Source: Sycon ciliatum
Taxonomy: Eukaryota; Porifera; Calcarea; Leucosolenida; Sycettidae
Direction: 5' to 3'
NCBI RefSeq assembly: GCF_964019385.1
Contig: NC_088643.1
Span: forward strand, 15,087,035-15,151,034
Length of the DNA: 64,000 nucleotides
Below the pieces are notes generated by a model. It was given only the letters and a program-made list of their open reading frames with translations, was not told the DNA's origin and searched no databases. Of the stretch, positions 1 to 64,000 are shown piece by piece (position 1 is the stretch's first letter; the number at the start of each line of letters is the position of its first letter). Position numbers and translations under genes: made by a program.

Positions 1-169
1 TATCAGCGTATACGGCTCTGCCACTCTGTCCACTGAGGGAGGATGCCGTTGGTGTGTTACCATACTGTGACTGGTATAGACTGCTGCCAATTGCTGCCGG
101 TGGGTGCAGCTGCTGCTGTTGTTGCGGCTGCTGCTCTTGTTGCTGCTGCTGTTGCTGCATCATTGCCAT
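1..169 (-). CDS. polyQ first-exon copy 0 (partial, runs off the window)
   Basis: Minus-strand reading starts at an ATG (complement of 167-169) with G at +4, encodes MAMM, then a Gln tract interrupted by Glu and Pro, then a Ser/Gly/Tyr-rich part containing SLYQSQYG, TPTASS and AVYAD, and is open to the window edge. The same module recurs at 36.6, 41.8 and 46.4 kb, where it ends at a GTGAGT donor, so this is probably a first coding exon cut by the window. The family is not recognised; the low-complexity composition suggests a nuclear regulatory protein, which is inference only. Substitutions relative to the other copies (SLSGQSGR where they have SASGSSGA) suggest an older or decaying copy. Confidence 0.5.
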   Translation of the reverse strand, partial: MAMMQQQQQQQEQQPQQQQQLHPPAAIGSSLYQSQYGNTPTASSLSGQSGRAVYAD

Positions 170-490
170 CGAGAATGCAGTGGATCCATGTGTTTTTCGA
201 GGAGATCACATCATCAGGAACATCACGAAGAAATTACAGAATACATTGCCAGCCCTCGTCACTGACACGGCAAAAGAGCACAGTTATTCAGCAACCCTGA
301 AAAGGGAAATGATTTCCACTTGCTCAAGAGTGCTGCTACTGTAGCCCAGTATTCCAAACACGCAAACATGCCTAGCTAAAGTTTCTATTGGCACACACCT
401 ACAAATTCTACTCAATCCTACCAGCACATGAATCTAAGTCACAGAGTCTTTAACGCTGAAAGACAGAATCAATGCAAGATCTGTTCATAT

Positions 491-708
491 GCACTTAGTA
501 CCAAATGGGTAGGGCACTGTCCCGGAAAGACAGGGGTGCTGGGTTCGAATCCCGGTTGTGGATCCTTCTTTTGCAACAGTTTGAACAATCCTATGCTGGA
601 TCAAGGTTGTTGGTTGAACTGACAATTACCCGTCTAGACCATAGCTAGGGAATTTCCCTGAACGTGTTGGACCCTTGAGTCTCTTTTCACCTTATTCACT
701 CAAATTCC
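491..708 (+). repeat. tRNA-derived SINE, copy 1
   Basis: The head (about 491-565) has an A-box-like stretch near 499-512 and a perfect B-box core GGTTCGAATCC at about 541-551, at tRNA-like spacing. The tRNA-unrelated body follows (CAACAGTTTGAACAATCC, then CCCTTGAGTCTC) and ends near a CTTATTCACTCAAAT motif. At least ten full or partial copies occur on both strands of the window. RNA polymerase III promoters of this kind drive SINE transcription; mobilisation would need a partner LINE, which is not identified here. Confidence 0.75.
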
Positions 709-724
709 AGAAAGAAAAAGTCAG

Positions 725-1077
725 AAAGGGTTTGCTCCCCACACTGGAGCTCACGGTATTCCGCCGACTTTACTTGACACTTGACTGACTCACGACTGCC
801 ATCCAGAGCACACGAGAAGTCCATCGAACCTTCGACTCGGCAAACCTGCAAGAAAGCACCACTCCCTGCTCAATACACAGTGTTCCGGGGAATTCACCCC
901 TCATCAGTTGAGCTTGAGTAGGCTGAGGAAGATTGTGTCTGAATAGCACCACTTATATAGTGTTCTCCAGGCACACACATCACCAGGGATGCAAACTTAC
1001 AGAAACGCTCCGCTTCCAGCGCGACAAACACCTTGTGAACACCAGATAGCAGCGTGAGTCAGAGTCGCTTGTGGACG
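725..1077 (-). mobile_element. hammerhead-ribozyme element, inverted copy
   Basis: This segment is the reverse complement of the ribozyme-bearing element repeated at 1078-2090, 4262-4653, 6661-7049 and 9175-9566. It abuts the direct tandem copies head to head at about 1077. It includes the same TATA-like hairpin region (GAGCACTATATAAGTGG on its own strand) and the ribozyme at 868-913. It has no coding capacity. Confidence 0.75.
868..913 (-). ncRNA. type I hammerhead ribozyme (inverted copy)
   Basis: Read on the minus strand: stem I strand GCTCAA, core CTGATGA, stem II with GGGG paired to CCCC, core GAA, a 3-bp stem III (ACA/TGT with loop CTG), cleavage residue A, then TTGAGC closing stem I. 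All catalytic-core positions of the hammerhead family are present. A very short stem III is typical of ribozymes from Penelope-like elements and animal retrozymes, which cleave best as dimers. Confidence 0.85.
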
Positions 1078-1397
1078 GTGAGCTCCAGTGTGGGGAGCAA
1101 ACCCTTTCTTACAAATCATCGCCGAAGTCGCAACCACTACTTCGTACTGTTGTGCCCAGCGCGGGCTTGCTACTAGTTGGTTTGGAGGTGACAGCGTTGC
1201 GAATGACCGAGGGTCCTCAACGTCTGTTCTCACCGTCCAGGAGCGACACCGACTCACGCTGCTATCTGGTGTTCACGAGGTGTTTGTCGCGATGGAAACG
1301 GAGCGTCTCTGTGAGTTTGTATCTCAGGTGATGTTTGTTCTTGGAGAGCACTACATAAGTGGTGCTCTTCAGGCACAATCTTCTTCAGCCTACTCAA

Positions 1398-1443
1398 GCT
1401 CAACTGATGAGGGGTGAATTCCCCGAAACACTGTGTATTGAGC
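1398..1443 (+). ncRNA. type I hammerhead ribozyme, tandem copy 1
   Basis: Stem I GCTCAA/TTGAGC (6 bp), core CTGATGA at 1404-1410, stem II GGGG/CCCC, core GAA at 1425-1427, stem III ACA/TGT with a 3-nt loop, predicted cleavage after A1437. Every invariant core base is present. Confidence 0.88.
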
Positions 1444-1869
1444 AGGGAGTAGTGCTTTCTTGCAGGTTTGCCGAGTCGAAGGTTCGATGGGCTTCTCGTG
1501 TGCTCTGGATGGCAGTTGTGAGTCAGTCAAGTAAAGTCGGCGGAATAGCGCGAGCTCCACTGTGGGGAGCAAACCCTTTCTTACAAATCATCGCCGAAGT
1601 CGCAACCACTACTTCGTACTGTTGTGCCCAGCGCGGGCTTGCTACTAGTTGGTTTGGAGGTGACAGCGTTGCGAATGACCGAGGGTCCTCAACGTCTGTT
1701 CTCACCGTCCAGGAGCGACACTGACTCACGCTGCTATCTGGTGTTCACGAGGTGTTTGTCGCGATGGAAACGGAGCGTCTCTGTGAGTTTGTATCTCAGG
1801 TGATGTTTGTTCTTGGAGAGCACTACATAAGTGGTGCTCTTCAGGCACAATCTTCTTCAGCCTACTCAA

Positions 1870-1915
1870 GCTCAACTGATGAGGGGTGAATTCCCCGAAA
1901 CACTGTGTATTGAGC
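1870..1915 (+). ncRNA. type I hammerhead ribozyme, tandem copy 2
   Basis: Identical in sequence to the copy 472 bp upstream, with cleavage predicted after A1909. Two copies in tandem would excise a unit-length RNA. Confidence 0.88.
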
Positions 1916-3370
1916 AGGGAGTAGTGCTTTCTTGCAGGTTTGCCGAGTCGAAGGTTCGATGGGCTTCTCGTGTGCTCTGGATGGCAGTTGTGAGTCAGTC
2001 AAGTAAAGTCGGCGGAATAGCGCGAGCTCCACTGTGGGGAGCAAACCCTTTCTTACAAATCATCGCCGAAGTCGCAACCACTACTTCGTAAAGAAAAAGT
2101 CATCCACAGTAATATTACTGGCAGTAGTATGGCTAGTTATACTAAAGTCAAAAACAGTTCTCCCTGAAGATCGGCCATGCACGGAAATTTGGTGAAAATC
2201 TGTAAGTTGCATCAAAGAGACCAGTTGCAATATTTTGAGCCCGGACGAAAAGCGAGTGCCTCCATGGAAGCGAGTTCCCCAACACTGTACAAGCCTGTAT
2301 ATACATGTTTATACTGTAGTACCGCACTTGAATTGAATGAGTGCTCGAAATCAAAATGGGTACACTTTTGCAAACGGTACCTGCGATTAACACGCCACAT
2401 ACATACAAGGACCTTCCTTGATATGCCAACACTAACTGTCTTATACAGGGTCTGATCCAGAGATCTCTACAGGGGGTTGTAGTTTATCCAAAGCTGAATA
2501 GCTGATACATGTATAGTACATGCATATGAATTCCAGTAGGGGATTTGTATAATTTAGGGGTTTCCGCTTAACGCCCGGAACCCCCTAGACTCGTCCCTGT
2601 TATAGCCTTCAGCACCTTACCTGAGTGCGTTCCACCCTCGCCATTTCTCTCCACAATTCTAAATACTGCCGGGATATTTCCTTGCGACTTTGAATATCTA
2701 AATCTGATGCATTCAGTGAAACCTGCATCACGTGACCAAACAACAAGCGAGGCAGAGTACAGCAAGGGTATGACAATAATGTACAGAGTACAGAGTACAG
2801 CAAGGGTATGACAATAATGTACAGAGAGTACAGAGTTCAAGAGAGTATGGCAAGGGTACAGGCAAACCAGCATGTATCACTGTATTTGGTCCGACCTATT
2901 AAAATGTGCGTCTCATATACAAATGAGCACAAGTTCTAAAAAATACCCCAAGAGACGGTAGATAGATAACTACTGTGTCGTTTCTTCTCATCTCCTCCAA
3001 GCTATGCTGCTCTTCCTTGATTTCATCACTACATAGGCACGATTGAGATGATCGCATTGGCCTCTTCCTCGTGCTTCATGCAGTCAGACTATGAGTGCAT
3101 GCTATTCCCTGTGATACGAATCCACTGGACCGGCAGACGGGCAATCTTGTGACTGAGCTTTTAGCATAAGCAGCTTGATGTACCATTGACACCTCGCAGT
3201 TTCGGCCAAAAAGGCCTCATTAGTACAGCTACGAGCTAAATAGGCCGAGCTACCAGCCATGGTGCAAAGGAGGCACCACAGACGTTAAGATAGGTCGTCG
3301 CTCTAGCGCCAGAGTGCTCTACCCACGAAAGGTACTGGGCAATGCGTAATGCAGCAGCACTACAGCAGCC

Positions 3371-3590
3371 TGTGTGTGCGTGTGTGTGTGTATGTGTGTG
3401 TGTGTATGTGTGTGTGTGTGTATGTGTGTGTGTATGTGTGTGTGTGTGTGTATGTGTGTGTGTGTGTATGTGTGTGTGAAAATGTGTGTGTGTGAAAATG
3501 TGTGTGTGTGGAAATGTGTGTGTGTATGTGTGTGTGAAAATGTGTGTGTGTGGAAATGTGTGTGTGTGCGTGTGGAAATGTGTGTTTGTA

Positions 3591-3623
<33 letters not shown>

Positions 3624-3629
3624 GTGTTT
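3371..3629. repeat. (TG)n microsatellite, unit 1
   Basis: Long TG tract interrupted by TGTATG, TGAAAATG and TGGAAATG. On the gene strand this is a (CA)n tract starting a few bases after the exon donor. Equivalent tracts lie at 5908-6120, 8383-8643 and 10853-10963. Confidence 0.95.
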
Positions 3630-3635
3630 ACTCAC

Positions 3636-4075
3636 ACTGCTCTGATGTCCCGGCTGCTGCTGTTCTTGCGCTGGCTGCTGTTCTTGCGCCGGCTGCTGTT
3701 CTTTCGCCGGCTGCTGTTCTTGCGCCGGCTGCTGTTCTTGCGCCGGCTGCTGTTCTTGCGCCGGCTGCTGTTCTTGCGCCGGCTGCTGTTCTTGCGCCGA
3801 CTGCTGTTCTTGCGCCGACTGCTGTTCTTGCGCCGACTGCTGCTGTTCGTGCGCCGGCTGCTGCTGTTCGTGCGCCGGCGGCTGCCGTTGCGCCTGCTGC
3901 TGTCGTTGCGCCTGCTGCTGTCGTTGCGCCTGCTGCTGTCGTTGCGCCTGCTGCTGTCGTTGCGCCTGCTGCTGTCGTTCCACCTGCTGCTGTCGTTCCG
4001 CCTGCTGCTGTCGTTGCGCCTGCTGGTGTTGTTGCGCCTGCTCCTGTTGTTGCGCCTGCTGCTGTTGTTGCGCCT
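3636..4075 (-). pseudogene. polyQ/QPAQEQ exon, truncated copy (unit 1)
   Basis: On the minus strand this is the 3' part of the exon family. It contains repeated QQQAQR blocks, then QPAQEQ-type 18-bp repeats (CAG CCG GCG CAA GAA CAG and variants), ending GHQSS at a GTGAGT donor (complement of 3630-3635). The 5' part with the MAMM start is missing, because a duplication junction fuses the repeat to a SINE at 4076. Without a start or acceptor it is best called a truncated copy. Confidence 0.6.
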
Positions 4076-4255
4076 GAGTGAATAAGGTGAAAAGAGACTC
4101 AAGGGAAATTCCCTACCTATGGTCTAGACGGGTAATTGTCAGTTCAACCAACAACCTTGATCCAGCATTGGATTGTTCAAACTGTTGCAAAAGAAGGATC
4201 CACAAGCGGGATGCGAACCCAGCACCCCTGTTCTTCCGGGACAGTGGGTCTCTTT
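4076..4255 (-). repeat. tRNA-derived SINE, copy 2
   Basis: Reverse orientation copy: body motif GACTCAAGGG, then AGCATTGGATTGTTCAAACT, then the B-box region (GGATGCGAACCCAGC on the plus strand). It joins a ribozyme element directly at about 4262. The B-box carries a T-to-C change relative to copy 1. Confidence 0.7.
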
Positions 4256-4261
4256 TTGACC

Positions 4262-4653
4262 GTCCAGGAGCGACACTGACTCTCGCTGCTATCTGGTGTT
4301 CACAAGGTGTTTGTCGCGCTGGAAACGGAGTGTCTCTGTAAGTTTGTATCCCTTGGTGATATTTGTGCCTGGAGAGCACTATATAAGTGGTGCTCTTCAG
4401 GCACAATCTTCCTCAGCCTACTCAAGCTCAACTGATGAGGGGTAAATATCCCGAAACACTGTGTATTGAGCAGGGAGTGGTGCTTTCTTGCAGGTTTGCC
4501 GAGTCGAAGGTTCAATGGACTTCTCGTGTGCTCTGGATGGCAGTCGTGAGTCAGTCAAGTGTCAAGTAAAGTCGGCGGACCAGCGCGTGCTCCAGTGTGG
4601 GGAGCAAACCCTTTCTTACAAATCATCGCCGAAGTCGCAACCACTACTTCGTA
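4262..4653 (+). mobile_element. hammerhead-ribozyme element, single copy (unit 1)
   Basis: Runs from GTCCAGGAGCGACACTGAC to CCACTACTTCGTA, about 390 bp, lacking the ~80-bp segment that links monomers in the 1.1-2.1 kb array. It includes a hairpin with a TATATAAG core (near 4378-4386) and the ribozyme at 4426-4471. The same arrangement is repeated in units 2 and 3. Confidence 0.75.
4426..4471 (+). ncRNA. type I hammerhead ribozyme (unit 1)
   Basis: Stem I GCTCAA/TTGAGC, core CTGATGA, stem II GGGG paired with TCCC (one G-U pair replaces G-C), core GAA, 3-bp stem III, cleavage after A. The stem II and loop changes relative to the 1.4-kb copies preserve the fold. Confidence 0.85.
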
Positions 4654-5907
4654 AAGAAAAAGTCATCCACAGTAATATTACTGGCAGTAGTATGGCTAGT
4701 TATACTAAAGTCAAAAACAGTTCTCCCTGAAGATCGGCCATGCACGGAAATTTGGTGAAAATCTGTAAGTTGCATCAAAGAGACCAGTTGCAATATTTTG
4801 AGCCCGGACAAAAACCGAGTGCCTCCATGGAAGCGAGTTCCCCAACACTATACAAGCCTGTATATACATGTTTATACTGTAGTACCGCACTTGAATTGAA
4901 TGAGTGCTCGAAATCAAAATGGGTACACTTTTGCAAACGGTACCTGCGATTAACACGCCACATACAAGGACCTTCCTTGATATTCCAACACTAACTGTCT
5001 TATACAGGGTCTGATCCAGAGATCTCTACAGGTGGTTGTAGTTTATCCAAAGCTGAATAGCTGATACATGTACAGTACATGCATATGAATTCCAGTAGAA
5101 GATTTGTAAAATTTAGGGGGGTCCGCTTAACCCCCGGAACCCCCTAGACTCGTCCCTGTTATAGCCTTCAGCACCTTACCTGAGTGCGTTCCACCCTCGC
5201 CATTTCTCTCCACAATTCTAAATACTGCCGGGATATTTCCTTGCGACTTTGAATATCTAAATCTGATGCAATCAGTGAAACCTGCATCACGTGACCAAAC
5301 AACAAACGAGGCAGAGTACAGCAAGGGTATGACAATAAAGTACAGAGTACAGAGTACAAGAGAGTATGACAAGGGTACAGGCAAACCAGCGTGTATCACT
5401 GTACTTGATCCGACTTATTAAAATGTGCGTCTCATATAAAATCTCAAGCCTTCGTACAAATGAGCACAAGTTCTAAAAAATACCCCAAGAGACGGTAGAT
5501 AGATAACTACTGTGTCGTTTCTTCTCATCTCCTCCAAGCCATGCTGCTCTTCCTTGATTTCATCACTCCATAGGCACGATTGACATGATCGCATTGGCCT
5601 CTTCCTCGTGCTTCATGCAGTCAGTCTATGAGTGCATGCTATTCCCTGTGATACGAATACACTGGACCGGCAGACGGGCAATCTTGTGACTGAGCTTTTA
5701 GCATAAGCAGCTTGATGTAGCAGTGACACCTCGCGGTTTCGGCCAAAAAGGCCTCATTAGTGCAGCTACGAGCTAAAAAGGCCGAGCTACCAGCCATGGT
5801 GCAAAGGAGGCACCACAGACGTTAAGATAGCTCGTCGCTCTAGCACCAGAGTGCTCTACCCACGAAAGGTACCGGGCAATGCGTAATGCAGCAGCACTAC
5901 AGCAGCC

Positions 5908-5941
<34 letters not shown>

Positions 5942-6126
5942 TGTGTGTATGTGTGTGTGTATGTGTGTGTGTATGTGTGTGTGTGTATGTGTGTGTGTGT
6001 ATGTGTGTGTGTGTATGTGTGTGTGAAAATGTGTGTGTGTGGAAATGTGTGTGTGTGTGAGAATGTGTGTTTGTAAATGTGTGTGTGTGTGTGTGTAAAT
6101 GTGTGTGTGTAAATGTGTTTACTCAC

Positions 6127-6458
6127 ACTGCTCTGATGTCCCGGCTGCTGCTGTTCTTGCGCCGGCTGCTGTTCTTGCGCCGGCTGCTGTTCTTGCGCCG
6201 GCTGCTGTTCTTGCGCCGACTGCTGTTCTTGCGCCGACTGCTGTTCTTGCGCCGGCTGCTGTTCTTGCGCCGGCTGTTGCTGTTCGTGCGCCGGCTGCTG
6301 CTGTTCGTGCGCCGGCGGCTGCCGTTGCGCCTGCGGCTGCCGTTGCGCCTGCTGCTGTCGTTGCGCCTGCTGCTGTCGTTGCGCCTGCTGCTGTCGTTCC
6401 GCCTGCTGCTGTCGTTCCGCCTGCTGCTGTTGTTGCGCCTGCTGCTGTTGTTGCGCCT
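6127..6458 (-). pseudogene. polyQ/QPAQEQ exon, truncated copy (unit 2)
   Basis: Same structure as the unit 1 copy: 18-bp Gln/Pro/Ala/Glu repeats ending in GHQSS at a GTGAGT donor (complement of 6121-6126), with a 5' end lost at the SINE junction (6459). It has fewer repeats than unit 1, showing repeat-number change since duplication. Confidence 0.6.
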
Positions 6459-6658
6459 GAGTGAATAAGGTGAAAAGATACTCAAGGGTCCAACACGTTC
6501 AGGGAAATTCCCTAGCTATGGTCTAGGCGGGTAATTGTCAGTTCAACCAACAACCTTGATCCAGCATTGGATTGTTCAAACTGTTGCAAAAGAAGGATCC
6601 ACAAGCGGGATGCGAACCCAGCACCCCTGTCCTTCCGGGACAGTGGGTCTCTTTTTAA
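6459..6658 (-). repeat. tRNA-derived SINE, copy 3
   Basis: Reverse-orientation SINE with the body motif CAACACGTTCAGGGAAATTCC (slightly more complete than in unit 1), and the B-box region at about 6600-6620. It is joined to the ribozyme element at 6661. Confidence 0.7.
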
Positions 6659-6660
6659 CC

Positions 6661-7049
6661 GTCCAGGAGCGACACTGACTCACGCTGCTATCTGGTGTTC
6701 ACAAGGTGTTTGTCGCGCTGGAAACGGAGTGTCTCTGTAAGTTTGTATCCCTTGGTGATGTTTGTGCCTGGAGAGCACTATATAAGTGGTGCTCTTCAGG
6801 CACAATCTTCCTCAGTCTACTCAAGCTCAACTGATGAGGGGTGAATATCCCGAAACACTGTGTATTGAGCAGGGAGTGGTGCTTTCTTGCAGGTTTGCCG
6901 AGTCGAAGGTTCAATGGACTTCTCGTGTGCTCTGGATGGCAGTCGTGAGTCAGTCAAGTGTCAAGTTAAGTCGGCGGAATAGCGCGAGCTCCAGTGTGGG
7001 GAGCAAACCCTTTCTTACAAATCGCCGAAGTCGCAACCACTACTTCGTA
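6661..7049 (+). mobile_element. hammerhead-ribozyme element, single copy (unit 2)
   Basis: Same limits and order as the unit 1 copy, with a 3-bp deletion near 7020. The TATATAAG-core hairpin is near 6773-6795. Confidence 0.75.
6825..6870 (+). ncRNA. type I hammerhead ribozyme (unit 2)
   Basis: All core bases are present; stem I GCTCAA/TTGAGC; stem II closes with one G-U pair; stem III ACA/TGT; cleavage predicted after A6864. Confidence 0.85.
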
Positions 7050-8380
7050 AAAAAAAGTCATCCACAGTAATATCACTGGCAGTAGTATGGCTAGTTATAC
7101 TAAAGTCAAAAACAGTTTTCTCCCTGAAGATCGGCCATGCACGGAAATTTGGTGAAAATCAGTAAGTTGCATCAAAGAGACCAGTTGCAATATATTGAGC
7201 CCGGACAAAAACCGAGTGCCTCCATGGAAGCGAGTTCCCCAACACTGTACAAGCCTGTATATACATGTTTATACTGTAGTACCGCACTTGAATTGAATGA
7301 GTGCTCGAAATCAAAATGGGTACACTTTTGCAAACGGTACCTGCGATTAACACCCCACATACATACAAGGACCTTCCTTGATATGCCAACACTAACTGTC
7401 TTATACAGGGTCTGATCCAGAGATCTCTACAGGGGGTTGCAGTTTATCCAAAGCTGAATAGCTGATACATGTATAGTACTTGCATATGAATTCCAGTAGA
7501 AGATTTGTAAAATTTAGGGGGTTTCGCTTAACGCCCGGAACCCCCTACACTCGTCCCTGTTATAGCCTTCAGCACCTTACCTGAGTGCGTTCCACCCTCG
7601 CCATTTCTTTCCACAATTCTAAATACTGCCGGGATATTTCCTTGCGACTTTGAATATCTAAATCTGATGCATTCAGTGAAACCTGCATCACGTGACCAAA
7701 CAACAAACGAGGCAGAGTACAGCAAGGGTATGACAATAATGTACAGAGTACAGAGTACAGAGCACAGCAAGGGTATGACAATCATGTACAGAGTACTGGG
7801 TACAGCAAGGGTATGACAATAAGGTACAGAGAGTACAGAGTTCAAGAGAGTATGGCAAGGGTACAGGCAAACCAGCATGTATCACTGTACTTGGTCCGAA
7901 TTATTAAAATGTGCGTCTCATATAAAATCTCAAGCCTTCGTACAAATGAGCACAAGTTCTAAAAAATACCCCAAGAGATGGTAGATAGATAACTACTGTA
8001 TCGTTTCTTCTCATCTCCTCCAAGCTATGCTGCTCTTCCTTGATTTCATCACTCCATAGGCACGATTGAGATGATCGCATTGGCCTCTTCCTTGTGCTTC
8101 ATGCAGTCAGACTATGAGTGCATGCTATTCCCTGTGATACGAATCCACTGGACCGGCAGACGGGCAATCTTGTGACTGAGCTTTTAGCATAAGCAGCTTG
8201 ATGTAGCAGTGACACCTCGCGGTTTCGGCCAAAAAGGCCTCATTAGTACAGCTACGAGCTAAATAGGCCGAGCTACCAGCCATGGTGCAAAGGAGGCACC
8301 ACAGACGTTAAGATAGCTCGTCGCTCTAGCGCCAGAGTGCTCTCCCCACGAAAGGTACCGGGCAATGCGTAATGCAGCAG

Positions 8381-8420
<40 letters not shown>

Positions 8421-8649
8421 TGTGTGTAAATGTGTGTGTGTAAATGTGTGTGTGTAAACGTATGTGTGTGAAAATGTGTGTGTGTAAATGTGTGTGTGTG
8501 CGTGTGTAAATGTGTGTTTGTAAATGTGTGTGTGTGTAAATGTGTGTGTGTAAATGTGTGTGTGTGAAAATGTGTGTGTGTAAATGTGTGTGTGTGCGTG
8601 TGTAAATGTGTGTTTGTAAATGTGTGTGTGTGTAAATGTGTTTACTCAC

Positions 8650-8972
8650 ACTGCTCTGATGTCCCGGCTGCTGCTGTTCTTGCGCCGGCTGCTGCTGTTC
8701 TTGTGCCGGCTGCTGCTGTTCTTGCGCCGGCTGCTGCTGTCGTTGCGCCGGCTGCTGCTGTCGTTGCGCCGGCTGCTGCTGTCGTTGCGCATGCTGCTGT
8801 CGTTGCGCCTGCTGCTGTCGTTCCGCCTGCTGCTGTCGTTGCGCCTGCTGCTGTCGTTGCGCCTGCTGCTGTCGTTCCGCCTGCTGCTGTCGTTCCGCCT
8901 GCTGCTGTTGTTGCGCCTGCTGCTGTTGTTGCGCCTGCTGCTGTTGTTGCGCCTGCTGCTGTTGTTGCGCCT
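8650..8972 (-). pseudogene. polyQ/QPAQEQ exon, truncated copy (unit 3)
   Basis: The donor GTGAGT is the complement of 8644-8649. The repeat section is dominated by QQQAQR- and QQPAQR-like blocks, with a different mix from units 1 and 2. It is fused to the SINE edge at 8973, so the 5' exon end is absent. Confidence 0.6.
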
Positions 8973-9172
8973 GAGTGAATAAGGTGAAAAGAGACTCAAG
9001 GGTCCAACAAGTTCAGGGAAATTCCCTAGCTATGGTCTAGACGGGTAATTGTCAGTTCAACCAACAACCTTGATCCAGCATTGGATTTTTCAAACTGTTG
9101 CAAAAGAAGGATCCACAAGCGGGATGCGAACCCAGCACCCCTGTCCTTCCGGGACAGTGGGTCTCTTTTTGA
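8973..9172 (-). repeat. tRNA-derived SINE, copy 4
   Basis: Reverse-orientation SINE followed directly by the ribozyme element at 9175, as in units 1 and 2. Confidence 0.7.
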
Positions 9173-9174
9173 CT

Positions 9175-9566
9175 GTCCAGGAGCGACACTGACTCACGCT
9201 GCTATCTGGTGTTCACAAGGTGTTTGTCGCGCTGGAAACGGAGTGTCTCTGTAAGTTTGTATCCCTTGGTGATGTTTGTGCCTGGAGAGCACTATATAAG
9301 TGGTGCTCTTCAGGCACAATCTTCCTCAGCCTACTTAAGCTCAACTGATGAGGGGTGAATATCCCGAAACACTGTGTATTGAGCAGGGAGTGGTGCTTTC
9401 TTGCAGGTTTGCCGAGTCGAAGGTTCGATGGACTTCTCGTGTGCTCTGGATGGCAGTCGTGAGTCAGTCAAGTGTCAAGTAAAGTCGGCGGAATAGCGCG
9501 AGCTCCAGTGTGGGGAGCAAACCCTTTCTTACAAATCATCGCCGAAGTCGCAACCACTACTTCGTA
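9175..9566 (+). mobile_element. hammerhead-ribozyme element, single copy (unit 3)
   Basis: Same limits as the unit 1 and 2 copies. The TATATAAG-core hairpin lies near 9288-9310, with the ribozyme at 9339-9384. Confidence 0.75.
9339..9384 (+). ncRNA. type I hammerhead ribozyme (unit 3)
   Basis: GCTCAA, CTGATGA, stem II with one G-U pair, GAA, a 3-bp stem III, cleavage A, TTGAGC. A C-to-T change just outside stem I (CTACTTAAGC) does not touch the core. Confidence 0.85.
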
Positions 9567-10850
9567 AAGAAAAAGTCATCCACAGTAATATCACTGGCAG
9601 TAGTATGGCTAGTTATACTAAAGTCAAAAACAGTTCTCCCTGAAGATCGGCCATGCACGGAAATTTGGTGAAAATCTGTAAGTTGCATCAAAGAGACCAG
9701 TTGCAATATTTTGAGCCCGGACAAAAACCGAGTGCCTCCATGGAAGCGAGTTCCCCAACACTATACAAGCCTGTATATACATGTTTATACTGTAGTACCG
9801 CACTTGAATTGAATGAGTGCTCGAAATCAAAATGGGTACACTTTTGCAAACGGTACCTGCGATTAACACACCATATACATACAAGGAACTTCCTTGATAT
9901 TCCAACACTAACTGTGTTATACAGGAGCTGATCCAGAGATCTCTACAGGTGGTTGTAGTTTATCCAAAGCTGAATAACTGATACATGTACAGTACATGCA
10001 TATGGATTCGAGTAGAAGATTTGTAAAATTTAGGGGGTTCCGCTTAACCCCCGGAACCCCCTAGACTCGTCCCTGTTATAGCCTTCAGCACCTTACCTGA
10101 GTGCGTTCCACCCTCGCCATTTCTTTCCACAATTCTAAATACTGCCGGGATATTTCCTTGCGACTTTGAATATCTAAATCTGATGCAATCAGTGAAACCT
10201 GCATCACGTGACCAAACAACAAACGAGGCAGAGTACAGCAAGGGTATGACAATAATGTACAGAGTACAGAGTACAGAGTACAGCAAGGGTATGACAATAA
10301 GGTACAGAGAGTACAGAGTTCAAGAGAGTATGGCAAGGGTACAGGCAAACCAGCATGTATCACTGTATTTGGTCCGAATTATTAAAATGTGCGTCTCATT
10401 TCAAAACTCAAACATTCGTACAAATGAGCACAAGTTCTAAAAAATACCCCAAGAGACGGTAGATAGATAACTACTGTATCGTTTCTTCTCATCTCCTCCA
10501 GGCTATGATGCTCTTCCTTGATTTCATCACTTTTCATTAAGATGATCGCATTGGCCTCTTCCTCGTGCTTCATGCAGTCAGACTATGAGTGCATGCTATT
10601 CCCGTGATACGAATTCACTGGACCGACTGACGGGCAATCTTGTGACGGAGCTTTTAGCATAAGCAGCTTGATGTAGCAGTGACACCTCGCGGTTTCGGCC
10701 AAAAAGGCTACGAGCTAAATAGGCCGAGCTACCAGCCATGGTGCAAAGGAGGCGGCACCACAGACATTAAGATAGCTCGTCGCTCTAGCGCCAGAGTGCT
10801 CTACCCACGAAAGGTACCGGGCAATGCGTAATGCAGCAGCACTACAGCAG

Positions 10851-10890
<40 letters not shown>

Positions 10891-10969
10891 TGTGTGTGTA
10901 TTTGTATGTGTGTGTGTGTGTGTGTGTGTATGTGTGTGTGTGTAAATGTGTGTGTGTGTGTTTACTCAC

Positions 10970-11353
10970 ACTGCTCTGATGTCCCGGCTGCTGCTGTGGT
11001 TGCGCCGGCTGCTGTGGTTGCGCCGGCTGCTGTGGTTGCGCCGGCTGCTGTGGTCGCGCCGGCTGCTGTGGTCGCGCCGGCTGCTGTGGTCGCGCCGGCT
11101 GCTGTGGTCGCGCCGGCTGCTGTGGTCGCGCCGGCTGCTGTGGTCGCGCCGGCTGCTGTGGTTGCGCCGGCTGCTGTTCTTGCGCCGGCTGCTGTTCTTG
11201 CGCCGGCTGCTGTTCTTGCGCCGGCTGCTGTTCTTGCGCCGGCTGCTGTTCTTGCGCCGGCTGTTGCGCCTGCTGCTGTAGTTGCGCCGGCTGCTGTTGT
11301 TGCGCCTGCTGCTGTTGTTGCGCCTTCTGCAGCTGCTGCTGCATCATTGCCAT
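10970..11353 (-). CDS. polyQ/QPAQEQ first exon, most complete copy of the array (unit 4)
   Basis: Starts at ATG (complement of 11351-11353; MAMMQQQ), runs through Gln/Ala-rich sequence, then about five PAQEQ-type, six PARPQ-type and several PAQPQ-type five- to six-residue repeats, and ends GHQSS at a GTGAGT donor (complement of 10964-10969). It is about 128 codons without a stop. The NLYQSQ...AVYAD module seen in copies 0 and A-C is absent; the 18-bp repeat appears to have expanded in its place. An in-frame stop lies upstream of the ATG, supporting that ATG as the start. The product is not recognised. Downstream exons were not identified. Confidence 0.55.
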
Positions 11354-11669
11354 CGAGAATGCAGTGGATCCATGTGTTTGTTTCGAGGAGAGCACATCAT
11401 CAGGAACATCACGAAGAAATTACAGAATACATTGCCAGCCCTCGTCACTGACATGGCAAAAGAGCACAGTGATTAAGAAACCCCGAAAAGGGAAATGATT
11501 TCCACTTGCACAAGTGTGCTGCTTCTGTAGCCCAGTATTCCAAACACGCAAACATGCCTAGCCAAAGTCACCATTGGCAAACATTTACGGATTCTGCTCA
11601 ATCCATCCAGCACATTCATCCAAGTTCTTTAACGCTAACTGAGACGGAATCAATGCAAGATCTGTTCAT

Positions 11670-11895
11670 ATGCACATGGCACCTAATGGGTAAGGCACTG
11701 TCCTCTCAAAACAGGGATGCTGGGTTCGAATCCCGTTTGTGGATCCTTCTTTTGGAACAGTTTGAACAATCCAATGCTGGATCAAAGTTGTTTGGCCAAC
11801 TGACAAGGACTTAACTAGACTGTAGCTTAGGGATTTTCCCTGAACGTGTAAGACCCTGTGTGTGTTTTTTTTTTACCTTATTCACTCAAATTCCA
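11670..11895 (+). repeat. tRNA-derived SINE, copy 5 (best tRNA-like head)
   Basis: The head has an A-box-like TGGCACCTAATGGG near 11678 and the B-box GGTTCGAATCCC near 11722-11733, at tRNA-like spacing, then the shared body to ACCTTATTCACTCAAAT. It lies upstream of the polyQ exon in the same position as copy 1 relative to copy 0, which shows the two regions are paralogous. Confidence 0.75.
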
Positions 11896-12094
11896 GCAAT
11901 AAAAAGTCATCCACAGTAATATTACTGGTAGTAGCATGGCTAGTTATACTGAAGTCAAAACTGGTTTCACCCTGATGATCCGCCATACCTGAAATTTTTT
12001 TGAATAATTGTTATATTCGTATGCACCAAAGAGACCGTATTTAAAATGTTTGAGTTCAGGTAAACTAAGGTTTGAGTAGAGGTATCCAAAGGTC

Positions 12095-12285
12095 AAAAAG
12101 AGACTCAAGGGTCATACACGTTCAGGGAAAATCGCCACGCTACAGCCTAGACGGGTAATTGTCAGTTCAACAAACAACCTTACTCCAGCATTGGACTGTG
12201 CAAACTGCTGCAAAAGAAGGATCCACGAGCGGGATTGAAACCAGCGCCCCTACCGTTTCTGGGACAGTGCCTTATCGATTCGGGT
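12095..12285 (-). repeat. tRNA-derived SINE, copy 6
   Basis: Reverse orientation, with body motif AGAGACTCAAGGGTCATAC and a head with a degenerate B-box (GGTTTCAATCCC on its own strand). The flank continues into TTCTTGCTACAAAACTCACTGGTG, which recurs at about 53,887-53,910. Confidence 0.65.
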
Positions 12286-12289
12286 ACCG

Positions 12290-14180
12290 GAGATCGCGCA
12301 CACCCTGGCCCGTGGGTCCTTCTTGCTACAAAACTCACTGGTGCTTGCCAGGGGTCCATGCCTGTCAAGGAAGGCCATTCCTGCGGTTGCTGCTGATGGC
12401 GTTGCTGGTGTGCTGGCTGTGGCTGCTCCTTGGATTGCTCCCGGGATTCAGGTGATGCTTGCGACCGCGCTGGCAGACCACCAGACCGCGCCGGTGGTCT
12501 CTACAAGGAACGGAGAGATCACCAATAATAGGATTCAACACAATAAATGAAGCGAGTTGCACATTCACCTTGCACATCTTTTGCGAGAGGTTAATAACAG
12601 GATTAGGATATTTTCAGGACAAATTCATCATGCACATAGAGAACTGGAGCACATGAAACGGTGCCAACTAGCGGGTATTCAGACCACACTTACCGTAACA
12701 TTATTATCAGACATATCACAAAAATCACATAGATCTTTGAAATGAAGGACGCCGCCGCATCAGAACTAGGAGTTTCATGCCCAGCTGGCAATCCCAAGGT
12801 GACTAAAATGATACAGGGAATGCCTGCAGTACCCCATTTATACACAAACATAGTCCAGTATGGCGCTAGACCAAAGCCGCGAAGAAACTAAGCGTGAACA
12901 GGTAGGTGAGAACCTGGGGGGGGGGGGGGGGGGGGGGGGTCGGTGCTAGCTTGTGAATGCATTTGCTGGTATGGGGCTACTCAAAAGTGTTAAAATTGGT
13001 GTAAAAATGGAGGGTAGTAGAGGAGGCGCAGGTTACACGGCCAGGTTGGTCGAGCACACGCTTACTTTTACCTTTTACTGCTAGCTTACAATGTGCTACA
13101 ACATGTGATGATACTGAAGTGTGATAGCAGCAGCACCTTGCTCACGTCGAAACATTTGGAGACAAGCTCTATCTTACTACTGGTGATATTATGTATGTTG
13201 TGCTCACACCCCCCCCCCTTCCCCTCCTCCCCCTGACTGTGGTATCTGCGCCTCTTTCTAACCCTCCAGTTAGCACCAATTATTTTAGCACTTCTGAGCA
13301 GTGAAAGATAGAGATCTGATTTTCAGTAGCATATGCCGCATAGAGTTAGTGTTTATTCATTATTCGTTCATCACTTCGCTAGCCTGCATCCAGTAGTTAC
13401 TGACTTACTTCTGTGGCTTTCAGGTTCACCCATCGCTATGTCTTCCACGTGCTCTGGTTTGCTCGAAGTGTAAGGCCAGTCTTACAGTACTTTGACGTAA
13501 TTTCCGTAAATGTATCACCATAGCATCCTCTGCTAGTCAACAATCGTTACATTCCTTTTTCCTCATAATAATGCTGCTAGCAGTATAAATCTCAGGAAGC
13601 ATAGACGCCTGTTACTGATGCGACTTTGGAATAAAGGTACGACGACAACAACAATAACTTGAGAGAGAGGCAAGGGAAATGCGAAAAGGGGAAGGGAAGG
13701 GGGGGGGGCAGATTCTCAATCTTTTGGTTTCTGCGGCACCCCAGAGCAACGACTGCGTGCTCGCTCTTCCATGGACGTGCTTGCTAGCCTATTATAATTA
13801 TGGCTGTAGTCTTACTCTTACAGTAGGTATCGGTTATAGCGTGGGTGTTTGAAAAACGACTTTCTATTCTTATTTCCGATATTTCTTACACACGATAAAT
13901 CAAGTGTGGCATGCATATCACATGCATGTGCGCAGAGGCAGGAAGATCATCGTACATGCAACGCAGTACTTCTGTGCATGTGGCTGGTCATACTCATAGT
14001 CATACTCATACGCGAATGACTAGTCCCATACCCTAGCCCTAGGCTTACCATGTTGCAAAACGAGTTACATGTACATGTAGATCTACATGACCAAAACAGT
14101 TGAATCTGCAGCACTACGCGGTATACGACGCAACGAGAGTCAGATCAGAACGGATGTTATTACTACAGCCTAGTACAGGC
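12290..14180. other. non-coding stretch with homopolymer runs
   Basis: No credible gene. It contains a G homopolymer of more than 20 bases at 12917-12939, a C-rich run near 13207-13232 and a GA/G-rich stretch near 13660-13710. The remainder shows no recognisable feature. Confidence 0.6.
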
Positions 14181-14383
14181 GAAACGCTCTCTCTAGGCTG
14201 CAAAGTAAGTAACCGGTAGTTCTGGCACAGAGCTCTCCTTCTCACCACCACCACCATCAGTTCGCGCCTGGCGCCTGGTCGATGCATGGTTGGCGGTATC
14301 CGGCATAGCAGGCTGGTACATCAAGTAGCGCATGGCACATACCATGCATACCGGTAGATGATGACACAGCAAGGACATATCTC

Positions 14384-14427
14384 GATTGCGACGTACGTTT
14401 CGTCCCCGCTGGACTCATCAGGCAATC
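14384..14427 (-). ncRNA. type I hammerhead ribozyme, left arm of palindrome
   Basis: Mirror copy of the right-arm ribozyme. On the minus strand: GATTGC, CTGATGA, stem II GTCC/GGAC around AGCGG, GAA, stem III ACG/CGT with loop TA, C, GCAATC. Confidence 0.85.
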
Positions 14428-14487
14428 TTCTTCTTGGATGTCTTCATATGGAGCTTGACTCGGGAGAATGAAGACATCCAAGAAGAA

Positions 14488-14531
14488 GATTGCCTGATGA
14501 GTCCAGCGGGGACGAAACGTACGTCGCAATC
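14488..14531 (+). ncRNA. type I hammerhead ribozyme, right arm of palindrome
   Basis: Stem I GATTGC/GCAATC is fully paired. Core CTGATGA is at 14494-14500, stem II GTCC/GGAC has a 5-nt loop, core GAA is at 14514-14516, stem III is ACG/CGT with a 2-nt TA loop, and cleavage is predicted after C14525. The sequence is unrelated to the 1.4-kb family, so this is a second ribozyme family. Confidence 0.87.
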
Positions 14532-14799
14532 AAGCTATGTCGTTGCTGTGTCATGCGCTACTTGATGTAACAGCCTGCTATGCCGGATACCGCCAGCCAT
14601 GCATCGACCAGGCGCCAGGCGCGAACTGATGGTGGTGGTGGTGAGAAGGAAAGCTCTGTGCCAGAACTTTGCAGCCTAGAGAGCGTTTGTGGGCAGGCGT
14701 GTGTTTACCGCCATATTGCCAGGTGTGTCTTTACCACCATATTTATCAACCAGAAGAGCGCTAGCGCGTGATTTATTCAAAGATGTTTCTTATCTCGGC

Positions 14800-14940
14800 A
14801 TGGCTTCGCAGGCGTCTTTGGCGACATCAGCATCGTCAGCTACCTCTGATTGCTCCTCTCCACTGCCTGTCTACTCTCTTTCGCCTGGAGTGTCCTCACC
14901 GTCATCTGTGTGGCTGAAAAGACTATGGCGATACGCATAA
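14800..14940 (+). pseudogene. gene-like fragment MASQAS..., copy 1
   Basis: ATG followed by a Ser/Ala/Pro-rich reading (MASQASLATSASS, later PVYSLSPG and SSVWLK) to a TAA. The DNA from about 14750 to 15110 is the reverse complement of the stretch around 22,950-23,290 and in part of 18,360-18,610, where the same peptide is read. Conservation of the peptide in both copies could simply reflect the duplication. No protein family is recognised, and the reading diverges from copy 2 after SSVWLK. Confidence 0.3.
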
Positions 14941-15295
14941 AATTTGACTTGGCCATGGAGTTGGTTTTTCTGAGGCGACTGAGGAGGCAGGTTTGGCCCT
15001 CGACTCTTTGGGCGATCAAAATTCGTCGGAATCAGCAAGAAAAGGAGCACGGGACAGAACGTTGCTGATGCTGGGGCTCACGAAATGAAAACACATCATT
15101 TTCGACTTGCAAAACAAACGTTGGTGCGAAAATTCCACATTTTGATGTTCGACAAATGCCCGAAAAGCGCCGAACCGAAATTCGGAATGCAAAACCTCAC
15201 AAAACTTGCATGTACATGTAGCTAGTCACCATGGTCACATAGAAAGACACTAAGTCTTGTAGTCTGTAGTGCCAGTAGATCTACTAGGCAGATAC

Positions 15296-15392
15296 TAGTA
15301 CTGAAGTACTAGTACTACTACTAGTAGTAGTGTTGTTGCTAGTAGACTACTAGTACTAGTACCAGTACTAGTACTAGTAGTAGTGGCCTGCT
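15296..15392. repeat. CTAGTA-type simple repeat
   Basis: Dense, self-complementary array of TACTAG/CTAGTA hexamer variants, directly upstream of a LINE fragment. Confidence 0.85.
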
Positions 15393-15484
15393 TAGCGCGA
15401 AGCCTGGCATCACATTTCCAAGCAAAACGCGAGAACCTACTTGGACAGTACAGACTGTCCAGTACTGCAGGGGCGTCGGAAGCA

Positions 15485-16580
15485 GGGAGTTGTATGGTAT
15501 AGATGACTGGCCTTATCTGTTCTGATTCCTCCCCTGCACAATTACTCCTTACCATGCAGCATCGCATCAACAGCACTGTCATGTGGATGCAAACGTGGAA
15601 ACTCCAGCCCAATTTAGACAAGACAGAAGCCATGTATATTTCTTCATCCCCTCCTTATCAACCATTATTCTTCCCTGACTCGACTATGCCTATCCGTGTT
15701 GTTACTCAGCACAAACATCTAGGTGTGATGCTTGACTGCAAACTCTCTTGGGCTGCACATGTCAACTGTGTATGCAAGCGAACCAGTTCAGCCTTAGGGG
15801 TACTACAACCACATTGCACTCATTTGCCCATCCAGTGTAAACTATTATTTTATCAGTGCTATATTCTCCCTTTATTCGACTATTGCGATACCGCTTGGTG
15901 TGGCCTTTCTGACACAACTCTGAGCCAATTAGAAGTCCACCATAGATTTATACTTAAAATTCTTTACAACAAGGATCGATGTTTTCCTTCGGATGCCCTT
16001 TATCGACTTGCACACACTTCTCCTCTCTCCGTTCGTCATAAGCACCATCTCTGTACACTGGTTCATAAGATATTTCTTCATAAAACCCCTTCACACATGA
16101 TGAAGTACAATTGGTTTTCGACAAGCTCAACCCGTAACGCGCTCACCCTGCCTCTTGTTAAGTCAGCCCAGTATCTAAAGTCCCCTTTGTTTTCCGGCTA
16201 CTCTCATTGGTTATCATTACCATACGGTCTGAAAACTTGTTCTTCTATTGGTCAGTTTAAAGATCTACTATCACAACTGAACTAGACGCAATAATTATCA
16301 TCGAAGAACATTCTCGAATACCTGGGTGATGCACGAATTTTGATAGTGCTCACTTCCGTTAATCGTTTTTCTTTGTAATTTTCCATTCATTTTCTGCTTT
16401 AATTCATATTTGCTTTGTTTTCCTAGCTTACTATTGCCGTGGCTGGCTCAACGCCCTTGTCTCAGGGGATTCTCTCCCGGCATTAGCTATGCTTGTCACA
16501 TGCTATGAGATTGTGTCTAATAATAATAATGACTCCCTGGTAGTGTGGTACGCGGACCGGTCAGCCATAATAATAATAGT
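15485..16580 (+). mobile_element. 5'-truncated LINE (RT C-terminal part and 3' UTR)
   Basis: The open frame 15503-16285 (260 aa) matches the region just after the YADD box and beyond in non-LTR reverse transcriptases: WKLQPNLDKTEAM, HKHLGVMLDCKLSW, then ILPLFDYCDTAW and a C-terminal SHWLSLPYGLK. It aligns throughout with the C-terminal half of the LINE at 18.6-22.3 kb, but is a divergent copy of the same clade. A 3' UTR follows and ends in TAATAATAATAAT tracts near 16519 and 16571. There is no endonuclease or catalytic RT core, so it is a dead insertion. Confidence 0.8.
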
Positions 16581-16799
16581 GCAATATTAAATTTTATTAT
16601 TTACTCGTGTGGAAGGGGTGGCTGAGGCGAACATTTTGGAAATTTAGATCCCAGATGACCATGGTGTATTGTATTGAAGGCGCACTTCAAGTGACTTGTC
16701 TAGGGCCTAGGCCAGGGTAGGGAGATCGAGAGTCCGTAGATCTACGTTGCATTTTGTGCGGCAAGACAGTTTTGGGGAAATGGAAAAAAGAAATACCTT

Positions 16800-17205
16800 A
16801 CTCGCGCGATTAGAGCCCTCTCTTGAATAGTGCCCTATCTCCAATAGTGCCCTAGTCTCTAAAGGCCAGTGAAAAATAAATCCCTCTCTTGAATAGTGCC
16901 CCCCCCCCGGTCTTGTAACCAAGCCCGTGTGCAAGTTTGGTGTTCTTTTGCTAATGTTCTTGGCCATTGCTTTGCACTGGTGTTTTCAGGAACAAAATCG
17001 CAGGTCTTGTTCCCGTTTCTGTGGAGTCGTGAGCGTTTACAGTACACGTTAGGCTCTGTTTTTCTTTGCTTTATGCTGGATGGCGCAAATGTACCAGCAA
17101 TGAAAAAATAGTGCCCTCTCTTGAATAGTGCCCTCTCTTGAATACTGCCTCATCTGTGACGGACATTGAAAAAATAGTGCCCCAGGGTCACTAATCACGC
17201 GATAA
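16800..17205. mobile_element. MITE-like element with CTCTTGAATAGTGCCC subrepeats
   Basis: The ends are imperfect inverted repeats (CGCGCGATTAG near 16803; CTAATCACGCG near 17190). The interior repeats CTCTTGAATAGTGCCC-type motifs four to five times. No coding sequence is seen. Confidence 0.5.
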
Positions 17206-17247
17206 CGGTATGTTACAGGGTAACTGTTCCCCTTGCCCACCCCCTAC

Positions 17248-17588
17248 TATAGGGCTTGAAAGTGATGACGTCAAAACGGCCAGGGAGTAGTAAGTTGACA
17301 TCAGATTTCTATTTTTGGATCCACTAAGGTGTGACTTTGCTATTGCCTAAGTATGTGGGTGCATAGCAACCCACTCATGTCGCATGCAGGTGTGACTTTT
17401 ATTTCGCCACCAGTTGTAACCCCGCCCCCAGTAGCCAAATCAGTCAGTTTCACTGGTTACATCACCTTGCTGAGAGTAAGACCGCTTGAAATGTGCTTGG
17501 ATCCATACAAAAACTGGATCCAGGTGGATCCAATTTTTGAATTTTTGAAATTGTTGCTATGCTGTGACGTAGCACTTTCAAGCCCTAT
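17248..17588. mobile_element. MITE with ~25-bp terminal inverted repeats
   Basis: The left end TAGGGCTTGAAAGTGATGACG and the right end ACGTAGCACTTTCAAGCCCTA are inverted repeats with two mismatches, flanked by TA-like sequence. About 340 bp and non-coding. Confidence 0.65.
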
Positions 17589-17696
17589 TCTTCCCTGGCT
17601 AGAACACTGTAAGTGGACTGTAGTCATTATATTATTACTGTAGTCATTATACTATTACTGTAGTCATTATATTATTACTGTAGTAATTATATTGCA

Positions 17697-18090
17697 TTAT
17701 GAATACAAGTACAATCTTACGCAAGAGGTACACAAAAGGAAGTGAATAGGGCTGTTGTTTTGTTGTAACTCAGAGTTTCATGGCAAAACAACAATCATCA
17801 GACAACATAAGGAGATTAGAAAAAACGCAGGTACATGTATATGGAGGCAAGTAGAGGAGATAGAATAATTCAGTGAAGACAATAATGATAATCAACACCT
17901 CCCAGAGGCAGTACGCTCTGACGTGCAAGAATCAACATCTCAAGCAGTCAAGGTGTTGGGTGCCTATGCCATGGTGAAACATGAACACACACACTCATCC
18001 ACACACACACACCGTCTCACACTAGTCCACACACACAGCCTCTCGTTCTCACACACTCCACACTCCCGCATTATCGCACCTAAACACACG

Positions 18091-18125
<35 letters not shown>

Positions 18126-18610
18126 CACACACACATACGCGTACACACACACACACACACGCCAAACCCATAGCACGCCATACACGTTATGTCACTTCAT
18201 AACCCAGCAAAAACTTGCGCTGGTGTCGGCACTATGATACAAACTCGCTCCTTTTATTAAGTACAATCTTAAAAACAATCTTACAACTAACCTGACTTCC
18301 TGTCTACTGCACAAATTACAAACTAACTGTCTCAGGTAACAAAAAAGCGGGACAAAAACGTTTGTTTTGCAAGTCGAACATGATGTGTTTTCATTTTGTG
18401 AGCTCCAGCATCAGCAACGTCCTGTCCCGTGCTCCTTTTCTTGCTGATTCCAACGAACTTTAATCGCCCAAAGAGTCGAGGGTCAAACCTGTCGCCTCAG
18501 AATAGCCAACCTTTATGGCCAAGTATCGCCATAGTTTTCAGCCACACAGATGACGGTGAGGACACTCCAGGCGAAAGGGAGTAGACAGGCAGTGGAGAGG
18601 AGCAATCAGA
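17697..18610. repeat. left ~0.9-kb direct repeat flanking a LINE (giant TSD candidate)
   Basis: Matches 22296-23193 with about five substitutions plus a shorter (CA)n tract in the right copy. It starts at TTATGAATACAAG and stops exactly at the 3' tail of the minus-strand LINE. It includes a (CA)n microsatellite (about 17980-18165) and part of the MASQAS gene-like fragment. Confidence 0.85.
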
Positions 18611-18823
18611 TGTATTATTATTATTATTTTATTATTTCACAATCACGATGACATAGTGCCAATAAGCATGTGATGCGGGCGATTTTAACCAGCCATGGTG
18701 GGGACAACTGAGAAAAAGAAGGAGAAGAAAAAGAGAAAAGAAAACAAAACAAAAGGAGTACTATAGGAACCTGGAGAGAGCAGTATGAAGATTAGGCTAG
18801 CAATGGAAAACAACGAATTCAAT

Positions 18824-21800
18824 TCAATTCGACTTAGGCGCGGGCAGAATGTAACAAAATGCAGCGAAGGTGTCATGAGACTTTACCTCCTGCGGAAGCC
18901 GAGACCAATGAGAATAGGACTTGAACAGAGGGGATTTTAAAAGGATCGATGACCTGGCAAGTGGGAAATGGAGAGAACATCTAGTACGCGAGCTATTATT
19001 GAACCAGCTTAAATGCGCAAGTGCATGAGGAGGAGCAAGTTGAAGCTTAATGCGGTGAATGAATTTGCATGCCGAGTGGAGAAAGCGTTCTGAGAGAGGG
19101 GAAGAGGAAGCCAAAATGTATAGCGTCTGAGAGGAGGTCAGAGGGGGCATGCGAAATATTAATCGAAGTAATTTACGGTGGGTGACTTCTAACCGATGCA
19201 TAAGAGCGGAGGATAGACCGGAGGACCAAACGAGAGAGCAGTAATCAAACAAAGGAAGAACATAAGAGTGATAAATTTGTATTCGACAACCATGGTGTAG
19301 ATGGAAGATGTGAGGAGAAATGCAGCCTATCGCGGAGCAAACTCGCTTTTCAATATAGGTTACGTGCGAATCCCAGGACAAGTGTTCATCAAGAAATATA
19401 CCAAGGTGTTTGTGATTTTTAACAATATTGATAGCAATGGGATCATCAGGGAAAGTAAAAAGCCGAGTCGTAAAGAGGGTGAGGTCACTGGAGGGTCGTG
19501 GGGGGATACAAAGGATTGCCGTTTTCGACACATTGGGGCGGAGTTTCCACTTCGACATCCAGCGCACAACTTGATTAATGTGATACTGTAGCGAGTCGCA
19601 GGCTTGCAATAAGCCTGGCTCGGTTATATGGAGCGCTGTATCGTCCGCGTAGAGTGAGGTATGATCCAAACCTGCCAAATCATTAACGTATACGATGAAC
19701 AATAGAGGCCCCAAGATAGAGCCCTGGGGCACTCCAGAGTGGACTGTTAGAGGGGCGGATAGGGCATGTCCAATTCGGACACTCTGTCGACGTTCAGTGA
19801 GATAGCTGGTGAGCCACTGCAGACACGTCCCGGCTACGCCAAACGCTGCTAACTTATGGAGGAGACCCCTTGTCCAGACAGTGTCAAATGCTTTGCTAAG
19901 GTCGAAAAAACATAGGAGGCTAAATTGCTTCTGATCCTTGCATTCATATTATAGCTTCTGCACAAGCCTCAGCAACTGCCAGGCGGTTGAATCGCCTCGC
20001 CGAAATCCAGACTGTGACGGGTCAAGGACCGGGTTCACATGTTGGTATAAGTGGCCAAATGCCACACGTTCACAGAGCTTTGAAATGGTGGAAAGGAGTG
20101 AAATCGGCCGGTAATTGGATGCAGACAGTTTACTGCCTTTATTCTTGTAAATAGGCACAACCACAGCTGCCTTCCAGACATCAGGGAAGATTCCGGTGGC
20201 GAAGGACTGGTTGAAAACTAGGCTGAGAGGGATAGCTATACTAGGAGACAGGGCTTTTAGGAGTTCATGGGATATGCCATCTGCACCTGCCGCCTTCTTG
20301 GGCTTTAGGCGACGGATGTGTTGGGCAATGGCGGTGGGAGTAGTGCTAAAAGAGGGTAGTGCTGGGAGCCCGTGGTGTGGAATACCAGGGAGAGACCATG
20401 CAGGATCATCCGGCGTTCCACAAAGCTGATGAATTGGCGATTCAGAGCATTGGCAATCTGGGTAGGGTCGTTGTGTACTGTGTTATTTTCATGGAGTTCA
20501 GTGATGATAGGGTTTCCAACAGGGGTCGGCGAACGGAGCTGCTTAACAAACTTGAACAAACTAGGGGTGGATGCAATAATGGATGAGGGGTTAGTGCTAA
20601 TGGAGGACACATACTGGCGGTGAGCCTCTCTAGATAGGATTCGTGCTCTGTTACGTTCGCACTTGTAATGCTTGTGATTGCTAGGGGTAGGATACTTGCG
20701 ATACAAGCTGTACGAGTCTCGCTTCCTCTTCAGCTGAGCTTTAACAGCACGTGTCAGCCACGGGGGACTTGGCGTACGTCGTCTAGGGGCTGAAGAGCGC
20801 GACCGGGTAGGTAGGAAAGCGGAGCATAGACCATGAAGGATGTCATAAAATGCTGGAGCAGTACGGTTTGGATCTCCAAGCTTCAACTGGAGAGCAGCAT
20901 GCCAGTTCAAATTAGCAATGGATTCATTTAGAGCAACTAGGTGAGTGGGAAGAATGGAGGAGATGTCAAACTGACTGAAGTCAGGTATCTGGAAGGAATG
21001 GGAGGGCAGTGTAGTGTTGGGTGCAGGTGGTGATGCGGTACATGTCGGGATGCACAAACGGCCGAGAACAATTGAGTGGTCCGACTGACCGAGAGGGGCT
21101 GGGGGGCGCGGATCGCAGATGCTGGCTGCAGTGTCAGTGATCATCAAATCCAGAGCAGCCTCATTGCCTTTGTGGGAGCGGTGGGTCGAGAATGTGACGT
21201 GTTGCTGCAAGGCAAACATGTCAAGAAGACATGAAAGGTGGTGGCCCGCAGTGTCTGTTGTTGTTCCATACCAGGTGGAACATTCAGCATTGAAATCTCC
21301 CATGATGAGGACTGGCGAGCCAGGGGTCCGTATTTTAGTCAAGCAGCTTTGAAATGAGGCGTAAAAGTTATCTATCACCGACGGGTCGGTGGACGGTGGG
21401 CGGTAGACAGCCGCAATTTGGATGGGCTGCTGGCGCGTGGGGCAAGCAGAGGTTCCAGTGGATGGCGATATCTCTACCCAGGTAGCTTCCAATTGCGGAA
21501 GATGTAGGTCTGTACGGTGGGTAATAGGACCAAATGCACTTGATTTTACTAAGATAGCAACACCGCCATAGGCCAGGAAGTCGTTGGTGTTAATTTTATT
21601 CTCGGAGGTGGGTCGATCCCTTCGAAAACATTCATAGCCTGGGAAGGAGAGGGAAATGTGTGGACACAACCAGGTTTCAGTTATGCAAACAACAAGGGGA
21701 CAGCTGGTCGTGAGAAAGTCAGATAGCTCAGAAGATTTGTTTCTAAGGGAACGTGCATTGATGCAGGCTACGGAAAAGGCGGCTAGGGGCGTTGAAGGAT

Positions 21801-21846
21801 AGAAGGGTGTTGCGTTAGGGTCAAGTTGAGGTGTTGGTTTACTCAT
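18824..21846 (-). pseudogene. LINE ORF2: endonuclease-reverse transcriptase (one frameshift, one stop)
   Basis: The N-terminal endonuclease shows INARSLRNK, ITETW, VYRPP, GDFNAE, LDLMITD and GQSDHS in order, the full apurinic/apyrimidinic endonuclease signature. The RT follows with NYRPISLLSTISK, QSGFRRGDST, FFDLSKAFD, GVPQGSILGPLLF and SLYADDTALH, then a C-terminal domain ending SHWSRLPQEVK. About 1,000 codons. A frameshift lies between about 20,165 and 20,340, and an in-frame TAA at about 19,949 interrupts the RT, so this copy cannot make an active enzyme. The start ATG overlaps the ORF1 stop as ATGA. Confidence 0.85.
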
Positions 21847-22295
21847 TGTTCAGATTCAGCCTGGTCAGTGTGGAACCTCCATTTCCGGATACTAATTTTG
21901 TCAGGCCAGAAACCAGGCCCTTGGATCTTGTCTACACAGTTCTCTCCCACAACCAGGTGGGCATAAGCTGTACCAAAGTACCGTGATTCTGAGATTGAGC
22001 AGTGAAAAACTTCGACATCTTTCTTTTTACACCACAGTTCAATTGAGGCAGCATCGCATCCAAAGTCTACATTGCCAAGGTAGAAAGCCGTGCGCTTCAC
22101 CCGCTCCACGCCCTGAAGGTCAGTGCGTTTGGTACGGGCTGGCTCTTTTGTGAACTGGCTTGTGATAGTGCGTTTCAGTGGATTACTGCTAGTGTTGGTG
22201 TCGGCTTGTGCAGGGCGGCGGCGGCGGTGTGGGTTTTGCCACCCATTGTCGCTTGTGCTTGTATCTTGCGTTTGAGGTTTGGCGGGCAGGTCAGG
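21843..22295 (-). pseudogene. LINE ORF1, C-terminal part (5'-truncated)
   Basis: The frame is open from the 5' edge of the element to a TGA at 21843-21845. The C-terminal ~75 residues (AFYLGNVDFG, SRYFGTAYAHLVV, GFWPDKISIRKW) resemble the RRM-like domain found in ORF1 proteins of many animal LINEs, which bind the element RNA. Upstream is basic and low complexity. No start codon remains, so the element is truncated within ORF1. Confidence 0.65.
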
Positions 22296-23193
22296 TTATG
22301 AATACAAGTACAATCTTACGCAAGAGGTACACAAAAGGAAGTGAATAGGGCTGTTGTTTTGTTGTAACTCAGAGTTTCATGGCAAAACAACAATCATCAG
22401 ACAACATAAGGAGATTAGAAAAAACGCAGGTACATGTATATGGAGGCAAGCAGAGGAGATAGAATAATTCAGTGAAGACAATAATGATAATCAACACCTC
22501 CCAGAGGCAGTACACTCTGACGTGCAAGAATCAACATCTCAAGCAGTCAAGGTGTTGGGTGCCTATGCCATGGTGAAACATGAACACACACACTCATCCA
22601 CACACACACACCGTCTCACACTAGTCCACACACACAGCCTCTCGTTCTCACACACTCCACACTCCCGCATTATCGCACCTAAACACACGCGCACACACAC
22701 ACACACACACACACCACACACACATACGCGTACACACACACACGCCAAACCCAAAGCACGCCATACACGTTATGTCACTTCATAACCCAGCAAAAACTTG
22801 CGCTGGTGTCGGCACTATGATACAAACTCGCTCCTTTTATTAAGTACAATCTTAAAAACAATCTTACAACTAACCTGACTTCCTGTCTACTGCACAAATT
22901 ACAAACTAACTGTCTCAGGTAACAAAAAAGCGGGACAAAGACGTTTGTTTTGCAAGTCGAACATGATGTGTTTTCATTTTGTGAGCTCCAGCATCAGCAA
23001 CGTCCTGTCCCGTGCTCCTTTTCTTGCTGATTCCAACGAACTTTGATCGCCCAAAGAGTCGAGGGTCAAACCTGTCGCCTCAGAATAGCCAACCTTTATG
23101 GCCAAGTATCGCCATAGTTTTCAGCCACACAGATGACGGTGAGGACACTCCAGGCGAAAGGGAGTAGACAGGCAGTGGAGAGGAGCAATCAGA
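22296..23193. repeat. right ~0.9-kb direct repeat flanking the LINE
   Basis: Begins at TTATGAATACAAG directly after the LINE 5' end and continues past AGCAATCAGA into unique sequence, as expected for the second copy of a duplicated target. Confidence 0.85.
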
Positions 23194-23238
23194 GGTAGCT
23201 GAAGATGCTGATGTCGCCGAAGACGCCTGCGAAGCCAT
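23080..23238 (-). pseudogene. gene-like fragment MASQAS..., copy 2
   Basis: The minus-strand ATG (complement of 23236-23238) opens a 52-codon Ser/Ala/Pro-rich reading (MASQASSATSASS, PVYSLSPGVSS, SSVWLK, then TMAILGHKGWLF). It is the inverted paralogue of the copy at 14.8 kb. It could be a first exon or a spurious frame; no family is recognised. The LINE insertion lies just beside it. Confidence 0.3.
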
Positions 23239-23419
23239 GCCGAGACAAGAAACCTCTTTGAATAAATCACGCCCTAGCGCTCTTCTACAAGAAAATTCGT
23301 CCGAAAAATATTTCGGCAAAGTGAGCTTTTTCCGAACAAACATGCCGAATCTTCGCGTGATATGCATCACACACGACAAAAGGCGTCCGGATGAGGACCT
23401 CGGCAGGACGCAGGACAAT

Positions 23420-24695
23420 TTCTCTCAAATCTGGACTGTCCAGACGAGGTCGGGACGGTTGGACAGTCTGGAACTATTACTTGGGTGCATGCATGCTCTT
23501 TGCCTTTGGCTTGGGTGCACACGGGAAACACTTTCCAGTGACTCATACTCGGCCAGTACCGCTATTCATCCAGCCCTTGCCGCTATCCATAGGAAAAAGC
23601 CGAGTACTGTAAAAGAAAGACGTGAAACCGGGGTCTTTTACGAGGTTTCTATTTTCTTATAGTACACAAGAGAGATAGGAAACGCAGTGCTGCCAAATAA
23701 TTATCGCCTAAAATCGGACACCCTTCACCGCCATGCCAAGGCTGGCCACATGTGCACATGGTGCGAATTTTTCTCCTCGGCAATTTTTTTTACAGAGAAT
23801 TCAAAATATCGCCTAAAACACCATGAAAAAATTCGCTTCGTTGCCATGGTAACCCCGGAGCTGTCATGAATTTTGTAATGATGAGTGTGGTCGCACACTG
23901 ACTCTGTACAGACTGTCACTGTCAGTGTCACGAGTATGACGATTACGAAGACAGTTGAACATGATAATTTTCAAAGGTACTACCCGAAGTACTGAATTTA
24001 CTTCTTCTGTACTCTATATTCTAATGTATCTTCTACCTCTTCTCCCTTACGAACATACTTTCTCATTTTCCATACTTACTTAGGAGACTCCCTTCGATAG
24101 GCATCTATTTGCCTCTGGAGGATCCGTGAAATAAAAATCAAAGGTAAATTAAACTATTAAAAATTTAGCAATGAAAAAATCTTTTTACACAAGAAATCAA
24201 CTAATGAATAGAAGGAGTCATGTTTTCTCTTTCCATCTTGATCTCTAGCATGCATGTTACTTTGCACTTCCACAGCCAAGCGCTAGCCTTTTTAGAAGCA
24301 AATGTACAGTGATTTGTGCCTTCACTTTTGCGCTGAAAAGTGAAAGTACAGGACTTCTGCATAGGAAAGTAATGATCTCCGACATTTTGGCTGCTTTTCG
24401 GACGTTTCCCTTTTCGGACCGGTTTTCGGAAGAGCCTTCAAAAATCGGACGGTTTGGCAGCACTGGAAACGGTGTCACAACTCTGAGTTTTACGTATTAC
24501 TACGAGTGTCATACGATCATGAGGCAACTGATGGCTTTATATTTTCTTATTATTGACTTGGTTTGGTTCTGTCCTAGTTCGTATAATAATTATACGAGCA
24601 TTCATTGCTTTGTCACGTCATGATGGAGCAGCATAGATCTATGTGAAGGCTAGCCATTGCAAGCTTGCTTTGGCCATGCCAACGCGGAAAAGCCT
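23420..24695. other. non-coding stretch
   Basis: No gene, RNA or bounded repeat could be supported. Short open frames are fewer than 110 codons and look random. Confidence 0.5.
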
Positions 24696-24700
24696 ATAAT

Positions 24701-25081
24701 ACCGTATTTCCACAAATAGTAGGCCGGTCTACTATTTTTTCAACCTCGTCCTAACCCGGCCTTATAATCGAGGACGGTCTTGTATTCGAGGACGGTCTTT
24801 TATTCTTTCAACCCAGTTTGACCCCCGGTCTTCTATTTCTCGCCACACAGTTTTACCCCCGTTCTTCCATTTTCTTCTACACAGTTTGACCACGGTCTTC
24901 TATTTTTTCCCACAGTTTGAGCACGGTCTACCATTTTTAACACAAGAACAAAGACTCATTTAGTAGGCCCGGTCTTCTAATCGAAGACGGTCTTTTATTT
25001 TTTCAATCGCCCCCTGCCCCGGCCTTGTATACGAGGAAGGCGTTGTATACGAGGACGGCCTTTTATTTGCGGAAATACGGT
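24701..25081. mobile_element. MITE with ACCGTATTTCC terminal inverted repeats
   Basis: The ends ACCGTATTTCCACAAATA and TATTTGCGGAAATACGGT are inverted repeats with one mismatch in 18. The interior carries many GAGGACGGTCTT-type subrepeats. 381 bp, non-coding. Confidence 0.75.
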
Positions 25082-25089
25082 AATAATAT

Positions 25090-27430
25090 TGATTAGTACA
25101 AAGGCAGCGAGGTTCGCCCCCTTGCCGGTCACTGGGGCCTGGCACATGCACAACTTCCTAAGCTGGTTGTGTTTCTCAATACAATTAAATTGCATAGCCG
25201 GTGGTAACGCGGAAGTGCGAACTTTACTTTTTTTTAACAAAGTCAATACTAGATTGTTGTCAAGACAACCCAAACCATGTCTTTTGATCCCTAAAAAGGA
25301 GTCAAATACAAACAGTCAATATAGCCCTAGCATGAGGAGTGAAATATGAAGAAACATTTACAGGGCACACTTCTTGATAGCAACAGCAGCAATAGGAAGA
25401 TGCCAGCTTGGGGAACAAGTATTGCTGGAGCACACACGCACTGGCGAAAACACTGGAGAAAACACATCACAAAAATCAAGTCTGAAAGTGCAGAGTTTTA
25501 AAGGTCCAAATTTCTCGCATTATACTCTGAAGGTGACTTAGTGAGAGAATGTGACAAACTCGATGGTGCAGAGTCTTGACTAAGTCTGTAGGCCATTGAA
25601 CAGCATTCTCCCAGTGTTGCTGCATGCGGTTTTGAGAATCGCTGAGAAGGTCATGTAGTCGACAACTCAACGAGCTCATCTTGTTCATAGCATCGACATT
25701 CACATCATGCCCGCGCATCTGCAGCCAGGAGCCCAGATATTCTTACTCAGTGTGAGGCACAGCAGCCTAAGCGTGAGACCGACTCGTGATTTATTTATTT
25801 ATTTCCAGAATGCACCTCCTACTGATAGACCATAGCAAAGAGAGGAGAAGAAAAAGACAAAAAAAAATAATGATCGAGACAACAAAGGAGAAAGACAGAC
25901 AATGTACTAGAAGGGGCTCTAAGGTATGATGCCAGCAGACACACTGTCATGGAACGTACCTCAAAGTCATTGTAACCGTTATTTAAATCGTTATATTCCC
26001 GCACCCTGTCCACCGCCGGAACTGTCCCCGTCGTGGGAGTCCTCGAAATGATCATTTCCGCCAGAGGCAGAGCTAATTCCCTGATCAACCCCGCCAGAGG
26101 CTGAGCTAATTCCCTGATCAGACCCAACAAAGGCAGAGCTAAATCCTAGATCAGACCCAACAGCGGCAGCGGCTTCTCTTCCTTACGCCGCTTCACAAGC
26201 TCAGCCCTAGATCCATTGTTTTCACCTGGAGAGAGGCACAGACAGAGAGACAGACAGACAGACAGTGAGAGAAATAGAGAGAACAGTGAGATGAAGAGTC
26301 ACAGACAGACAAAAGGAAAACAAGAGAAAGTGGACCTAGCATACCCGGAATGCAACAAGTCGAGAAGTACGGCGACACCATTTGCAATCTGATCCACACC
26401 CATACCCATACCCATGACACCTTTTATCCACACCGCAAAAAAAACAACCTTCAAACTTGGAAGGCTCAGGTGCGGAAAGTTCCAATGAGGGGAACAGATG
26501 CGCCACAAAGATGTGCACGAGCTATGTCCCTCGGCAACAAAGAATGTCGAACACTACGGGGTGATGATGATGATGATGATGATGAGACTAGTAAGACCAT
26601 TGGACAAGCCGGTCTAACTACAACTTGAAAATGCAAGACAACAGACCAGCCAACTAGGGATGCTAAAAGGTATGTAAAACAAACACATAAAGAGGGGAAC
26701 GATCTGTTTGTATATTGTCTCATTAGGCCATGGTAAAAAACGAGAGAGCATCCCCCGATACACTTCGCATACATACTAATTCTTCCAAGTTGCTTCACGT
26801 TATGATCTTGCATTTGAAAGCCCTATTTGAATATGCATTGTGGCCAGCCGTCTTTGATGGTACGGTACGGGATAGGTACGGGACAGGTACGATCGAGGGT
26901 AATACGACACCGTCTACCGCCTTGATGACGGCAAAAAAAGCATAGGGATGTTATACATTTTTCAATTCTCCTATTTTTTTTTCAGGCATATCCTGGGATT
27001 CGAACCCGCACTATCGCCCTACATGCATTCCACCGTACACTTCGCATTCATACCCATTCTTCCAAGTTGCTTCACGTTTATATATAATATGATCTTGCGT
27101 TTGAAAGCCCTATTTGAATATTGCGGCCAGCTGTATGTGGCCAGTTGTGTTTGATGGTACGGTACGGGACAGATACGGGATAGCGCCAGGCGTGACACAA
27201 ACAAACAAACAAACACACACATACCAAATTAAAGCTGTGTGGACCCTGGCTAGCGCCAGACGTTACTGAAGTAACGTCTTCTGCATAGCTACGGGAATAA
27301 AGTTGATTTTCAGGTCATGAGCCTGTGAAAATCGGTGCGAGCGAGCGATTTTTTATTTTATTCCCACAATTTTTTATATTCCCAAAGATAGGGTCACACA
27401 TATGTACATGGTCTCATGTTCATATATTCA
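25090..27430. other. non-coding stretch with repeat debris
   Basis: Contains CAGACAGA-type simple repeats (26227-26312), a (GAT)n tract (26562-26583), and a segment (26430-26640) homologous to the spacer of the inverted repeat at 47.9-48.2 kb. It also has a tandem-like pair (26755-26900 and 27040-27190) sharing TTCCAAGTTGCTTCACGTT and GATGGTACGGTACGGGA. A tRNA B-box-like GGGTTCGAATCCC is read on the minus strand near 26996-27008, suggesting a second, decayed SINE. No gene is supported. Confidence 0.5.
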
Positions 27431-27433
27431 GGC

Positions 27434-29442
27434 CAGGGAGTAGAAAATAGGGAGGGCCCAAATATGCTCAACTATTTCGCATATTATGCTTTTCGCATAT
27501 TGGCCACTTGCTTCAAAATATGCTTCGAAATCACACAAAAGCAGAAAAATATGCTCGAAGTATGCTCGAAATATGCTCGAAATATGAACTGATATCAGTG
27601 ATAATTATGCGGATTCTTTGCTCCTTGTAGCAAAATATGCTACATTTGGTACAATATGCTAGATTTGCTACTTTACGCGACCTTGAGTCGCGGACACTCT
27701 CTTCTCGGGTCAAATTTTCGCCTCGTTTATGGATGAGCATTTTTCCTTCCGGGCTAAGTTTGGGAGTGTTCCCTGACCGAGCATGCCGTGGTAAGTCTCC
27801 TTATCCATTTCCGCAATCTGCCCTATAATTATGCGAATTCTTTGCTCCTTGTAGCAAAATATGCTACATTAGGTACAATATGCTACTTTATGCGACCTTG
27901 GGTCAAAAGGACCAAAATATGCGAAAATATGCGCAAGCATATTCGGGCCTTCCCCAGGGTCCAGCGGATAATGCCGGCATTATATTCGGCATTATAAGAC
28001 TATCCGAGCATTAGAGCATTATGGAGCATTAGGAAGGAACAAGACGAGCATTATGTGAGGTTTGAGCGGCATAAAGAGTTTTATAGTGGATAATGTCGGG
28101 AAATCCCATGGTTTTTGGCAACAATCAGCTAAAGTCATGGCTGCATGAGGTGCAACGCCATACCGGCACATGACTTTGTGAGTGTAGACACCGTCACACA
28201 TAACACCTTTAGCGCTACATTCACCTGACTACATACAGTAATGTCATTGCTACATAAAGTCTTTATGTAGCAATGTACATGATTGTGATGTAGCATGCCC
28301 AACGTTGCAACTGAGGCTGTTTATGCTTCGAAGTGCACAAAATCCGTAAGGATGATTTACGAGGAATGTTTTTAGAAATCATGGAGAGCCATGCGGGATG
28401 ATGGAGGAGACTACGTAGATCTACGCGAAGTGAATATCAAACAGAGGAAGAGGAATTTCCTGTTAATAGAAAGTGTTATGCCATAGGCTCTGGCTATAGC
28501 ATGTCTAGCGATACTGAAGTAAACACTAATCCATTGATAACAATTTGGAACTGCATGAAGGAGCTTACTCCAAAATTAATAACTGCCTTTGCCGAGTCCA
28601 GCTCGGCAGGCTCGAAAAGAACTAGAATTTCTCATGGACGCAGCACCAAGTCGATTTGAGTGCTCAGCAGCGTATGTTTTACTTTCCTGGTGAAGCACGT
28701 ACAGTTCGTCGTGGACGATTGTAATGCAAGGCCTATAGTCAAGTGCTATCAGAAAAGAAGAGTATTGTGGCCAACCATTTGTCTCCACGCAACCTCAGGA
28801 GTAGAAGACAGCGCAAGCAGAGGGTGTAGAGCGGCAAAATAACTTCTGACCACGTCACGGTGTTCAGGATTTCCGCAAATGGGAGGGATCTCGATCTGAG
28901 ATCGTCTCTCAGGAACTTGCCTCGCGTAAACTGTTTCAGATGAAGACATGTTTCACAGAGTGGAAGCAGTGACAGCTTGTCTGCAGGCAGGAATACCACT
29001 TCCCATGATAAGCTTCCAGCATCTAATTGATCACCAGCAATAATGGTTTCACATCCCACTTCAAGGATAAGCAAGGGAAAAGATTTGATACACCCACTGT
29101 TCAGCCACAGCCCTGCATCAAAGTTGCAATGCAGAGCAGCCAATGGAGACGCGATCATGTCTTATAGTGCTAAGAAGTGGTGGAGCTCGTGAGAGATATT
29201 GCAGCAGCTTCAGAGGCAGGTTGACTATATGCATCCTTTCCTGGAAGTTTGACAATGTGCAGCCTTTCTTCCATTTTTGTTCCAAACCAAGAGCATTATA
29301 GCCCTTGTTGGAGCATTTTAATCAGCATTATCAGGTAGTTATTGGAGCATTATGATTAGCATTATACGAAGATTTTCGGAGCATTATCCGCTGGACCCTA
29401 GCCCTCCCTAGTAGAAAAAGACCGTTATTTTACTACTCCCTG
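27434..29442. mobile_element. outer TIR element (hAT-like ends), carrying a nested insertion
   Basis: The ends CAGGGAGTAG and CTACTCCCTG are perfect 10-bp inverted repeats, extending imperfectly further. The 8-bp flanks ATTCAGGC and ATTCATTC match at 6 of 8 positions, as for a decayed hAT target duplication. The interior has repeated ATATGCTCGAA motifs. No transposase is visible. Confidence 0.5.
27956..29399. mobile_element. inner TIR element, 1.44 kb
   Basis: Perfect 19-bp terminal inverted repeats, AGGGTCCAGCGGATAATGC at the left and its complement at 29381-29399. GAGCATTATG-type motifs are repeated just inside both ends, as in subterminal transposase-binding repeats. A 139-codon minus-strand frame (28739-29158) is unrecognised and may not be real. 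No transposase motif is seen, so it is probably non-autonomous. Confidence 0.75.
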
Positions 29443-31578
29443 ATTCATTCCTTTCGCATTGACCGTTTTCATGCGCGCATATTCATGCATAGACTGTCCC
29501 TGCGGGAATTTGCGGAAAAACTCTCGGAAACTTGCGCAAGAAATTGCGGCAGAAAACAACAACAAAATGTGACGAAAAGTGCAGAATAATGCAGATCTTG
29601 CCTGGAATTCGCGGAATTATTTACAGAAAATTGCGGATTTGGGTCAAATCACGAAATTTGTTGCATCATATATCTACTTGGGAGTAGTACGAGTCGTGCT
29701 GTGCAAATAACCTACAGGTTCATGGAAAGCACTGTGTGAAAAGTGCATAAAAAGTGAGATATAGTGCAGGAAACAACAATAAAACGTGGGAAATCACGGA
29801 TTTTCCTGAAAATCGCGGGTTTGGACGAAAAACGCGAAATTTTTTGCATCCGTGGGATCGCGATTTCCTGGAGGGATAGCATAGAAATATAAAAAATCGT
29901 CGGTGCGCCGCCATAAATCGGTGCGCGTACTTGAGAATCAAAGATAATTTTTACCATGGCCTTACCTTGGTGTACTATTAGCCATAACTAATAACTTATA
30001 GGCCCTTTTCTCTTACATATTACTTAACCCTTACATATCACGATCAGTCACGACTACCATAACAAGGAGCCTCCGTGTTCTAAAAAACGTTAACGCTTAC
30101 CGTACATAATAGTATTGCTTCCTACTTGTAAACAATTGTGGCAATCATGAAGATACGCAATCAATATCCACCATATATTTGGTTGTATTTCACCAATTTG
30201 AAGATCTTGGACACACTGGGAAGCTCTTGGTGGGAGGACTACAAGGAGTTCCAACTACAGTCCATATCAAAAATATATAGACGCACGGTATTTTTGAAAT
30301 ATTTCAAATTGGACTGGAGCTTCTTGAGGACTTCTTTTCAGAATATGCCTCAGGTCCTTCCCCCAATTACTCTCATATAATATTATGTTGTAGTGATCAG
30401 GTAACAAAAGCCCAATTTCGGATTGTTTATGCACAAAATGATCACAGGTTTTATGTGGTATAGATGCTGGCCTAACGGGTTTTTGAAATCACGCATCTAG
30501 ATTTTTGAAATGCACTGTAGTATGGTAGTCAAGAGCACTACTCACTGTCCGCCACGACGCGATCCAAACGTGACTGCAGTTCCAGACACGAAATGACATC
30601 GGTCTTCGTCGGCCATTTCACTGTACCTAGCTTGAAACTAATCAAATCTTTTCGTGCCCGACTTGCTGCGTGCCCTGAAGTTGGGTAAATCCAATTTCCA
30701 TGAACTGTCGACTCTCAGCACAGATCGCAGAAAATGCAAAAATGTTCAATAGATTGCAGTTCTCTCAAAATTCATAGCAGGCCCGGAGCCAGCTCCTGGA
30801 GGGTGGTACGGCCCCAGGTCGGCTACAGGACCGACTATTTCCCCATGCCCAATTTCAAATTCCTGGGAGGATATATCTCTACCTCTGGAGGGTGGTACGG
30901 CCCCAGGTCGGCTACAGGACCGACTATTTCCCCATGCCCAATTTCAAATTCTTGGGAGGATACATCTCTACCTCTATGCATTATCTGTTTGTTTCAGCTG
31001 GACATTCCTCTAGCAACAGATATAGCAGCTAACGGAGTAGACTTATCTGGAAGCGAGAGCAGATACAGGCATGCTGGAACTTGCCTCATTCTCTACTTGT
31101 TGGTACAGGAATGGGAGTCGCGTGCTGCCGTGGCGGAGTGGAAACAACTATTGCAGATGTTGCAGTGAGCAATGCAGCAACTTCGAGCGGCAGTATCAGC
31201 GGCGGAACTAGCAGCTGAAGCTTTCTGTTTTTCACAAAAACACACACATACACGCACACACACACGCACACACACCATGCCACTGTGTTGAGAAGACAAG
31301 GGAACGCAAATGAGAAAGTCACACTACAGGGTTTTTCCGGAATATAAGCTCGTATTCTACATAATCCACATAAAAAAGTCAGTGCCGCTTACACGACAAT
31401 GGTCAAATGAACCATGAAAAACAGAGTAGAAGTCTGTATTTCGTGACAAAAAAAAGTGGGTGCGGCTTATACTCCAGTGCAAATTCCACTATGAAAAATG
31501 CAGTATCCAACTTTAGCCTGGTACTGCCTCACCCCCCCCCCCCGAAAAATGCCCACGTTATAAGCGCAATAAAGAATA
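29443..31578. other. non-coding stretch with a 92-bp tandem duplication
   Basis: Two related blocks (29500-29670 and 29730-29860) share GAAAACAACAA..., ...GCGAAATTT...TTGCATC phrases. A ~92-bp tandem duplication is at about 30798-30981 (CTGGAGGGTGGTACGGCCCC start). A (CA)n tract lies at 31237-31274. GCGGCTTATAC-type motifs at 31325-31480 resemble a decayed MITE. No gene. Confidence 0.5.
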
Positions 31579-31755
31579 TACAGTCGTTACTTTCCATATA
31601 ACGACACTCGGCGGGGCGTCAGTAAAGTGTCCTTATTCGCGAAGTGTCGTTGTATGTATTTCAGTTAGATGGGACTTTGCTCTGGGCATGGAAATTCTGG
31701 CGTTATTCGCGAATTGTCATTATATCCGCAGTCGCTATTAGCAAAGTTGACTGTA
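31579..31755 (-). mobile_element. TACAGTCAACTT MITE, copy 1 (reverse orientation)
   Basis: The ends TACAGTCGTTACTTTCCATA and TAGCAAAGTTGACTGTA are imperfect inverted repeats. The interior matches, in reverse, the copies at 37.6, 42.7 and 47.3 kb. The terminal TA suggests a Tc1/mariner- or pogo-type TA target; non-coding. Confidence 0.7.
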
Positions 31756-32189
31756 ATTGATGCAGACGTGGCCAGACAATATCGAGTTTAACCCCAGGAC
31801 GGCCACCACTTTCAGTACTCCTAGAATGGCCAAACGGTGTCATTTGACACATCCATACATTTCCATGTTCATGACCAATATTATAGTTCTGTTTTCAGTA
31901 AAGGCTATCACTAGTGGCATTTATGATGTAGACAACACATTCATTACGATTTGCCCAGACAATATTGTTCAGCTATAGGCAACCAAAATAAAATGTACGC
32001 GTATCATCAGTTGCGAACGATGGTCTCAAATACTGGCAAAATTTCAATTGCTGGCATAAGATTATCTTCCAATCACAGATATACAATAAAAAGCAATACG
32101 TACACGTCACTTGGCATATGAGGAACTATTTTTGGGAATGTGTGTTTCGGTATAACGTTCTTCCTCGACCCGTACCGATAAATAACACA

Positions 32190-32391
32190 CAGTAACAAGC
32201 ACAATCATAGACTGACTGTGTGCATCCCTTTTTCACCAGGCAGTTGCATATGCTGCTAGGCCTGGGTGCAAGATTAGGCTTGCAATGACTATGTTTTAGC
32301 CTCTTTCAAAGAGGTGTACCCTTTTCTTCTCCTTGGCTGTCACTTGGCAACCAAGTGCCATGATCTACGAGCTTATGACCAATGCGGGAAA
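32190..32391 (+). repeat. left arm of an inverted repeat around the Penelope-like element
   Basis: Matches the reverse complement of about 34525-34720 (shared phrase AAGTGCCATGATCTACGAGC and a flank reading YPFLLLGCHLATKCHDLR) with some divergence. Confidence 0.7.
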
Positions 32392-33644
32392 TCCTTCCTC
32401 GACGTACTTGTTGAGAAAACCGAATTTGGTAGCGTAACATCGGTGTATCATTCACCGGACAATACATTTCCTAAGACTCGTACTGTTCATCAAATTATAA
32501 AGTCAACTTAGTAAAGAATCTCGTGGATCGTGCCAAACGGATCTGTTCACCTTGTAAACTCAGTGGTGAGCTCGAATTTTTCCGTTCTGTTTTCACCAAA
32601 AACGGATACCCAGGGGACATGTTGGCAAAACTGTTGTCTACAGCGCCCACGCAGAAACATGAATTGATAGGGCCTGCTCGTTGTCCTGTCCGTTTATGCT
32701 TACCATGGAAGGGCAAGAAGTCTGACAATGTGAGTCGTGAAGTTCGTTCGATCATCAAACAAACCTACTATGCGGTACACTTCATACCCATCTACACAAC
32801 GATGCGTTCGTTCACGGTGTTGAAGGACGTCCTACCCACCCATAATTTAAGTCATGTGATCTATAATTTTGAATGCCGGAATTGTGCTAGCCGGTGTGTT
32901 GGTAGGACTGCTCAGCACCTGAGCGAACGCATCAAGTAACACACTCCTTTACACATTATCCCACGTAGCGCACAACTGGAGCGCCCCACTCGGGGAAGAC
33001 CCCGTAAACAACCACTACCTCCGCCAACACAGGACCTAGCGTCCCACTCGGCCATTCCACCATTGGCCCCCGTGGCCATGACCAAGTCACTTCCTCCACC
33101 AGCGGAGGTGGATGTGGCTTTGGCGACGCCACATGTGTTGCATACAGACATGTTTGCGTCATCATCGCTTGCTGCATCACCGGCAGAGACGACAACAATA
33201 CCTACCTCAATATCAACGAGACCCAGAAGAACAACTGCTAATTACACCATGACCTATTTCAGTACGGAAGTACCGAGCCAACGGATTACACAACAGGAAC
33301 GTGAGACGAGGGACCGGAGGAGACGGGACCTGATTGTTCCAAGGCAGGACGTCGTTGAGGAGGATTCGGCCAGTGAGTCCGGTGAGTGTGAGAGCGAGAA
33401 TGATTGTGTGAGTAAGAGTGGGTGCGAGCGTGTGTTTTCTAGTAGGAAGTCATCAGTGTATAAGCATCTTGTATCTCGTCCTGATTGCTGCAAGGTTTAT
33501 TCTGATTCTTCTTTTTCTGTTTTGTGCAGTGCTCGTCATGGTTATAAGTTGCAGTTGAGTGTGTTAGAAGCTGTTTGTCAACGTATTCATAAGCCTAATT
33601 TGTGTGTCCAGAAGGACAGCATTGTTCGTTTGAAATTGTTTTAG
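32392..33644 (+). pseudogene. Penelope-like RT end and GIY-YIG endonuclease
   Basis: The reading begins with FLDVLVEKTEFGSVTSVYHSP, the typical end of the Penelope RT region. After a frameshift near 32,500 it continues NLVDRAKRIC and KNGYPGDML, then the GIY-YIG-type core HVIYNFECRNCASRCVGRT. An in-frame TAA at 32,937-32,939 follows ERIK. The same frame resumes through a long Pro/Thr-rich linker to the conserved tail SSVYKHLVSRPDC, LSVLEAVCQRI and a final VRLKLF before TAG. In Penelope-like elements this domain nicks target DNA. One frameshift and one stop make it a pseudogene. Confidence 0.8.
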
Positions 33645-33877
33645 TAGCAGCTTGTTCTGTTTGTTTGTCCCTGGTTGGCCATGGTGTCATATCTTGTGTC
33701 ACAGTCTACTAGTAGTCCATACAAGTTGGTTAAGTGCTTTCGCAGTTTTTCCTGTTATTACCTTAGTGCTAGGATTATCATTTTCATAGGTGTTTCTTCT
33801 CAGGAGAATGTAGTTTCTTCTCACTCCATTTTTCTTTATTTGTATCTTTCTGGAATGTTTTTCATGAGTATAACGTA

Positions 33878-33915
33878 GCTTCCTGAGGAGTGTTGTGCGA
33901 AAACTAGTTCGAAGT
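33878..33915 (+). ncRNA. hammerhead ribozyme in the Penelope-like 3' region
   Basis: Stem I GCTTC/GAAGT (with a terminal G-U), core CTGAGGA (position 7 is variable in hammerheads), a weak 3-bp stem II (G-C plus two G-U), core GAA, stem III AAC/GTT with a TA loop, cleavage predicted after C33910. Its place about 235 bp after the stop codon fits known Penelope-like elements. The weak stem II lowers confidence. Confidence 0.65.
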
Positions 33916-33934
33916 AAGATTTTTGTTCATCATT

Positions 33935-34524
33935 TCTTCCATGTCACAGTTTTTCTTCTTCCATATTCTTCACTGCCTTCGTATCCAGTCGTTTTTTTGA
34001 ATACAATAAAAGCCTTTGTGAAATGTCGGTTCAGCTCGTTCTGTTGATCGCAATTCTAAAATAACTTCATCATAACTTGTCATAAGTACTGATACAGAAA
34101 TTCTCGGAGAAGAAAGAGTTGCAATAAGAACCAGTGTGGTACGTGGAAGTGAACTACCATCTAAATTCATTGCCAGGAATCGTGGATTGCATTTTGTTTT
34201 TCAAGGCTGCATTGTAGGATGCAAATGAGGTAGATGTAGAAGGTAGAAGGTGGCAATAATAATCAATGGTACATCGATTGTAGGCAACCTGGAGCAAGAT
34301 ACTTTACATGGTTAGAGTGGGAAGCCCCGCATAATCTACTTCTAGGAAAAGACGAGATATGTCCTTGATCGCTTCGATCGAATGTGGTGGATCTACCCAA
34401 CAAAGACTATTCCAGAAGATGTCCCCTGCAAGCCTGTTACATAAATGAATAGATGTGACATGCATCAACAACTTCGCAAAATCCAAGAACTTTACTAGCT
34501 CGTGGACATCCAGGAGAAATTTCT
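33935..34524. other. non-coding stretch between the PLE and the inverted arm
   Basis: No recognised gene. Minus-strand frames of 60-90 codons are unrecognised. Confidence 0.4.
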
Positions 34525-34720
34525 TTCCCGCATTGGTCATAAGCTCGTAGATCATGGCACTTGGTTGCCAAGTGACAGCCAAGGAGAAGAAAAGGGTACA
34601 CCTCTTTGAAAGAGGCTAAAACACAGTCATTGTAAGCCCAATTTTGCACCCAGGCCAAGCAGCATATGCAACTGCGTGGTGAAAAAGGGATGCACGCATT
34701 CAGTCCATGATTATACTTGT
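34525..34720 (-). repeat. right arm of the inverted repeat around the Penelope-like element
   Basis: Reverse complement of 32190-32391; shares the CAAGTGCCATGATC region and the peptide-like reading HLATKCHDLRAYDQCG. Confidence 0.7.
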
Positions 34721-35083
34721 TACATTATGAATGTACAGGCGCTCAGTTGCCATTGTTGTGACCCAAAGTTACACCATCATATGACAGAACAGATCCACCC
34801 CTGCCAATGGTCACGACACTTGAAGATGCATCAGATGAAGATGTTGTGGTAAATTTTGCTCAAATTGCATATCGTTCGCCGTCAGACTCCGATGGCTCCT
34901 CTAGGACAATTTGCAGGAAAATGAATGGGAATGAGCAGTATCAAGGACATGAGCAGATAGGGTTTCAAGACCTGGTCTTGTGCTGCAATGATCAGGTTTG
35001 CTGTGGTCTTCTTGAGACCAGCCTTTGTCAGACAACCTCTAGGTGTTATCGTTGGTCAGTTGGTCTGTTTGCCAGACAAACAT

Positions 35084-35360
35084 TCAGTGCAAGGATTTCT
35101 GGATCCACGTCAAGAGGTGTTCTTCTTGAAACCCAAACTGTGAGAAGTCCGGTGGGATATTCAGATGTGGCCACAGAATTGACCCAGCCACCTCCAGGAG
35201 CTCATCCTCTGACTGAAGCACATAGCGCCGCATTTCTCCATGGTGAAAACATCTTGAATTATTCTGCAAGCCACGTCCACCTTTCTTGCGACTGACGTAC
35301 ATACGGGCTACATCAGCGCGTTGATGGAGAGCTCCTTGTTGTATAATATACAACAACAGG
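35084..35360 (-). pseudogene. LINE fragment, R2/NeSL-like post-RT region
   Basis: The minus-strand reading QQGALHQRADVARMYVSRKKGGRGL matches the phrase found C-terminal to the RT in restriction-like-endonuclease LINEs (usual form: H, then D-V-x-R-L-Y-x-x-R-x-x-G-G-R-G-L), followed by a charged helix-rich segment. The catalytic domain is absent; it is a short remnant. Confidence 0.55.
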
Positions 35361-36577
35361 GCATAGATTAACGGCCGGACATCGGACATTTTCCGGCCAT
35401 TTCGGCCACTGACTGGACGTTTTCAATTTCACCGGACATAATGTCCGGTCAAAAAGTAAAAAAAGAGCAGCGACCTTTCGACCTTTTTATGCAGAGTTGG
35501 GCTTTCTTCGGAGCTTCGTGCCAAATGCGACTTGCATATCGTACAACTAACACGTACACCGTAGTCTCAGGCGTAGACTTCACTATTATTTACTTGATCC
35601 GCCTGTAGCAACTCGTTGTTGCTACAGTCAATTCACACTTTCGACCATTGGTGTCGACTTCGCTTGAATCGATGGGTTGGACTGCTAGTGCAGTTGTTCG
35701 CTCTTGAGAGGAAGATATTTTTCACTCTTTCACTGTACTACTAAAAAAAAGAAGAAACACCCTGACAATGTGTTGTGGAAAATGTCCGGGTATGTCCGGA
35801 CAGATTTCAAAACGGAAGGACATTTGTCCGAGCTAAATGAAATCCTTAAGCTATGCCCTGCAACAAGGAGCTCTCTATATTATTGTGTTATGTGTGTGTG
35901 TGCTTGCGTGCGTGCGTGCGTGCGTGTGTGTGTGCGTGCGTGCGTGTGTGTGTGTGCGTGCGTGCGTGCGTGTGTGTGTGTAATTGTGCCAGCTAGTTCG
36001 GTTGGTGGGTACACTTATGCCAGATAATGTTTGGTGTGTTGCCAACGGGCTTGGCTGCTTGAAGTTGTATTGTTGTACCTACCACCTTTGTTGGTTTCAG
36101 GGTTAATATACTTTCTATTTGAAGTACTCCAAGTATACTTACCTGTTAACCATGGACTGCTTCTGGCTAGATTAACTCTAGTGTAATCAATGGTGCTAGT
36201 GAAGCTTATACCAGATCAACTCTGATTTAGCCACCCACACTAGTAGCAAGTATTACCTTCACTGGGGGCAGGGGAAACTGCAGTTGGTCCCTGATGCCGT
36301 CAATCCTTCTGCACCTTGTCCTCACCCACTTACTGAGGTGTGGTGATCCCATAAAAGGAATCATTTCCAGTCCACCCTAGTCTGGGGATTTCAGGGTGTG
36401 TCGACCATTGGGCGGTTCAATAGCCAATTGAGTCATCTTTCCAAGATTCCTTTTGATTCTCTCTCCCCTCTCCCGGGGAGACCCACGTGACCAACTTTGG
36501 CAGTGAGCAAGCACAGTGTGTGTGTGTGTGCGCGCGCGCGCACGCGCGTGTGTGAATATGTGTGTCTGTCTACTCAC

Positions 36578-36913
36578 ACTGCTCTGGTGTCCCGGCAGTG
36601 CCTTCACCGAAGATCCAGAGTAAGGTGGGTGACCTTGCTGCATCGGTCTGTTGCCAAGATGATAGTACGAAGAGCTTGTATCAGCGTAAACTGCTGCGCC
36701 ACTCGATCCACTGGCGGAGGATGCCGTTGGCGTGTTACCATGCTGCGACTGGTACAGATTGCTGCCAATCGCTGCCGGCCGTAAGGGAGGATGCCGCAGC
36801 TGCTGCTGTTGTGGCGGCTGCTGTTGTGGCGGATGCTGCTGTTGTGGCTGCTGCTGTTGTTGCGGCTGCTGCTGCCGCTGTTGTTGCGGTTGCTGCTGCT
36901 GTATCATTGCCAT
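36578..36913 (-). CDS. polyQ first exon, copy A
   Basis: ATG (complement of 36911-36913) opens 112 codons without a stop: MAMIQQQQPQQQ, then Gln/Pro, then LRHPPLRPAAIGSNLYQSQ, TPTASSASGSSGAAVYAD, YYHLGNRPMQQG and SSVKALPGHQSS, ending in phase 0 at GTGAGT (complement of 36572-36577). An in-frame TGA precedes the ATG, supporting it as the start. Composition (Q, S, G, Y, P) suggests an intrinsically disordered protein. Next exons are not identified and the family is unknown. The non-repeat half is well conserved among copies 0, A, B and C, which may reflect recent duplication or selection. Confidence 0.55.
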
Positions 36914-37224
36914 CGAGAATGCAGTGGAGAGCACATCATCACGAATATCACGAAGAAATCACACTATACATTGCCAGCCCTCGTCACTGACATGTGCACG
37001 GCAAAAGAGCGCAGTGATTCTGAAACCCCGAAAAGGGAAATGATCTGCACGGACACAAGAGTGCTGCTACTGTAGCGCAGTATTGCAAACACGCAAACAT
37101 GCCTAGCCAAAGTTTCTATTGGCACACATCTACAAGTTCTGCTCAATCCAACCTGCACATCAGTCCAAGTCACAGAGTCTTTAACACTGAAAGACGGAAT
37201 CAATGCAATAATTATCTGTTCATA

Positions 37225-37335
37225 GGCACTTAGCACCTATTGGGTAGGGCACTGTCCTGTCAAGACTATAGTTTAGGGGATTTCCCTGAACGTGTATGAC
37301 CCTTGAGTCTCTTTTTGACCTTATTCACTCAAATC
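37225..37335 (+). repeat. tRNA-derived SINE with B-box deletion, copy A
   Basis: The A-box-side phrase TGGGTAGGGCACTGTCCTG is joined directly to CTATAGTTTAGGG and the 3' body; the B-box and middle are missing. The same deletion is in copies B (about 42285-42375) and C (about 46870-46975), so it predates the segmental duplication. Confidence 0.7.
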
Positions 37336-37623
37336 CAAGGAATAAAAAGTCATCCACAGTAATATTACTGGTAGTAGTATGGCTAGTTATACTTAAGTCC
37401 AAACGGCTTTCACCCTGAAGGTCGGCCATGCCTGGAAATTTGGTGAATAACTGTTAGTTTGCGTATGCAACAAAGAGACCGTTCTACTTAAGTTGTTGAG
37501 TTGAGGTAACAATAATAAGAATAAGAATAACAGCTGGTATGTACCCCATGGGTGAGATCTGCCATGGGCTAACGCATCTGTCGGTAAAAGAGTTAGAGAA
37601 ATAAAAACGAGAAATACATGGCA

Positions 37624-37815
37624 TACAGTCATCTTGGCTAATAACGGCTGCGGATATAAGGACAATTCCCGAATAACGACAGAATTACCATGCCCAGAGG
37701 AAAGTCCCATCCAACTGTAATACATCTAATGAGACTTCGGGTGTAACGACATTTTGCGAATAAGAACACTTTTTTGACGCCCCGCCGAGTGTCATTATAA
37801 GCAAAGTTGACTGTA
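37624..37815 (+). mobile_element. TACAGTCAACTT MITE, copy 2
   Basis: The ends TACAGTCATCTTGGCTAATA and TTATAAGCAAAGTTGACTGTA are imperfect inverted repeats. 192 bp, non-coding. It is at the same site as the copies in segments B and C. Confidence 0.7.
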
Positions 37816-38269
37816 CACACCCTCTCCATTCTGCTATTCCAGGGAAACCTTCTTCGATTCCACCATGAGCCTAGCCATGAGGAACAAAATATTAAGTTAT
37901 TATTATTATTTTGCTTGTTCGCGTTGGCATCAACCTGCATAAAGCAGGTATATAGCCTTCGCTTAAGCTGCCATAAAAAAGAAAGCTCATCCTAAGCGAG
38001 AGGGCTAGAGGGAAATATAACGATAACGAGATACAGAATACAAAGAAATCCAATGAGTTCAACGTACAATTCAAAACAAGAAAGAAAGGGAAGAAAAACA
38101 GAGCCGAATCTACCGATTGATCCATCAATCGACAAAGGGGACTAATCCGTTAGTGTTGCAAATTAGAAGCTGATTATAGTTGCAGATCTCCAGGCCAGGG
38201 CCAGCATATTGCCGATTCTGGATAGGTCTCCGCAGCATTTGATGTGGTAATTATCATAATGTTTGATAA

Positions 38270-38415
38270 AATTGTTAGAGTATCTAGTATCTAGAGTACC
38301 GAGTCTCTAGTATCTAGAGTATCTAGTGTAATTGTATCCGTTATTATTGTTAAGGGTATCTAGTGTAATTGTATCCGTTATTATTGTTAAGGGTATCTAG
38401 TGTAATTGTATAACT
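38270..38415 (-). repeat. 3' tandem tail of the RTE-like LINE
   Basis: Tandem ~38-bp repeats (GGTATCTAGTGTAATTGTAT units) and TATCTAGAG repeats directly after the LINE stop codon on the minus strand. RTE-type LINEs commonly end in short tandem repeats. Confidence 0.7.
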
Positions 38416-40640
38416 TCAGCCATTACACACAGCACACATTAGATCCTTCCACTTTCGACGATCCTGGGCGAGCTGCCTCAGTGCAACTAGATCCTCGTGT
38501 GATGTGAGGGAGTTTGTGGATCTGGAATTTTTCAGGTCGTTGTTGATGGATCGCGGGAGTGTTGTTCTCGGGCGGCCTCGGAACCCTGAGCTTCCTGGCT
38601 GAAAGTATGCCGACATAGCCTGCTGGACCGGGGATGAGGTGTCTAGTCGAAGCATGTGGCCAAACATTCTCCACCTAGCAGACTGGATGATTCTGCTGAG
38701 TGGCTTGGAGCCAGTGCGCTTGTACAGTGCTTCATTGCGTATTATACGGGGATATTTGACCCCTATGACTGCTCGTAACTGCTGGCGGTGGAACGAGTCA
38801 AGTTTCTTTTCTTGAGTCTCTGTCAGGCTCCATGTGCCGCAGTTATAAAGAAGTATTGGGAGAATAAAGCTGCCGTATAACCTAATCCGAAGGGGTTCAC
38901 GGGCATGGTTACCTCTTAGCCATATCACCCACAGCTGATGTAAGGCGCATGTTGCTAGACGTTTTCTCCGACTGATATCTTCCTCCACTCCAAGCATCGA
39001 TCCTAGTTTGACCGTGTTCCGCCATCGCTCGTCTACTCTGTCCTTTTCTCTTTTAATTGTAGTATATTCGGTTTTGGCTTCATTCATTTTTAGATTGTAT
39101 TCCGCTAACGAGGATGATAGTATGGGTTGATTGTCATGCAAATATTGTAGGCTGGTGCTGATGAAGTCTACGTCATCCGCATACGCTGTTTCATTGGGCA
39201 ATTGAAGCTGAATATCCAATGCTGGTCGCGGTGAGAGTCGCTCTCGAATCAACCTCAATGCAGCCTCGAGGTAGACAGTAAACAGGACTGGCGATAGAGA
39301 ATCACCTTGTGGGGTTCCATTGTGTGTGACTAATGGTTGGCTGAGAATGTTATTCAGCTTTACTTTTATTGTGGTGTCTGTCAGAAGGCACTGGATGATG
39401 TGCAGCTCATCATGATCAATGACTGTTGACAGTATATCGATCAGCCTGACCCTTGATATAGTGTCAAATGCCTTTGACATATCAATGCCTAAGATTGAGA
39501 TCTCCGACGCAACACGCTGGCATCTTGCTGATAACCACCGATAGCTATATACCACGTCTCCAGTACTTCTCCCTGACCGGAACCCGCTCTGGTTCAGTGA
39601 CAAGTACCCGTTGATAGCTGGCTTGATCCGCGTCAGGATGACCAATGAAAGAAGTTTACGTAGGGTGTTCAACAGGGTAACTGGCCTTACATTTCCAGGA
39701 GGACCTCTTTTCTTTCCCGGCTTTGGTATCGGGATCAGTAGCCCATCGCCTAGCTTGAGTGATTTGTCTTTGGCATAATTGTTGAATGTAGTGGCAATGT
39801 TCGAGAACAGTGCTGGTGTTCCATATTTGATAAGTTCAGCAGGTATCCCATCTGGTCCCGAAGCTCGGCCATTATTCAAGCGCTTAGCTGCGGCATGTAC
39901 CTCTGGCTGCTTTATAGGGTTTTTAAGGTCTTCCTCTGTCCGTAAGAGCCTAGATGACTCCAGAGCAGGATCACAGAATATAGCACGGAAGTGTTGCCTT
40001 AATGCTTCGACTGATTCACTAGGTTGTGCAATGAGTTTGCCATCAGAGTCTTCAACCACAACTGGTGACTGCTGCTGTCGGCGCAGTAGTCGTGTTGCTT
40101 TGAACATTTTCGCGTCGTCTTTCATTTGGTCTATTTCAGCTACACGTTCGTCCAGTCGAGTCGATGCTAACTTGAGGCATTCCCGGCGAATTTGGTGTGC
40201 CAGCCTGTTGCGTCGCGTCTTCATTTCTTTTACCTTCGTTCCATCTCTGCACACCGTAATGTCGAGACGCAGTTTGCGTTTCTCTGCTGCTAGCTTTTCA
40301 ATTTCCCCGCTGAAGCCATTTCTATGCGTCTTGTTTGTTTTAGGGACGCGGCCCACCGATGTGTTTGCTGCCTCACTCATAGCGTTCACAATATACTGCA
40401 GATGTTGCTCCGCATTGACACCTTCCTGCTCTCTGCCGAGGTCCTGTAGATGTTCGTTGATAGCCTCTCTGTACTTTGCTTTCTTGGTCGGGTCACTAAA
40501 TTCGGATATATTGAATTTTGCGTTGCTGGATATGGCTACTGGCGGCCTCTTGAGCTTCTTGTACAACTTAGTCAGGTTGAGGTTTGCCAGCACAAGACGG
40601 TGATCGCTTTCTAAGCTTGTCCCTATATTAAGTACAGAAT
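38416..40640 (-). CDS. RTE-like LINE ORF, reverse transcriptase intact, 5'-truncated
   Basis: One uninterrupted minus-strand frame of about 740 codons. It begins in the last endonuclease motif (SLESDHRLV), continues with a basic linker, then the RT: NGRASGPDGIPAELIKYG, RPVTLLNTLRKLLS, QSGFRSGRSTGDVV, ILGIDMSKAFDTI, NGTPQGDSLSPVLF and TAYADDVDFIS. The C-terminal domain has FILPILLYNCGTW, SARWRMFGHMLRLD and a Trp-containing end at the stop. The frame is unbroken over the whole RT, unlike the other LINEs here, so the insertion is fairly young. It lacks most of the endonuclease (5' truncation near 40,640). RTE-superfamily assignment is by the C-terminal pattern and the 3' repeats. Confidence 0.8.
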
Positions 40641-40644
40641 ATTT

Positions 40645-41370
40645 TTTACCAAAAAGATATTTGAGTAAGTGCAGATAAAAAACGAGAGAGCTTGGAAGCT
40701 CAGGGTCCTACGCTATGCTTTTTTGCCTTGCAGCCTTGCACCTTTACAAAAAAAGCATAGGGTTGTTATAAATGCTTTTAAATTTCTCCTTTTTTTCCCA
40801 CAAAAATGTAAACTGCACTTCAGCGCTACTTTCACTCTTCTGCTGCTGTTCCCACACTTGCAACACATGAAGTTCTTTGCCTTGCCACAACCTCCAACGT
40901 GACCACCCAACAGCCAGAACTACATTATACAGAACATAGCGCGAACAAACTGCATGATTGTACAACTGTATGTGTGACGTGTGTTTTCCACGGACGGTGT
41001 TGCTACTTCTACAGATGGTGGGATTGTATGATTCTTTGCTTCTAACAAAACATTTGGAGTGCGATGCAAATCATGTGTTGAGTCTACTGAGGTCTGACGT
41101 GATACTGCACAACGGCAGGTAGATCTACGAAGCGGAGTCGCCCTTGACTAGAAGTTTCATTGGAAATGGCCAATCATCAGACAAAATAGTCAACTGCAAT
41201 TAGGAGCCTGTCGATTGGTTTCAGATGTTGGAACACCTTGGTCTGAACCAGGGAGTAGTACAATACCTACTACTCACTGGTCTGAACAGGGATTGTTCCA
41301 GTGTGCGATGTACGGAGTCGCACATGTGATCAGGGTCCCACTCCGCGGTCTCTTTCGAACCAAATGCGAC
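40645..41370. other. non-coding stretch
   Basis: Starts with ATTAAGTACAGAATA...AAAGATATTTGAG, also present at 47,525-47,575, then ACGAGAGAGC and AAAAGCATAGGG phrases shared with 26.7-26.95 kb. It contains CCAGGGAGTAGTA at 41249, like the outer TIR element of 27.4 kb. No gene. Confidence 0.5.
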
Positions 41371-41431
41371 CCAAGATCGGATTTTTGAGGGGGTGCTTTG
41401 GCACCCACAGCACCCCCTCCCTACGCCCCTG
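41371..41431 (-). mobile_element. hAT-like terminus remnant
   Basis: Read on the minus strand it starts CAGGGGCGTAGGGAGGGGG, followed by an internal GGTGCTGTGGGTGCC hairpin and a TCAAAAATCCGATC stretch, a common layout of hAT-type ends. No second end is identified. It forms the left edge of segment B. Confidence 0.45.
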
Positions 41432-41741
41432 CTGATGCCGTCAATCATTCTGCACCTTGTCCTCACTCAGTTACTGAGGTGTGGTGACCCCATAAAAGGA
41501 ATCATTAACAAGTCCACCCTAGTCTGGGGATTTCAGGGGGTGTCGGCCATTGGGCGGTTCAATAGCCAATTGAGTCATCTTTCCAAGATTCCTTTTGAGT
41601 CTCTCTCCCCTCTATCAGGGAGACCCACGTGACCAACGTTGACAGTAAGCAAGCATAGTATGTGTGTGTGTGTGTGTGTATGTGTGTGTGTGCGCGCGCG
41701 CGCGCGCGCGCGGGTGTGAATATGTGTGCCTTTCTACTCAC

Positions 41742-42041
41742 ACTGCTCTCGTGTCCCGGCAGTGCCTTCACCGAAGATCCAGAGTAAGATGTGTGACCTT
41801 GCTGCACCGGTCTGTTGCCAAGACGATAGTATGGAGAGCTTGTATCAGCGTAAACTGCTGCGCCACTCGATCCACTGGCGGAGGATGCCGTCGGCGTGGT
41901 ATCATACTGTGACTGGTATAGATTGCTGCCAATCGCTGCCGGCGGTAAGGGAGGGTGCCGCAGCCGCTGCTGTTGTGGCGGTTGATGTTGTTGCGGCTGC
42001 TGCTGTTGTTGCGGCTGCTGCTGCTGCTGCATCATTGCCAT
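41742..42041 (-). CDS. polyQ first exon, copy B
   Basis: ATG at the complement of 42039-42041, 100 codons: MAMMQQQQQPQQQ, LRHPPLPPAAIGSNLYQSQ, TPTASSASGSSGAAVYAD, YYRLGNRPVQQGHTSYSG and SSVKALPGHESS, ending at a GTGAGT donor (complement of 41736-41741). It differs from copy A by a shorter Gln tract and a few substitutions. No stop inside the exon. Function unknown. Confidence 0.55.
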
Positions 42042-42672
42042 CAAGAATGCAGTGGAGAGCACATCATCACGAATATCACGAAGAAATCACATTAAACATT
42101 GCCAGCCCTCGTCACTGACATGTGCATGGCAAAAGAGCACAGTCATTCAGAAACCCCGAAAAGGGAAATGATCTGCACTTACACAAGAGTGCTGCTACTG
42201 TATCGCAGTATTGCAAACACGCAAACATGCCTAGCCAAAGTTTCTATTGGAAGCAATGCAAGATCTGTTCATATGCATTTACCACCTATTCGGTAGGGCA
42301 CTGTCCTGGCAAGACTATAGTTTAGGGAATTTCCCTGAACGTGTATGACCCTTGAGTCTCTTTTTGACCTTATTCACTCAAATCCAAGGAAAAAAAAGTC
42401 ATCCACAGTAATATTACTGGTAGTAGTATGGCTAAGTATACTAAAGTCCAAACGGTTTTCACCCTGAAGGTCGGCCATGCCCGGAAATTTGGTGAATAAC
42501 TGTTAGTTTGCGTATGCAACAAAGAGACCGTTCTACTTAAGTTGTTGAGTTGAGGTAACAATAATAAGAATAAGAATAACAGCTGGTATGTACCCCATGG
42601 GTGAGATCTGCCATGGGCTAACGCATCTGTCGGTAAAAGAGTTAGAGAAATATAAACGAGAAATACACGACA

Positions 42673-42862
42673 TACAGTCAACTTCGCTAATAACGGCTGC
42701 GGATATAACGACAATTCCCGAATAACGACAGAATTACCATGCCCAGAGGAAAGTCCCATCCAACTGTAATACATATAATGAGACTACGAAAAACGACATT
42801 TTGCGAATAAGGACACATTTTTGACGCCCCGCCGAGTGTCATTATAAGCAAAGTTGACTGTA
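42673..42862 (+). mobile_element. TACAGTCAACTT MITE, copy 3
   Basis: The ends TACAGTCAACTTCGCTAATA and TTATAAGCAAAGTTGACTGTA give the best-preserved terminal inverted repeat of the four copies. Confidence 0.72.
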
Positions 42863-42945
42863 CACACCATCTCCATTCTGTTATTCCAGGGAAACCTTCT
42901 TCGATTCCACCATGAGCCTAGCCATGAGGAACAAAATATTTTAAA

Positions 42946-43155
42946 GTACAGGATATTTTTGAGAAGGAGAAGAGACGCCACTATGAAGAAAGAGTTCGTG
43001 AAGTAGAGCATGCCTCCTTTGTGCCAGCCGAATTTTCAGCTACCGGTGGAATGGGCAAGTGCAGCATGGCCCTCTACAAGAGGATTGCTAGCCTAATTTC
43101 TAGCAAGTCTGCAGAGCCATACTCGACCGTAATGGCATGGATCAGGTGTCAGGTG
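42946..43155 (+). pseudogene. retroelement fragment with a STGGMGK-type motif
   Basis: The reading EKRRHYEERVREVEHASFVPAEF continues into SATGGMGKCSMALYKRIASLIS and YSTVMAWIRC. This looks like a motif series common in hypothetical retroelement-linked proteins of marine invertebrates, from memory of similar sequences. It fuses abruptly to Gypsy RNase H sequence. A remnant. Confidence 0.4.
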
Positions 43156-43660
43156 TCGATTCATGTAGTTGTTGACCATCAGCCCCTTGTTCCAATATTG
43201 AACACCTACACACTGGACCAGGTTGAGAACCCTCGGCTCCAACGTCTGATGACCAAGGTACAACTATCAATTCGTCGTCTCGTGGCCCAAGGGCTCTGAG
43301 CATGCCTTTGCTGATGCCTTGTCGCGTGCTCCAGTACAGAACCCGGTTGCCGATGATCTCCTGGAAGAAGCCGACTCGCTATCTGGACAAGCCATCCGGG
43401 CATGCCTTCAGCAGGATGACTCCGGATCAGCGCTATTTTGTGTCCCGTTCCACGAGCTCCGAGATGCCGCTCAGTCTGACGTTGATTACGTGCAGTTAGT
43501 CTCCTGTATTCGTGACGGTTTCCTTTCTTCCAGACGTCACATGCCACCTGCTCTCGAAAACTCATTATGACAAATCGGCACGCTCTCTCCATTCTCTACC
43601 GATTGGCACCCACGTTGATGTTCAGCACCACCGGACCAAGCTGTGGTCCATGTGTGGCGT
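43156..43660 (+). pseudogene. Gypsy pol remnant: RNase H end and integrase start
   Basis: VVDHQPLVPILNTYTLDQ and NPRLQRL mark the RNase H end. After a frameshift near 43,290, HAFADALSRAP follows, then a variable linker (DVDYVQLVSCIRDGF) with a further shift. The rest of the integrase core is missing. A complete small LTR element is inserted at 43,669. Confidence 0.7.
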
Positions 43661-43668
43661 CATTGTAG

Positions 43669-44915
43669 TGTTAGGTACCTCCACCCGTACAGTATACCCT
43701 TTTCCCCTAGCTGGCCTGCATGCACCCGTACTACGTCATTCTTACCTTTCGTTCCGTTGGCCTACTTGCGCAACCATGTTTGCCATAGCTACCCAGGCCC
43801 TTTATATTGCGTTGCCTCTCTCTTCAGTAAGCTCTCTTCAAATAATCGCTCTCTTCAGTCGAGCTCTCTCTCAGAATGTAGTTGTTGCATTGCATTGCGT
43901 CTACCATAATAACTGTTTCCCCCCACTCGTTCCCGTCGTCCGTTGCGTTGCGTTTGGGAGGATTGAGGTGCCAGAATGTCCAACATTGGCACCCGGCTTT
44001 TCGCTCGGACCCACGACCCTGCTCCAGAACTCGTCGTCAGTCTCGTCTCGTCTTCAACCTCGTCTCGTCCATGTCAACCTCGTCTCTCCTACGCCAACCT
44101 CGTCTCGTCTCTGTCAACCTCGTCTCGCCTATGTCTACCTCGTCTCGTGCAAGACATGCAGGGCAGCTATTTCTCATTATTTCTCTGTCTCTCTCTCTTT
44201 TCTTTCGTGCGTCCTACTTCGTCAAATTTATTTTCGGTTTATTTATTTCGTGATTTTTTTGTAGTGTGTGTGCGCGCGTGTTTCCAGCCATCAATATTAG
44301 AGGTCTGATCATGGTGAGCCACGCTCTATTATTTAGGTTGCAATATTTGGCAAAAGTGTATAACTAAGCTGTTTTAGCCGTGCAAAGAAGAAGGTGATTG
44401 TGTTCCTCATCAATGAAGGAACCTGCGACCTGTAGTGCATGTAACATGTGGTATAGCACCTTTGTGAGATCCGTGCGTTGTGTGTGTTTGTGTGTGTGTG
44501 TGTTTTTCTCTACTTCCTCAGTCATTTTTCTCTATTTTTCTCATCGTCCTGATATTTCCCGCGAGGCCGCGGTTCTTTTTTTTACGCAGGGGAGGTATGT
44601 TGGGTACCTCCACCCGTACAGTATACCCTTTTCCCCTAGCTGGCCTGCATGCACCCGTACTACGTCATTCTCACCTTTTGTTCCGTTGGCCTGGGTAGCT
44701 ACTTGCGCACCCATGTTTGCCATAGCTACCCAGGCCCTTTATATTGCGTTGCCTCTCTCTCTGACTCCCTCTTCAAATAATCGCTCTCTTCAGTCGAGGT
44801 CTCTCTCATAATGTAGTTGTTGCGTTGCGTTGCGTCTACCATAATAAATGTTTCCCCCCACTCGTTCCCGTCGTCCGTTGCGTTTGGGAGGATTGAGGTA
44901 CCAGAATGTCGAACA
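43669..44915 (+). mobile_element. complete small LTR retrotransposon (TRIM-like)
   Basis: Two ~317-bp direct repeats (43669-43985 and 44598-44915) start TGTT(A/G)GGTACC and end AACA. They are flanked by a 4-bp target duplication GTAG (43665-43668 and 44916-44919). The internal region is only ~612 bp. It starts next to a possible primer-binding site (TGGCACCCGGC) and ends at a polypurine tract (CAGGGGAGGTA). It has no gag or pol, only a CGTCTCGTC-type repeat array. It must be mobilised in trans. Confidence 0.85.
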
Positions 44916-44919
44916 GTAG

Positions 44920-45160
44920 CAATTGGCAGTCGGTGCGACTACTTCGTCAAGATGCCTAGTGGCCGTGTCCTCTGGCTGAATCGCCGCTTTTTACGTCCGT
45001 ATGTTCTCCCATGTGTTGACTCCGCTAGTCATACCCCTTCCCCAACTTAATCAGTACGTGCACGTACTGACGCCGCTACCCAGCCTGTTCGTCGTAGCAC
45101 TCGTATTCGCAAGACGCCTGACCATTACATCTACGTCTGGACAGTCATATGTGTGACACC
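44920..45160 (+). pseudogene. Gypsy pol remnant: integrase C-terminal tail
   Basis: Readings VKMPSGRVLWLNRRFLRPYV and, in another frame, VRRSTRIRKTPDHYI are the usual C-terminal end of Gypsy polyproteins. They continue the pol remnant on the other side of the TRIM-like element, with the middle of integrase deleted. Confidence 0.65.
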
Positions 45161-45298
45161 GTTTGTCTGTAGCATTTGGTCTCATCTTGACATCATGCCT
45201 ATGACATCATGCCTATGTCATTTCATCTCGTCTGTTATGACTTAATATATTTATTTATTTTCGTTGAGACAAAACCGGGTTTTATCTCAGAAGGGGCG

Positions 45299-45490
45299 TG
45301 AGAGTATAATTATTATTATGTTACTGTGTTTGTTATGACGTAATGCCGTACAACTTTAGCTCTACTGTGGATGCACGCACGCATATCTTTGAAAGTCTTC
45401 TCTGTCGTTGACAGATTGAATCTGGTCAGTTTTTCTACTTCGTGTATTCTAACTAATAAACTACGTGTCTCTTGTCTACCGAACCTAACA
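45299..45490 (+). repeat. 3' LTR of the decayed Gypsy element (candidate)
   Basis: Starts TGAGAGTATAATTATT directly after a purine-rich tract (CAGAAGGGGCG) and ends near CCTAACA; contains AATAAAC as a possible polyadenylation signal. No matching 5' LTR remains in the window, so the limits are tentative. Confidence 0.5.
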
Positions 45491-45555
45491 GTGTTTGTGT
45501 GTGCTATGTCTAACATAGCTGTTCGCTATAATCGCTTCTGCGGTGGGCAGGTCTG

Positions 45556-45660
<105 letters not shown>

Positions 45661-46211
45661 TGTGTGTGTGCCAGCTAGTTCGGTTGGTGGGCACACTTAT
45701 GCCAGATAATGTTGGGTCTGTTGCCAATGAGCTTGGCTGCTTGAAGGTGCATTGTTGTGCCTACCACCTTTGTTGGTTTCAGGGTTAATATACTTTCTAT
45801 TTGAAGTACTCCAAGTATACTTACCTGTTAACCATGGACTGCTTCTGGCTAGATTAACTCTAGTGTAATCAATGGTGCTAATGAAGCTTATACCAGATCC
45901 ACTCTGATTTCGCCACCCACACTAATAGCAAGTATTACCTTCACTGGGGGCAGGGGTAACTGCAGTTGGATCCCAGGACGGATACCCTGATGCCGTTAAT
46001 CCTTCTGCACCTTGTCCTCACCCACTTACTGAGGTGTGGTGATCCCATAAAAGGAATCATTTCCAGTCCACCCTAGTCTAGGGATTTCAGGGGGTGTCGG
46101 CCATTGGGCGGTTCAATAGCCAATTGAGTCATCTTTCCAAGATCCCTTTTGAGTCTCTCTCCCCTCTCCCGGGGAGACCCATGTGACCAACTTTGGCAGT
46201 GAGCAAGCACA

Positions 46212-46284
<73 letters not shown>

Positions 46285-46325
46285 CGCGCGCGCACGGGTG
46301 TGAATATGTGTGTCTGTCTACTCAC

Positions 46326-46628
46326 ACTGCTCTCGTGTCCCGACAGTGCCTTCACCGAAGATCCAGAGTAAGATGTGTGACCTTGCTGCACCGGTCTGTT
46401 GCCAAGACGATAGTACGGAGAGCTTGTATCAGCGTAAACTGCTGCGCCACTCGATCCACTGGCGGAGGATGCCGTTGGCGTGTTACCATACTGTGACTGG
46501 TAGAGATTGCTGCCAATCGCTGCCGGCGGTAAGGGAGGGTGCCGCAGCTGCTGCTGTTGTGGCGGTTGATGTTGTTGCGGCTGCTGCTGTTGTTGCGGCT
46601 GCTGCTGCTGCTGCTGCATCATTGCCAT
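46326..46628 (-). CDS. polyQ first exon, copy C
   Basis: ATG at the complement of 46626-46628, 101 codons: MAMMQQQQQQPQQQ, LRHPPLPPAAIGSNLYQSQ, TPTASSASGSSGAAVYAD, YYRLGNRPVQQGHTSYSG and SSVKALSGHESS, ending at the GTGAGT donor (complement of 46320-46325). It is closest to copy B. A ~100-bp (CA)n tract follows the donor. Confidence 0.55.
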
Positions 46629-47259
46629 CGAGAATGCAGGGGAGAGCACATCATCACGAATATCACGAAGAAATCACATTATATATTGCATGCCCTCGTC
46701 ACTGACATGTGCATGGCAAAAGAGCACAGTGATTCAGAAACCCCGAAAAGGGAAATGATCTGCACTTACACAAGAGTGCTGCTACTGTAGCGCAGTATTG
46801 CAAACACGCAAACATGCCTAGCCAAAGTTTCTATTGGAAGCAATGCAAGATCTGTTCATATGCATTTACCACCTTTTCGGTAGGGCACTGTCCTGGCAAG
46901 ACTATAGTTTAGGGAATTTCCCTGAACGTGTACGACCCTTGAGTCTCTTTTTGACCTTATTCACTCAAATCAAAGGAATAAAAAGTCATCCACAGTAATA
47001 TTACTGGTAGTAGTATGGCTAAGTATACTAAAGTCCAAACGGTTTTCACCCTGAAGGTCGGCCATGCCCGGAAATTTGGTGAATAACTGTTAGTTTGCGT
47101 ATGCAACAAAGAGACCGTTCTACTTAAGTTGTTGAGTTGAGGTAACAATAATAAGAATAAGAGTAACAGCTCGCATGTACCCCATGGGCGAGATCACCCA
47201 TGGGCTAACGCATCTGTCGGTAAAAGAGTTAGAGAAATAAAAACGAGAAATACATGGCA

Positions 47260-47448
47260 TACAGTCAACTTGGCTAATAACGTCTGCGGATATGACAATT
47301 CCCGAAAAACGACAGAATTTCCATGCCCAGAGCAAAGTCCCATCCAACTGTAATACATATAATGAGACTTCGGGTATAACGACATTTTGCGAATAAGGAC
47401 ACTTTTTTGATGCCCCGCCGAGTGTCATTATAAGCAAAGTTGACTGTA
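47260..47448 (+). mobile_element. TACAGTCAACTT MITE, copy 4
   Basis: Same element and site as in segments A and B, with small deletions (for example GGATATGACAATT). Confidence 0.7.
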
Positions 47449-47754
47449 CACACCCTCTCCATTCTGTTATTCCAGGGAAACCTTCTTCGATTCCACCATG
47501 AGCCTAGCCATGAGGAACAAAATATTAAGTACAGAATACTTTTTACCAAAAAGATATTTGAGTAAGTGCAGATATTTTTAGCATGATGAGCTAGTACATT
47601 GATTCACAATGCCGAGCCAAGCTTCTCTGTTTTGAGAAATACCTTCCGTTTCGGCAATGGAAAAATTCATTTGAGTCGAGGTACCCTAAGGTAAAGAAGA
47701 GACTCAAGGGTCATACACGTTCAGGGAAACTCCCTAAGCAATAGTAATAATAAT

Positions 47755-48323
47755 AATGTAGAAGAGAAAAGGACATATGGATACGAGTTAAGAGTAACTC
47801 TCCATCACTGTAACATGATACTTTATACAGTCAGAAAGTGCAATAACTAGGCACAAAACTGACAGAGTACTGAAACATTCGACGTCCTGACACCTAGCTT
47901 CAACACATCTCCGTAGCGCTAACCGACAGCCTTCCAACTTGGAAGGTTCAGAGTTATGGAAAGACCAAAGAGGGGAAGGCAAGCGCAACGAAAACGAGCA
48001 AAAGCTACAGTCCCAACGGAACAAAGAATGTCGATTGTTACTGGACGATGACGAGACCAGTACGATATTTGACAAAGCGGTCTAACTACAATTCGAAGCA
48101 GCAAAGCAGCACACCACCCAACTTGGGTGGGTCATAAATATCAAAGATAAGTAAAGAAAGGGAAGCTTTGCGAAAACGAATTAGGTGTCAGGACGTCGAA
48201 TGTTTCAGTACTCTGTCAGTTTTGTGCCTAGTTATTGCACTTTCTGACTGTATAAAGTATCATGTTACAGTGATGGAGAGTTACTCTTAACTCGTATCCA
48301 TATGTCCTTTTCTCTTCTACATT
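47755..48323. repeat. perfect 142-bp inverted repeat with a 285-bp spacer
   Basis: 47755-47896 and 48182-48323 are exact reverse complements with no mismatch. TAA-rich repeats lie outside both arms (47743-47757 and a longer (AAT)n at 48349-48387). The spacer is homologous to 26,430-26,640, which resembles a LINE 3' end. No coding sequence. Confidence 0.9.
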
Positions 48324-48346
48324 TATTTATGGCTCAACATCCGAGT

Positions 48347-48389
<43 letters not shown>

Positions 48390-48583
48390 CACAGCACACG
48401 TACAAAGGCCAAAGATCAATGCATGAGAATACACTGAAATTAAGCCAAGTCCGCTTCTGTCTCCAGTCAACAAAAAACTCATCCATAAACAATGTCTGAT
48501 CTCCATTTCGACTTGTCTGCAGCTATAGTCCTGACGGGTAATTGTCAAACTTAGAAGTTGCGACTTCGGCGGTAATAGTCATT

Positions 48584-48635
48584 AAGTTGATTGTTCCAAC
48601 TAGGAGCGTGTGTTCCTAGTTGGAACAATCAACTT
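48584..48635. repeat. 22-bp perfect hairpin within SINE-like DNA
   Basis: AAGTTGATTGTTCCAACTAG... pairs perfectly with its complement across an 8-nt loop (GCGTGTGT). It interrupts a SINE body (GGGTAATTGTCA appears on both sides). Confidence 0.75.
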
Positions 48636-48639
48636 CATG

Positions 48640-48755
48640 GGTAATTGTCAGTTCAACAAACAACCTTGATCCAGCATTGGATTGTTCAAACTGTTGCAAA
48701 AGAAGGATCCACAAGCAGGATTCGAACCCAGCACCCCTGTCTTTCCGGGAAAGTC
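48640..48755 (-). repeat. tRNA-derived SINE, copy 10 (partial)
   Basis: Reverse orientation; contains AGCATTGGATTGTTCAAACT and the intact B-box complement GGATTCGAACCC (near 48718). It is truncated at the head, about 100 bp before the Ngaro-type insertion. Confidence 0.7.
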
Positions 48756-48844
48756 AAGGCTCACCACGACCATACAGAATTCAAAAAGGGTCGACCACCA
48801 TTTTGAAAAAATGGCGACAGTGATCGGTCAAATCCAAATAACCG

Positions 48845-49167
48845 TTAACATTCTACTCCCCATGCTAGAGTATAGAGTAGACACACACGCGTGCAGGACG
48901 CGACACACCAAAAGACAAGAGAGTGAGTTTGGAAGAATGGGAATGTCGGGCAGAGTAGCTGGCCTCAATTGAGTGCGCGTTAACGAATCGTGTGGTCGGC
49001 CTACCGAGGGCAGGAGCTGTATATGACCAAGTGGGTCGGCCTGCGCTGAGCAGGAGCGGTTTGTGACCCATGCGAGTTGGTGGGTCGGCCTGCGTTGAGC
49101 AGGAGCGGTTTATGACCCATGCGAGTTTAATAATAGTGCGCGAGAGGCCAGTTACGGAGGAGTGCCC
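48845..49167 (-). repeat. split direct repeat a, terminal copy
   Basis: Same as 49476-49798 except for one base. Contains an internal ~50-bp tandem repeat (GGGTCGGCCTGCGCTGAGCA-type units). Confidence 0.85.
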
Positions 49168-49235
49168 GCATCCATGTGTTTCAAAATATATGGAGTGGAG
49201 TGCAAGAGTAAGAAATGGGATGAGGAGGGTGGGTC

Positions 49236-49478
49236 AGAATTTGAAAGCTGACTGCAGGCAAGGAAACTGGAAAGACAGCAAGCTCTGTTGTGCGCGCAGG
49301 AAATCTGCGCATGCGCAGAGCGTGGGCATGTGATGTCTATGATACACAGCAGTATGTAGAGAGAGCAAGATTGTGCACACACGTAAGGAGGGTTATGCAA
49401 CCCGTTATAAAGGCCAACAGCGAAGCAATGGTATGTGACTGTTAACAACGGTTAACTCCAACATTAACCGAACATTTA
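49236..49478 (-). repeat. split direct repeat b, inner copy
   Basis: Same as 53556-53798 except for one base; includes a palindromic CTGCGCATGCGCAGAG. Confidence 0.85.
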
Positions 49479-49798
49479 ACATTCTACTCCCCATGCTAGA
49501 GTATAGAGTAGACACACACGCGTGCAGGACGCGACACACCAAAAGACAAGAGAGTGAGTTTGGAAGAATGGGAATGTCGGGCAGAGTAGCTGGCCTCAAT
49601 TGAGTGCGCGTTAACGAATCGTGTGGTCGGCCTACCGAGGGCAGGAGCTGTATATGACCAAGTGGGTCGGCCTGCGCTGAGCAGGAGCGGTTTGTGACCC
49701 ATGCGAGTTGGTGGGTCGGCCTGCGTTGAGCAGGAGCGGTTTATGACCCATGCGAGTTTAATAGTAGTGCGCGAGAGGCCAGTTACGGAGGAGTGCCC
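49476..49798 (-). repeat. split direct repeat a, inner copy
   Basis: Second copy of repeat a, 631 bp from the terminal copy; overlaps repeat b by about three bases at the a/b junction. Confidence 0.85.
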
Positions 49799-50634
49799 AT
49801 GCCGACATTCCCATTAGGGCCAGAGGAGATAGCGGGTGATAACAGCCAATATAGATGGTAAGTATGTATTGCACAAGAGCGTTGTTCTAGAGGCATAAAG
49901 TCAGACTGATATTGTGGAGTAGGATCGACAAAGAACGCTATCTGCATCCTAAGTGAATGTCTTTGCACTTACTCGGTGATCGGCTGGACCATGGTGTCAG
50001 GCCGCTCCGCAGCTGTAGGAGCAAAGGTCCTCATGGCCAGCAATCGAGGACATCTGAGAGTTGTAATTTTTGTACTCCTCCGAGGTGTGATTTTTGGCAT
50101 GCTGGGCCAAGCACAAGGAAGCTATCTGCAAAAAAACTGCAGAAAATGGTTGTTGTTTGATCCTTTGGTGTAATCTTTCTTTCTAGTCGAAGCTAGTTGC
50201 TGTTTGGAGCAGAAACGCTGAAATTGACTATTTTCTGCATGTACTCATTCATGTACTCATGTACTCAGTCATGCAGTCTCACTCGTATTTTAGCTCTTTT
50301 TCTGGAATGGATGCTGCTCTGCGCCCCTTGGTGAACATTTCCTGCGCTCGTGGAGCAGCTGAAAAGGACCACTGGTATGTCTGGCTCCTGGTTTGAAAGT
50401 GGAGAGTCGACTTTTGTGCCTTGAAAAAGGAGTAGAGAGCGATAAAGGTACGTCTGTGGCTTATTTTTGAGTGCTCCTCGTACATTTTTGATCATGATAG
50501 AAATTCTCAGACCAAAGTCAGACCAAAGTCAGCGCGATGATGGCCGTACAGTTTTCTTGTGGATTTTTTAGTTGTTTCATCTCGTATCTATGTCAGTATC
50601 GTGATGGTGAAGTGGAGAGGGTGATTTTCTTCCT
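49799..50634. other. region where a tyrosine recombinase would be expected
   Basis: About 835 bp between the RNase H end and repeat a. No frame shows an integrase-like tyrosine recombinase, and all minus-strand frames are under 80 codons. The sequence looks unrelated to the element's coding region, suggesting deletion or replacement. Confidence 0.55.
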
Positions 50635-52250
50635 CTAGGCTTCGTTCGGCCGACTTTGCTTCGTCCTCGTTGAAAAGTGATCCTGAAAAAAAGGTCGATT
50701 CGCAAAATTATGTTGATTTTCAATGTACGTGATGACATGCGATTGCTGGCTATGGAAGGCATCCATCTTGTTCCGGGACAGGGCATCAGCGATGGTATTG
50801 GAAATTCCTGGCAGGTGCGATGCTCGGATCAGGAAATTGTGCTTCACACAGATTGAGTACAGGGTGCGGATGAGTGCCATGACTGCAGGGGATCGGCTCG
50901 TGCCCGTCTTCAGGCACTCCACGACAGCTTGGTTGTCGCACTGAAACTCCACACGCAGCCGCAGCCACTCGATCCCCCATGTGGCGCAGGCCGCGACAAT
51001 GGCGAAGAGCTCCTTGTAGGTAATGCTTAGTTCCAGTTGCTGCGGAGACCAGTCACCTCTGAACCAGCGACCATTGAAGAAGGCTCCAAATCCAATGGTG
51101 CCACTTGCATCGGTTTGCAACTGGAGGTCAGCGCTGGGCATCCACTTCTCTAGCAGGAAAAATGACTTTCCGTTCCATGTTGACAGAGTCTGGTGCCACC
51201 AGCTCAGGTCGCCCTTGGCTGAGGCTGAGAGGTGCAGCATTCGGTGAGATGACATCTCAGATGTGGCCTTGTCGAGGTCATACAGGCGGCGTAAGAATGT
51301 ACGGCCGGCAGGAATTGCTCTGGAAGCGAACGAGAGGTGGCCCAGGAGGGAGGCGAGTTCGCGTTTGAGAACGCAACCCTGGTCGAGGGTGGTAGAGACT
51401 AAACGACGTAGGGCCAGAAGCTTGGACTGAGGCAGACGCACTTCCAAGCGATCGGTGTCCAGTTCCAAACCGAGGAAGGTGATCGAGGACAGTGGAAGGG
51501 CCCTCAACTTTCTCTGTGGCGACAGGTATGTTCAAGAACTGGAACAAGTCCAAGATGATGGCCTTGTGCTTGGCCGCCAGGGAGGAGCTTGGTGGGCAGA
51601 TGTCGAGGAAGTCATCGAGGTAGTGCATTACGTCGGGCAAGGAGCCGACATGGACAAGGACCCAGTTGATAGCCGTTGCCAGCTGGTTGAAGATGAATGG
51701 TGAGGAGCGGAGACCAAATGGAAGGACCTTCTCGTAATAGTACATGCCGTTCCAACGGATCCCGAGAAGATGCCAGTCCAAGGGGGCGACGGGACACAGG
51801 CGAAATGCATTACGGATATCTACCTTTGTCAAGAGGGAGCCCTTGCCGAGGCGCATAATGGCGGCAATTGCGGTGTCCACGGAGTCGTAATGCAGGCTGA
51901 ACTGCCCGCGTGGTATAGCATCGTTGACACTGCTGCCATCGGGAGACGACAGGTCATGTATCACACGAAGTTTTCCATTGGACTTCGGCACAACACCCAG
52001 ACCAGATGTCTGCATGCACAGAAAGGGTGGCTCCGGAAATGGACCTGCTGTTTGCCCAGCTTCACAACATTCGGTCAAATAGGAAGAAACATACTGCATA
52101 TTACGAATAGCCGACAGGTGATTGGGAGAACTATGAACACCAGATATAGCAGCAGAATGGCCTATCGTGAAACCATGACACAACCCATGCAGCACAAAGT
52201 GAGAGAAGGAGTGATCAGAATGACGGTTAAGGAGCCCGGCTAATCGGCGT
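50635..52250 (-). pseudogene. Ngaro-type reverse transcriptase and DIRS-like RNase H
   Basis: RT motifs in order: LGVVPKSNGKLRVIHDLS, LTKVDIRNAFRLCPV, LPFGLRSSPFIFNQLA and MHYLDDFLDI (YLDD is the catalytic box). After a 1-base shift near 51,500, FLGLELDTDRLEVRLP and LLGHLSFASRAIPAGR follow, then RNase H with LQTDASGTIGFGA, ELFAIVAAC, VEFQCDNQAVVE and SNTIADALSR. It copies element RNA into DNA. The single frameshift is the only visible lesion, and the protein ends at 50,635 without a recombinase domain. Confidence 0.8.
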
Positions 52251-52277
52251 ACATTGATGGGGGTCTCCACAGAATGT

Positions 52278-53498
52278 TTACGGAGCAGACGCTGAGGTGG
52301 CGGACTGTCCCCTGCCACATTTGACTTCTGGGTGCTTCCCGCGGCATTGAAGGCACACATGGGCACGATAGCAGAATGAGTTGTTGCATTGGTCCTTGTT
52401 GAAGTTGCGGCAGATAGGCTTCCCAAGATGGGTTGGCGCGCTGGACTGCGGCGGACCTCCACTCCCAGCGCCGACGGATGGAGGCCCTGGTCTAAAGGGA
52501 CACCGGGCCTGGGCCACTGGGTGCACCAGAGAACAGCGCGAACATGGCGGGCGACCACGGCTGGTGAATGACGACTGCCACAAATTAGAGTCGATGATAG
52601 CCCAGTCGTACGACAGTGGTTGGGAGGCTATGGCGCGCCGGAAACGCCTGTCATAACTTAGCCATGCGTCCACCTGATACGAGTTATTTGCATCCAGAAT
52701 AGTGGCCTGATATGCCAGCAAATCATTCGCCCTATCTGGAGCCGCCGCGACAATTACTCTTGTGTAGACAGTAAACGCCTCGAGCCATGACGCTACATCG
52801 TGGACATGGCGGCGCTGGGCCTGAGTTGGCTTCTGTACAAGTTGGACAGAGCGGTTGGCCCCCACAGCTAGCTGGACCACATCGGGCTCCACACCCAGCT
52901 GGTCCGGGAGGAGGTCGTCGAAGTCAATAAACTCGCCGCGTTCAATTCGCCCGCGGAGTTTATCAGGTACAGAGAGCGACGGACGAGCAGCCGGCAGATG
53001 GCCCCGGAATGCATGAACGGAGCTGGAGTTGACAAGCGGCACGACGGCTGCAGCAGATTCCAACTGCTCTACTCGCTCCATCAGGGGCTGGAGGACCTGG
53101 CCGACGGCCTGAGAAACAGCCGAAGCAAGTACATCAGGGACCACACTCAAGGCGGCGGCAGAAGAAACTGACGGCGCAACGTCGGAGACAACAGAGGCCG
53201 TGGATAATGGAGTCCCGGTTGGTTGACGACGAACAGGAGTTGGCCTCGCACGCGCATTACTGCCTGCAGCCGAAGTTTGAGTTGCCGCCCCGGGATCAGG
53301 GACCATATTCAAGGCGGCGGCAGAAGAAACTGACGGCGCAACGTCGGAGACAACAGAATCCAACTGGGGAGATATTGGAGTTCTGGGCGGTTGAAGACGA
53401 ACAGGATTTCGCCGCACACGCACATTACGCCCTGTATCCGAAGGTTGAGCTGCCACTCTGGCCGATGGCGTCTTTTTTCTGGTCGAGAAACGAGCCAT
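52278..53498 (-). CDS. Ngaro-type Gag-like protein with zinc-binding C-terminus
   Basis: The chosen ATG is the complement of 53496-53498 (MARFSTRKK), giving about 406 codons, because the upstream open frame lies in the terminal repeat. The N-terminus is basic and has a tandem internal duplication (SVVSDVAPSVSSAAAL occurs twice). The middle has a conserved LRGRIERGEFIDFDDLLPDQ segment. The C-terminus holds a Cys/His cluster (ICRNFNKDQCNNSFCYRAHVC followed by CRGKHPEVKC) like the zinc-binding motif of DIRS/Ngaro Gag. The frame is unbroken. It would package element RNA. Confidence 0.7.
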   Translation of the reverse strand: MARFSTRKKTPSARVAAQPSDTGRNVRVRRNPVRLQPPRTPISPQLDSVVSDVAPSVSSAAALNMVPDPGAATQTSAAGSNARARPTPVRRQPTGTPLSTASVVSDVAPSVSSAAALSVVPDVLASAVSQAVGQVLQPLMERVEQLESAAAVVPLVNSSSVHAFRGHLPAARPSLSVPDKLRGRIERGEFIDFDDLLPDQLGVEPDVVQLAVGANRSVQLVQKPTQAQRRHVHDVASWLEAFTVYTRVIVAAAPDRANDLLAYQATILDANNSYQVDAWLSYDRRFRRAIASQPLSYDWAIIDSNLWQSSFTSRGRPPCSRCSLVHPVAQARCPFRPGPPSVGAGSGGPPQSSAPTHLGKPICRNFNKDQCNNSFCYRAHVCLQCRGKHPEVKCGRGQSATSASAP

Positions 53499-53555
53499 CG
53501 TGAGAATATAATACTCAAATAATCTCTGGCCGCTGAAGACATGTAGTCTGACGGA

Positions 53556-53798
53556 AGAATTTGAAAGCTGACTGCAGGCAAGGAAACTGGAAAGACAGCA
53601 AGCTCTGTTGTGCGCGCAGGAAATCTGCGCATGCGCAGAGCGTGGGCATGTGATGTCTATGAAACACAGCAGTATGTAGAGAGAGCAAGATTGTGCACAC
53701 ACGTAAGGAGGGTTATGCAACCCGTTATAAAGGCCAACAGCGAAGCAATGGTATGTGACTGTTAACAACGGTTAACTCCAACATTAACCGAACATTTA
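53556..53798 (-). repeat. split direct repeat b, 5' terminal copy
   Basis: The 5' end of the element on the minus strand. Flanking DNA (GGTCGTGGTGAGCCCTGAC) is the near reverse complement of the DNA on the far side at 48,752-48,770. Confidence 0.85.
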
Positions 53799-54070
53799 TT
53801 GACGCTTTGTACGGTCGTGGTGAGCCCTGACAGTGGCCTACCGATTAGGCTACCGGGGATCACACACACACACACCAGTGGGTCTTTCTTGCTACAAAAC
53901 TCACTGGTGTTGTCATTGAGCCACTACCAGTGATATCTTTAGCGGACTGTGTGAAAGCACCGGCAGAGTTACCGCCGATCGCAAAGATGCCAAGCAGAGC
54001 TTGTCTGGGGCCCTTCAAGACGTTACTGAAGTAACGTCTTTTGCATAGCTACAGGAGTAAAATTCTTCAT

Positions 54071-54860
54071 AATAAGCTGAGACTCTCCTTTCCTCCTTTA
54101 CTCCCAATCGATCTCTCCACTTCCACCGAAACTGGGTGACTGCGCTCTACTAGATGGGGATTTGTATGCACAATGTCACTAAAAGCGCCGTTTCGCTCTT
54201 ATAAAAGCTCGGATGACCGCGATTGGCCCATATGTTGTAGTCTTTTGGATGCTGAATCGTCTGGTCTTGGTCCGGAAAGGCTGCGATGCAGCGTTCGGCT
54301 CTTATTCCCAATTGAACACGGGTGAGTAAACGGTCATGTGCTCATGCATACACCAGTCACTTGGTCACCGTGCCAACAGGCTACAACTGAGCCTGTTTGG
54401 GCGCGTTCCTGTCGCTCGAGTTGAACATTTGAAACTTTGACTTGAACTTTGGCGTGAAAATCGTAGCCTGCAGGCACGTTGACCAGACGACTGGTGTACG
54501 AATGAGTACGTGACCCCTTTCTCAGCCATGTTCGATTGGGAATACTGAGGGCCGAACGCTGCATCGCAGCCTTTTCAGACCAAACCATTCGACTCCGCAT
54601 CCAAAAGACTCAACATATGGGCCAATCGCGGTCATCCGTGCTTTTGTAAGAGCGAAACGGCGCTTTTAGTGACATTGTGCCAAAATTTTCTCTCAGGTAC
54701 AAGATGGCCATTTTGCATGCAAATCCCCATCTAGTAGAGTGTAATCACCCAGTTTCAGTGGAGGTGGCGAGTTTTATTGGGAATAAAGGAGGAAGAGAGC
54801 GTCTCAGCTTCCTTGGACCAAGACAATGCGACTCAGCACCCTGAAGACTACAAAATTAAT
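54071..54860. mobile_element. foldback element with long inverted arms
   Basis: The left arm (54071-54310) and right arm (about 54530-54815) are inverted repeats with scattered differences and a 57-bp extra block on the right. Shared phrases include CTACTAGATGGGGATTTG, AAGCGCCGTTTCGCTCTTA and GCTGCGATGCAGCGTTCGG. A further copy of an inner phrase (GGACCAAGAC) follows at 54815-54860. Non-coding. Confidence 0.75.
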
Positions 54861-55390
54861 AGAGAGAATTTGATTTAACACAAGCATCTGCATGCTGCAC
54901 TCACATAACGAACAACCAGTTTTGGGAATAGGAGGGTTTGTCAATTGCTTTGCCAGGCTCCGAGTGAGTGATAGCTTAGAGCTGTGTGAATGTGTGTGTG
55001 TATGGCAGCTGGGCAGGGCCCTGCTGCGGAGGCTGAGTGAGCCTTATGGAGGCTGAGTGAGCCGTATTGAGAGGCTGAGTGAGCCGAGGCTGAGCGAGCC
55101 GTCTGAGTGTGGATGCTGAATGAGCCGTATGAGGAGCCTGGTAAGCAAGGTTGACTTCCCTCCGTGTATTTACAGAGTTTCGCCGGTAGACGGCATCGGT
55201 GTAGTTATTGTAGGCCGATATGATAATGGATACGGACAGGAGAGAACTAGAACAGGAAACAGGATGATGACAATAGTGGAGTGGGTGGGTTGAGAAAGAA
55301 ATCCACTGCCAATGCGGACACAGCAAGAACTGAAATCAGGAACAGTGAACTTCGAAGAACAATGAGCGCGTGAAAGTTTGTTGGGAACAG
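54861..55390. other. non-coding stretch with GGCTGAGTGAGCC repeats
   Basis: Contains five to six GAGGCTGAGTGAGCC(G) repeats at 55027-55125. Otherwise nothing recognised. Confidence 0.6.
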
Positions 55391-55393
55391 AGC

Positions 55394-56340
55394 ATCGTCA
55401 GGCGAAATTACTGGTCATTCGGCGACACGCATTTTTCACAAAATTTTGCGTTTCACCTGCTGGGAGAGTATGCGTGTACTCGAGACTCATCCTGAGCACG
55501 CTTTTTTCTTCTTTTTCAGCTCCAGTATAGCTGTATTTTTCATTGCAAAGCCGTCCTCGATTCTTGTGTTCGTTGGTCAAACGAAGTGGACATTCAATCA
55601 TGAAGGCAGAGGACATAGGAGCCTGATTGGAGTTTCTCGTGGCATAGGACGGCCACACAGAGACACTTTGGGATTTTCTGAATATAAAATACCGTACGCA
55701 CGATGCTGAGATCAATTTGTGCGATATCAAATTGTTTGTGATCTACCACATCGAGCAGAACGGGATCCAAACACAAGCTAACCGACGGTTAGGCTGCCGA
55801 CAAATGATCCCTGGCTTCACCAGACGCCAGAAGTCGGACACCATGTCCTTTACCATGTCCATCTCCAAAAAGAACTCCATCTTCGTCGTGAAAAGGCTTG
55901 AAATACCCAATATTCAACCGAGATTCGCGGTCTCACCCATTCTCAGATCGAATCATTTTTTGTTGTAGCAGTTGCAGGGCAGATCCCCGCCACTACTTCA
56001 ACAGGGGATGGCTCCAAAGCATGCCTGGAACAAGCCATATCGAGGTTGCAAGCCACCCCTCTCAACAAGAAATTCGAAATTTAAATGGTGGAAGATATAC
56101 TATGAAGAGAATTTCAAAAAGTATGTTTCGCGGAGCGATCGCTCAACCTACATCATTCAAACTTGGCAGGATGGTTCAGACGTACATCCTAGGCATGGAA
56201 CCACAGGCGAATATGCCATAGCTGACACACAGAGCCACACACACAGCAGATTTGTGTGCACAGATACTAAATTAGTGGACGTCGTCATCTTCTTCCCGCT
56301 GATCTCAAATGTACTATGACGTGCTATTTCGCCTGACGGC
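55394..56340. mobile_element. TIR element of ~0.95 kb (candidate)
   Basis: CGTCAGGCGAAAT at 55395 and ATTTCGCCTGACG near 56326 form a perfect 13-bp inverted repeat. Short plus-strand frames (55717-55968 and 55972-56319) are unrecognised and may be transposase remnants or chance. Confidence 0.45.
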
Positions 56341-57370
56341 GCCTTCTGTGTTAACATATTTTTTGCGAGTGCTCAAAAAATCATTTTAGGGTATACTTCC
56401 CCTTTAAATTCGATGTTGTCCGGCCATTTCTGCATCAATTACATTCTTTATTGCACTTATAAATTTTCTTTCTTCACGCCGACTCTTCAATGCCCACTTT
56501 GGCAAACATTTTGGAATAATGGACGCAGATGGCGAGCCCAAGGATTTATTCATAGAAAAGAAAAAGGAAAAAGGAAGTACAATTTACGCTATAATGTCCA
56601 CTAACAATGTTATCGCATGAGCTGATTGTTAAGTAACGGGTAAAATAGAAGGAGAAAGGGTGGGGGTCGACTTACAACCGGGTTTCGACTTATAACGGGA
56701 ACTATCAGTATCTTACAAAAAATGACCTGCACTGCATGCACGGCTGCACCATGTGTAGACATTAATTTTGTGCCTGTTTACTTGCCTTTTTCAAGGATTG
56801 GGACGTTATACCCTCCAGTAAAGAATGTTTACATGATTTGTTGATGTGTTACCAGCAGGGAGTGCTTTGTAGTGCTTCGATGGGTTAAAACTTTAAAAAG
56901 CAGAATTGAGATTTCCAGATATGGGGGTCGACCTATAACCGGGGTCGACTTACAACCGGTAAAATACGGTACTTCCTTAGTCCTTTTTCTTTTCAACAAA
57001 TTTGCAATAACTATATACAGCACCAAACAAGGACAATCAAGGCTTGTTTGCTGCGACTTCAAGTTTCATGCTATCCGAGGTTGACGCGCCTTGGGGTGTC
57101 CATTGTTAGGGTAGCACAGCTAAGGTAAGAGTGCTCTACCACGGAAAGTGGGAGCTAATTCACCGGAGGGTGTACCCAGTGTGCTGACAGTGCTCAACAC
57201 CGCGGGGCAACAACTATAATTATACATAACTTCCCAGCAACATGCCACAAGGAGAAGGAAGTTAAAAAGAACCCTGATGCACATTCACAAACCCATATCT
57301 AGGACAAACACCTAGAAACTGTATACATTCAGTTTACCTGTGATGCTACTCCACTTTCTGCTGTAGCGCT
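56341..57370. other. non-coding stretch
   Basis: Contains GGGTCGACTTACAACCGG-type motifs at 56668-56690 and 56925-56960 that resemble the ends of a small decayed element. No gene. Confidence 0.45.
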
Positions 57371-57840
57371 GTTGTTGTTAAGGTCCAGCGAAGTATCGCC
57401 CAAACCCGGAATGCTCGAAGCCTGTAAAAAGCAATGGAAAACCCGGATTATATAGTCATTATGGATCACAGGTTAATTTTTAAACATTTCGTCGCCCGTA
57501 CACATTTCAGATGTGCGTTTCACAGTCACACTTTGACTCGCATTCACTCACCGATGCTTGCGATTGCTTGAGATCCACGTCACTGTCTGCTCTCTGGTAC
57601 ACATTGGCAGCCCGTACCATGTCTTATTATGCATTCTTGTTGTACCCTGCACGCACTACGCTCCGTATGCGTGTCTTGCACATATCCGTGTCCTACCTAA
57701 CTAGGATTCTATGCGTATGCATCTGGACACTCTCGCGATTCCCGTCTCTGTACTGCCTTCTTTGCACCAACGCTTATCCTTGTAGTTTTATTAGTTTCCT
57801 TTGTCTTTTGTCCTTGTTCATGCAAGGTAACAGAACAACA
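57371..57840 (+). repeat. 5' LTR of the second Gypsy element (candidate)
   Basis: Possible start TGTTGTTGTTAAGG and end CAGAACAACA, giving inverted TGTTGT/ACAACA tips, directly before a primer-binding site. The start is uncertain because no 3' LTR is left to compare. Confidence 0.45.
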
Positions 57841-57844
57841 TAAC

Positions 57845-57862
57845 ATGGTGTCAGAATAATTC
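57845..57862 (+). promoter_or_regulatory. primer-binding site
   Basis: TGGTGTCAGAATAATTCG lies four bases after the LTR end. A TGG start complementary to a tRNA CCA end is the usual form. Confidence 0.6.
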
Positions 57863-57914
57863 GAAATAGTTTTCATTTTAGTAGCCTGTTGGTAGTTTTG
57901 CATCGGGATCAGTC

Positions 57915-60900
57915 ATGCCCAAGACAATGCCCAAGGTGCAGAGCTCGGACGCGGCCTCCGCTACTAGCTCTGAGCTTTCGACTTCCGACGTAATGGCTCA
58001 ACTGTTGACGACTCTGGGAGCAACAACAGCAAGCCCATGAACTAAACACCGCCGCCCAGTCTGCCTCCACTGCGTAGCTTCTGCAGCAGATCACGGCAAC
58101 GGTCTCGGGCCTGGTTCAAACCGCACCAGCGCAGGCTCCGGCGCGCACGCCGCCGCTGCCGAATTTTCGTTCCCTGAACGATTCAGACGATGCTGACGCC
58201 TGGTTCACCATGGCCGACCGTGTCCTCACTGGTCATGGGATCGCACCAAATCGCTTCGCGCTAGCCATAGCTCCTCACCTCACTGGCAAGGCTTACAACG
58301 CGATGTCAGCAAACGACACCACGGACTTTGCTCTCGTCCGTACTGCCGTGCTTCGCCGGTTCCATGTCGATGCGAAGCACTATAGGAAAAAGTTTCGTTC
58401 CGACACTCTAGTTGAGAGTACCTCGTACGTGGATCTGGCTACGCGTCTGACCGATATTTTCAATAAATGGATGGCTGCTGAGAATGCTGGCGATGTCGCT
58501 GCTGTACGCGACGTTCTGGTACGAGAGCAGCTCATCGCTACATTGTCACAGGACGCACGTACCTTTGTGTTGGAGCACGAGGATAAATCTGCCTTGGACA
58601 CAGCCAAGCTAGTGGATACCTACGTCAGTGCTCGCCCTCCACCAGTCCAAGGCATCTCCGCAGTTTCTTCTGGGTATGGCAAACCCCGATCTGCCCAACC
58701 AGCCCGTACCTGTGACTTCTGTGGTGGTCCACATCGCGCACGTTCGATATGTCCAGCCAGGGAGAAGTCGTGCTCTGCATGCGGCAAAACAGGCCATTAT
58801 GCCAAAGTATGTCGTACCACTAAGCGCCGCACAGGCAAGGTTGACCAGTGCGACCAGTTGGATGAGCCACCAGAGTGTACACTGCCTGCTTCGGTGTCTG
58901 CCTCTACGCTGTCTGCTTTGGACGTGACTCCTCTGTTCCTGGGTGCCGTTTCATCCTCAGCCAAAGCATGGTACGTGGATGTGAACGTCAATGACTCCTC
59001 GATCCGCTTCAAAGTGGACACTGGCGCGGAGGTCACAGTAATTTCCAGTGCAATCTACGAGTGCATGACGGTTCGACCACCGTTAACACCGTGCCATAGT
59101 GGATTGTTCAGCGCTACGAATGACCAGCTAAGAACGCTCGGTCAGTTTTCAGCCACGCTCACGCGCCCCGGCCAGCCACCAGTGACAGCGCCAGTTTACG
59201 TTGCACAGGGCCTGCGCCACAGCCTTCTCAGTTGCCGGGAGTCTGAACGCCTAGGACTGGTGAAGCGTCTCTTTGACACATCTGAACCCACGCAGCCACA
59301 AACCGATCCTGACACAGCACCAATGCTGCCAGTTTCGTCTGACTCCTCCGTTCACCCCCCTGAGTTGCCGCAGGAGTCCTCTAATGAGCAATCTTCAAAT
59401 CGTCTCCCGGATGATCTCTCTAGCACTATGCCTGATTGGGTTCTGCTCGAGTTTCCGCATCTATTTACCGGCCTAGGGAGCATGGCAGATGAATATCACA
59501 TTGCTCTGACCGACAATGCCCGTCCTACTAGTATATACTCACCGCGCAATGTCTCTCTGCCACTGAGGGCCAAGGTACACCAAGAGCTACAGCGCATGGA
59601 GTTTTTGGGAATAGTTAAGCCCGTCTCTGGTCCCACTGACTGGTGCCATGCCATGGTTGTAGTGCCGAAGCCGGATAAGTCCGTGCGCATCTGTGTGGAT
59701 TATAAGCCTCTCAACGCTTTCATCCGTCGGGAATTACATCAACTCCCGACCGTCGACGAAACGCTGGCCCAACTGGAGGGTTCCACAGTGTTCACCAAGT
59801 TAGATGCCAACTCTGGGTTTTGACAAATCCCACTCAGTGAAGCATCCCAGTCCCTGACAACATTCATCTCGCCATTCGGCCGGTTTGCTTTTACTAAACT
59901 GCCGTTTGGTATTTCGTCCGCGCCAGAAGTGTTTCAGCGCCGCATGAGTACCGTTCTTCAGGACGTACCCGGCGTGGCCAGCATGATAGACGATGCTCTA
60001 GTTGGTGGTACGGACCAGGCCGAGCATGACGAACGTCTCCGCATTGCCCTCCAGCGGATCTCAGATGCTGGCATGACACTGAACCCGCGCAAGTGCCAGT
60101 TCTCCACGGATTCTCTCTCGTTCCTCGGTGTCCGTATCCAAAATGGCCTCATCACGCCGGACCCTGGAAAGGTTTCTGGGCTCGCGAACTTTCCAGTACC
60201 TAAGTGTGTGTCATCACTCCGTCGCTTCCTCGGCATGGTCAACCAACTAGGCAAGTTTTCTCCACGGGTCGCAGAGTTGACTGAACTATTGCGCGTGCTT
60301 CTGTCCAAGAAATCGTCTTGGGTCTGGGACTCACCCCAACAGAGTGCATTTGAAGGCATCGTCACGGAGCTCTCACAAGCCCCAGCGCTACTCCCGTATT
60401 CTACCCGCTATGATACGAAGGTCTCTGCCGATGCGTCTGCCTACGGCATTGGAGCTGTTCTCTTCCAACGCCGCTCACCAGCAGCCGACTGGCAGCCGGT
60501 CTCATGTGCCTCTCGTTCACTGTCACCGGCCGAGCTGAATTATGCACAGATCGAGAAGGAGGCTCTCGCACTAACGTGGGGTTGCGAGCGCTTCTCTCAC
60601 TACCTTCTTGGACCACAAGCCGTTGGTTCCACTCTTCAATACGAAGCTGCTGTACTCCCTGCCAGCTCGAATCCTACGCTTTCGGCTGCGCATGGCCAGG
60701 TTTGCCTACGATGTTATTCATGTGCCTGGCAAATATCTGTATTCCGCCGACGCCTTGTCACGGGCTCCAGAACTGTGTTCCGCCAGTCGCCCAGCTGCCG
60801 ACACTGAGCTCCAGGAAGACGCGGAAGCATATGCTCAGGTCACGCTTTCCGCAGTCGAGCAGCTGGACGCATCACTGGCTTCGATTGGCGAAGCACAAGC

Positions 60901-63213
60901 TGCCGATTCAGTGTGTCAGCAGCTGCTAACGCTCATCACCGATGGTTGCCCTGCCTCATCCAAGACTCTCTCACCAGACATAGAGTATTCTGGCCGCTAC
61001 GACATGAGCTCACCATCACCTCGGGCATCATCCTACGAGGTCAGCGCATATACATTCCGCCAGCATTGCACAGTGAGATGTTAGCGCTGATCCACACCGG
61101 TCATCAAGGCGAAGTACGATGCAAACTGCGTGCTGCCAGTTCTGTTTGGTGGCCAGGCCTCGCAACAGCAATCTCTAACTTGGTTGCCAACTGCCCCCAG
61201 TGCGCAGAGCATCGTCTGCAGCCAGTTGAGCCGCTCATGGCCACCGCCACTCCTGAACGGCCCTGGCACACGATTGGCGTGGATTTCTTCCAGCATACTC
61301 GCACCAACTGGTTGGTTGTGGTCGATTACTACTCTCGCTACCCTGAGGTCATCACCGTGTCGTCTACCACCGCTAATAATAGGGAGTTCAGTCACGTGAC
61401 AAATCAGCTGAAAACAGCCTTCACGCGGGTCACGTACATTAGCATGGTAGCGGTGGCACCATGGACTTCGCTGCAGTTTTCGTCGAACTGCTTTGTCCTG
61501 CTTTCTTTTTCAAAATTGAAAGTTGGTGCGTTTTATAGCTGAGGTCTTCCTGCTCGTTTTGGTGCCGCACTTGCTTGGGCAACTGTAGTTTGAGCTTTTT
61601 GTTGTGAGGAGTGTAGTTTTCAATTGGATTTTTCATCCGGTTGGAGGGAGTACACGGCCAGGAAACACCCACCATCGTGTTCAGCGACCTCGAATTATGT
61701 AGAATAGTGCTTTCTTCTCGAGCTGGGGGATCGCTCTTCATCGCGCTTTCAAGACTTTCACCTCCTGGTCGCCCAAAATGAATGAATTTCTGGACCCAAT
61801 ATGTTCAAGCGCTAGGAGTGTTTCAGATGATTTGTTGGCCCTAGTGAAAGATTGCACCTGACGGAGACTTTCGCTATTGCGACAAAAGTGAGCTATGATT
61901 TTGTATTCGACTCGTCGCCTTGAAACCAGAAAGAAATTGCTATGGAGTGGTGCTCTGACATGGATCGCGTCAGTGATTGGATTGTACGCATATTTCACTA
62001 TTGTGCATTTTACATGTAAAATGTACATGTACATGTACATGATTGATCAACTGTGTGACAGCCGCAGTAAAGTTGGGCATCTGAAGACCAAACTGTTGTA
62101 TTTATTATTTGTACATGTATAATACAACCATAGCCATCAGTGCTCACTTCAATTTCATAGTAATGGTACTCGTGTTCAATGGATTTAGCATTGTTGCTAT
62201 GGTGGTTGCTACGGGCGCCGCGCTTGTTCTCATTGGTCATCGCTGGCCGAAATATTATATTTTGATCAATATTAGGACTAACCAACCTGTATTGCACCTA
62301 TATTACACCTATATTGCACCTACAAGCCAGATTTCATAGCATTCTGACAATATTGTAATGTTGCTAAGCGTTTGCTAGGCTTTCCGGAAAACCCTGTTGG
62401 TGCCACAGCAGTATGGCATTCCGCATACATCATGATGAAGGTTGGCGTATGACTTTGACGCCTCATATCTCTGGTATCCTTCAAGATTTTTCATCCAAAT
62501 TTTCTGTGCTATCTCCTGTACTGTAGTTCTTCCCGAAAACAAACAGTTTTCTTGGTTTACTACGAAAGAAAAAATACGGTGATATCCCTACTAAAAAACT
62601 CGTGGACACACTTCACTCGCTTTTCAGCCGCCATGGTGTTCCTGCTGTTGTTCGCTCTGACAATGGCCCGCAATTTGCTTCGGAGGAGTTCCGCACGTTC
62701 AGCCGTCAACTCAATTTCCAGCACGTCACCAGCAGTCCACATCACCCGCAGAGTAATGGAGAAGCCGAGCGCATGGTCCGTACAGTCAAGGACATGCTCA
62801 AGAAGAACGCCACCACGAGGCAGTTGTATGATGCTCTACTTGCCTATAGAGCTACTGCCCTGCCACACTGTCGCTATAGTCCTGCCGAATTGCTAATGGG
62901 ACGCAAAGTCAAAACCCCGCTCCCTCAGCTGCCATCGCAACTTCTGCCTGATGCTGTCAACCACGACGCATTTCAAGCTGCTGATGCACAGCAGAAAGCC
63001 AAGTCTACCCGGCAATACGACCTCCGGCACCGCACTCGTGACCTCCCTCCTCTGGTACCGGGTGACACTGTTACGTCTGCCGCCGGCCCCTCGAAGGAGA
63101 AGGCAACAGTGATCGCAGTTGCTCCAGAGCCGAGGTCACTCGTCATCAGAACGCAGTCCGGAGCTGTTGTTCGACGCAACCGCTGCCACCTGCGAAAGCA
63201 TCCTAATGCTTGA
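57915..63213 (+). pseudogene. Gypsy (Ty3-type) gag-pol, disrupted
   Basis: Gag starts at ATG 57915, shifts frame near 58,015 and has a stop near 58,072. It then runs openly with two zinc knuckles (CDFCGGPHRARSIC and CSACGKTGHYAKVC). Protease has VDTGAEVTVIS. RT has VRICVDYKPLN and FTKLDANSGF, then a TGA at 59,821 where Trp is usual, and MIDDALVGG in the YxDD position. RNase H has VSADASAYGIGAVLF. Frameshifts follow near 60,608 and 60,990. Integrase shows a zinc-binding region (GHQG, NCPQC) and DDE positions in VDFF, RSDNGPQFAS and SNGEAE, but is split by a 1.2-kb insertion at 61,382. The C-terminus ends RCHLRKHPNA. The copy is inactive. Confidence 0.88.
61380..62590. mobile_element. 1.2-kb TA-flanked TIR insertion within Gypsy integrase
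   Basis: The left end TAGGGAGTTCA and right end TGATATCCCTA are inverted repeats matching at 9 of 11 positions, with TA at each edge. Removing the element plus one TA leaves the integrase frame continuous (insert length 1,209 is a multiple of three), which fixes the boundaries well. There is no transposase, so it is a non-autonomous DNA transposon. It contains a TACATG repeat near 62022-62041. Confidence 0.75.
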
Positions 63214-63270
63214 CAGTGACTGTTTCTTGTCGCTCTCAGTATCTGTGGACTCTCAGTATCTGTATGTGTC

Positions 63271-63345
63271 CAGTGGCGGGTTTAGGGGGGGGGGGGGGCG
63301 CGGGGGGCGCGCGCCCCCCCCCCCCTCAAAAATTTCGACCTAGGT
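63271..63345. mobile_element. hAT-like terminus with GC-rich hairpin
   Basis: Starts CAGTGGCGGGTTTAGGGG, continues in G and GCGC runs, then a C run and CTCAAAAATTTCGACC. This layout is common for hAT-like element ends in marine invertebrates; the other end is not identified. Confidence 0.4.
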
Positions 63346-63634
63346 TTCGAAAAATAATACAGGGCGCGCGCCGGGTCGAGCTAGACTAGTATATAGGCTC
63401 GGGGCGCGCGCGGCCTGAAACGATTGTCCAAAAGCGGTTGCACGGTGCGCGCATGCGGTGCTCGAGCTGGTGTTGATTGTACACACTACAGACTCGTACA
63501 GTACAGTCTACAGTCCAGAGTAGAGTCTACGTACAGTGAGCATGCATGGCTACAGAAACACGGTGACCTGACTGTGTACTGTTGTACAGTGTGATCCCTG
63601 TTGGGACGCGCTCGACGCGTCTTCAACGGTACAA

Positions 63635-63751
63635 ACATCGAAGAAAAGTCTTCGATCGAGTCAACCAAAACACGATTCGAATGCCGAGGGCTCAGGCGAT
63701 CATCCTCGTTCGAATCGTGTTTTGGTTAACTCGAAGGCTTTTCTTCGATGT
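63635..63751. repeat. ~117-bp imperfect hairpin
   Basis: The left arm from ACATCGAAGAAAAG to CGATTCGAATGCCGAG pairs with the right arm CCTCGTTCGAATCG to CTTTTCTTCGATGT, with a ~15-nt loop and a few mismatches. Confidence 0.8.
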
Positions 63752-63797
63752 CTCAGGGATATCCCAAAAGGCCAAGCTCTAGCCAGCAGAGCCTAGA

Positions 63798-64000
63798 ATT
63801 TTTGTAAAGCGTTCCTGTGGCGGCGCAACTCCTGCTGCCGCTCCAACAGGAAACAGTGGGAGTGATGAAGTCGCTGTTATTCCAGTTGAACTTTCGGAGC
63901 GGACTGACAGTCACACTCCACCAGACGTGGAAGAACCTGTTGTCAGCGAGCAGCCAGAACATGAAGAACAGCGCACAGTGACAAGTACCGCTGCCTATGT
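63798..64000 (+). other. open acidic frame running off the window
   Basis: From about 63,798 one plus-strand frame stays open to the edge and reads PAAAPTGNSGSDEVAV, then SHTPPDVEEPVVSEQ and EEQRTVTSTAAY. It is Pro/Glu-rich and resembles the variable tail after Gypsy integrase, possibly the displaced end of the gag-pol above; it could also be an unrelated exon. Confidence 0.3.

Follow-up and report, generated by a model that had tools for sequence, protein, structure and literature searches.

The block at positions 724–2089 of the window (the whole 64,000-nucleotide stretch of Sycon ciliatum contig NC_088643.1 analysed here) is most probably a retrotransposed copy of a non-autonomous element, non-coding and of the same type as the animal non-LTR retrozymes, a reading to which we assign a probability of roughly 0.8 from its sequence. 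The locus carries tandem units, a putative ribozyme motif in each full unit, a target-site duplication with a corresponding empty site, and no coding signal. It is laid out as follows:

711–723, no strand: left target-site duplication, 13 bp, identical to 2090–2102
724–1082, minus strand: inverted incomplete unit, head to head with the tandem units (BLAST, repeat search)
1080–1551, plus strand: full 472-bp unit 1 (Tandem Repeats Finder, repeat search)
1552–2023, plus strand: full 472-bp unit 2, 99.6% identical to unit 1
2024–2090, plus strand: partial third unit, positions 1–67, whose last base may belong to the duplication
2090–2102, no strand: right target-site duplication, 13 bp, identical to 711–723
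11740–12040, no strand: paralogous empty site, target at 11897–11909, with one target copy in the alignment

Tandem Repeats Finder reports a period of 472 at 1080–2090, with 2.1 copies (2.14 units) and 99% matches; the identity between the two full units holds across all 472 bp, and the third unit breaks off at unit position 67. The units are contiguous, forming a dimer or more with no separate centre and no LTR arrangement, and their GC content is 52.3% against 47.6% for the window. Within the inverted copy, 304 bp at 779–1082 are 92% identical to the forward units in BLAST and repeat searches, and an extra 33-bp piece lies at 720–752. This copy has unit positions ~150–472 and 1–33 and lacks ~34–149. 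The inverted and forward halves join at GAG (1080–1082), which is common to both. An open frame of 121 codons that crosses the unit junction, the longest round the circle, was considered as a coding unit and rejected: frames at least as long occur in 18% of 500 shuffles, and Pfam yielded no match for either of the two frames scanned for this insertion; between the duplications, no frame from a start codon exceeds 121 amino acids. The earlier note had described a non-coding 472-bp unit present about 2.1 times, with a third copy head to head on the other strand, and the analysis agrees on each of these points, the inverted copy being incomplete.

The strongest evidence lies at the edges. A perfect 13-bp duplication, AAAGAAAAAGTCA, flanks 724–2089 on both sides, and the joined flanks align straight through 11740–12040, at the right end of a 2.5-kb array, without the insert. 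There the target is present once, as CAATAAAAAGTCA, matching at 11 of 13 positions. Because the duplication is paired with an empty paralogue, 724–2089 can be taken to have arrived as an insertion and is, as read from these junctions, not plain satellite DNA. The target site is A-rich, and a 13-bp duplication is of LINE-like size. Among the outcomes that would overturn it, the earlier note had named a repeat occurring only here as ordinary satellite DNA, a satellite character that this insertion signature contradicts; the note had overlooked both the duplication with its empty site, the best evidence at the locus, and three further copies of the unit:

4259–4653, plus strand: single-unit copy, positions 153–472 and 1–67, with the hammerhead at 4426–4471 intact (descriptor, covariance model R1)
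6658–7049, plus strand: single-unit array copy with the hammerhead at 6825–6870 intact (descriptor, R1)
9172–9566, plus strand: single-unit array copy with the hammerhead at 9339–9384 intact (descriptor, R1)

Each of these three copies has one unit that lacks positions 68–152 and shares the right junction of the dimer, and two of them retain the 13-bp motif intact. They have spread as part of the 2.5-kb tandem repeat, and all copies of the 472-bp unit in the window sit in that one array. The array itself runs from ~500 to 11900 and includes TG microsatellites and an 18-bp CTG-rich repeat; blocks related to it recur at ~36–37, 42 and 46–47 kb. It also carries a third, decayed hammerhead-like motif on the minus strand at 3182–3229, 5717–5766 and 8200–8252 (20–24 bits), with G5 changed to A in all three copies and a fourth counterpart near 10650–10720 that lacks the 5′ half. 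A further repeat occurs in both orientations at 498–702, 4075–4246, 6458–6645, 8972–9159, 11696–11888 and 12089–12287. Its best copies contain the letters GGTTCGAATCC, which we take to be a tRNA-like B-box, and the repeat is perhaps a tRNA-derived SINE; ARAGORN found no tRNA.

Each full unit of the dimer contains one predicted type I hammerhead, and the inverted copy a damaged one:

1398–1443, plus strand: hammerhead 1, complete type I, predicted cut after 1437 (descriptor, R1, folding)
1870–1915, plus strand: hammerhead 2, complete type I, predicted cut after 1909 (descriptor, R1)
868–913, minus strand: hammerhead of the inverted copy, core broken by a change of A13 to G (R1, 32.5 bits)

The two dimer hammerheads are identical in sequence, with stems I, II and III of 6, 4 and 3 bp, the last closed by a 3-nt loop. 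A type I descriptor script run over the window matches them and the hammerheads of the three array copies on the plus strand, and the core (C3 U4 G5 A6 N7 G8 A9, G12 A13 A14, A15.1, U16.1 and H17) is complete in all five forward copies. In the inverted copy, the core reads GGA where GAA is needed, and the strict form of the descriptor, with stem I of at least 6 bp and stem II of at least 4 bp, does not detect it; the acceptance rules for the hammerhead core given in a passage of PMC3088659 exclude this change. Thus, the complete hammerheads with 6-bp stem I and 3-bp stem III that the earlier note had proposed are present in both units, and its cuts after 1437 and 1909 stand as predicted positions. 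Its further claim, that read-through RNA from either strand could be cleaved, does not hold up: cleavage on both strands is not expected because the core of the inverted copy is broken. RNA of the inverted copy would also be complementary to the forward copies.

The strict descriptor finds seven motifs in the window (six on one strand and one on the other), five of them belonging to the retrozyme-like element, compared with a total of one in 300 dinucleotide-shuffled windows. One lax descriptor match was seen at 33878–33915. The covariance-model check suggested earlier came out divided. Rfam models report no hammerhead of the element at the gathering threshold, nor at E ≤ 10 over 64 kb, 1381 bases or 71 bases, and report instead a different hammerhead pair at 14.4 kb with 35.4 bits. 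The independent model R1 contains no window sequence and was built from 48 type I hammerheads taken from viral contigs; a broader descriptor had given 117 hits in 120 loci, and the 48 are all the distinct sequences among them that passed a narrow filter, the remainder being duplicates or having stems and loops of other lengths. R1 gives both dimer hammerheads 39.6 bits (E ~1.5e-11, a rough value from a short calibration) and the three array copies 36.5–37.2 bits, and its best score over 24000–64000 is 12.4 bits. The hammerhead motif is real by these sequence measures, and Rfam misses it because its profile is too narrow. Four of the viral contigs (L072, L013, L030 and L116) have 8, 4, 5 and 5 type I descriptor hits, respectively, on one strand, at spacings of some hundred to two thousand bases.

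The 14.4-kb pair belongs to another family. It lies in a ~500-bp palindrome at 14184–14688, with two perfect hammerheads head to head on opposite strands, at 14384–14427 (minus) and 14488–14531 (plus), which R1 scores at 44.3 bits. Their stem III, ACGUACGU, is self-complementary, and no convincing target-site duplication was visible by eye around the palindrome.

Folding places the element's hammerhead with the extended forms. When the ribozyme fold is forced, it adds an outer helix I, 1387–1395 with 1447–1456, beyond an AA/AGG internal loop. All nine outer pairs are standard in all six copies; three of them vary, and every change is between A–U or G–C and G–U. In the folding model, this continuation of helix I corresponds to the extended layout of retrozyme hammerheads, unlike the minimal Penelope-type ribozymes; the contrast between the two layouts is drawn in passages of PMC7229834 and PMC7761336. 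The ribozyme fold is close to, yet not itself, the predicted minimum-energy fold: in 76-nt pieces (four of four forward copies tested) it is 0.5 kcal/mol less stable than the local minimum, at −23.9 kcal/mol with the fold forced and the rest free versus −24.4 kcal/mol, and in all three cuts of the 472-nt circle it exceeds the minimum of the circle by 2.3 kcal/mol. With only part of the outer helix, the energy is −16.1 versus −24.4 kcal/mol. The local folding energy of the hammerhead is not unusual (z of −0.18 to −0.51 in three copies, with the Rfam-called 14.4-kb pair also examined as a control). Between two copies, stem III, ACACUGUGU, can form 8 base pairs with one U–U mismatch, a type of pairing proposed in a passage of PMC3088659 for repeat hammerheads that act as dimers.

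The predicted folding energy of the 472-nt circle is −179.7 kcal/mol, compared with −156.8 ± 6.0 for 100 shuffles (z ~ −3.8); 67% of its bases are paired, just below the ‘above 70%’ stated in part of PMC4918200. As the antisense circle departs from its shuffles to a similar degree (−151.0 versus −127.6 ± 6.8, 60 shuffles), circle stability does not single out the ribozyme strand. Substitutions between the dimer and the other copies do not significantly avoid the predicted circle pairs (P of 0.14–0.21 for the three array copies and 0.32 for the inverted copy). A conserved fold of the whole circle was considered, and is not claimed on account of these two results.

Other origins for the element would be a hammerhead-bearing satellite of the ordinary sort, spread solely by unequal crossing over, or a piece of a Penelope-like element (PLE), whether a fragment or a solo pseudo-LTR (pLTR) block, moved by that element's own enzyme. 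The satellite origin is suggested by the tandem layout and by the spread of the 4.3-, 6.7- and 9.2-kb copies within the 2.5-kb repeat, but it is very hard to square with the perfect duplication and the paralogous empty site. Moreover, 85 bp of the unit (positions 68–152) occur in the window only in the two tandem units, so the dimer is not a product of unequal crossing over among the shorter array copies alone, and the dimer differs from those copies at 18–24 of ~386 sites against 15–24 of ~700 in the flanks; we consider this origin highly improbable. A PLE origin is unlikely, if less so. According to passages of PMC11167929 and PMC7761336, PLEs carry type I hammerheads and tandem pLTRs and prefer AT-rich targets, and the A-rich target of 724–2089 would suit such a preference. 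However, PLE hammerheads are described in part of PMC7761336 as minimal, without helix III or loop–loop contacts, whereas here helix I extends past an internal loop and helix III has 3 bp. PLEs and Terminons share with this element the type I fold in tandem repeats, but combine a minimal ribozyme with coding capacity. The complete insertion has no reverse transcriptase frame and, as set out above, neither a long frame nor a Pfam match in the two frames scanned, and no GIY-YIG match was found among 19 ORF queries from the window.

A further question is how the inverted piece came to lie beside the dimer. It differs from the dimer at 26–27 of 350 sites, and a single-template insertion therefore fails to account for it; twin priming on one template was rejected for this reason and kept only in a form with two templates. 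The dimer and the inverted piece may derive from two somewhat different RNAs of one family. Alternatively, the dimer may have replaced an older forward unit, or the units of copy 1 may have changed faster than their flanks. It is possible, though we would put it well short of even odds, that there were two events: an old head-to-head insertion of the inverted piece and a single unit like those of the array, and a later conversion or nested insertion that put a dimer of a diverged subfamily in place of the forward unit of copy 1. The array copies share the right junction of the dimer, as such a history would have it, and 13 of 350 ungapped sites and one 7-bp stretch set both dimer units apart from the inverted copy and all three array copies. 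That pattern is unrooted, however: the inverted copy has 13 private sites of its own and the array copies have 3, and with these counts (13, 13 and 3) the inverted copy shows no greater affinity to the array copies than expected of three separate lineages. As the sites private to the dimer equal in number those private to the inverted copy, the case for two events is lowered, and an insertion from two templates could look similar. A two-event origin alters the history of the element and not its nature, and its odds overlap with those of the retrozyme reading.

Among known systems, the closest likeness is to the animal non-LTR retrozymes (Cervera and de la Peña 2020, PMC7229834), described in passages of that paper as tandem units with canonical type I hammerheads and target-site duplications of more than 4 bp. 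Common to both are non-coding tandem units from dimers upwards, a single hammerhead in each unit, of type I and laid out in the canonical way, the lack of LTRs, and a duplication longer than 4 bp; the predicted circle may also correspond in its stability and in the low cost of the ribozyme fold. The match to animal retrozymes made by the earlier note thus stands for the tandem non-coding unit, for the canonical-looking type I hammerheads and, in addition, for the 13-bp duplication; the two-strand cleavage that went with it does not. Unlike the published elements, this one has a unit of 472 nt versus 170–400 nt (150–450 bp) and a GC content of 52% versus below 50%, the published values, from the same passages, being a range and not an exclusion rule. 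It also has the head-to-head extra piece. It would be best filed as a putative new animal non-LTR retrozyme family, longer and GC-richer than the published range. The type I hammerhead repeats of Nematostella, to which it is likened by description, have 15-bp duplications, read as LINE-like in a passage of PMC4918200, against 13 bp here. Plant LTR retrozymes, as parts of PMC4918200 and PMC7761336 describe them, similarly have dimeric hammerheads and a proposed circular-RNA life cycle, but with type III hammerheads, an LTR–centre–LTR layout and 4-bp duplications, as opposed to type I, contiguous units and 13 bp. The whole 472-bp unit has no match in phage records, and the ribozyme pattern, searched as one pattern each, none in viral contigs or prokaryote genome contigs, where an animal element is not expected. 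Among the titles listed in literature searches with sponge terms (four, and 15 of 93), none was on retrozymes in sponges.

For the retrozyme reading, we infer a life cycle of self-cleavage, circularisation, a circular template and a LINE-like enzyme. The type I hammerhead would cut multimeric transcripts once per unit, releasing 472-nt RNAs with 5′-OH and cyclic-phosphate ends, which a host RNA ligase would close into circles. A borrowed reverse transcriptase would then copy a circle more than once round, and the cDNA would enter an A-rich site by target-primed reverse transcription, leaving the 13-bp duplication. The inverted piece on the left may reflect a second priming, or a switch to a second template ~8% different, during insertion, or else a later exchange.

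A LINE-type element lies at 17617–23197 on the minus strand, with endonuclease and reverse transcriptase matches in several frames. It is flanked by ~900-bp direct repeats (97.6%), each with a weak hammerhead-like motif (17761–17807 and 22360–22406, 19.4 bits) in which the core letters appear intact by eye and a U–U mismatch sits at the base of stem II. Reverse transcriptase frames mark further retroelements at 38416–40593 (minus), 51278–52558 (minus) and 58210–63213 (plus), including a Gypsy-like set with weak aspartyl protease, RNase H and integrase matches. A broader and rather doubtful proposal is a genome-wide economy of hammerhead-tagged elements, in which the retrozyme would insert composites from two circular templates and the 17.6–23.2 kb LINE would be a possible autonomous partner, its own RNA possibly cut by ribozymes. 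Head-to-head composites would then arise by a template switch between two circular RNAs during LINE-type target-primed insertion, and the hammerhead-like motif of the LINE repeats would have a comparable stem III, short and nearly self-complementary.

The locus bears on two wider matters. A motif whose core is complete can escape the Rfam hammerhead models, so that copy counts based on these may be underestimates. The return of animal retrozymes to DNA is still inferred, with LINEs and Penelope-like elements given as candidates in a passage of PMC7229834. Here, both ends of a complete insertion can be read, together with its 13-bp duplication, its empty paralogue and the extra piece lying head to head, and at such a defined locus the question of the mobilising enzyme and of the circular template can be asked.
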